Source: Chloroflexota bacterium
GTDB taxonomy: Bacteria > Chloroflexota > Anaerolineae > Caldilineales > Caldilineaceae
Direction of reading: 5' to 3'
Assembly (NCBI GenBank): GCA_003577005.1
Contig: QEUW01000047.1
Location: 1 to 35,605 of the forward strand
DNA: 35,605 nucleotides
This document shows positions 1 through 35,605 of this stretch, piece after piece (the stretch's first letter is position 1; each line of letters begins with the position of its first letter). A program made the translations under genes and the position numbers. The notes beneath the pieces are model-generated. The model saw only the letters and a program-made list of their open reading frames with translations. It did not search any database and had not been told where the DNA came from.

Positions 1-403
1 GGGCGACCAACGTCACGATGACCGGTGCGTTCAATGCAACACCGTCAACCGAAGTGATATCCGTTCCCAGCGTGAACTGGTAACGCTCGCCGGGCGTCAA
101 AGCCGTCGCTGGCGTGAATGTCAGCCGCTCGCCATCCACTGTCACATCACCGGCCAGAAGAGGATCTACTGTTACCGCACCGCCAGGAGGGACGTTTAGT
201 GGTTGGTCAAAGGTAAAGAGAACCGGTTCTCCAGCCCAACTGGCGCCATCGGCCGGTTCGCTCGCCAACAGCACAGGGGGAGAAGCCGTCTGTGCGCCAG
301 GCGCCGCCACCATCGGAGGGGGAAGCATCGAGGTGGTCATACCCACGAGCAAAAGAGCGAACAACGTTACCATGAGACGCATGGTCAAAGATCGGCTCGA
401 CAT
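1..403 (-). CDS. Secreted Ig-like-domain protein, N-terminal part (cut by window edge)
   Basis: The reading frame starts at ATG 403 with GGAG nine bases upstream and runs off the left edge, so only the first 134 residues are visible. They hold a signal peptide (hydrophobic stretch about residues 9-26), a short linker, and a domain beginning LLASEPADGASW, then FTFDQPLNVP and later LTFTPATALTPGERYQFTL. This pattern is typical of the bacterial Ig-like Big_5 (SbsA-type) domain. Such a domain often opens long multi-domain exported proteins. In this phylum some bacterial alpha-2-macroglobulins begin this way, and a PBP1C gene, the classical partner of bacterial alpha-2-macroglobulin, lies about 15 kb away. 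That identity is only a guess because the rest of the gene is missing. The gene has its own promoter region and is separated from the protease cluster by a terminator. Confidence 0.75.
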   Translation of the reverse strand, partial: MSSRSLTMRLMVTLFALLLVGMTTSMLPPPMVAAPGAQTASPPVLLASEPADGASWAGEPVLFTFDQPLNVPPGGAVTVDPLLAGDVTVDGERLTFTPATALTPGERYQFTLGTDITSVDGVALNAPVIVTLVA

Positions 404-541
404 ATCGACAGACTCCAACAATCTGGATGATAGAGATAGATATAGTAATCTGTTGTATGAGCAGACAGAAAAAGCTGGGCCGAAAGACCAGGCGCTCGAA
501 TCAATTTGCGTTTGTGGTGGCTTCCGGCAAGCTACCCTTTC

Positions 542-547
542 ATTATA
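542..547 (-). promoter_or_regulatory. Possible -10 box for the leftmost gene
   Basis: The minus strand reads TATAAT here, preceded by GGAG. No good -35 hexamer lies 16-18 bases upstream, so the call rests on the perfect -10 and on its position about 140 bases before the start codon. Confidence 0.3.
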
Positions 548-672
548 CTCCAGATTGTAGTTTACATATCGGACAAATGTCGGTCAGCCTCTTAACAGTT
601 TGACCTATTTGTGCGGCGGAGTTGCCAGCTTGTTGTGCTGATCTGTCCGTAAGGGAGCTAGATAGAAAAAGG

Positions 673-716
673 CGAGGGATGAGCCGGCGACCAATCGATC
701 ACCGGCTCATCCCTCG
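673..716 (-). terminator. Strong bidirectional terminator after the protease cluster
   Basis: Perfect 15-bp arms (673-687 and 702-716, CGAGGGATGAGCCGG and its complement) enclose a 14-base loop. On the minus strand the stem is followed by CCTTTTTC; on the plus strand by TTTTGTTTTG. It lies about 80 bases downstream of the stop of the DUF6345-like gene, so it probably ends the transcript of the leftward protease cluster and insulates the leftmost gene. Confidence 0.85.
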
Positions 717-798
717 TTTTGTTTTGTTACCGCTTACGTATGATCACGTCGCGCCGCAGAAGCCACACGGGCAAGCGATTCAGACTGCCACAGTGGCC

Positions 799-3066
799 TT
801 ACTCCTGTGACTGCCCACCGACGAGCGGCAGGAAGACCGACGGATTGACCGTGATGACCGTGTTCGCCGTCGCCGTCTGGGTGTTCGGGCTATCGGCATT
901 GGTCACGCGCAGGTGGATCACCAGCGTGCTGGTGCGCCCGTCGGGGTTGGCCGGCGCCACGAACGAGAATGTGCGCCCGCTGCCAATATGGTTGGCGTCG
1001 TCCACCGTGCCGAGGAACCAGTCGTAGAGATAGTCCCCATCGGCGCCGGTGCCGAGCGCAAAGTCAAAGTCGGCCGCGCCCAGCTCCTGCAGCGTCTGAG
1101 ATGCATCCGCCGCGGTCAGCGTCACCGTATCGCCGGCTTCCACGGTTGTGGTCGGCGCCACGGAGACGATCTCGGCATAGGGGCGCATGTAGATCTCGCT
1201 CGCCGGCACGTAGACATACTCCTCGATGGTGTCGCCGCTGTTGCGCTCTTTCATCTGTACCAGGAATTCGTAGACGGGCACCAGTTCGGCCTGGCTGACA
1301 CCCGGCGCCTCTTCCCAGTACGCGACAGTGGAGCTCAGGATCTGGCGATCTTCGACATCTAGCGGCAAGTCATTCAACGGCACCCGGTTGGGCAGCGCCT
1401 CATAGAGCGCACGCAGTTCAGCCTCGGGCCGGATATCGACCATGAGCAACTGGCCGGTGGCCGCATTGACCTCGGATTGAACTTCGCGCCACCCGCCTTG
1501 CATACCAATGGGTGTAGCCTGGAGGAGACCCGCCGCGTCGACCTCGTCGGCTGTCACTGGGACGTAGACCTTCTGCTTGGCGCCGGGGCCAACGACCGAG
1601 AACTCGACCTGCTCGACGCCGGCCGCGGTGACGATGCCGGCAGTGAGCCGCCGTGAGTAGATCACATTCCAGAGCAGAGCCGATTCATCGGTCTGTTCGA
1701 TGCCGTCGGCGCCTGCTGCTTCCGGTGTGATAGTCCCGGCGTCCAACTGGCTGGAGATAGTGTCGGAAATGACCTGGTTGAAGACCGAGCCGGGGTCGAT
1801 CAACCCATTCTGACGCAGGAAATTATCGGCAATGCGGCGGGCGTCATCCTGATGGACGAAGTTTGGTGAGGCGGCGGTGACGGCCAGAGCCGCCTCGGCC
1901 TGAGCCTCGGTCCACAGTTGCTGCTGGTCGGCATAGGTGTACATACCGCTGTTCTTGTCCAACTCCAGCGTGCGCGAGATGCGGCTGGTCACCAGGAAGG
2001 GGTCTGCCTGCGAGAGCGCTGTGCTGCGCACTGTGCTTGTGACCGGCACGCCGAGCAGGATCTCGCTCAGCCGGTTCAGATCCTGCTCGGCATCGTCCAG
2101 GCTATAGGGCGCCACGCGGAAGACGGGCATCTGATTTTGCAGCTTCTCCACTGGCACCTGAATGGCAGTCTCAGTGCCGCAGTAGTGCGTCTGATACCAC
2201 CAGTCAGTGTCGTACGAATCGGCACAGACGATACCGGACTGGGGGCGGTCGTTGAGACAGGCCAGCTCATTGATAATGGTGCGGGTGACACGGCCACGTT
2301 GCGCCACATCACATGCCTTGTACCACGCCTGGGGCACGGTGTAGTTGAGGGCCAGGTAGCGGCTAAAGTGATAGGCTTGCGTGCTGGAGGCCGAGTTGTA
2401 GGCGCTGGCGTTGGTCACAAAACCGAGGATCAGGTGCTGGCCGTTCATGCAGCGCGCCCAGCGGTTGAGGCTGGGGATCGACGCATTGGGGAAGATGTTC
2501 TGCGATGGAATATTGTCGAACGAAGCGCGCATGATCTGGCACGAGGTCAGCGCCAGCCATTCGTTGTCGCCATCACCCCAGGCGCCCAGACAATCGCTGG
2601 GTGAAAGTGTACTATCGTTGAAGTTGGGGTTGGCAAAGGTGAATCCGCTGTGAAAGCCATGACCGACGTAAAATTGCAGGTCGACTGCATCGATGTAATA
2701 GTTGTTGGTACCACCCAAACTGTGGAGTTTGAAATCCCGCTCCCACGCGGTGGCTTCGTTGAACGAATATCTCAACGTCCAGTTGGGGAGAGGCGCAAGC
2801 CAAAAGGCCATACCGGTGCGCTCGGCAGCGGTGGCCGCCGGCAGGTCACCGGCAGTGCCGTGGATGCCAAGCTCCCACGGGCCGCCGTCATCCGCATTCA
2901 CGGCCTCGCCGCTGGTGACACCGGCCGGGCTGACATCCACCGGCTCTTCGGCGCCCGCAGCCGCCGCGACCGTGGCCGGCGTCAACCAGAGTGCGGTCGA
3001 CAGGACCCAAGCCATTGTCGCCAGCAAGCCAGTACGGAAGCGGTGGCGTTCTGTTGCTGATAACAT
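799..3066 (-). CDS. Secreted DUF6345-like protein with caspase-type His/Cys pair and LPLV tail
   Basis: A protein of 755 residues. ATG 3066 is preceded by AAAGGAG at ideal spacing. It has an N-terminal signal peptide (hydrophobic about residues 12-37). Residues 85-260 resemble DUF6345: VDLQFYVGHG (His136) is followed 40 residues later by WLALTSCQIM (Cys176), then GQHLILGFVT and a tryptophan-rich stretch. A GHG...SC pair is the signature layout of clan CD (caspase-fold) cysteine peptidases, but proteolysis is my inference. The middle region (about 300-640) is not recognised. A PKD/Ig-like beta domain (about 645-745) follows, with EAGDTVTLTAADAS and DYLYDWFLGT. The protein ends VFLPLVGGQSQE, sharing the LPLV tail of its neighbours. 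It is the last gene of the leftward cluster, 179 bases after the C25 protease. Confidence 0.85.
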   Translation of the reverse strand: MLSATERHRFRTGLLATMAWVLSTALWLTPATVAAAAGAEEPVDVSPAGVTSGEAVNADDGGPWELGIHGTAGDLPAATAAERTGMAFWLAPLPNWTLRYSFNEATAWERDFKLHSLGGTNNYYIDAVDLQFYVGHGFHSGFTFANPNFNDSTLSPSDCLGAWGDGDNEWLALTSCQIMRASFDNIPSQNIFPNASIPSLNRWARCMNGQHLILGFVTNASAYNSASSTQAYHFSRYLALNYTVPQAWYKACDVAQRGRVTRTIINELACLNDRPQSGIVCADSYDTDWWYQTHYCGTETAIQVPVEKLQNQMPVFRVAPYSLDDAEQDLNRLSEILLGVPVTSTVRSTALSQADPFLVTSRISRTLELDKNSGMYTYADQQQLWTEAQAEAALAVTAASPNFVHQDDARRIADNFLRQNGLIDPGSVFNQVISDTISSQLDAGTITPEAAGADGIEQTDESALLWNVIYSRRLTAGIVTAAGVEQVEFSVVGPGAKQKVYVPVTADEVDAAGLLQATPIGMQGGWREVQSEVNAATGQLLMVDIRPEAELRALYEALPNRVPLNDLPLDVEDRQILSSTVAYWEEAPGVSQAELVPVYEFLVQMKERNSGDTIEEYVYVPASEIYMRPYAEIVSVAPTTTVEAGDTVTLTAADASQTLQELGAADFDFALGTGADGDYLYDWFLGTVDDANHIGSGRTFSFVAPANPDGRTSTLVIHLRVTNADSPNTQTATANTVITVNPSVFLPLVGGQSQE

Positions 3067-3245
3067 AGGTTACTCCTTTCAAAACCTAATACAAGAAAGA
3101 TAGACGTTCAAGGCAGTCAAACGGCGACCCCTTTGCACAATGGTCCGGCAGCAGCGCGCCAAGCGCCGGTCGATATGGCTGTGCCGGAAACTACGCAAGG
3201 CAAGGTCGTCGATCCGCCCAATGAACCAAATAGAATGTTGCCCGG

Positions 3246-6200
3246 TCAGCGGTGCACCAGCGGCAGCAAAATGCGTCTTCCGTTGGCTACGGGCTGTCCG
3301 GCTGCCAGGGGGATCGGTACAGTCAAGCGATAGTAACGGCCCTTGTTTTCGTTGACCGCCACGTTTCCGGCATTGTCCACGACCTGGACGAAAAATTTGG
3401 TGTTGACCGTGCCGGTGATCTCTCCCGTCCATTTCTGTGATGCGACATCAAAGCTCAAATCTTTGCTCAACCATTGCCCATCCTCATTGGTAAAAGCCAC
3501 CAGTACCCGATGAATCCCAGAACTATCGCTGGCTTCGACTTTGATCCGGCCGGCGCCCGTGGTCTCATCCAGCACCCCATCGATGGTTGAGATGTTGGCG
3601 GCGTTACGGTCGGGGCTGGTGGAATAGTAGGCGCCAAACGACATCTGGTCGTAGACGCGCAGTGTGCCCAGCCCGGCCGCTGCCGCAATTGGATCGCTGC
3701 TGCTCTGAAATTGCCCAAGGCTCATGACCAGGGTGTCGGCCGCGCCCGAGATCGCCTCGCTGCTGCGGATGGCAAAGGGCGCCGCGGGGTAAAAGTCCGC
3801 GGCGGCAAAGGCCGGTTCAGAGAGGTCGCTGACATATTCGTTCTGCGGCACAGCGATGACCGGGTCCACCCCTGCTGTGTCGCTGTAGACGCCGCCGAGA
3901 AAGACCGCACCCCGCAACGGTCCCACGGCCGGCGCCGAAATATCGGTGAAGTAGAGCGGCTGTAACGGGTCACCGGCGCTAAAGGCGACATTCCCATCCA
4001 GGTCAAAGGTTGTGCCGCGATCGCTGCTCTCGGAGCCAAAGGCGCCAAACGATCCGGGCAGACGGTATCCGGTCGTCCCCATGGCTGGCCCTCCTGCCAG
4101 CGACGATGGCGGTGTAAACTGCCGCTCGGCGCTGGGGAAGGGGTTCTCATCGGTCAAGGTGCCGCCGGACTGGATCGTGACCATGGGCAGGCCGTAGAGC
4201 GTCACCTGCATCAACACTTTGGCATCAAAGGCGTCAAAGCGCCGCGCCTGGCTGACATATTTGCGTTTTGCCTCGACGAGCGCCGGCCCGATGCTCGCTT
4301 TGGTGTCGCGCAACAGTTCGCGCGTATAGTTGCGCATCAACGCTTCGCTGTAGACCACGCCGCTGCTCCCCCAGCCAAAGCCCGTGTTGCCCACATAGTG
4401 AGCCTGTTTGCTCAGGTAAGCCTGGGGCAGATCGAGCGCACCCGGCTCGTTGAGCCCGCTATGGCAGCCCAGGCTGTAGACCAGCGCACCACGCAGATCG
4501 GTAACAGCAGCAGCGATCTGCGCCGCGGTCAGGTCGTCCTCGTCTGGCACACCTGCGGCCAGATGGGTCGAATGTCCGTTGACCGAATAGACATCAAAGC
4601 GAGGGGCCGCGCTCAGATATTTGCCGCGCAGTTCATCACCAAGCCAGTTGGCGCCGATAAGCGCGGCGTCGGTTGCGATGGTGTCGTTGCTAAAGAGCGT
4701 CTTGATCAACGTGGCGCCATCCTGCACAAAATCATAGCCTGTCACCAGCGCATTGGCGGCGGCGATCCCCTTGTTGCCCGCCAGGTAGCTGTCGATAAAG
4801 GCGCTGATCTCCGCCGGCGTCTCGACCAGGCGACCGACTGCGTAGTCGGCCACAAAGAGTTCATATTCGTTCCCTTGTTTGTCCTGCCACACCCCCGGCT
4901 CGCGGTCCACCAGATAATCGTCGGTGAGGATCATATTGGCGGCCAGCGCGGCGCGCACGGTCCCATCCTCGACGACTTCGGTGGCATACTTGGGTTCCAC
5001 CGATTCGGTTTCAGGACCCTTGGGCTCGATCCGGTCGAGCACACGGCGGAAGGGGATAACACGGTCATCCCCAGCGATAACCACGTATCTGGCCTGAGGG
5101 TTACTGTCCAGAAAACCCATGAGCCGGCTGCGGATAGCGGCCACCACTGCATTGGCGAGCTCCTGGTCGGCCAGTGTTGCGTTGTCTGTCGTCCAGGCGG
5201 CATAAGCGGCGGCGACAGCGGGGTCGGTTTCGACCTGGAACAACACGCCTTTCACGTCCGGGTCGTCGGCCAGTTCGACCAGTTTGTTCAACAACCCATC
5301 GGCCGGTGCGGAGCCATAGAGCGTCTCCAGCCGCTCCTCGGTGGCAAAGACCTGGAGCTCATAGTTGGCGTCATTGCCCAGGATATTGGGATTGAACTGG
5401 GTAATTCGCACGTAATGGGCGCCGGACGTGGTCGCCGTAAAGGAGAGCGCCGCCCCACGTCCGGTGCCGGCGTCGTCGTTTTGCAGCAACAGGGTTGCAC
5501 CGTCGCTATCGTATAGCTCCAACACAGTATCGGCGTTGGGGCCGAGCCCGGTGGTGACGATCTCGTACCGGCCGCCCACCACGGCGTCAAAGGTGATCCA
5601 ATCCTGGTCACCCAGGAGGGGGTTGAGCGCATCGGCGCAGAAATTGTGTGTCTGGCTGATACCGGTGGTGGGCATCAGCGGCGCATCGCCGGGGCCGTTG
5701 TTGCCGGTGTCCCCCTCAAAGGGGTCGGATGCACAGACTCCCTCTGCGATGACCAGATCATACTGGGTGTTGGGTCCGCTGGCAACGGGATTGGCATGAT
5801 GCACGCTGGCAAAGTAGACCCCGTCTTCGGGCGCTTCCCAGACGATGCGCGAGCCGCTCGTATAGCCGTAATCATCATTTTGGGCCAGTTGGGTCGTCCC
5901 ATCGGTGTTGTAAAGATGGAGCACCGTATCGGCGGCAAAGGCTAGATTGGTCGTCTGGAGCACATAGACGTTGCCCTTCTCGGCGCTAAATTTGACCCAA
6001 TCCTCATCGCTGGCCGGGCAGACATTGTGGGTGCGCCCGGCTTCGCCCACGGTGACGGCGCGCGCTTGAGCGCTGTTGTTATCTTCCTCTTCGGCGTCGG
6101 GCGTGCAGGCTGCGGCGGTCACAGTGAGGTCGTAGTGCGCATCGCCGCCAAACCGGTCGGGATTCTGATTCTTGACCCGCGCAAAGTAGACACTATCGGT

Positions 6201-7319
6201 GAGACTGCTCTGGGCAACCTGAGCCGCTGCCGGCGCCAGGCTATTGTTTGCCGGCACCTGGCTACAGGAGGCAAAGAGCGTGACGAGCGGGTTGACCCCT
6301 TGCGCCGTGTTGTCGGTGACGATAATAAAACTTTCGCCGGCTTTGACCGAAAACTTGATCCAATCCTCGTCGCCGGGCGCCTGGAAGAGGCGCGTCTGCC
6401 GCGTCCCATCGGTGGGGATATCGCGGGCGTCGGCGCAGCGGTTGTCCGGCTCGAAATCATCGCTGACGCCGGTGGCGCTGCTCAAGGTCAGGCTGTAGGC
6501 GCTCAGCGGCCCGATGACCCCGCCCTCATTGGAGAGGCGGGCGTAGACCATGCCGCTGCCCGATGCGCGCCACGTTGCTTGATTGGGACCGCTGGCCAGC
6601 GGCGTAAGTGCGGCGCAGGCGTTGTACAACTCCACTTGCGGCGCAGCGTGGGCGCCCTGGTTGCTCGTTGCCAGCGTGTAGGTGACGCCGGCAAAGGCCG
6701 TGAATTTGACCCAGTCGTCGTCGGGCAGGCTCTTGTTCTGGGCATGGCAGAAGCTGCGCGCCTGGCTGGCATTCTCGGATATGAGGCCGGCGGCGCTGCA
6801 CAGATTGTCTTCCTCGTAACCGTCGGGTTCGCACTCGACGCCGACGCAGACTTGGAGTTCGGTCAGGTTGTTTTCTTCGTTGGATTCTGTAACGGCATCA
6901 TCACGGTCGATCCAGGCGTAGATCACATGGTTACAGCCACCGAAAGAAAACGAGCCAAATTCAAAGTCAATTGGAGCATTCCCACCGGCGACCAGGCTGG
7001 CGATCCCAAAGGGACGGCCGAGCGTTGCTTGAGTTGGTGGCCGGTCCGGAGGATCGATATAAAGATAGACAGTTGACGGGCCAGCCGTGCTTGCGCCTAT
7101 ATTCTCGATCAACAGTTTGACGGTGACTTCTTCGCCAATTCCTGGTGCTGCCGGGCTGATGCTGATCTTGACCACCAGGTCCGGCCCGGCCGTGCTCTCG
7201 GCGCGACCGGTTTGCGGCATGGTAAAGGTCATGGAGCAGAGGAGCGCCATGGCCATCACCAAGAGCGCGCTGGTCACCGCCGCGCGCGACCGGTGTACGT
7301 TCGGATTTGAAGCTGTCAT
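3246..7319 (-). CDS. Secreted gingipain-like C25 peptidase with CARDB and four PPC domains
   Basis: A protein of 1357 residues starting at ATG 7319 (weak GGA upstream) with a signal peptide (about 15-40). In order: CARDB-type adhesion domain (about 45-156; DLVVKISISP, ESNEENN); four bacterial pre-peptidase PPC domains (about 160-280, 285-400, 402-525, 530-655), each opening with an acidic E-D-N/E-x-D cluster and carrying a DW[VI]KF or DWITF core; a peptidase family C25 domain (about 660-1065); and a beta-rich C-terminal region. The catalytic pair is visible as VNGHS (His916) and SLGCHSG (Cys952), the spacing expected of gingipains. It ends RRILLPLVHR. C25 enzymes are extracellular cysteine peptidases, and PPC domains usually aid secretion or substrate binding. 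The gingipain type IX sorting domain is not seen. Co-oriented with the upstream caspase-like genes. Confidence 0.92.
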   Translation of the reverse strand: MTASNPNVHRSRAAVTSALLVMAMALLCSMTFTMPQTGRAESTAGPDLVVKISISPAAPGIGEEVTVKLLIENIGASTAGPSTVYLYIDPPDRPPTQATLGRPFGIASLVAGGNAPIDFEFGSFSFGGCNHVIYAWIDRDDAVTESNEENNLTELQVCVGVECEPDGYEEDNLCSAAGLISENASQARSFCHAQNKSLPDDDWVKFTAFAGVTYTLATSNQGAHAAPQVELYNACAALTPLASGPNQATWRASGSGMVYARLSNEGGVIGPLSAYSLTLSSATGVSDDFEPDNRCADARDIPTDGTRQTRLFQAPGDEDWIKFSVKAGESFIIVTDNTAQGVNPLVTLFASCSQVPANNSLAPAAAQVAQSSLTDSVYFARVKNQNPDRFGGDAHYDLTVTAAACTPDAEEEDNNSAQARAVTVGEAGRTHNVCPASDEDWVKFSAEKGNVYVLQTTNLAFAADTVLHLYNTDGTTQLAQNDDYGYTSGSRIVWEAPEDGVYFASVHHANPVASGPNTQYDLVIAEGVCASDPFEGDTGNNGPGDAPLMPTTGISQTHNFCADALNPLLGDQDWITFDAVVGGRYEIVTTGLGPNADTVLELYDSDGATLLLQNDDAGTGRGAALSFTATTSGAHYVRITQFNPNILGNDANYELQVFATEERLETLYGSAPADGLLNKLVELADDPDVKGVLFQVETDPAVAAAYAAWTTDNATLADQELANAVVAAIRSRLMGFLDSNPQARYVVIAGDDRVIPFRRVLDRIEPKGPETESVEPKYATEVVEDGTVRAALAANMILTDDYLVDREPGVWQDKQGNEYELFVADYAVGRLVETPAEISAFIDSYLAGNKGIAAANALVTGYDFVQDGATLIKTLFSNDTIATDAALIGANWLGDELRGKYLSAAPRFDVYSVNGHSTHLAAGVPDEDDLTAAQIAAAVTDLRGALVYSLGCHSGLNEPGALDLPQAYLSKQAHYVGNTGFGWGSSGVVYSEALMRNYTRELLRDTKASIGPALVEAKRKYVSQARRFDAFDAKVLMQVTLYGLPMVTIQSGGTLTDENPFPSAERQFTPPSSLAGGPAMGTTGYRLPGSFGAFGSESSDRGTTFDLDGNVAFSAGDPLQPLYFTDISAPAVGPLRGAVFLGGVYSDTAGVDPVIAVPQNEYVSDLSEPAFAAADFYPAAPFAIRSSEAISGAADTLVMSLGQFQSSSDPIAAAAGLGTLRVYDQMSFGAYYSTSPDRNAANISTIDGVLDETTGAGRIKVEASDSSGIHRVLVAFTNEDGQWLSKDLSFDVASQKWTGEITGTVNTKFFVQVVDNAGNVAVNENKGRYYRLTVPIPLAAGQPVANGRRILLPLVHR

Positions 7320-7459
7320 AATCTATCCAAGATTGCGCTGTCGTTGGAGGTGGCTCAATGGTAGCGTTGCGCTCAGTTGCTGGCTGTGCACCCGGTCATA
7401 GGCTGGCTGTGTCCGGGCGCACAGATACGTCGGGCCACACTTCTACCCCTGCTGCGGTT

Positions 7460-7478
7460 GTCACGCTACCAGCGTGAC
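7460..7478 (-). other. Stem-loop between the C13-like and C25 genes
   Basis: GTCACGCT, a 3-base loop and AGCGTGAC form a perfect 8-bp stem 30 bases after the C13-like stop codon. There is no U-tract, so it may stabilise an mRNA end or attenuate transcription rather than terminate it fully. The surrounding 189-bp gap shows no clear promoter. Confidence 0.5.
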
Positions 7479-7507
7479 CTACCTGTGCGACAACCTGGTA
7501 CGCTTCG

Positions 7508-10500
7508 TTACCGGGACACAAGCGGCAAGTAGAGAAGCTCTGCCTGCCCCTCGCGGCGTGGTGTTGCGTTGATCCCCAGCCGGTCCTGGGCAAAAAAGAC
7601 GATACGATAGTCACCATCCTCAGTAAAGCCATTGATGTAGTTAAAAGTGAATCGCCCCGGTGTGGCCGGGTCAGGGTCCAAACGTACGGTGGGCGCATTC
7701 AGATTGAGCGTCACCCCGTCCGGCTCCTGGAACGAGGGTGGAAAAACCGTAGCCCAGACCAGGCTGATCGCCTCTGCCCCTTCCTCAACCGTTGCGGCCA
7801 GCAGACCATTCGCACCCTCTTTGGTCACCTGAACGTCACGGATAGCGGGCCGGATCGAGCTAAAGAAGCTGGTGACGTGGCGGTTTTGCGCCACGGCGCC
7901 ATCATTGGCATCCGACAACCCGTCGCCATTATCATCCATCCATGGCGTTTGCTGAACCCCTGTGGCTGCCACCGCTGCGCTAGCCTGCTCGAAGCAGACC
8001 CTCAGGTTGTTGCTGTCGGCCACACAGGAAAAGAAAGCGTCAGAGAAAAACGCACCTTGGGCCGAAGCGTAGGCGTTCTTCTCGCGGTCGGTGGACGTGA
8101 TGACTACGCGGCCTGTCTTGCCAAGGCCGTTCAAGGGACCCTGAGCCCGGTCTAAGAAACTGCCAGACTGGCACGCTTCGATGACAACGTTGACTTCATT
8201 CAAACCGCTCGTGCTTTCGAGGTTGTCGAGCCAACTGTTGAGGTCTTCCGGAGTCACCACCTGGCCGGCGCCGCAGCCGCTGACACAGAACTTATCGGCA
8301 AAGCCGTGGTCGATCATATAAATAAAGAGCGGCTTGCCGGGGCCGACGCGCCCGTTCTCTTTGGCCCAGCCGGTGAGCGCCTGCTCTACCGCTGCCGGGC
8401 TGGCCTGGGCATCCACGTCATTGCTGCCGTTGCCGTCGGCGTCCTGGCCGGCGGGGGCGATGTAGAAGATGTTGTCATCGCTAAAGCCGGCGGTTTTGAA
8501 GATGCGATAGGCGCGGTTGGCCGCGTTGTAGATGTTGGTTTGCAAGCCAAAGGTTTCGTTGTGGCCGGCGACGATCAACACAGCACCCGTTCTGCCGCTC
8601 AGCCGGTGGATGCGTTGGGTCTTCTGGCCGGTGTTGCCGGCGCTGTCGGTGACGCTCACCAGGATGTCGTTGTCGCCGATGTTGAGGTTTAGGTTCTCGA
8701 CGCGGAAGGTGCTGCTGCCGCCGCTCAGACTAAAGTCGCTACCTTCGGACTGGTTGGTGAGGTTTTTGATATGCACCTGGCTCAGATTGCCGCCGGTATC
8801 CTGGGCAAGACCAGTGAAGGTGACCTGTGCCGCCGTCGTGGTGAAGACGCCAGCCGCGGTGGGCTGTTGCAGCGTCACTACGGGCTGGGTCGGGTCGGCC
8901 ACGGCGGCGGCGCGGCACTGGACCGGCGCCGAAGTATTACTTTCATTGCCGGAAAAGTCTATCGCCACCACCTGTAAGTCGTAGAGTTCGCCCGCCGCCA
9001 GGTTGTCGATCTCGACATAGGTCTGGTCGGCGCCCTCCACCTCGCGGTTGCCACTGCTGGTGGCGCTCTGGTTGCGGAAGTTGACCCGGTAGCGGACTAC
9101 ATCGGTTTCTGGGTTCTTTTTCCACTGGATACCCAGCGTCGTCGCATCGATGGCGACGCAGCGCAGGTTGATGGGGGCGGAGGGCGGTGTCGTATCCTCC
9201 GTCACCTTGAGATGATAATGGGTATCTGAGCCAAAAAAGCTGGGGTCAAACTGTTGCAACTGGAGGAAATAATCGCCGGCTTTGGTCGAATTCCAGGTGA
9301 GCCGCACCGTCGAACCAAACGCCTTGCCCTCGAACGCGCTAGGGGGTGCGGCACACACATCGTGCAGGTAAAGAATAGCGTCGGCCTTGGCGCCCACGTT
9401 GGTGACTTCGATCACGTAGGTCTTGTTGAGTTGCGCCGTAAATTTGACCCAGTCGGTATCCCCCTCCGCATGGAAGGTGTGTATCTGCATCTCGCTGCCA
9501 TCCACACGGATGGGTTTGGCCTGGTTACAGTTGTCGTCCACCTCGTAGGTGTCGCCATCGGGCGGGGGCGCGGTAGTGGGCGAGGGGTCCGGGGTGAGGG
9601 AGGGGGTGGGCGTAATTGGTGCGGGTGTTGCCCGAAGTTCCAGCACGTAATCCGCCGCATGTTGTGTATGGCGATAGGCCGTGCGTGCTCCGCCCTCATT
9701 TTGCAGCGGGTCGATAATGCCATTGTCGTTGAGGTCGGTGCCGTTGTAGAGCCGGTCGGCGAAGCTGAGCAGTTGATTGGCTGGCGTCTGCGCCGCGGCG
9801 GCCGTACTCGCATCGAGGACTTCCTGGGCGTGGGTAATCAACGATTCTACCCATAGGCTGTTGACCGCTGGGCTACCGATGTTGCCCAGTGTGGTCTGCA
9901 CCTCGGCCACGCGCGTGCGGATGTTCTCGGTGGCGTCAGCGCTGTCTGCGGCCAGTTGGAGCGTCTGCGACAGGTTCTGGCTGTAACGCAGCAAACCATA
10001 GCCATCGCCTGGGCTTTCGGGGCCGCCAACCCCATCGTAGTCTTTATAGCGCGGGTCATCCGCACTAAAGAGGGTATTGAGCACATGTTCGACGTGGATC
10101 TTCGCCCCCGCCAGGTTGTTGCCGTCTGCTGCGGCCTTAGCAAATCCGGCATGGGTGTGGATGATCTGCGCCTGGCTCAGCAAGCCCACTGCGTAACCGA
10201 CCTTGTTGGGCGTATCTTCAGCGCGGTAGAGCGCCGTACGCAGATGGGCCAACGCAGCGGGCGGAAGGGCGCCATCGGCGTAGAGCATGCCCACACTGAG
10301 ATAGAGCTGGTGGTAGCCGGCAATCAGATTCGTCCCGGCACGTGTGAGGGAGCCTTCCAATGTTCCCCCGGTACCTGCCACTCCCCCCAACCAGAGCCGG
10401 TTGTTCTGATTATCGACCAGATAGGCCCAATATTGTTCGCCCGCCGCCGCTGGCGGCAACCCCGCCAGCGTAAAGTACAGTTGGTCGCTCTTGCGGTTGC

Positions 10501-11599
10501 TGTTGGCATCCCGGTGCTGGACGCTGCCGCTGACCCCGCTGCTGCCGGGTGGCAGATAGTCGGCTGCTCGTTGGGTGTATTGATGGGCGGTGATGGCGCC
10601 GCCTTCGTTAACGACGGGTTCGATCCCATCATCATCCTGATCGACGCCGTTGTAGATGCGGTTGGCCACGGCCAGTAGTTGGTTGGCCGGTGTCTGGGCC
10701 TCTGCCGCCGTGCTGGCCGCCAGCAGATCGGTGGCGGCGGTGATCAAGATGGGTGACCACAACCCGTCTTCGTTGCTTGAGCCGATATTGCCCAGCGTGG
10801 TCTGTACCTCGGCCACGCGCGTGCGAATGCTCTCGGTGGCGTCAGCGCTATCCGCCGCCAGTTGGAGGGTCTGCGAGAGGCTCTGGCTGTAACGCAAGAG
10901 ACCATAGCCATCGCCGGGGTTTTCGATACCGCCAACCCCATCATAGTCTTTATAGCGCGGGTCAGCCGCGCCAAAGAAGGTATTGAGCACATGCTCTGTA
11001 TGAAGCCTGGCATCGGCCAGGTTGCCGCCATCGGCTGCGGCTTTGGCAAATCCGGCATGTTGGTGTAGAATCGCCGCCTGTTGCACCAGCCCTACGCTAT
11101 ACCCGGCCTGGCCGGGCGTGTCTCCGGCCTGATGCACCGCCGTGCGGATATGGGCCAGCGCCGTTGTGGGCAAGGTCGCACTAAAGATGACACGCTCCTG
11201 GATAATGCGGACCTGGCTGTATAAGCCAATGAGATTACGACCTGCAAAGTCGTGACCGGCATTGACAGCGCCACCGGCCACCGGCAGCGGGCCAAAAGGC
11301 AGACCCACGTCATCGCTGTTGAGCAGGTAGCCAACGAGGCTGCGACCGGCGGGTGGTGCGCTCACATCCGACATCTCGACCACCACCCGGTCGCTCGACA
11401 GGGTGGGCGAACTCGTGCCGCGATCCTGCACCAGGACACGGCCGGCAAATGCGCCCGCTGCGCCGGGCGCACCCGGCTCGGCAGTTGCGACATCCAGCCA
11501 CAAGCCGGCCGTTGCTGCACTTACCACGATCAGAGCGACAAGCACGACCAACGCCGTGTTGTGCGAACGCTGCTCTTTCCGTACCCCTACTTCCACCAT
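7508..11599 (-). CDS. Secreted caspase-fold (C13-like) peptidase with duplicated RskA-like/helical sensor modules
   Basis: A protein of 1363 residues from ATG 11599 (GAGAG just upstream); N-terminal signal or anchor helix (about 17-38). Two copies of a module of about 302 residues fill 40-650. Each has a beta part resembling the RskA anti-sigma extracellular domain (LAGLPPAAAGEQYWAYLVD in copy 2), a helical part with HxEHVLNT and YKDYDGVGG..NPGDG, and an EF-hand-like loop (DQDDDGIEP, DLNDNGIID) before NEGG. Then a Pro/Thr linker (about 655-685), PPC (685-810), Fn3 (812-905), an Ig-like domain (905-1000) and the peptidase (1000-1240) with MIDHG (His1098) and IEACQSGSF (Cys1143), 45 apart as in its paralogue. 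A beta domain ends in LLYLPLVSR. The His/Cys context matches family C13 (legumain) and other caspase-fold enzymes. It lies 16 bases downstream of its paralogue. Confidence 0.9.
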   Translation of the reverse strand: MVEVGVRKEQRSHNTALVVLVALIVVSAATAGLWLDVATAEPGAPGAAGAFAGRVLVQDRGTSSPTLSSDRVVVEMSDVSAPPAGRSLVGYLLNSDDVGLPFGPLPVAGGAVNAGHDFAGRNLIGLYSQVRIIQERVIFSATLPTTALAHIRTAVHQAGDTPGQAGYSVGLVQQAAILHQHAGFAKAAADGGNLADARLHTEHVLNTFFGAADPRYKDYDGVGGIENPGDGYGLLRYSQSLSQTLQLAADSADATESIRTRVAEVQTTLGNIGSSNEDGLWSPILITAATDLLAASTAAEAQTPANQLLAVANRIYNGVDQDDDGIEPVVNEGGAITAHQYTQRAADYLPPGSSGVSGSVQHRDANSNRKSDQLYFTLAGLPPAAAGEQYWAYLVDNQNNRLWLGGVAGTGGTLEGSLTRAGTNLIAGYHQLYLSVGMLYADGALPPAALAHLRTALYRAEDTPNKVGYAVGLLSQAQIIHTHAGFAKAAADGNNLAGAKIHVEHVLNTLFSADDPRYKDYDGVGGPESPGDGYGLLRYSQNLSQTLQLAADSADATENIRTRVAEVQTTLGNIGSPAVNSLWVESLITHAQEVLDASTAAAAQTPANQLLSFADRLYNGTDLNDNGIIDPLQNEGGARTAYRHTQHAADYVLELRATPAPITPTPSLTPDPSPTTAPPPDGDTYEVDDNCNQAKPIRVDGSEMQIHTFHAEGDTDWVKFTAQLNKTYVIEVTNVGAKADAILYLHDVCAAPPSAFEGKAFGSTVRLTWNSTKAGDYFLQLQQFDPSFFGSDTHYHLKVTEDTTPPSAPINLRCVAIDATTLGIQWKKNPETDVVRYRVNFRNQSATSSGNREVEGADQTYVEIDNLAAGELYDLQVVAIDFSGNESNTSAPVQCRAAAVADPTQPVVTLQQPTAAGVFTTTAAQVTFTGLAQDTGGNLSQVHIKNLTNQSEGSDFSLSGGSSTFRVENLNLNIGDNDILVSVTDSAGNTGQKTQRIHRLSGRTGAVLIVAGHNETFGLQTNIYNAANRAYRIFKTAGFSDDNIFYIAPAGQDADGNGSNDVDAQASPAAVEQALTGWAKENGRVGPGKPLFIYMIDHGFADKFCVSGCGAGQVVTPEDLNSWLDNLESTSGLNEVNVVIEACQSGSFLDRAQGPLNGLGKTGRVVITSTDREKNAYASAQGAFFSDAFFSCVADSNNLRVCFEQASAAVAATGVQQTPWMDDNGDGLSDANDGAVAQNRHVTSFFSSIRPAIRDVQVTKEGANGLLAATVEEGAEAISLVWATVFPPSFQEPDGVTLNLNAPTVRLDPDPATPGRFTFNYINGFTEDGDYRIVFFAQDRLGINATPRREGQAELLYLPLVSR
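9885..10993 (-). repeat. Internal tandem duplication inside the larger C13-like gene
   Basis: Segments 9885-10087 and 10791-10993 align without gaps at an offset of exactly 906 bp (302 codons) and agree at roughly nine of ten bases by eye. The similarity fades on both sides but extends over the whole module in protein. The in-frame period and high nucleotide identity suggest a fairly recent duplication or ongoing gene conversion. Confidence 0.88.
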
Positions 11600-11615
11600 G
11601 ATTGCTCTCTATCGT

Positions 11616-13898
11616 TTAATTGTTGCGGATGACGGGCAAGAACAAAATATCCTGTTGCCCTTCACGCCGCGGTACAGCATGGATGCCCAGACGATCCTGC
11701 GCATAGTAAACGATGCGGTAGTCGCCCTCTTCCAAGAAGCCGTTCGTATAGTTAAACCGGTAGTGCCCCGGCTCATTGGGCGCCGGCTCCAGCCGGACGG
11801 TTGGCACATTCAAGTTGAGTGTGACATTGTCTGGCTCGACAAAGCTTGGGGGGAAGACCACAGCCCACACCAGGTCGATCTCTTCTGCCCCGGCGACTAC
11901 GTGCGCTGAGAGAGTCCCGTTGACGCCCTCCCGGCTGAGCGCGGCGCTGGCGATCTGCGGGCGGCTCGAACTAAAGAAGCGCGTGATGACACGCCCCTGC
12001 GCCACATCGCCGTCGCCGTCGTTGAAGACGCCGTCGCCGTTATCATCCATCCATGGCGTTTGGTTGACGCCCGTCGCCTCCACCGCCGAGACCGCTTGGT
12101 CGAAACAGAGCTTTAGGTTATTGCTGTCGGCCACACATGAGAAGAAGGCGTCGGAGAAGTAGGCGCCCTGCGCTGAGGCATAGGCGTTGTTCTCGCGCCC
12201 CGTTGAGGTGATGATGACGCGGCCAACCTTGCCCAGACTATTGGCAACGTCTCCGTTGAAGCGGTCGATAAAACTGCCCGACTGGCACGCCTCGATCACT
12301 ACTGTCACCTGGTCGAGACCGGTGGCATCCTCCAGTGTTCGCAGCCAGCTGTCCAGATCAGCCGGCGCGATAGCTCCCGTATCGTTACATCCGGCAGCGC
12401 AGAACTTTTCGACAAAGCCGTGGTCGATCAAATAAATAAAGAATGGCTTCTCCGGCCCCACCCGGCTTTGGGCCCAAACGGTCACCGCCTCCTGGACTGC
12501 CGCCGGGGAAGAGGCGCCATCGGTGTCAGGAATACCGTCGCCGTCGGCATCTTGAGCTACGGGGGCCAGATAGTGGATGTTGTCATCGCCAAAACCGGCG
12601 CTGCGGAAGATGCGGTAGGCGCGATTGGCGGCATTGTAGATATTGCTCTGCAAGCCAAAGGTCTCGTTGTGGCCGGCCACGATCAGCACGGCGCCCGCCA
12701 CCTCTCCCAATCGTCGCACGGTAACCGAGCGCTGGCCGGCGTTGCCAGCGTCGTCAAACACATTCACCTGGACGTTGTTGTCACCCACGGCCAGCCCTAG
12801 TTCGGTGACACGGAATGAGGCGCTGCTGCCGGAAAGACTGTAGTCCCACTTTTCGGCATTCTTGGTCAGGTTGCGCACCTGGGCGCGTAACAGGTTGCCG
12901 CCCTCATCGGTCGCCACGCCCGTAAAGGTGAGCGAGTAGGCTGTGGTTGTGTAGATGGAGGATCCATCCGGTTGCGTTAGCGCGAGCGTAGGCTGTGAAA
13001 GATCGACAGGCGCCTGAGCAGTACAGGGCGCCTGGCCGCTTGGTTCGCTCTCGTTGCCCGAAAAGTCCACGGCCAGCACGCGCAGGTTGTAGGTCTGGTT
13101 GGGCGTCAAACCGCCGAGTTCGTAATAGGTGGTCGACGCACCCGCCACATCTTCGCTGCCCGCGGGCACACCGGCAAACGTGAGCCGGTAGCCGCGCACA
13201 TCGCGCTCGGGACTCTTCTTCCACTGCAAACCCAGCGACGATGGGCTAACGGGAACACAGCGCAAATTCTGTGGCGGCGAAGGTGGGATGGTATCGAGCA
13301 CGACGGAGATGGTGTAGTCGGTGCCGGCGCCGGCCAACGTCGGGTCAAACTGCTGGATTTCGAGATAATAATCGCCGTTACGGGTTGAGTCCCACTCCAG
13401 CCGTACAGTGGAGCCAAAGGCGTTTGTTCCCTGCGCCTGGAGCGCGTCGGTGCAACTATCGTACAGGTTGACAATGGCGTCAGCGTCGGCGCCGACATTG
13501 CGGATTTCGATGATATAACTCTTGTTCACGACCGCCGCAAACCGGAGCCAGTCGCGGTCGCCCACGTCGTGGAAGGTATGGTTTTGCTGGACGCCGGTCG
13601 TTTCGATCAACCTGGCGGCGCTGCAGGTATCATCTTCCTCATAGGCGTCGCCGGCGCTGCTGGCATCAAAGAGAAAGCCAGCGTCCAGGGCGAAGTTGGC
13701 GCTGGACGCACTGGAGATACTGAATTGACCGAGTGTATCATCGATGAGAAAACCAGGCGACTGGCGCGTGCCACCGCCGCTGTTGATCTGCGTTTGGCCC
13801 AGGTCAAAGTTGGGTGAATCCTGGCTGAAGCCGCTTCGGGTCAGCAAAATTGCGGTCAGCAAAGCCACAGCAAAGGCGACAAACAGGCGTGGTTGCAC
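11616..13898 (-). CDS. Secreted caspase-fold (C13-like) peptidase, shorter paralogue
   Basis: The frame is open from ATG 14006, but that start would overlap the upstream gene by 77 bases. GTG 13898 (GAG 5 and GGAG 12 bases upstream) gives a good signal peptide (QPRLFVAFAVALL) and 760 residues; TTG 13916 is an alternative. After the signal comes a region with the DDTLGQFSISSASSANFAL pattern, then PPC (about 83-210), Fn3 (212-300), an Ig-like domain (305-395), a C13-like peptidase (400-640) with LIDHG (His493) and IEACQSGSF (Cys538), and a C-terminal beta domain ending ILFLPVIRNN. It matches the downstream neighbour along its whole length from PPC to tail but lacks that protein's two sensor modules, so the two are tandem paralogues. 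It is 16 bases from its paralogue and 31 from the upstream gene, so cotranscription is likely. Confidence 0.9.
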   Translation of the reverse strand: MQPRLFVAFAVALLTAILLTRSGFSQDSPNFDLGQTQINSGGGTRQSPGFLIDDTLGQFSISSASSANFALDAGFLFDASSAGDAYEEDDTCSAARLIETTGVQQNHTFHDVGDRDWLRFAAVVNKSYIIEIRNVGADADAIVNLYDSCTDALQAQGTNAFGSTVRLEWDSTRNGDYYLEIQQFDPTLAGAGTDYTISVVLDTIPPSPPQNLRCVPVSPSSLGLQWKKSPERDVRGYRLTFAGVPAGSEDVAGASTTYYELGGLTPNQTYNLRVLAVDFSGNESEPSGQAPCTAQAPVDLSQPTLALTQPDGSSIYTTTAYSLTFTGVATDEGGNLLRAQVRNLTKNAEKWDYSLSGSSASFRVTELGLAVGDNNVQVNVFDDAGNAGQRSVTVRRLGEVAGAVLIVAGHNETFGLQSNIYNAANRAYRIFRSAGFGDDNIHYLAPVAQDADGDGIPDTDGASSPAAVQEAVTVWAQSRVGPEKPFFIYLIDHGFVEKFCAAGCNDTGAIAPADLDSWLRTLEDATGLDQVTVVIEACQSGSFIDRFNGDVANSLGKVGRVIITSTGRENNAYASAQGAYFSDAFFSCVADSNNLKLCFDQAVSAVEATGVNQTPWMDDNGDGVFNDGDGDVAQGRVITRFFSSSRPQIASAALSREGVNGTLSAHVVAGAEEIDLVWAVVFPPSFVEPDNVTLNLNVPTVRLEPAPNEPGHYRFNYTNGFLEEGDYRIVYYAQDRLGIHAVPRREGQQDILFLPVIRNN

Positions 13899-13929
13899 GA
13901 CGACTCTAGTCTCCAATCGATCCGTCCAA

Positions 13930-15318
13930 TTATTCGGCCTGGGTGGACTGTTCTGGTTGTCCCATCTCTGTGGGCGGTGTTGTAAGTTGCAGACGTTGAG
14001 CTTCATACCCCAGCCGTTTTGCTGCTATACGATAAGAGAATTCTGCATTGGGGTCCCCTTCGCGTAAACGCACCTCAAAGCCAGTTGGTGTGCGGTTGGC
14101 GACGTAAAGTTCGGCATTGCCGTATGCCTGTACAAAGACATGGTACGGCTGGCTCAGGTTGACCGTCTGAGCAAAAATCGGTTCGACCGGGATGAGCGCT
14201 ACTCCCTGGTTGAGGCGCCCGAACCCATAATCGGTAAACCAAACCTCAGCAGCCTCTTCAGCATAGAGCAACCTCTCTCCGTCGCTGGTGGAAACCACGG
14301 CGTTCTTGCTCCCACTTGCCATAAAATTTCCCCTCACGAAAAGGTTGCCTGCTTCGGAGAGCGAGAAGATTGGCGAGCCGCTGGTTTTGAAGACATCAAA
14401 CGCCGAGGCAATGGATGGATTGTCAGTGGGCTCCATGACGATCTCGAGATCGGCGGGCACGGAAAAGGTCGTGATTGTCGAGCTGCCTGCATAACCGCGC
14501 GCCTCGATCGTGCCGACGACGTCGAGCTTTGCACTGGGCGTCGTCGTTCCGATACCCACATCGCCGGCGTTATTCACCTGTAGGGCATTTTGGGGATTTC
14601 CATCTGGGGCATCCAGAGACGAGTGGCGATGCCCGGCGGTGGCAAAGGCGTCTGCATTCTGTCCATCCAGCAAATCCGCATCGAGACCGGAGCCGGCGCC
14701 ATCGGCGGCCAACACAGCCGGTACAATCTCGCCGTCGCGAGCAATAGCCGGGTCGATGCGCGCTTCGGCGATGGTGCCAGAGGTAACGGCGCTGCCGTCG
14801 TGGGGGTGGCTGGCCGGGGCGAACGCAGCGGCATCCTGGCCATCGAGCGTATCGGCATCTGCGGCGTAGAGCGCATAGGCGACAAAGGCGATCCGCTGGC
14901 GGGGCTCCGCTTCCGGGTCGGACCCGACCGAGACACCAAGATAGAGTTCGCGGCCATCGAAATGGCTGAGGTCGAGCGCAGTTGTATCGCCCAGCAGGGT
15001 GCTAAAGAGCCCTCTGCTTATGACGATGCTTTTTGTCTCTGTCCAGAGAGGTGAGCCACCGGTCGCTACGTTGTAGATGCGAAACGATGCAGGATACGAA
15101 CCATCTGGCTTGGGTTGGCCCGTAGTGGGGTCGAGCAGGCGCCCTTGGTAGTGCAGCACAGGCGCAACCGGCGCTGAGGCCATCACTGCGCTCGCACCTG
15201 TCTCTGCCGGCGCATCTAACCAGCGCGCTGCAGCGTTTGGCCCGGCCAGCACTACGGCCAGCGCAACTGCTGCACCGGAGATCAAGCCAATGCTCTGTTT
15301 GACGAGCACACGGATCAT
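13930..15318 (-). CDS. Secreted fibre-like protein with GIGTTTP and HxH motifs
   Basis: A protein of 462 residues from ATG 15318, with GGGAG ten bases upstream. Signal peptide about 1-31. Residues 50-150 form a beta domain (LHYQGRLLDP, SFRIYNVATGG) seen at the start of many exported proteins. Two fibre-like repeats follow, ADTLDGQDAAAF..SHPHDG and ADLLDGQNADAF..GHRHSS; the His-x-His pairs resemble the iron-binding turns of trimeric phage tail fibres. Then NNAGDVGIGTTTPSAKLDV, a phrase common in tail-fibre and endosialidase-type proteins, and a C-terminal domain (KNAVVSTSDGERLLYAEE, FEVRLREGDPNAEFSYRI) found in other bacterial surface proteins. It is probably a trimeric surface stalk or adhesin. 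First gene of the leftward cluster; it lacks the LPLV tail. No promoter could be placed with confidence. Confidence 0.8.
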   Translation of the reverse strand: MIRVLVKQSIGLISGAAVALAVVLAGPNAAARWLDAPAETGASAVMASAPVAPVLHYQGRLLDPTTGQPKPDGSYPASFRIYNVATGGSPLWTETKSIVISRGLFSTLLGDTTALDLSHFDGRELYLGVSVGSDPEAEPRQRIAFVAYALYAADADTLDGQDAAAFAPASHPHDGSAVTSGTIAEARIDPAIARDGEIVPAVLAADGAGSGLDADLLDGQNADAFATAGHRHSSLDAPDGNPQNALQVNNAGDVGIGTTTPSAKLDVVGTIEARGYAGSSTITTFSVPADLEIVMEPTDNPSIASAFDVFKTSGSPIFSLSEAGNLFVRGNFMASGSKNAVVSTSDGERLLYAEEAAEVWFTDYGFGRLNQGVALIPVEPIFAQTVNLSQPYHVFVQAYGNAELYVANRTPTGFEVRLREGDPNAEFSYRIAAKRLGYEAQRLQLTTPPTEMGQPEQSTQAE

Positions 15319-15435
15319 AGTGGAAAATCTCCCAATAGGTGAATCGGGTCAATCACGATTCTTGCCATAGAAAAAGCGCTCGATTCCCGATTTGTGTCCA
15401 GGTGGCTGAGAAGAAGCGGCGTTGAGGGTTCGGTG

Positions 15436-15463
15436 CTGACACTGTTGTAAAGTTGAGTATACC
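15436..15463 (+). promoter_or_regulatory. Predicted promoter of the PBP gene
   Basis: CTGACA (15436-15441), a 16-bp spacer and TATACC (15458-15463) point rightward. Transcription would begin near 15470, giving a leader of about 225 bases before ATG 15695. This speaks against translation from ATG 15476, which has AGGAGG directly abutting it with no spacing. Confidence 0.5.
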
Positions 15464-15642
15464 CTTGAAAGGAGGATGCGTCAATCCACATTTGAGCGAT
15501 TTTGCCGAACGGTCTTGATCGGTGGGGGCGCCGTAGGGGATCATGGTGTGCCAGTGACTTCATCATCAGGCAGGCGCTCCTCTTTTTCCAGTCACACAAA
15601 TGGGGGACAACCGCACGTAGAATGCCCAAGGAGCTTTGTTTG

Positions 15643-15675
15643 GCGCGGCCGATTTGCCGGAACAGCCGGCCGCGC
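15643..15675 (+). other. GC-rich stem-loop in the PBP leader
   Basis: GCGCGGCCG (15643-15651) pairs with CGGCCGCGC (15667-15675) around a 15-base loop, ending 19 bases before the proposed start codon. It could slow translation initiation. No riboswitch class is recognised. Confidence 0.4.
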
Positions 15676-15694
15676 GCCATCGTTGAGTAGATGT

Positions 15695-18412
15695 ATGGCG
15701 CGCTTCTTTCACGAGCTCATTCACAAGATTGTACGGCTGGCGTGGCCGCTACTACTTTCAGCCTTTGTGCTGGCGGTTGCGCTATACTTTTGGTTGCTCG
15801 CTGACCTACCGCCGCTTGACACTATCGAACAGCGGCTGGTGCGCCCCACCACACAGATCCTTGACCGCAATGGCCGCCTCTTGTACGAGGTCATCGACCC
15901 AGAGGCAGGAAAACAGATCAACCTCGACTTGAGCGCCCTTCCTCCCGCCTGCGTCCAGGCTACCCTCGCCACCGAAGACAGCCGTTTCTACCATCACCCA
16001 GGTGTGGACCCTATCGCCATCGCACGGGCTACCTGGCAGAACGTTCGTGCCGGCGGCGAGATCGTGAGCGGAGCCAGCACCCTTACGCAGCAACTGGCGC
16101 GCACCCTCCTGCTCAGCACACGTGAACGGTACGAACAAAGCGTTCGGCGCAAGCTGCGCGAGGCCTGGCTGGCGTGGCGTCTCGAACAACGCTATACGAA
16201 AGATGAATTGCTGGCGCTCTATCTCAACCAGACCTATTACGGCAATTTCGCCTTTGGCATTGAGGCGGCGGCGCAAATCTTTTTCGCCAAACCAGCCGCC
16301 CACCTCAGCCGCGCTCAGTGTGCGCTCCTTGCTGGTCTGGTTCAATATCCCACCGGTTATAACCCGTTGCACGACCCGGACGCAGCCAAGCTGCGCCAGT
16401 TGACCGTGTTGCGGTTGATGCACGAAGCCGGTTTTCTCACGGCGGCGGAACGCGATGAAATTGCCGCTGAACCGTTGCGCTACCGGTCGCGACTCTTCAA
16501 TATCCAGGCGCCCCATTTTGTCATCTACGTCCAGGACTTGCTGGCCCGCCAACTGGGACCCGATGGGTTGCGCCAGGGCGGTTTGCGTGTAGTCACAACT
16601 CTGGATGCCGACTTGCAACGCCAGGCTGAAGAGGCGATCCGCTACCGGTTGGACTTGCTCAACTGCCGCCGGCCAGGGATCTGCGACAAGAACACCGACC
16701 CCAACCGCCGGGTAGACAATGCCGCCGCTGTGGTGCTCGATAGCCGCACCGGCGAGATCCTGGCGATGGTGGGCAGCCCGGACTATTTCGATGCGCAGAG
16801 CCAGGGCAATGTCAATGCCGCGCTGGCCCTGCGCCAGCCGGGCAGCGCCATCAAACCGCTGACCTACGCCGCCGCACTTGACGCAGGTTGGAGCGCTGAG
16901 TCCGGGGTGCCGCCGTTGACGGCGGCCAGTATCCTTGCTGACCTGCCGACCACTTTTTATGTGCTCGACCAGCCGGATAATCCACAGCCTCTCCTGGGTG
17001 TGGATGAAAGCCGGCCAGTCGCTACCTCACAAGGCGCTGGTGGCAAGGTTCCTTACACCCCGGTCAACTATGACCGTACCTTCCACGGGCCGGTCAGCGT
17101 GCGTACCGCCCTTGCCAATAGCTACAACATCCCTGCCGTCAAGGTGCTCGACCGCATTGGCGTCCCGATCCTTCAGCGACTGGCCGCCAAAGCTGGTATC
17201 AGCACATTTGCCAGCGACTTCGGACTCGCCCTCACGTTGGGCGGCGGCGAAGTCAAATTGTTGGAACTCACCGCCGCTTACGGCATCTTCTCGGATGGAA
17301 GACGGCTCGACCCCCAGGCAATTTTGGCGATAGACGGCGAACCACCGTCCATCGTCCAGCGGTCATCGACCTCCGTTATCTCCCCTACAACCGCCTATCT
17401 CATCACCGACATCCTGTCGGACAAGGTGGCTCGCATTCCCGCTTTCGGGGAAGGTTCGCCGTTGGATTTGCCCTTCCCGGCCGCAGTCAAGACCGGCACG
17501 ACCACCGACTGGCGCGACAACTGGACCATTGGCTATACGACCGAGCGCATTGTGGGTGTCTGGGTGGGCAATGCCGACAACACACCGATGCTCGATGTCA
17601 GCGGGGTCGACGGTGCTGGCCCAATCTGGCACGATCTCATGTTGGCTGCGCACCCCACGCCCCCGCCACCCTTTGTTCCGCCTGCCGACATTGTGGAAAT
17701 ATCGGTCTGCGCGCCCAGCGGCATGTTACCAACCCCTGTCTGCCCACGCACACGGATCGAACGCTTTGTGCGGGGTGCCGAACCGACCGAACCCGATAAC
17801 CAGTTTCAGCGCCTAAAGATCGACCGCACTACCGGCCACCCCCCCACCCCCGGTACAGCACCCGAGCAGATCATTGAGCGCACCTTCTGGCTCCTTCCAC
17901 CCGAATACCATGATTGGATGGCAGCGCAGGGGATACCGAATGCGGAATGTGGAACACAGCGTGCGGAATGTATTGGCGTACACTCTGGCTCTGTTGAGCA
18001 GCGAGAAGAGATCGAGCAGGCCGATTCCGCATTTCGCATTCCGGGGCGCCCTCTGGGCCCCGCACTTGTACTGGCTATGCCTACCTCCAATACGGGATAT
18101 CAGATTCATCCGGGGCTGCCGCGTGCGAATCAGCGGGTCGAAGTGGCAGGATATGTCGCTGCGGGACAGCCCTGGGCAGAATTGCGGTTGGTAAAGGATG
18201 GCGTCATTCTCGCCGAGGGCGCCGGCGTTGCGCGTCTCAACACCTGGTGGACGCTGGAGGAGGGAGAGCACCATTTCTGGCTCGAAGGGCGGCGATCAGA
18301 GGGGGCGGCACTAATTACATCACCTAGGGCGCTGGTTATGGTAGAACCGTTTCAGTCACCAGCGGCGATGGACGGTGAAGCCCTCACCGGCGCACCCCCG
18401 GTGGCAGAATAA
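15695..18412 (+). CDS. pbpC: Class A penicillin-binding protein, PBP1C type
   Basis: A bifunctional peptidoglycan glycosyltransferase/transpeptidase acting outside the membrane. The frame is open from 15476, but ATG 15695 places the single membrane helix (about 12-35) correctly and gives 905 residues. GT51 motifs: [12 protein letters not shown] (catalytic Glu94), GASTLTQQ (126-133), [17 protein letters not shown] and AQCALLAGL. Transpeptidase motifs: SAIK (Ser384), SYN (476-478) and KTGT (599-602). The C-terminal region (about 785-890; [18 protein letters not shown]) resembles the BiPBP_C domain that distinguishes PBP1C. Residues about 748-782 ([11 protein letters not shown]...) are encoded by a palindromic repeat inserted in frame between the transpeptidase and this tail domain. 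It is transcribed away from the surface protein cluster and converges on the TolB-like gene. Confidence 0.93.
17938..18041 (+). repeat. Palindromic repeat inserted in frame in pbpC
   Basis: The 17-base arm GAATGCGGAATGTGGAA (17938-17954) matches the complement of 18025-18041 at 15 of 17 positions. Another GTGCGGAATG copy lies at 17961-17970. GAATGCGG-type palindromes look like dispersed genomic repeats. Here one is translated as a low-complexity insert without breaking the reading frame. Confidence 0.65.
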
Positions 18413-18436
18413 CGTTGCAACACAACAGAGTCGACA

Positions 18437-18535
18437 GCGGAACACAGAAAGCACAGAGAAGACACGGAGAGCCCAGAGGTTGTTCTCATTTGCCTCTGTG
18501 TCCTCTGTGTCTTCTCTGTGCTTTCTGTGTTCCGC
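18437..18535. repeat. Large inverted repeat between convergent genes, possible bidirectional terminator
   Basis: Arms of 43 bp (18437-18479 and 18493-18535) enclose a 13-base loop. The outer 29 bp are perfect and the inner 14 contain four mismatches. The arms consist of CACAGA/GAGAA-like short motifs, a type of dispersed repeat seen in many environmental bacterial genomes. It sits 24 bases after the pbpC stop and 6 bases before the end of the convergent TolB-like gene, so as RNA it would fold on both strands. No long U-tract follows. Confidence 0.8.
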
Positions 18536-18541
18536 TTTACA

Positions 18542-20251
18542 CTACGGCCCCCAGTCGAGCATCTGTTCCTCGACAAAGGTGTACTCAAACGGCAGGTCGA
18601 TGGGCAGACGGCGTTGGTTGCCGCCGTCTGCGTCCATGATCCAGACGCCCCACGCCCCCGCCGAGTTCTCTGGCGTACGGTTGCTCAGAAAAACGATGTG
18701 CCGGCCATCCGGGCTCCACGCAGGTGATACGTTGCTCGGCATCTCATCGACCAGCACGGTGGCCGGTCGTATCAACGGCGCAAAACCAGAGCCGTCGGGG
18801 TTGACCGTAAAGAGATCCCACCGCCCGGCGCGGCGTTGTTGCAGCACGATCCGCCCGGGGGAGCCATCTGGGCGTGGTTGCCAGTCGGGATCTTGATAGT
18901 ATCGCTGAAGCACGTCAAAATAGACAAGACGATTGGCGTCCTGACTAGTGGGGCTTGTGGTCTGAATGCCGGCCTCCGAGGCATAGACGATACCGGCGCT
19001 GGTCCAGTCAGGTGCGCTTGCCGTGTCGAGGGAGGCGATATCGCGGTAGTTGTTGCCGTCCAGGTCGACGACCGCCAGCCGTGGCCGTGTCTCGCGGAGT
19101 TCAGGCAAAGGGCCATCGCCGGGCTCAGCCGGGCGACAGTTGTAACGTCTCATCCGTTCGCTGTGGTCCTTGCATTTCCAGCTATAGTCTCCCCGCACAA
19201 AGAGGATCTGGCTGCCATCAGGGCTCCACTTAGGGGAAATGAGGCTCTGGCGTTCGCCAAAGACCAGGCGTTCGCCGCTGCCATCGACATTGATGGCATA
19301 GAGACCCTGCTCACCGCCACTGCGGGTGAAGGCCACCATGCTGCCGTCCGGGCTGAGGGCCGGGTCAAACCCGCTGGTCAACTGCCGTAAGGAGCCGGTT
19401 GCAAAGTCATACAGGTAGATCGGACCCCCATACGAGGTTTGAATGACCAGCTTACCCTGTACGCCTGCCGGAGCAGGGGCGGCCGACGCTGCCTGCTGTG
19501 GGGATGTGGATGCGGTTGCAGGCGCAGCCGGTACAGCAGGCGCCGCCACCACCGGCAGGTCGGTCAAGGGATCGGTGGAAGTGACATAGGATGCCGCTAC
19601 CCAGCCGTACCCACCGGTGTCCGGCCGCATGATCTGGAGCCAATCACCTTGCTCATTGCGCCCTTGGGCGACGAGCGCCTGCCCCGGCGCAGCCGCACCA
19701 ATGACCGGGTAATTCGTCCCCGGCCCGCCGCGTATGTTCAGACGGACGTTGCTCACTGTGACTGACAGTCCCTCGCCGTCAGTTGCTGCCGGCGCCGCGG
19801 CAGTTGTTTGGGGCGTTATGGCTTGTTCCTCGCTCTCCGGCTCGGCTTCGCCCGGTGTGGGTGTAGGGATGGGTGTCGGCGTCGCCGGCGTGATCGTCAC
19901 TGCTTCGACGGGCAACACTTCTACATTGAAAATGAGAAGTTCATCCCGTGCGGCCCAGCCAGTGGCGCCAGCTGCACTTTGAAGATAGAGCCAGGCGCCA
20001 TCGGCGCTGCGTGCAGTCGCAGTGAGCCGTTCGCCGGGCGCTGCAACCGTGATCAGTGTACCGCCGCCAGCGTCCCAAAGGGCAGCGCCGCCGGCCCGGG
20101 CAACGGCACTAACTGTAGCATTGGTAGGAGTAGGCGCTAGGGTTTGTGCCTGGCCTGGTTGGCCGGGCCAGGCCGCAACCAGGATGAGCGCAATCAGCAG
20201 GAATAACCAGCCGGACAACCGGTTCCGTACCACAGTCATAGGTCTATTCAT
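18542..20251 (-). CDS. Exported protein with two SH3-like domains and a TolB-type beta-propeller
   Basis: ATG 20251 overlaps the stop of the upstream adaptor gene by 8 bases and gives 569 residues with a signal peptide (about 14-36); the longer frame to 20323 merely reads the 15-bp repeat of the upstream gene as KKRQT-like residues. The order is an SH3-like domain (about 45-110; ARSADGAWLYLQ, GWAARDEL), a Pro/Thr linker, a clear bacterial SH3b domain (about 160-225; VRLNIRGGPGTNYPVIG), an Ala/Pro linker, then PD40/WD40-like propeller blades (about 270-569; ALSPDGSMVAFTRS, WSPDGSQILFVRG, WSPDGRHIVFLSN, WIMDADGGNQRRLP). SH3b domains often bind peptidoglycan, and TolB-like propellers bind proteins. 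It is probably an extracytoplasmic protein translationally coupled to the HlyD-type adaptor. Specific role unknown. Confidence 0.88.
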   Translation of the reverse strand: MNRPMTVVRNRLSGWLFLLIALILVAAWPGQPGQAQTLAPTPTNATVSAVARAGGAALWDAGGGTLITVAAPGERLTATARSADGAWLYLQSAAGATGWAARDELLIFNVEVLPVEAVTITPATPTPIPTPTPGEAEPESEEQAITPQTTAAAPAATDGEGLSVTVSNVRLNIRGGPGTNYPVIGAAAPGQALVAQGRNEQGDWLQIMRPDTGGYGWVAASYVTSTDPLTDLPVVAAPAVPAAPATASTSPQQAASAAPAPAGVQGKLVIQTSYGGPIYLYDFATGSLRQLTSGFDPALSPDGSMVAFTRSGGEQGLYAINVDGSGERLVFGERQSLISPKWSPDGSQILFVRGDYSWKCKDHSERMRRYNCRPAEPGDGPLPELRETRPRLAVVDLDGNNYRDIASLDTASAPDWTSAGIVYASEAGIQTTSPTSQDANRLVYFDVLQRYYQDPDWQPRPDGSPGRIVLQQRRAGRWDLFTVNPDGSGFAPLIRPATVLVDEMPSNVSPAWSPDGRHIVFLSNRTPENSAGAWGVWIMDADGGNQRRLPIDLPFEYTFVEEQMLDWGP

Positions 20252-21641
20252 CCGCCGCTTCTTCATCTGCCGCTTCTTCGTCTGCCGCTTCTTCGTCTGC
20301 CGCTTCCTCTGCCTGTTCGCCAACCAGGAAGGTGGCGGTGGCGCTCATACCAGGCTTGAGTTCGGCCAGCGATTCGTCGGTAAAATGGATGGTAACGGGA
20401 AACAAGATCGAGCCAGTGCCGGTAGTGCCCTGCGGCGCAATCTTTTCGACCACCCCGTGATAAATCGTATCACCGAGCCCGTAGACAGTGATCTCGGCCA
20501 GTTGGTTCAGCTTGACGTGGGAGATGTCTTTCTGTTCGACATTGGCGACCAGCCGCAGCTTGGTGACGTCGGCCACCGACGCAATTGTTGTGCCACTGCT
20601 ACCCTGTTCACCCACCTCGACATTGACCTCGAGAACGACACCGTCGGTGGGTGCAACGACACGGGCGTTGTTGAGGTCCAACCTCGCCTGTTCGAGTCCG
20701 ATCTGGGCAGATTGGACAGCCAGTTCCGCAGCACGGATGTCGCCGGCGTCTAGACCCTTTTTGAGTTTGGCTAAGGCCGCCTCTGCATTAGCAACGTCGG
20801 CCCGGGCAGCCGCCAATTCAGCCGGGGTAGGCTTCTTCTCCAACTCGTTGAGGGCATTTTGGGCGCTCTGTGCCGAAGCCAGGGCAGACTGGAGCTGTGA
20901 GGGCTTAGCCGGCTTGACCAGTTCATCGTACCCCGCCTTGGCCGCCTCATAGTTGATGCTGGCCCGTTGAAGCGCGGCGCCTTCGCTTGAGGCGCCGGCA
21001 TCAGGCTGCCAGGCGATGCGGTCGTAGGCGCGCTGTGCCTGTTGCAGGTCGATCTCGGCCTGTTTGAGCGCAGCGCTCGCCTGGGTCAGCGCTTCGGGTG
21101 ATGGTCCCTCCCGGAGTTCATTGTACGCGGCCCAGGCCGCGGCCGCGCTTGCCTTGGCCGCCTCGAGTTGTTCTTTGGTCGGGCCGGCTTCGACAAGTGC
21201 AAGGGTTTCTTGGGCAGAGAGGAGCGCTGCTTCGGCAACCGCAATGTCACTCTCATCGATAGCTTCGAGCGCCTTTTCCAGCCCAATGCGTGCGTTTTCC
21301 AGACTCATGTCGGCCTGCTGAACGGCCCACTCGAGTTGTTGCGTATCCAGCGCGACCAGCAGATCCCCTCGTTTGACCGTATCACCTTCTTCCACGGCGA
21401 CCTGGGCAATCGTGCCGCCTGTCTTGAGCACAACCTGGCGCTTGCCGACCAATTCGATCATTCCGACCGCGCTGACGGGTGTAGCTGTCACACTGACAGC
21501 CTGTTCCATGTTGCGGAGTGTCTGGGCCCCGGGTCCGGCCAGTGAGTTCAACTGTGCACCGGCGCGCCAGAAAAAGAGCGCGCCTGCGCCCACTAGCGCT
21601 AGCGTCACCGCCGACATGCACCAGCGTAACGCACGTTTCAT
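20244..21641 (-). CDS. HlyD/AcrA-type efflux periplasmic adaptor subunit
   Basis: ATG 21641 has GGGAGCAGGA just upstream and gives 465 residues; the frame open to 21731 lies upstream of and across the -10 box. A membrane anchor (about 9-26) is followed by a split lipoyl/biotinyl domain (GGTIAQVAVEEGDTVKRGDL and APTDGVVLEVNVEVGEQG), between whose halves lies a long Ala/Glu/Gln-rich coiled-coil hairpin (about 105-325), then the barrel and membrane-proximal domains (VEQKDISHV, ELKPGMSATATFLV). Adaptors normally link an ABC or RND pump to outer layers, but no pump gene is adjacent. The C-terminus is an acidic EEAAD repeat encoded by four 15-bp units. Coupled to the downstream SH3/TolB-like gene. 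Confidence 0.9.
   Translation of the reverse strand: MKRALRWCMSAVTLALVGAGALFFWRAGAQLNSLAGPGAQTLRNMEQAVSVTATPVSAVGMIELVGKRQVVLKTGGTIAQVAVEEGDTVKRGDLLVALDTQQLEWAVQQADMSLENARIGLEKALEAIDESDIAVAEAALLSAQETLALVEAGPTKEQLEAAKASAAAAWAAYNELREGPSPEALTQASAALKQAEIDLQQAQRAYDRIAWQPDAGASSEGAALQRASINYEAAKAGYDELVKPAKPSQLQSALASAQSAQNALNELEKKPTPAELAAARADVANAEAALAKLKKGLDAGDIRAAELAVQSAQIGLEQARLDLNNARVVAPTDGVVLEVNVEVGEQGSSGTTIASVADVTKLRLVANVEQKDISHVKLNQLAEITVYGLGDTIYHGVVEKIAPQGTTGTGSILFPVTIHFTDESLAELKPGMSATATFLVGEQAEEAADEEAADEEAADEEAADE
20251..20310 (-). repeat. Four 15-bp tandem units at the adaptor gene 3' end
   Basis: Units at 20251-20265, 20266-20280, 20281-20295 and 20296-20310 (TCTGCCGCTTCTTCG consensus) encode the acidic tail. 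Unit length is a multiple of three, so copy number can change without a frameshift. The unit nearest the end contains the start codon of the downstream gene. Confidence 0.9.
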
Positions 21642-22001
21642 GGTTCCTGCTCCCTTCACCTTGTTGAATACGTTGTTGAAACTGTTTGCGGAAAAATGGA
21701 TATATAAAAGTGGTGGCTGGGATGGCCGCACACTAGTGTAACGTACTTAGCCGGCATCGTCAATCGCGGCGGGTCGGTTCTGTAGACATTTTATGCCTCC
21801 ACCGTCCCAATAGCCTTAAACTAGACCTGGCAGCAAAACATGAGGATGGGTTACATTCCGCCAGCGTAGGGAGTGCTGGTTGCGTGCGGGTGAAGCCGAG
21901 GTTACAAGGTTGTAATCAAGAGGAGATCCAGCGGCGCATGAGCACCCGGCTGTGCAGCCGCAGCCACGCCTGTAATCGATGCATAAAGATCAGTGTTGGC
22001 G
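21642..22001. other. Intergenic region with adaptor promoter and a palindrome
   Basis: Besides the promoter at 21735-21763, this 360-base stretch holds the perfect palindrome TTACAAGGTTGTAA (21902-21915) and a small stem CGGCTG/CAGCCG (21947-21960). No gene is supported; a 69-codon plus-strand frame at 21884 overlaps the gene at 22002 antisense and resembles nothing known. Confidence 0.5.
21735..21763 (-). promoter_or_regulatory. Predicted promoter of the adaptor/TolB-like operon
   Basis: On the minus strand TTGACG (21763-21758), a 17-bp spacer and TACACT (21740-21735) are in place. Transcription would start near 21728, about 87 bases before ATG 21641. Confidence 0.7.
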
Positions 22002-22796
22002 CTAAGCTTCTTCGCTTGTATTTTCGGCCACCTCGGTGGCTAGCGGTGGATACAGACGGTACTCGTCGTCCCACTCATCGATGTAGTAGCTGAAGAAGTC
22101 CACAAGTTTGGGCAGGATGAGGTGGTTGGCGTAGGGATCGGCCGCCCGGTGGAGGGCCGCCAGATCAGCCCTGATCTGGGCCAGTTTCTCATCCGGCCTG
22201 ATTTCGACTACTTCGGCGAGGACGACGCCGCTGCCAGGCTCACGTAGCGTAATCTGTCCCCAGGGGGTACGGTAGTTGATGCGCAACTGCTTTAGAAAAC
22301 CGATGAGCCGGTCCAGATAAACCGGAGGGTTAACCCCCAGTTCCAGGCGCTTTTCTTGCAGGTCGCGGTGCGTGACTACGCGTTCGGTGACATTGGCCAA
22401 GGGGGTATGGACGATGAGACCCCGGTCGGTCAGCTCATACCAGTTGGGGGAACTGAGCGGCGTCCAGTTGATACTGGCTACAAACGAACGAAGCAGAACT
22501 CCAATCAGACCGGCATATCCCAAGCTATAGATGGGCCGCGCACGCAACTCGGCTCTTCGCTGTTCCGCTGCCGCCGCCAGCTCTTCCTCCTGGTCATTCC
22601 GTGCCTTCACTTCCTGCCGGAACTCTTCGGCCTTGACGATTGCCTCGCTCGGTCGAAAGTGGAGCAGTTCCTGTGCATAACGCTGGGTCAGTGGATCATC
22701 GAGCCGCCCGTACTGGGCTGGATATTTGCGCAACAACTCGCGGATCTGTTTGAGCGCCTTGCGGTCAGTATCCGTGAGTTCAGGTTTTGTCGCCAT
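22002..22796 (-). CDS. Protein of unknown function, possible single membrane segment
   Basis: ATG 22796, with GGAAGGGG upstream, gives 264 residues; the extension to 22910 would run through a palindromic repeat and is rejected. Residues 1-45 are helical and charged (DRKALKQIRELLRKYPAQYG), about 48-85 form a likely coiled coil rich in Glu, Ala and Arg, and about 88-110 (IYSLGYAGLIGVLLRSFVAS) may be a membrane or buried helix. The rest is mixed alpha/beta (ERVVTHRDLQEKRLELGV, WGQITLREPGSGVVLAEVVEI) with an acidic end. I do not recognise the family. It is co-oriented with and downstream of the LysM and M23 genes, so a role in the envelope is possible. Confidence 0.75.
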   Translation of the reverse strand: MATKPELTDTDRKALKQIRELLRKYPAQYGRLDDPLTQRYAQELLHFRPSEAIVKAEEFRQEVKARNDQEEELAAAAEQRRAELRARPIYSLGYAGLIGVLLRSFVASINWTPLSSPNWYELTDRGLIVHTPLANVTERVVTHRDLQEKRLELGVNPPVYLDRLIGFLKQLRINYRTPWGQITLREPGSGVVLAEVVEIRPDEKLAQIRADLAALHRAADPYANHLILPKLVDFFSYYIDEWDDEYRLYPPLATEVAENTSEEA

Positions 22797-22840
22797 CGTC
22801 CCCTTCCTTCTCCAACGCAGTCTGGATCGTGATCGGGCCA

Positions 22841-22917
22841 CCGGTTGATGCAGATTTGCATGGATGACAGCAAGCAGAGCCTGTGCGCATCCATGCGAAT
22901 CTATCTGCAAAAACCGG
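22841..22917. repeat. Imperfect palindromic repeat between the LysM and unknown genes
   Basis: Inner arms GATTTGCATGGATG (22853-22866) and 22888-22901 match at 13 of 14 positions, and outer arms CCGGTT (22841-22846) and AACCGG (22912-22917) also pair. CATGGATG-containing palindromes look like another dispersed repeat family; here it occupies the 178-base gap. Confidence 0.7.
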
Positions 22918-22974
22918 GAGGTCGCTCAGCTCACTCCATCCGCCGTCTGCCGCCTGTCTCGCTTGTGCAGTCTA

Positions 22975-24015
22975 TCACCGCTGCTCAGGAATTGCCAAGA
23001 CCCAGCCGACGACAATCACGTTTGGGTTGGTCCCTAGCTGTGGATATTTCTGCTGATTGGCCTGGACGAGCGTTGGCACCGTGATATTGTAATGTTGGGC
23101 GATCATCGCCAGACTCTCACCGGGCCGGACGCGGTGTTCTCGCGCCGGTGTAGCCGGCGTTTCCTCTAGCTGCGGCCCTCCCTCTGGTGACGACGGGGCG
23201 CCATCGGCGGGGGGGGGCGGCGTGGGGATGGGTTCGTAGGCAATGTCTGGCCAGACACCAGTGCCATAGACGGTGAAGGGGTTCTCGGCGGAATAAAAGC
23301 TGCCGCCGGTGAGACCGCGCGCCGCCGTGCCGTTGACCTGGATCACGACCGAAGTGCGGAAATTGTCCATGCTACAGACAAGCCGCCACTCTTCATTGCG
23401 GCGCAATCGCCAACCCCCGTTGACGGCGGCCACGTCGCAGGTGACACCTTGCGGAATATCACGCTTGTTCATGACATTGGTGTTGTCGCTCAAGTTACCG
23501 GTTGGGTTGTATTTGGACTGGATCAATGTGGCCCACAGGTCGAGCGCATTGGCTCGCAGTTGCACGGTCGGGGCGGGGCCAGGCGCCGGCTGCGGCGCCC
23601 CAGGGATGGCTGCCGGCGAAGGCATTACACCGGGTGCGGCGCCTGCCCCGGCCCCGCTGGGCGGCAGGAAGGGGAAGGCTGGTCCGGCGCTGGCGGTGGA
23701 TGGGTCATATGTGTCCACCGAAAGCCGGACCAACGAGCCGGTGATGCGGTCCACCTCACGCGCCATGCGGGTGCGCGGCAGCGTGTCAAAGACCTGGCTG
23801 AAGATCCAGTCGGCAGTAAAGATGGCGACACAGCCCAGCAGGAAGGCCAGTACGGCCAACACCAGCACGCTGCGGATAACCGACCAGACATCCCAGTTGA
23901 TCTTGGCAAAGACCAAGGGGACGATGCGAAAGAAGAAGAGGTAGACAATGGACAGCGCCACAAGAACATAAAAAGCGCCGGCCAGCCAACCCAAGGCATC
24001 GGTGATGCTGCTCAT
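22975..24015 (-). CDS. Membrane-anchored LysM-domain protein
   Basis: A protein of 346 residues from ATG 24015, with GGGAGG nine bases upstream. Two membrane helices (about 11-33 and 46-70) are followed by a helical stretch (TRMAREVDRITGSLVRLS), a Pro/Ala/Gly-rich linker (about 108-150), a central domain with Cys pairs (VTCDVAAVNGGWRLRRNEEW, VCSMDNF) and VQVNGTA-like strands, a second Pro linker, and a C-terminal LysM domain (about 293-346; HRVRPGESLAMIAQHYNI, VGWVLAIP). LysM binds peptidoglycan, so the protein probably ties the membrane to the wall. It lies 51 bases downstream of the M23 gene, probably in the same transcript. Confidence 0.88.
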   Translation of the reverse strand: MSSITDALGWLAGAFYVLVALSIVYLFFFRIVPLVFAKINWDVWSVIRSVLVLAVLAFLLGCVAIFTADWIFSQVFDTLPRTRMAREVDRITGSLVRLSVDTYDPSTASAGPAFPFLPPSGAGAGAAPGVMPSPAAIPGAPQPAPGPAPTVQLRANALDLWATLIQSKYNPTGNLSDNTNVMNKRDIPQGVTCDVAAVNGGWRLRRNEEWRLVCSMDNFRTSVVIQVNGTAARGLTGGSFYSAENPFTVYGTGVWPDIAYEPIPTPPPPADGAPSSPEGGPQLEETPATPAREHRVRPGESLAMIAQHYNITVPTLVQANQQKYPQLGTNPNVIVVGWVLAIPEQR

Positions 24016-24066
24016 CGTATACTGCCTCCCTTACGAAGCGGCAAAAAGGCTAAAGAATAAGTTCGT

Positions 24067-25752
24067 CTATTGTTGCACCCACCAGCCCACCTGCCGGGCG
24101 ACGGGATCGGCAAAAAGCGTGACCCAGTTCTGGCAATCAAACCCGCGCTGCGTGTCGAACCCGCGACAGGCTGTATTGACGGGCCAGCGGTTGTCAAAGG
24201 CCATCAACCCTGAATCGGGTGGGCTGGCGGCAAAGATCTGCTGTGTGGTCTTCAGCCCGGCGACCTTAGTGGCCGTGTTCCCATAGCCGGTGAAAATGGG
24301 TACGATCCGCACCCCGTCGACAGCGATCTCGACACCGCTGTCGATGCTGTCGATATTGTGGTCGATATTGTGAAAGACATTCCATAAGACCAGCACACCT
24401 TCACCCTTCAACTTGCTTGTTTTGCGTTGTTGCGCCAGGTGCTCGGCCAGCGCCCGCAGGTCGGCGGCGCGTGCATCTTCTACATATTCCAAGTCGATGG
24501 CAATGCCGTCTAGCCCGACAGAGGTCAACTCGTCGATAGCCTGGCGCGCCAGCTCAAAATCATCCCCGGTGTCTACGACCACCAGCCCATTCTTCAAGTG
24601 CATGGCGTTCAACAACAGGCGCGCTTCCTGGAATGAGAAGCGGCCACCCAGACGTGGGATGACCACCGGCGTTGGTTTTGCACCGCTGAGAAATGCGATC
24701 TCTTCCTGCCAGTCGATGCCGGCAGCAACAATTTCGTCGGCAGTGCAGCTCTTTCCCAACGTGCCTACGCCGCTGCATGGCATCCCCCAGACGGCGCTGT
24801 AGCGGGCGCCGCTCTCATAGCCGCCACCCAGCACAGGATAGACTCCGTAGCGCCAATAGACGACGAGAGCCTGGGGTGTCACCCCTTCGTCGGCCATCCA
24901 TACGGCTAAGGCCGTTACCGAACCGCAGAGCATCGCCGGCCCCACCAGAATCATCACCAGATAGACCAGGTGCCGTTTGCGCCAGCCGTCGTGCGGGTCG
25001 GACGAGACCTGGGCAACACCAAAGAGACGATAGGCGATACGACCAGCGGACTGGGCAGCCGCCACCGCAGCTTGCGGGCGCAAGAATAGCAAGAGCGCTA
25101 CTGCAACGATCAACAGCCCGGCCACCGCTTCGCGGCTGAGCAGGCGATTGGCATAGTAGGCCATACCGGTCAGCGTGCCGCCCTGGGTTCTGGTCTGGTC
25201 GTCGGTGGCGGCACAGAACTTGCAGTACGGTACGGCCGTACGGCTGAAAAAGCGATCGTTGCGCAACCGCCCCTCCTGACTGTGGCGGATCTCCCAGTGA
25301 ACATGCGGACCAAAGCTGGTGCGTCCCGTCCACCCCACCCGGCCAAGGACCGTCCACGGCGTCACCCGGGCGCCGCTCTTGACCCAGATAGTTCCTCCCC
25401 CCTCGTCCATGAGGTGGGCGTAGATGCTGCTGTAGCCGTCGCCGTGCTGGATCAAGGCCCAGCAGCCGTAACCACCGGCATTGTTGCACCCGGCATACTC
25501 GACCTCGCCGGCGGCCATGGCGTAGACGGGCGTCCCTAAGGGCACTGTCAGGTCCCAAGCGTTGACCGAGCCCCGGTTCAAGTGGTCGTATTCGTCGGAC
25601 GAAAGGAGCGGGTTGCTGACCGGCGCCAGCCAGCGGCCATCGCGCGAAAGCGCCCGACCACCAAGCGCCGGCCAGAGTTGGGCGTTTGCGGGCGCTGGCA
25701 GGGCTAACAGCCATAGTGTGAGCAAAAAAAGATGCAACCATACTCTCCACAT
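24067..25752 (-). CDS. M23 metallopeptidase fused through two membrane helices to a GH18-like barrel
   Basis: The start is ATG 25752 (a TTG at 25758 is in frame); 561 residues. Signal peptide 1-24 (PANAQ). The M23 (lysostaphin/DD-endopeptidase) domain spans about 45-175: His57 and Asp67 in DHLNRGSVNAWDL as the first zinc ligands, LGTPVYAMAAGEVEYAG, YAHL (His113) and GPHVHWEIR (His150, His152). After a Cys-containing loop come two membrane helices (about 209-226 and 262-286). The C-terminal half (about 300-561) looks like a TIM-barrel: VGLDGIAIDLEY (Asp415, Asp420, Glu422) resembles the GH18 DGxDxDxE motif with the middle Asp replaced by Ala. It is probably a wall hydrolase; activity of the second domain is uncertain. 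First gene of an operon with the LysM gene. Confidence 0.87.
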   Translation of the reverse strand: MWRVWLHLFLLTLWLLALPAPANAQLWPALGGRALSRDGRWLAPVSNPLLSSDEYDHLNRGSVNAWDLTVPLGTPVYAMAAGEVEYAGCNNAGGYGCWALIQHGDGYSSIYAHLMDEGGGTIWVKSGARVTPWTVLGRVGWTGRTSFGPHVHWEIRHSQEGRLRNDRFFSRTAVPYCKFCAATDDQTRTQGGTLTGMAYYANRLLSREAVAGLLIVAVALLLFLRPQAAVAAAQSAGRIAYRLFGVAQVSSDPHDGWRKRHLVYLVMILVGPAMLCGSVTALAVWMADEGVTPQALVVYWRYGVYPVLGGGYESGARYSAVWGMPCSGVGTLGKSCTADEIVAAGIDWQEEIAFLSGAKPTPVVIPRLGGRFSFQEARLLLNAMHLKNGLVVVDTGDDFELARQAIDELTSVGLDGIAIDLEYVEDARAADLRALAEHLAQQRKTSKLKGEGVLVLWNVFHNIDHNIDSIDSGVEIAVDGVRIVPIFTGYGNTATKVAGLKTTQQIFAASPPDSGLMAFDNRWPVNTACRGFDTQRGFDCQNWVTLFADPVARQVGWWVQQ

Positions 25753-25801
25753 CGTCAACTAACGTTGCTGCTCTTAACGGCAAAGATATTACACCGGCTC
25801 C

Positions 25802-25830
25802 ATTCTACCACATTTTACTCGTGTACTCAA
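25802..25830 (-). promoter_or_regulatory. Predicted promoter of the M23/LysM operon
   Basis: On the minus strand TTGAGT (25830-25825), a 17-bp spacer and TAGAAT (25807-25802) are in place, followed by about 45 bases of leader to ATG 25752. It sits in an AT-rich intergenic stretch. Confidence 0.7.
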
Positions 25831-25941
25831 GGGGGGAAAATTATGTATTCAAAAATTATCTCTAATTGAAAAGAATTTTCTATAAGGATTACCAATTGAT
25901 CCTGTTTCTTGGACGACTATCGGAAATTGACCGCTTGCTCT

Positions 25942-26727
25942 TCAAGTCCCGTTTCTGGTGGAACAGCTCACTTCCTTGATCGCCACAAAAATAATCGCAT
26001 GTGGTAGATTTCGCATAGAGAAGAGCGGGCTTCCTTCGGGCCACTCAGCGGCGGCAACAGTGGGGGGGACTTCCGGCTCTACCAGGCGAGTGAGCCGGAA
26101 GCCAGCCTGCGCCAGTTGATCGAGCCAGGTTGCTATCGTATAGTGATTGCTTTCCATGCCCGTCCCTACGCCGGGAAAGCGCCAGTGCAGAGGCCGGCAA
26201 TCGAAATAGCTACGGACGGCGTAAGGCATCATCCCCTGGTCTTCTTCATCCAAGAATGCGTTACGTACTGGATGGTCGACACAAAAGACCAACCGGCCGC
26301 CCGGGCTAAGTACCCGCCAACACTCAGCCAGGCAGGACGCAAGCGGTGTGATATAGTGGAAAGCATAGGTTGAAAAGATGAGATCCCACCCGTTGTCGGG
26401 GAAACCGGCCAGGTTGATCGCATCGGCCACCCGAAAGTCCACTGGAACCCCAGCTTGCGCCATACGCTCACGGGCAAAGCGTATCTGTTCCGCGCTGATA
26501 TCTACTCCCGTCACGGTCGCACCCTGGCGGGCAAAGGCGATGCTACACTGGCCACCGCCACAACCAAGGTCGAGGATGCGCAGCCCGCGCACGTCACCCA
26601 GCAACTGCAGATCGGCTTCGGGCGGAGCTAACGGCCCGTAGTGGACAATAGGCGCCTCCGGTGCGTAGTCGGTCTGATAGGAGGCCGCGACGGCATCCCA
26701 GGCGCCGCGCTGGTCAAGCCGGGTCAT
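25942..26727 (-). CDS. Class I SAM-dependent methyltransferase
   Basis: ATG 26727 overlaps the stop of the tetR gene by 14 bases, so translation is probably coupled; 261 residues. The longer frame to 26775 would extend further into tetR. SAM-binding motif I is ILDLGCGGGQ (51-60), followed by VTGVDIS (acidic Asp for the ribose), a DAINL-type motif, WDLIFSTYAFHYI, and WRVLSPGGRLVF (post III), typical of Methyltransf_11/25 small-molecule or ubiquinone-type enzymes. The C-terminal half (PVRNAFLDEEDQG, YTIATWLDQLAQAGF, RNLPHAIIFVAIK) matches the common YafE/BioC-like layout. The substrate cannot be told; pairing with a TetR regulator hints at detoxification or self-resistance. Confidence 0.9.
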   Translation of the reverse strand: MTRLDQRGAWDAVAASYQTDYAPEAPIVHYGPLAPPEADLQLLGDVRGLRILDLGCGGGQCSIAFARQGATVTGVDISAEQIRFARERMAQAGVPVDFRVADAINLAGFPDNGWDLIFSTYAFHYITPLASCLAECWRVLSPGGRLVFCVDHPVRNAFLDEEDQGMMPYAVRSYFDCRPLHWRFPGVGTGMESNHYTIATWLDQLAQAGFRLTRLVEPEVPPTVAAAEWPEGSPLFSMRNLPHAIIFVAIKEVSCSTRNGT

Positions 26728-27298
26728 GATCGGTACCCCACGCAAACGAACGCAGCGCACGCTCATCCAGATCATAGAGGCGTAAGAACTCGATGATCAG
26801 TTGGCGCCGCGCCGCCGGTATGAGCGGTGGCTGGAGTTGGCTGCCGCCGATCATCAACGCCTGGGCTAGCCGGCTCATAACCAGGGCCCGTTCCTCATCG
26901 CCTACCACCTGGCGACAGAAAGAGTGGACCGTGGCAAAGCGGTGGTCGTCCACCCGTTCCTGGACCGCACGCACCTCTTCGTCTTGGAGTGCCCAAGCGC
27001 GGAGCGCAACCTCAAACGGGGAGGCTTCGACGACCGTGCTATCGAAGAGGCGAGTCATTCCGTCTAACGGGGTTGCGGCAACGGCGGTTGCTGCGGAGAC
27101 GCGGTCGGCCATCACCTCTTCGACAAAGTCGAGGAGCGCCGCCTTGTAGCCGGGCAGACCCTGAAAGTGGTGGTAGAAGGATCCCTTGGTCAGCCCCAAC
27201 GCACTTGCCAGGCGGTCGATGGTCAGGGCGGGCGCCCCTTGTTCCGCCAGGATGCGCAGACCCTCTCGTAGCCAATCGTGTTTGGATGCTCGCGCCAT
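26714..27298 (-). CDS. TetR-family transcriptional repressor
   Basis: ATG 27298, with AAGAGAG three bases upstream, gives 194 residues; the frame open to 27370 is unsupported. The N-terminal helix-turn-helix (about 8-55) has LREGLRILAEQGAPALTIDR, LASALGLTKGSFYHHF and the usual YKAALL continuation; the rest is the helical ligand-binding/dimer domain (RLFDSTVVEASPFEVALRAW, VVGDEERALVMSRLAQAL), which in this subgroup has Trp and Asp/Glu-rich helices. Family members repress their own operon and release DNA on binding a small ligand. A consensus promoter with a palindrome in its spacer lies 132-160 bases upstream, pointing to autoregulation together with the coupled methyltransferase. Confidence 0.92.
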   Translation of the reverse strand: MARASKHDWLREGLRILAEQGAPALTIDRLASALGLTKGSFYHHFQGLPGYKAALLDFVEEVMADRVSAATAVAATPLDGMTRLFDSTVVEASPFEVALRAWALQDEEVRAVQERVDDHRFATVHSFCRQVVGDEERALVMSRLAQALMIGGSQLQPPLIPAARRQLIIEFLRLYDLDERALRSFAWGTDHDPA

Positions 27299-27429
27299 AG
27301 CTCTCTTATCCGCAAATAGATGTTTGATCGAACCAATTCGGGTAGCTTGCTTTGCCAACGCAGAGCACAATCGTCTGGTGTGTTGGCTCAGGCGGGCTCT
27401 ATCAGGCGAAAGATAATCTCATGGCGCGC

Positions 27430-27458
27430 ATTATATACCATACCGTATGGTCTGTCAA
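27430..27458 (-). promoter_or_regulatory. Consensus promoter of the tetR-methyltransferase operon
   Basis: On the minus strand a perfect TTGACA (27458-27453) and a perfect TATAAT (27435-27430) are separated by exactly 17 bp. It is the strongest sigma-70-type promoter in the window. Transcription would begin near 27423, leaving a leader of about 125 bases. Confidence 0.9.
27437..27451. promoter_or_regulatory. Palindromic operator, probable TetR site
   Basis: ACCATACCGTATGGT is a perfect palindrome with 7-bp arms and one central base. It lies wholly inside the 17-bp spacer of the tetR promoter, where a bound dimer would block RNA polymerase. Confidence 0.85.
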
Positions 27459-27525
27459 CCATCGCATAGTCATCAGGATTAAGGGTTTGGATCCAAGAAT
27501 GAATTCGTGTAGTGATACAATACGA

Positions 27526-27597
27526 TACTGTACGGTTTGGATTTTTTGCGTATAGTGAAGAGATGTACTGCACGCTTTGGTGTATTGTACGCTCTGT
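27526..27597. repeat. Imperfect direct repeats upstream of tetR
   Basis: TACTGTACGGTTTGG (27526-27540) and TACTGCACGCTTTGG (27566-27580) agree at 13 of 15 bases and start exactly 40 bp apart. A weaker third copy, TATTGTACGCTCTGT, follows at 27583-27597. They may be binding sites of a regulator or remnants of a repeat. Confidence 0.5.
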
Positions 27598-27623
27598 GGC
27601 AACGCATCGGTACAAAAATCATT

Positions 27624-27647
27624 GATATAGATGTAGATATAGATGTA
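27624..27647. repeat. 12-bp tandem repeat
   Basis: GATATAGATGTA occurs twice head to tail, and the second copy also forms a small stem with CATCTA at 27650-27655. Confidence 0.6.
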
Positions 27648-27716
27648 ACCATCTACACCATGAAATAGCCCGGCGCTTTCTACGCCCTTTGTCGTGTAGA
27701 TTGCATTTATCCCAAT

Positions 27717-27757
27717 AGAGAACCCGGCGTCGCCGATTGGCGGACGCCGGGTTCTCT
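27717..27757. other. Very stable intergenic hairpin
   Basis: Perfect 15-bp arms (AGAGAACCCGGCGTC at 27717-27731 and its complement at 27743-27757) with an inner GCC/GGC pair close on a GATT loop. There is no U-tract on either strand and no gene ends nearby, so it may be a structured leader, an insulator or a repeat element rather than a terminator. Confidence 0.75.
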
Positions 27758-28033
27758 CAGCGCAAGAGGAGAAACGAGGAGGTAAAACGTTTGGTTGTAG
27801 CAGAGGAGAAATTGTCTGCTCTATACATTAGAATCGCTACAACAAGGCAAATCCTTCGCGGCTTTCATACAAATTCTAAAATTTTGTTGGGGAACTATTC
27901 TTGCGTGGCCACCGTTGAACAGATGTATCCTTCGGTCTGCTCTACTGTGACACTGGTCGGCCTGCTTTGCCTGCTGTTGGTGTTATATCGGCAAGCTCGA
28001 CGGCCAGGCGCGTTCCTATCAAGGAGGGTCTCC

Positions 28034-28252
28034 ATGCGCAACGGGTTCACTGTCGGACAGATTGCCAAAGCGCTGCGTTGTCATGAGCGCTCGGCACGTT
28101 TTTATTTGCGTGAAGTCAATGCTGCCATCGACCATTATGCCAGCGATGTGGGAGAGCACATCGATCTGGGTACGGTGGTAGCGCTCTATCGACGCTATCA
28201 AAACAGCCGGATCGGTCGCCGGCTTGTTCCATTGTTGGAAAGTGCCCGTTAG
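28034..28252 (+). CDS. Small helix-turn-helix protein
   Basis: ATG 28034 has AAGGAGGG five bases upstream, the best ribosome site nearby, and gives 72 residues. The N-terminal part FTVGQIAKALRCHERSARFY reads as a MerR/excisionase-like helix-turn-helix, followed by a helix (REVNAAIDHYASDVGEHIDL), VVALYRRYQNSR and a basic end. It is probably a small DNA-binding regulator. It stands alone, followed by a clear terminator; its target is unknown. An in-frame upstream extension with a hydrophobic segment exists but lacks a good start. Confidence 0.65.
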   Translation: MRNGFTVGQIAKALRCHERSARFYLREVNAAIDHYASDVGEHIDLGTVVALYRRYQNSRIGRRLVPLLESAR

Positions 28253-28273
28253 CGGATTCGCTGCCTGCCTGAT

Positions 28274-28307
28274 GCCCGGTGTAGTCATACACCGGGCGTT
28301 TTATTTT
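28274..28307 (+). terminator. Rho-independent terminator of the small HTH gene
   Basis: GCCCGGTGTA (28274-28283), loop GTCA and TACACCGGGC (28288-28297) form a perfect 10-bp stem followed by GTTTTATTTT. It lies 22 bases after the stop codon. Confidence 0.92.
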
Positions 28308-28334
28308 GCACGGGAAACACCAACCTGCTATGCT
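28306..28334 (+). promoter_or_regulatory. Predicted promoter of the ABC ATPase gene
   Basis: TTGCAC (28306-28311), a 17-bp spacer and TATGCT (28329-28334) begin within the T-tract of the preceding terminator. The leader to ATG 28387 would be about 45 bases. Confidence 0.65.
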
Positions 28335-28386
28335 AGGTGGCAGATACCCCATAGCTGACTTTACCTGTACGATTTGACGACACCTC

Positions 28387-29484
28387 ATGGCAACCATTCA
28401 ACTTGTGGATGTAACCCGGCGTTTTGCTGCACAGGCTACGCCGGCTTTAGATAGCGTTGATTTAACCATACCCAATGGTGAGACTGTGGCTATCGTCGGG
28501 CCATCGGGCAGCGGCAAGAGCACCCTCCTGCGGGTCATCGCCGGGCTGGATGCCGACTACAGCGGCCAGGTCTTGTACGATGGCCGCGACATGCGTGAGG
28601 TGCCACCCAAAGAGCGCCATATCGGCATGGTTTTTCAAAACTATGCTCTGTATCCTCATTTTCTGGGGCACGGCAATCTATCGTTTTTCTTTCGTCTACG
28701 CCGGGCCACCGATGCTGAGACCGAAGAACGGATCCGCATCACGGCTGAGATCATGGGGATCGGCTTTCAAGAACTGCTCAAGCGCAAACCGGGCACGTTG
28801 TCGGGCGGGCAACAACAACGCGTCGCCATCGGTCGCGCCATTGTGCGCAACCCCGCACTGATGCTCTTGGATGAGCCGCTCTCCAATCTGGACGCCAAGC
28901 TGCGTACCCAGACGCGCATCGAGATCAAACGCCTGCTCCACCGCTTTCGAATCACCGCGCTCTACGTTACCCACGACCAGACCGAGGCGATGGCGCTGGG
29001 GGACCAGATCGCCGTGCTGCGTACAGGCCGGGTGGAACAGGTGGGACCGCTGGCTACACTGCTCCACAGCCCGGCCAATGCCTTTGTCGCCGGCTTTGTC
29101 GGCACGCCGGCCATGAATCTGCTTGCGGGCGGTTTGGTGCGAGAGGGCGTCGTCGAGTTTGGCGATTGGCAGTTTCCGCTGCCGCCGCGTCTGCGCGGGC
29201 AGGTCTATACCGGCCAACAGATCGTCGTGGGCATACGACCCGAAGCCCTTCACGTGCTGAACGATGGCGTCCCCGCGGGTGGTGTGCGCTGGCAGGGCAG
29301 TGTAGAAATTGTGGAGCCTGACCTGGGCCGGCGTACGCAGTGGGTGCATCTGCGGTGCGCCGGCCACATGCTCGTCGCCGGCGCACCACTGGAGAATCCC
29401 GTTTATGTGGGGCATCGACTGACTGTGGTTGCACCTGCCGAGGATTTACACTTTTTCGATGCTGCCACCGGGCTACGGCTATAG
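28387..29484 (+). CDS. ABC transporter ATP-binding protein, MalK/UgpC type
   Basis: A protein of 365 residues with a weak ribosome site. The ATPase domain (about 1-235) has GPSGSGKST (Walker A, 38-46), a Q-loop in VFQNYALYPH, the signature LSGGQQQR, LMLLDEPLSNLD (Walker B) and the switch VTHDQTEAMALGD. The C-terminal TOBE/OB-type region (about 240-365; VVGIRPEALHVL, VEIVEPDLGRRTQWVHLR) is typical of sugar or polyol importers such as MalK, UgpC and MsmK. No permease or sugar-binding gene is adjacent, so it may be a shared ATPase serving several transporters, as known for MsmK/MsiK. It is monocistronic, with its own promoter. The sensed substrate cannot be deduced. Confidence 0.95.
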   Translation: MATIQLVDVTRRFAAQATPALDSVDLTIPNGETVAIVGPSGSGKSTLLRVIAGLDADYSGQVLYDGRDMREVPPKERHIGMVFQNYALYPHFLGHGNLSFFFRLRRATDAETEERIRITAEIMGIGFQELLKRKPGTLSGGQQQRVAIGRAIVRNPALMLLDEPLSNLDAKLRTQTRIEIKRLLHRFRITALYVTHDQTEAMALGDQIAVLRTGRVEQVGPLATLLHSPANAFVAGFVGTPAMNLLAGGLVREGVVEFGDWQFPLPPRLRGQVYTGQQIVVGIRPEALHVLNDGVPAGGVRWQGSVEIVEPDLGRRTQWVHLRCAGHMLVAGAPLENPVYVGHRLTVVAPAEDLHFFDAATGLRL

Positions 29485-29538
29485 ATCGAGTCCGGCTATA
29501 GAGGTTTGTGTATTTGGGCAGCGGATCGAGGAAAACCG

Positions 29539-29697
29539 ATGCTCATTCGCCCGATCCAGGTGGCTGATGCCGCCTATGCTGCGTTACTCGAACAATTGGA
29601 CCGTGAATCCAAGTTTCTCATGTTTGAGCCAGGGGAGCGGACGACGACAGCGGCGGACTGGCAGAGGCTGATCAAAGAGGCGAAACTGCTGAATTAG
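29539..29697 (+). pseudogene. Truncated GNAT N-acetyltransferase remnant
   Basis: ATG 29539, with GAGGA upstream, opens a frame of 52 residues: MLIRPIQVADAAYAALLEQL, then FLMFEPGERTTTAADWQ and a foreign end KEAKLLN. The IRPI..DA..A and MFEPGERTTT phrases are the N-terminus of a GNAT acetyltransferase subgroup normally about 150-190 residues long. The acetyl-CoA-binding core is missing. The frame ends by overlapping the stop codon of the convergent binding-protein gene, which suggests a deletion or rearrangement at this junction. Confidence 0.7.
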
Positions 29698-31115
29698 TTC
29701 GTAGGTTCGCTCAGTACCGGTCCATCGGCAGTGCGATAGGTGGCCGGCCAGATCACAGGGGCAGCGCTTGCCGGTTGACCCGCAGTGCTGTACTGGAGGT
29801 AAAGAAGCGGCGCGTCCAGCCACTGGTGCCACCACGAAGCTGGGGTGGCACCAGCAGGTGGACTGTTACTCCCTATCGGGAAGCGATACCGTCCAGCTGC
29901 CAGCACGACATCGCTCTGTTCGAGCGCTCGGATGATAGCTGCTGAGTTGAGCGTGTTGGCGCGACCAATCGCATCCGCTGCCAACCGCACAGCATCGTAG
30001 GCGGCAAAGGCTTGGGCTTCGGGCCAGCGGTCGAAATAGAGCCGGAACTTTTCGGCAAATTCTGCTCCCAACGGTGAGACAGTGGAGGGCCACGGCCCTA
30101 CCCGTAGCACCACGGTAAAGAGACCATCTGGGACCTGCTGCCAGAAGAACTGGTCGTTGAGCGCGTGGCTATTGACCGCGATCAGCGTGCGCTGTTGGGG
30201 ACCAATGCCCGCCGCCAGTATCTGTTGGTGCAACTGGGGTGTCACGTCGCCGCTGACCGTGATCAAGATAGCGTCAGGCACATGTTCCAACGCTACAATA
30301 CGGGCCACCACTGGTGAAAAATCGGTCGCCGGTAGGTCTACCGCAATCGTCTCCACTTGAAAGCCGGCTGTTATCAAGCCGTTGCGCACCCCATTGGCAT
30401 AGGCCACTGTCTCAACGCTATTATCTGCCACGATCACGGCCAGTGGATATTGATCATCATTGTAATCGCCTACCTCGGCCAGCCAGCGGCCAGGCATCTC
30501 GGTGAGCATCGTCCAGGTGGGGCTGATCCGAAAGATTTCAGGGATCGAGGCACTGGTAATTTCGTCGGCCATGGCCGATGAGACGATCAGTGGAACGCCG
30601 TAGTGGTGGGCGATGTCTCGCGCCGCCAACGCGACTTGTTGGTGGTGACCTCCAACGATTACCGCCGCGCAGTCCAACGTAATGAGCCGCTCAGTATACC
30701 GGGCACCCAGCTCGGGTGAACTGGCTGTATCGTATGTAACCAGCCGCACCCGCACGCCGTTGATCCCACCGGCGGCGTTAAGATCCTCGATGGCAATGTT
30801 AAAGGCGGCTTGCATGGCAAAACCGGTCAATACCGCACCCGGACGTGAGAGCGGCGCAAGTGCGCCAATCACAACCTCACGAGCATCTGCCAGGCTGTTG
30901 CGGGCACAACCTGTAGGCGTGGGTACCGGTGTAGCCGTAACGACCCGTTCGATAATGCGTGTGACTTCGACAAGTTGAGGAGATAGGGTGAGCGCCGGAG
31001 CATCTGCCTGAGCTGCCGGTGGTGCTGAACTGCAACTAGCCGACCAGATCCCAGCCAACAGCGCCAGCAGAGCGTAATGCAACTGCAAGAAAGAGGGTGA
31101 TCGAGTAACCTGCAC
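29694..31115 (-). CDS. Branched-chain amino acid-type ABC solute-binding lipoprotein
   Basis: GTG 31115 has TTGGAGG five bases upstream and gives 473 residues; TTG 31127 is a less likely start. A lipoprotein signal (LLALLAGIWSASC) makes Cys28 the lipidated residue. After a linker with a Pro/Thr-rich stretch, residues about 70-440 form a type I periplasmic-binding fold (Peripla_BP_6; VVIGALAPLSRPG, AFNIAIEDLNAAGGINGVRV, VPLIVSSAMADEITS, QYPLAVIVADNSVETVAYA, AYDAVRLAADAI). Such proteins bind amino acids, amides or related ligands for LIV-type transporters or act as sensors. No permease or ATPase genes follow. The gene is divergent from the glycine-betaine-type binding protein, beyond a foldback repeat. 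Confidence 0.9.
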   Translation of the reverse strand: MQVTRSPSFLQLHYALLALLAGIWSASCSSAPPAAQADAPALTLSPQLVEVTRIIERVVTATPVPTPTGCARNSLADAREVVIGALAPLSRPGAVLTGFAMQAAFNIAIEDLNAAGGINGVRVRLVTYDTASSPELGARYTERLITLDCAAVIVGGHHQQVALAARDIAHHYGVPLIVSSAMADEITSASIPEIFRISPTWTMLTEMPGRWLAEVGDYNDDQYPLAVIVADNSVETVAYANGVRNGLITAGFQVETIAVDLPATDFSPVVARIVALEHVPDAILITVSGDVTPQLHQQILAAGIGPQQRTLIAVNSHALNDQFFWQQVPDGLFTVVLRVGPWPSTVSPLGAEFAEKFRLYFDRWPEAQAFAAYDAVRLAADAIGRANTLNSAAIIRALEQSDVVLAAGRYRFPIGSNSPPAGATPASWWHQWLDAPLLYLQYSTAGQPASAAPVIWPATYRTADGPVLSEPTN

Positions 31116-31285
31116 TTCCACCTCCAACGCGCTGGTGAGGTGAGTAAAGAGGATGCAAACAAACGCGCCAGGGGATATATGCGAGCACCAACCTCACAAC
31201 TCGATGCACAGCGACTGCACACCTGCAGAGTCGTATGATCCGTGCTGCAATGAGCACTGTTACGTTCTTACCTTACGAGAAATAC

Positions 31286-31314
31286 AGTATAACACCAGGC
31301 GAAGTTTGATGCAA
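31286..31314 (-). promoter_or_regulatory. Predicted promoter of the LIV-type binding-protein gene
   Basis: On the minus strand TTGCAT (31314-31309), a 17-bp spacer and TATACT (31291-31286) are in place. The leader to GTG 31115 would be about 165 bases. Confidence 0.65.
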
Positions 31315-31329
31315 ACCAGCCTGCACCAA

Positions 31330-31487
31330 CCGGGTGCGTCCAGGATTAGGGGCGAAGCGCGCAAGCATTCCGGGAAAGGGCCAGAGATGCTTTGGTTGTC
31401 CAACGCGCTTGCGGCCCTTTCCCGGAATGCGAGTTCCAGCGGGTAGGGGCTCTTCTGCTGCCCGCCCCCAATTTCGGACACACCCGC
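31330..31487. repeat. Foldback repeat between two divergent binding-protein genes
   Basis: Perfect 18-bp inner arms (31365-31382 and 31413-31430, GCATTCCGGGAAAGGGCC and its complement) enclose a 30-base loop. Outside them, 31330-31354 and about 31463-31487 pair imperfectly (CGGGTG, GTCC, ATTRGGGGCG). The roughly 158-bp structure is unlike a terminator and fits a non-autonomous mobile or dispersed repeat. Confidence 0.75.
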
Positions 31488-31588
31488 ACCAACCAAAAAG
31501 ACGCTCCTCCAAATAGTCTTGCTTTGCCGTTAAGGGTAAAGGGCAAATCGTAAGATGCCAGCTTACCCTCCAAATTATGCGACAGCTT

Positions 31589-31617
31589 TTGACATGCCCA
31601 GGGCCCGATGCTATACT
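31589..31617 (+). promoter_or_regulatory. Predicted promoter of the glycine-betaine-type binding-protein gene
   Basis: A perfect TTGACA (31589-31594), a 17-bp spacer and TATACT (31612-31617) lie about 55 bases before GTG 31673. It rules out ATG 31577 as the translation start. Confidence 0.85.
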
Positions 31618-31672
31618 CGCACACAGATACCGCACCGGATGCATACAGCTTAGCGCGAAGGGGGACACTGCT

Positions 31673-32653
31673 GTGACTATGCCTGCCTGCCGTTTCTTAT
31701 GGCTCTCCATCGTCTTGACCGTCTTGTTGATGGCCGCCTGCGCTGCCCCTGTGGCGGCGCCGTCCCCGGCAGCCCCTGCCGCTCAGGAGACGACTGTAAT
31801 CAAACTGGCGGCCAATCCCTGGTCGGCTTCCCAGCTCAATGCAGCCGTTGCCAAAGCGCTCATCGAGGAGCACCTGGGGTATCCGGTGGAGATCGTGGCA
31901 ATCGATGAAAATGCCCAGTGGCCGGCGCTCTCGTCCGGCGACCTCCACGCCAGCCTGGAGGTTTGGCCGTCGGGGCACGCCGCCAACATCGCCGAGTATA
32001 TCGAGAACCAGCAGACCGTAGAAAATGGCGGGCCGTTGGGCCCCATCGGTAAGATCGGTTGGTACATTCCTACCTATCTGCTGGAGGAGCACCCTGAACT
32101 TGCCACCTGGGACGGCTTTACTACACCCGAAGCCGCCGCCCTCTTCGCTACCGCTGAAACAGGCGATAAAGGCCAGTTCCTGGCCGGCGACCCCTCGTGG
32201 GTGCAATACGACGCCGACATAATCAGGAACCTGGGTATGAACTTCGAGGTAGTCACCGCCGGCTCAGAAGACGCCCTGCTGGCGGCGCTCGATGCCGCAT
32301 ACAGCCGCGAGCAGCCAATCCTCTTCTACTTTTATACACCCCATTCGGTCTTTGCGCGCTATGATCTGACCGAAGTACAACTCCCGGAGTACAGCGACGA
32401 ATGTTACGCCGAGGCCGAAAGCGGCGGCGTGGCCTGTGACTACCCAGAAGATGTACTTTTCAAGATTTTCTGGGCGGGGCTACGCGAGGCTGCGCCGCCT
32501 GTGCATACTTTTCTCAGCAACATGAACTACGACACTGAAGCGCAGATCAGCATGGTGGCAGCGGTCGAGGTCGAAGGTAAGAGCATCGACGAGGCAGCCC
32601 AAGAGTGGATCTCGGCCAATGAGTCGATCTGGAGCACCTGGCTGCCGCAGTAG
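31673..32653 (+). CDS. Glycine betaine/proline-type ABC solute-binding lipoprotein
   Basis: GTG 31673, with AAGGGGG eight bases upstream, gives 326 residues; ATG 31679 is nearly equivalent. A lipoprotein signal (LTVLLMAAC) sets Cys23 as the anchor. The rest is a type II binding protein of the OpuAC family: VIKLAANPWSASQLNAAVAK, LGYPVEIVAI, HASLEVWPSGH, KIGWYIPTYLLEEHPELATW, QPILFYFYTPHSVFARYDL and the final EWISANESIWSTWLP. The aromatic residues (Trp in NPWSAS, Trp in EVWPSG, Trp/Tyr in GWYIP) match the cage that holds quaternary amines. No OpuAA or OpuAB partner follows; an inverted repeat ends the unit. Role: capture of a compatible solute or choline-like compound, inferred. Confidence 0.92.
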   Translation: MTMPACRFLWLSIVLTVLLMAACAAPVAAPSPAAPAAQETTVIKLAANPWSASQLNAAVAKALIEEHLGYPVEIVAIDENAQWPALSSGDLHASLEVWPSGHAANIAEYIENQQTVENGGPLGPIGKIGWYIPTYLLEEHPELATWDGFTTPEAAALFATAETGDKGQFLAGDPSWVQYDADIIRNLGMNFEVVTAGSEDALLAALDAAYSREQPILFYFYTPHSVFARYDLTEVQLPEYSDECYAEAESGGVACDYPEDVLFKIFWAGLREAAPPVHTFLSNMNYDTEAQISMVAAVEVEGKSIDEAAQEWISANESIWSTWLPQ

Positions 32654-32698
32654 CGCAATGTTTTGGGGCATAGCACATCGCTCAGACAGTTTTGATAG

Positions 32699-32745
32699 AA
32701 GGCAGAGAAGCGAGGCTTTTTCAAAAAGCCTCGCTTCTCTGCCTT
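32699..32745. terminator. Large palindrome after the betaine-type binding-protein gene
   Basis: Arms of 23 bp (32699-32721 and 32723-32745) are perfect around a single central base. The arms end in TTTTT and begin with AAAAA at the centre, so the hairpin would have an A/U top and a GC-rich stem. It lies 46 bases after the stop codon and is probably a transcription end. No U-tract lies beyond the stem. Confidence 0.7.
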
Positions 32746-32800
32746 ATCCGCCGGTTCTCATCCTCGCTATTCAAGGGAGTAATGAAGGGAAAGGAGTGCT

Positions 32801-33955
32801 GTGGTCGCCAGCTATCTGGATACGGTCCGCCGCTTTAACCGCACGATCCGCCTCTATCTGTTTGCCACGGCCCTGATGGGCTTTACCTATGACGGTGGCA
32901 TCTATGCAGTGATCTTCAACCTCTACTTGCTGCGGCTGGAGTACGGCCCGGCGTTTGTGGGGCAGGTAAACGCAGCCGGTATGTTTGCCTTTGCCATCAG
33001 TGCCTTCCCGGCCGGCGCCCTGGGTGACCGCTTCGGTAACCGCTCCATGCTCTTGGCCGGTCTGTGGACCATGTTTGGCGGGAGCTTCTTGTTGGCGTCG
33101 GTCGAAAGCGGGCCGCTGCTACTGCAAACCGCCGGGCTGATGGTTGCCTATATCTTGCTAAATGTGGGACTTTCATGCTACTTTGTCAACAGCGTTCCCT
33201 ATCTCATGAATATCACTGGGTCGGATGAACGCACCGCGGCCTTTTCGGTGCAGTCGGCGCTCATCTCGCTGGCGGCTTTTGCCGGGAGTTTGATCGCCGG
33301 CTTTTTGCCGGGCTACTTTGCCTTGCTCTTTGGCCACACGCTCGACCAACCTGCACCCTACCGTTATCCTCTCTGGCTGGCGAGTATCCTCTTTACCGCG
33401 GGGATCTGGGCTATCGCCGCCGGTCGCCCGGCCACCGTCCAGCCGGCCAACAGCCCGGCTGTTACAGTCGAGTTACCGGCTGTATCCGGTCGCTCGATAT
33501 GGGGGCTGATTGGGGCGTTGACCTTGATCCGGCTGCTGCTCATCAGCGGGTCGGCTGTGGCCATGATCTTCTTCAATGTCTATATGGATGCTGGTCTGAG
33601 CGTACCCACGGCGCAGATTGGCATCGCCATCTCGATTGGGCGTCTGTCAGCAGTGCCGGCCGCCCTGCTGACACCGCTCCTGGCCGCACGCATGGGGAAT
33701 GCGCGGGTGACGGTGCTGGCGTCGCTGGGCGTGGTGCTCTGCCTTCTGCCGTTGGCGCTGGCGCCAGTCTGGTATGCAGCGACACTTGGCTACATTGGCG
33801 CCATTGCCATGAGCTCGGTGCGCTATCCCGCCTTTATGGTCTATACGATGGAGATTGTTCCGGCGCGGTTTCGATCGGTGGTGGCGGGCGCCAGCGAAAT
33901 GGCGGCCGGGCTCAGCTTTGCATCTTCCTGTACGCCCGCCGGCGCCAGAGTATGA
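32801..33955 (+). CDS. MFS transporter with a frameshifted C-terminus
   Basis: GTG 32801 has AAGGAG four bases upstream; 384 residues with about ten membrane helices. It has the MFS A-motif (GALGDRFGNRSMLLAGL, about 75-91), a long cytoplasmic loop about residues 200-225 and a second half from SIWGLIGALTLIRLLLISG. At the end, EMAAGLSFA, the start of helix 11, is followed by the foreign SSCTPAGARV and a stop. The neighbouring frame, closing at 33966, reads FLYARRRQSMSEP, which looks like the normal exit of helix 12 and basic tail. So about 50 codons, not a multiple of three bases, seem to be deleted. The protein is probably non-functional or altered. Substrate unknown. Confidence 0.85.
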   Translation: MVASYLDTVRRFNRTIRLYLFATALMGFTYDGGIYAVIFNLYLLRLEYGPAFVGQVNAAGMFAFAISAFPAGALGDRFGNRSMLLAGLWTMFGGSFLLASVESGPLLLQTAGLMVAYILLNVGLSCYFVNSVPYLMNITGSDERTAAFSVQSALISLAAFAGSLIAGFLPGYFALLFGHTLDQPAPYRYPLWLASILFTAGIWAIAAGRPATVQPANSPAVTVELPAVSGRSIWGLIGALTLIRLLLISGSAVAMIFFNVYMDAGLSVPTAQIGIAISIGRLSAVPAALLTPLLAARMGNARVTVLASLGVVLCLLPLALAPVWYAATLGYIGAIAMSSVRYPAFMVYTMEIVPARFRSVVAGASEMAAGLSFASSCTPAGARV

Positions 33956-33997
33956 GTGAGCCGTAAGAGTGCATTTCGAACGACACAGCGGTGCAAT

Positions 33998-34060
33998 GCA
34001 CTTGACAAGTGCGTGGCGTCTGGTGCGTGCATCGCACCTTGTAGGTGCAACGCACGTTTT
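33998..34060 (+). terminator. Paired stem-loops after the MFS gene with a U-tract
   Basis: GCACTTGACAAGTGC (33998-34012) and GCACCTTGTAGGTGC (34034-34048) are two separate palindromes of related sequence. The second is flanked by GTGCGT/ACGCAC (34023-34028 and 34050-34055), extending the stem, and is followed by TTTTCGTCCTTTTT. It probably ends the MFS transcript; the paired palindromes look like a dispersed repeat. Confidence 0.6.
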
Positions 34061-34117
34061 CGTCCTTTTTCGTCCTGGCTGTATCGTCGTCCATTGCCGG
34101 GCAAATGTCAACAGAAC

Positions 34118-35017
34118 CTAGCGGCCCATGCGCGGGTCGAGAGCGTCGCGTAGCCCATCGCCCATCAGGTTGAAGCCAAGTACAACCAGCATGATCGCCA
34201 GACCGGGAAAGACCACGATGTGGGGCACCGACAGGATATAAGTGCGCCCCTTTTGCAGCATGTTGCCCCATTCGGGCACATCGGGCGGGGCGCCCAGGCC
34301 GAGGAAGCCCAGCGCAGCCGACGCCTGGATCGCCACCGCAATTTGCAGCGTAGACTGGACTACAATCGGCGCAATGGTATTGGGCACCAGATGAAAGAGG
34401 AGAATGCGCCAGTTGGGAACACCAATGGAGTGGCTGGCGGTAATAAAGAGTTCCTCTTTGATCGCCAATGTGGAGCCACGCATGAGCCGCGCATAAATTG
34501 GGATGGAGACCACACCGATGGCGATCATGGCGTTGTTGAGGCTTGGCCCAAACGCAGCCACCATCAGGATCGCCAGCAAGATGCTGGGAAAGGCGAGCAT
34601 CACATCCATGAGCCGCATGATCACCTGGTCGGTGCGACCACCCACATAACCAGCAATCAGCCCCAATGGTGCGCCAACGACCACGCCGATACCCACAGCG
34701 ATCAGTCCCACAGTCAGCGAAAGGCGTGCGCCATACAGCAATCGCGACAAGAGATCACGGCCGAGTTCATCCGTGCCCAGCCAATGGTTGGCAGTGGGTC
34801 CCTGCCGCGCCAGGCTGAAATTGGCCTGATCCACAGGGTAAGGCGCTACCACTGGTGCAGAAAAACTGATGATCAGAAAGAGTACAACAATCAATGCACC
34901 CAACACAGCCCCTGGGCTCCGAGCCAGCCGGCGCAGGGTGAGTCGCAGGTTCGAGGTGGGGCGGCGAGGTGCGCTCAAGAGCGGTGCCCTGCCGGCGGCA
35001 TCGGCGGTGGCGCTCAT
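34118..35017 (-). CDS. dppC: Peptide/nickel-type ABC permease, DppC/OppC subunit
   Basis: ATG 35017 has CAGGAG eight bases upstream; 299 residues. The N-terminal OppC_N helix (about 37-60) is followed by the HWLGTDELGRDLLSRLLYGAR sequence characteristic of DppC/OppC, then five further helices. The EAA cytoplasmic loop that contacts the ATPase is ITASHSIGVPNWRILLFHLV, ending in PNTIAPIVV. The C-terminus PEWGNMLQKGR ... GDGLRDALDPRMGR is typical. It lies 18 bases after the DppB gene in one operon. The substrate could be di- or oligopeptides, nickel or another small solute. The binding protein and ATPases are not in the window. Confidence 0.95.
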   Translation of the reverse strand: MSATADAAGRAPLLSAPRRPTSNLRLTLRRLARSPGAVLGALIVVLFLIISFSAPVVAPYPVDQANFSLARQGPTANHWLGTDELGRDLLSRLLYGARLSLTVGLIAVGIGVVVGAPLGLIAGYVGGRTDQVIMRLMDVMLAFPSILLAILMVAAFGPSLNNAMIAIGVVSIPIYARLMRGSTLAIKEELFITASHSIGVPNWRILLFHLVPNTIAPIVVQSTLQIAVAIQASAALGFLGLGAPPDVPEWGNMLQKGRTYILSVPHIVVFPGLAIMLVVLGFNLMGDGLRDALDPRMGR

Positions 35018-35035
35018 GCCGGTGGCTCCTGTTGG

Positions 35036-35605
35036 TTAGGTGTAGCGAATGCGCGGGTCGAGGTAGGCATAGAGCATATCCACGATGATATTGACCAGAA
35101 CAAAACCCACCGTGATCACCAGCACCGCACCCTGGATGACAGGATAATCGCGGTAGCTGATGGCATCCACCAACAGGCGGCCGATGCCCGGCCAGGCAAA
35201 AACCGTCTCGGTGAGCACAGCACCCCCAAGCAGCGTGCCAAATTGTAGACCCACGATCGTCACAATAGGGATCAAGGCGTTGCGCAGGCCGTGCCCGTAG
35301 GTGACCACCCATTCAGAAATCCCTTTGGCCCGCGCCGTGCGGATGTAATCCGCCCTGAGCACTTCCAACATGGAGGCGCGTGTCATGCGCGCCTGGATCG
35401 CCATGGAATTCGCCGCCAGCGCCAACGTCGGCATGATGAGGTGCCGCCAAGTGCCGCTGCCTGTTGGTGGCAGTACCGGCCCACTCAGCCCCAACCAGTT
35501 GGGCAGCGCCAGTGCAAAGAAGATGATGAGCATCAACCCCAGCCAGAAGATGGGCATAGAAACCCCTACCAGCGCCAGCGTCATGCTCACAGCATCGACC
35601 CAAGT
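35036..35605 (-). CDS. dppB: Peptide/nickel-type ABC permease, DppB/OppB subunit (cut by window edge)
   Basis: The reading frame enters from the right edge (TWVDAVSMTLALVG) and ends at TAA 35036; about 189 C-terminal residues are visible, where the family has 300-340. Helices continue through VSMPIFWLGLMLIIFFALAL, then WRHLIMPTLALAANSMAIQAR, the EAA loop RADYIRTARAKGISEWVVTY, LRNALIPIVTIVGLQFG, the conserved TETVFAWPGIGRLLVDAI, and a final helix ending YAYLDPRIRYT. The N-terminal third lies outside the window. First known gene of the dppB-dppC pair. Confidence 0.95.
   Translation of the reverse strand, partial: TWVDAVSMTLALVGVSMPIFWLGLMLIIFFALALPNWLGLSGPVLPPTGSGTWRHLIMPTLALAANSMAIQARMTRASMLEVLRADYIRTARAKGISEWVVTYGHGLRNALIPIVTIVGLQFGTLLGGAVLTETVFAWPGIGRLLVDAISYRDYPVIQGAVLVITVGFVLVNIIVDMLYAYLDPRIRYT

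Follow-up and report, generated by a model that had tools for sequence, protein, structure and literature searches.

On a contig of a Chloroflexota bacterium, five adjacent genes are read leftward from 15318 to 799. The first codes for a fibre-like protein, the next two for C13 peptidases, the fourth for a gingipain-like C25 peptidase and the last for a DUF6345 protein. With a probability of roughly 0.5, the cluster represents one transcription unit for surface-displayed caspase-fold cysteine peptidases together with the fibre-like protein. The computed support for this reading comes from folds and catalytic dyads, gene order, a terminator and a C-terminal tail shared by the peptidases. The window analysed is the whole stretch of 35,605 nucleotides, and the nearest named homologues of its proteins are found in the Caldilineaceae.

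Organization of the cluster and its peptidases

The following features were assigned, all on the minus strand:

15456..15484, minus: weak promoter-like site with 10/12 matches, 5' of the fibre gene
13930..15318, minus: first cluster gene, coding for a fibre-like protein of 462 aa (from frame and sequence)
11616..14006, minus: C13b peptidase (P0004), 796 aa in its longest frame, with PPC-like, fn3, Ig-like and C13 domains
11619..11645, minus: C-terminal tail of P0004, LFLPVIRNN (from sequence; no NCBIfam match)
7508..11599, minus: C13a peptidase (P0003), 1363 aa; no Pfam match in its long N-terminal region
7511..7534, minus: C-terminal tail of P0003, LYLPLVSR, a YLP-box (NCBIfam)
3246..7319, minus: gingipain-like C25 peptidase (P0002), 1357 aa; catalytic part preceded by CARDB and PPC domains
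3249..3272, minus: C-terminal tail of P0002, ILLPLVHR (from sequence; no NCBIfam match)
799..3066, minus: DUF6345 protein (P0001), 755 aa, caspase-fold domain at about residues 59-278
802..837, minus: C-terminal tail of P0001, VFLPLVGGQSQE (from sequence; no NCBIfam match)
673..716, minus: terminator-like hairpin with a 20-pair stem, about 80 bases 3' of the last cluster gene

The sequence-only reading had described a His/Cys pair in each of four adjacent leftward genes, with a fibre-like protein leading them, and both descriptions hold. Translation of C13b probably starts at Val37 (13898), since a 98%-identical homologue has 760 aa, and with this start the intergenic gaps are 31, 16, 188 and 179 bases. 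The stretch 655-798, which holds the hairpin, was more stable than 200 of 200 shuffled sequences (z -5.88; 0/200 equally stable). The other leftward terminator-like sites within 799-15318 have stems of 5-6 pairs and lie inside coding frames, and the 13 terminator-like sites found in all compare with 13.0 expected by chance. Eight promoter-like sites were found versus 4.4 +/- 2.1 expected, the one upstream of the fibre gene being at chance level. Given the terminator at the end of the cluster and internal sites at chance level only, the five genes are likely to be cotranscribed.

The DUF6345 protein matches PF19872 with an E-value of 9.3e-32. While Pfam describes this family only as being of unknown function, a caspase fold and a dyad are assigned to it here. 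The predicted model has the caspase fold of clan CD, also as judged by its structural neighbours, with His136 (2659-2661) and Cys176 (2539-2541) following the neighbouring strands 130-135 and 170-174. In an alignment of homologues, the His is conserved in 109/110 and the Cys in 108/110 sequences, and the dyad was kept in all 32 scored relatives across the phylum. On the basis of the modelled fold and of the dyad in these relatives, DUF6345 is probably a clan CD peptidase family. The sequence-profile search of the PDB gave a single row for DUF6345, at chance level.

Both C13 proteins exceed the cut-off of PF01650 (22.8 bits), P0003 with 33.9 and P0004 with 31.9 bits. The pair is formed by His1098 (8306-8308) and Cys1143 (8171-8173) in P0003, and by His529 (12420-12422) and Cys574 (12285-12287) in P0004, in the numbering of the 796-aa longest frame. 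The His of the DHG block and the Cys of the EACxSG block were present in 121/121 domain sequences (P0004 and 120 homologues) and also in P0003. Legumain, a C13 member, shares both blocks; preceding fn3 and Ig-like domains and the tail set the cluster proteins apart from it. In legumain, an asparaginyl endopeptidase, Arg-His is part of the S1 pocket. The Tyr-Arg-His segment of legumain aligns with Leu-Gln-Ser/Thr in the cluster C13 proteins, in a region where the alignment scores poorly; at the Arg-His place, Gln453 is present in 115/121 sequences, the alignment there reaching only -1.1 bits. Among the best 60 of 195 matches in the PDB sequence-profile search, only accessory domains were found for C13.

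In P0002, the pair consists of His916 (4572-4574) and Cys952 (4464-4466). P0002 itself has no PF01364 match in Pfam at E<=1, so the gathering score is not reached, and for this reason the protein is called gingipain-like rather than a plain C25 member. Many of its homologues carry PF01364 in a precomputed domain list. The model of one homologue, P0136, predicts the gingipain catalytic fold with the His/Cys dyad. The gingipains RgpB and Kgp (C25) share about 12-14% identity with the cluster's C25 type in structural alignments. Gingipains end in a T9SS C-terminal domain; in the cluster C25, CARDB and PPC domains precede the catalytic part and a YLP-type tail stands in place of the T9SS domain. 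The PDB sequence-profile search for C25 returned accessory domains only. The earlier reading had left the folds to structure prediction: the DUF6345 and C25 models are of the caspase type with a conserved dyad, and the C13 assignment is based on Pfam and the dyad.

The fibre-like protein gave a weak match to NF053851, a mosaic adhesive trimer model (27 bits versus a cut-off of 60), and is without a YLP-type tail. Homologues of it were identified directly upstream of C13 at four related loci (L002, L007, L028 and L043), and at L037 (genome G004) no fibre gene was called.

Conservation of the neighbourhood

A scan of contigs with the DUF6345 alignment identified nine loci, from Caldilineaceae, Litorilinea, an unplaced bacterium and one member of the Anaerolineales. 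At six of the nine, one to three C13 genes, C25 and one to three DUF6345 genes follow each other in that order, and all three families occur together in 8 of the 46 genomes of the host's order. The conserved neighbourhood named earlier as a check is thus found within this order. Of the other three, L005, at a contig end, opens with DUF6345 genes, and L008 and L009 contain DUF6345 but neither C13 nor C25. In addition, G006 has a second locus, L028, that consists of DUF6345, a short frame, the fibre gene and C13, without C25.

Taken singly, DUF6345 is present in 11/46 genomes of the order, the window's C25 type in 12/46 (E<=1e-130) and C13 in 11/46 (best E<=1e-70). C25 adjoins DUF6345 in seven genomes (G001-G004, G006, G007 and G331), and C13 and C25 lie on one contig in 10/46; in G005 and G334, DUF6345 is located on a separate contig, close to contig ends. 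Co-occurrence in the 46 genomes gave Fisher values of 1.7e-7 for C25-C13, 9.4e-6 for DUF6345-C25 and 8.3e-5 for DUF6345-C13, and weaker values of 0.013, 0.0023 and 0.015, respectively, within the 18 genomes rich in the tail described below, in tests that treat genomes as independent.

In the phylum sample, DUF6345 was identified in 19/301 genomes. Window-type C13 or C25 genes were found near DUF6345 outside G004 in 0/18 stretches (6-20 kb), and DUF6345 has other contexts in all 18 stretches examined outside the cluster genomes; as far as sampled, the cassette is therefore a feature of the host's order. One of the 18 stretches, L026, also yielded no DUF6345 with the HMM of this analysis.

A different explanation for the clustering is duplication and neighbourhood inheritance of secreted proteases which are independent of each other and have no joint action. 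An array of C13-like genes in G002 (contig C410), further C13 or C25 genes at other loci, solitary DUF6345 genes and the partial locus L028 are consistent with it. So is the C13 pair of L046, whose two copies form one group (0.967). The C13 copies of the window pair with those of L001 and L043 (0.999 and 0.985), but with the L046 result an ancient two-copy C13 split common to all genomes is not supported. However, the order C13-C25-DUF6345 is kept at loci whose DUF6345 proteins are only 50-78% identical to that of the window. In addition, the accessory domains differ between the families of the cluster (Pfam), so that one family is not a simple tandem copy of another. Independent proteases are a rather unlikely explanation.

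The C-terminal tail and its candidate sorting enzymes

A tail of the approximate form [YF]LPx[VI]x[RK] is common to all four peptidases, though their last domains differ. It is an additional link between the peptidases which was absent from the sequence-only reading. The tail as such is not a new discovery, as it is already present in NCBIfam as two models of a 'YLP-box putative sorting motif'. The last 30 residues of P0003, rather than the full-length protein, reach the cut-offs of both, with 15.0 bits for NF050076 (cut-off 15) and 14 bits for NF053834 (cut-off 10). The tails of P0001, P0002 and P0004 fit the loose pattern by eye, and neither the full-length proteins nor their last 30 residues match an NCBIfam model, a negative result to be read with the loss of most short matches in the HMMER filters. 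The output of the YLP-box models names no sorting enzyme, and a literature search for such a sorting signal returned nothing relevant among the papers listed.

By the loose pattern, 332 of 359 homologues carry the tail. Genomes were scored for the DNA pattern [FY]LPx[VI]xR-stop against its reversal, the last codon also admitting Trp. In the host's order, 18/46 genomes are tail-rich (binomial p<0.01), with none among the 21 genomes G310-G330. In G001, each of the 20 chosen tail sites lies at the end of a frame, the frames being 107-1504 aa long. Of the 15 frames with a complete start, 12 have a strongly hydrophobic stretch at the N terminus, and a crude test detected a later membrane segment in 0/20. 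In the fetched stretches of G001 and G004, a crude test for secretion was positive for 7/7 tailed frames, among them homologues of the cluster members, versus 15/88 other frames. Ten tailed G001 proteins analysed with Pfam comprised six with adhesin-type repeats or propellers, one with a match below cut-off and three with nothing. The YLP-box model appeared for one of these ten in NCBIfam; its cut-offs were reached by two out of ten C termini of 30 residues, one of them that of the window's C13a. The tail probably keeps each peptidase at the cell surface.

That the cluster is itself the sorting machinery, with C25 (acting like PorU) and C13 (acting like the GPI transamidase) cleaving the tail and attaching proteins to the surface, is improbable. 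Window-type C25 is absent from 7 of the order's 18 tail-rich genomes, window-type C13 from 8 and window-type DUF6345 from 9, which shows that these families are not required for the tail and is the reason for the low rating. P0002 also has no match to NF033707, the model of the T9SS sortase PorU. In the preferred reading, the peptidases would be clients of the tail pathway and not its machinery.

Two types of enzyme are candidates for reading the tail, a PorU-like C25 protein and a class sortase (PF04203). The former, a separate protein related to PorU, matches NF033707 at E<=1e-20 in 42 of 301 phylum genomes, the cut-off of the model being reached in 0/301. With R and K forms counted, 18/301 phylum genomes are tail-rich (p<0.01, uncorrected), and the PorU-like C25 is present in 17 of these versus 25 of the 283 others (Fisher 1.7e-15); at p<1.7e-4 it is present in 11/12. 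The one tail-rich genome without it, G110, matches PF01364 strongly. Conversely, the tail excess is small or absent in 12 of the 42 PorU-like genomes. Even on its own, the reversed control pattern separates PorU-like genomes, with an AUC of 0.729 (0.891 with the tail excess), so that genome size, composition and kinship act as confounding factors.

Within the host's order, a strong PF01364 match was identified in 17 of the 18 tail-rich genomes; tail-rich G339 has only a weak C25 match (E 3e-4), and of the 24 genomes that match strongly, 7 lack the tail enrichment. Seven of the 20 fetched PF01364-strong proteins were scanned, and all seven match NF033707 below its cut-off. By eye, 17 of the 20 have a C-terminal tail that contains Pro and either a hydrophobic residue or Ala, so that these proteins may themselves be clients. 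The class sortase is present in 26/46 genomes of the order, including all 18 tail-rich ones, so that the PorU-like enzyme is not singled out. A more far-reaching proposal, namely that the YLP-box is read by a PorU-like sortase outside T9SS, that the cassette encodes dedicated surface clients and that the DUF6345 proteins are active clan CD peptidases, is tentative and, taken as a whole, rather doubtful.

Proposed role at the cell surface

For the proposed transcription unit, the cluster proteins would be exported by the Sec route, as suggested by N termini that are hydrophobic in sequence. The tail would be read by a sorting enzyme, which would retain the proteins at the cell surface, where the active sites would cut extracellular or surface proteins with differing specificities. 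The likeliest use would be protein scavenging or the maturation of surface proteins, and a proteolytic cascade among the cluster peptidases is possible. Action against other cells or viruses, in attack, defence or cell death, is quite unlikely: none of P0001-P0005 matched a PADLOC model at E<=1e-3, including those for anti-phage defence caspase systems, and the cluster proteins look secreted, unlike the intracellular caspases known from defence. The coordinated extracellular system proposed earlier fits the conserved order, the folds and the terminator; a cascade, an attack function or any other particular role stays conjectural, and the parts also occur alone.

In estuary sediment, C25 peptidases accounted for >40% of the predicted exported peptidase genes (PMC6752024), and in genomes from the Black Sea they belong to the extracellular peptidases that are commonly found (PMC8359207). 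Metacaspases of Chloroflexi are mentioned in a survey of caspase homologues in prokaryotes, whereas neither C13 nor C25 is mentioned in the accessible part of its text (PMC3501461). No description of the cluster was found in the accessible parts of these three papers.

In one order of the Chloroflexota, secreted caspase-fold peptidases of three families are combined in a stable gene cassette. For DUF6345, the analysis adds a predicted fold and a probable active site, together with a set of partners that is conserved. The YLP-box, which had been catalogued, gains a testable question, namely whether a PorU-like enzyme or a class sortase is its reader.

Surroundings of the cluster and N-terminal regions of its C13 peptidases

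On both sides of the peptidase cluster, further genes are present in the window.

2-421, minus strand: 5' part of another gene, also read leftward, that encodes a Big_5 domain and is truncated by the window end
15476-25758: envelope-type neighbours, namely a PBP1C-like transglycosylase/transpeptidase, a WD40/SH3 protein, an HlyD-type protein, a LysM protein and an M23 peptidase

The terminator hairpin stands between the cluster and the Big_5 gene. In the C13 peptidase P0003 (window 7508-11599), a module of roughly 300 amino acids was seen by eye in two tandem copies, covering roughly residues 50-660, and no match to this module was identified in Pfam. For the second C13 peptidase, P0004, residues 42-115 (window 13662-13883) gave a weak match to the CPR-type pilus protein PamT, with 23.2 bits at a cut-off of 240.

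Related proteins in other genomes

In two homologues of the DUF6345 protein, P0281 and P0293, the catalytic Cys is replaced by Ser, and one of them additionally carries Asn in place of the dyad His. Judged from these substitutions, both are possibly inactive members of the family. A C25 gene of locus L006 and a C13 gene in genome G004 (C85:99664-101795) are each spread over two frames, which could reflect either a frameshift or an assembly error.

In genome G002 (contig C410, about 10-66 kb, L029-L032), genes for large proteins, C13-like ones among them, form an array. Most of these proteins end in the same tail as the window peptidases, and one frame extends to 3966 amino acids, part of its sequence being masked as X. 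The C13 proteins of this array are a second family, separate from those of the cluster.

Genomes of the order devoid of the tail

Within the order that includes genome G004, 21 genomes (G310-G330) contain neither the tail, nor a strong C25 match, nor a DUF6345 match. The class sortase PF04203 is absent from 20 of them, the exception being G330. The sorting of surface proteins apparently differs wholesale within this one order.
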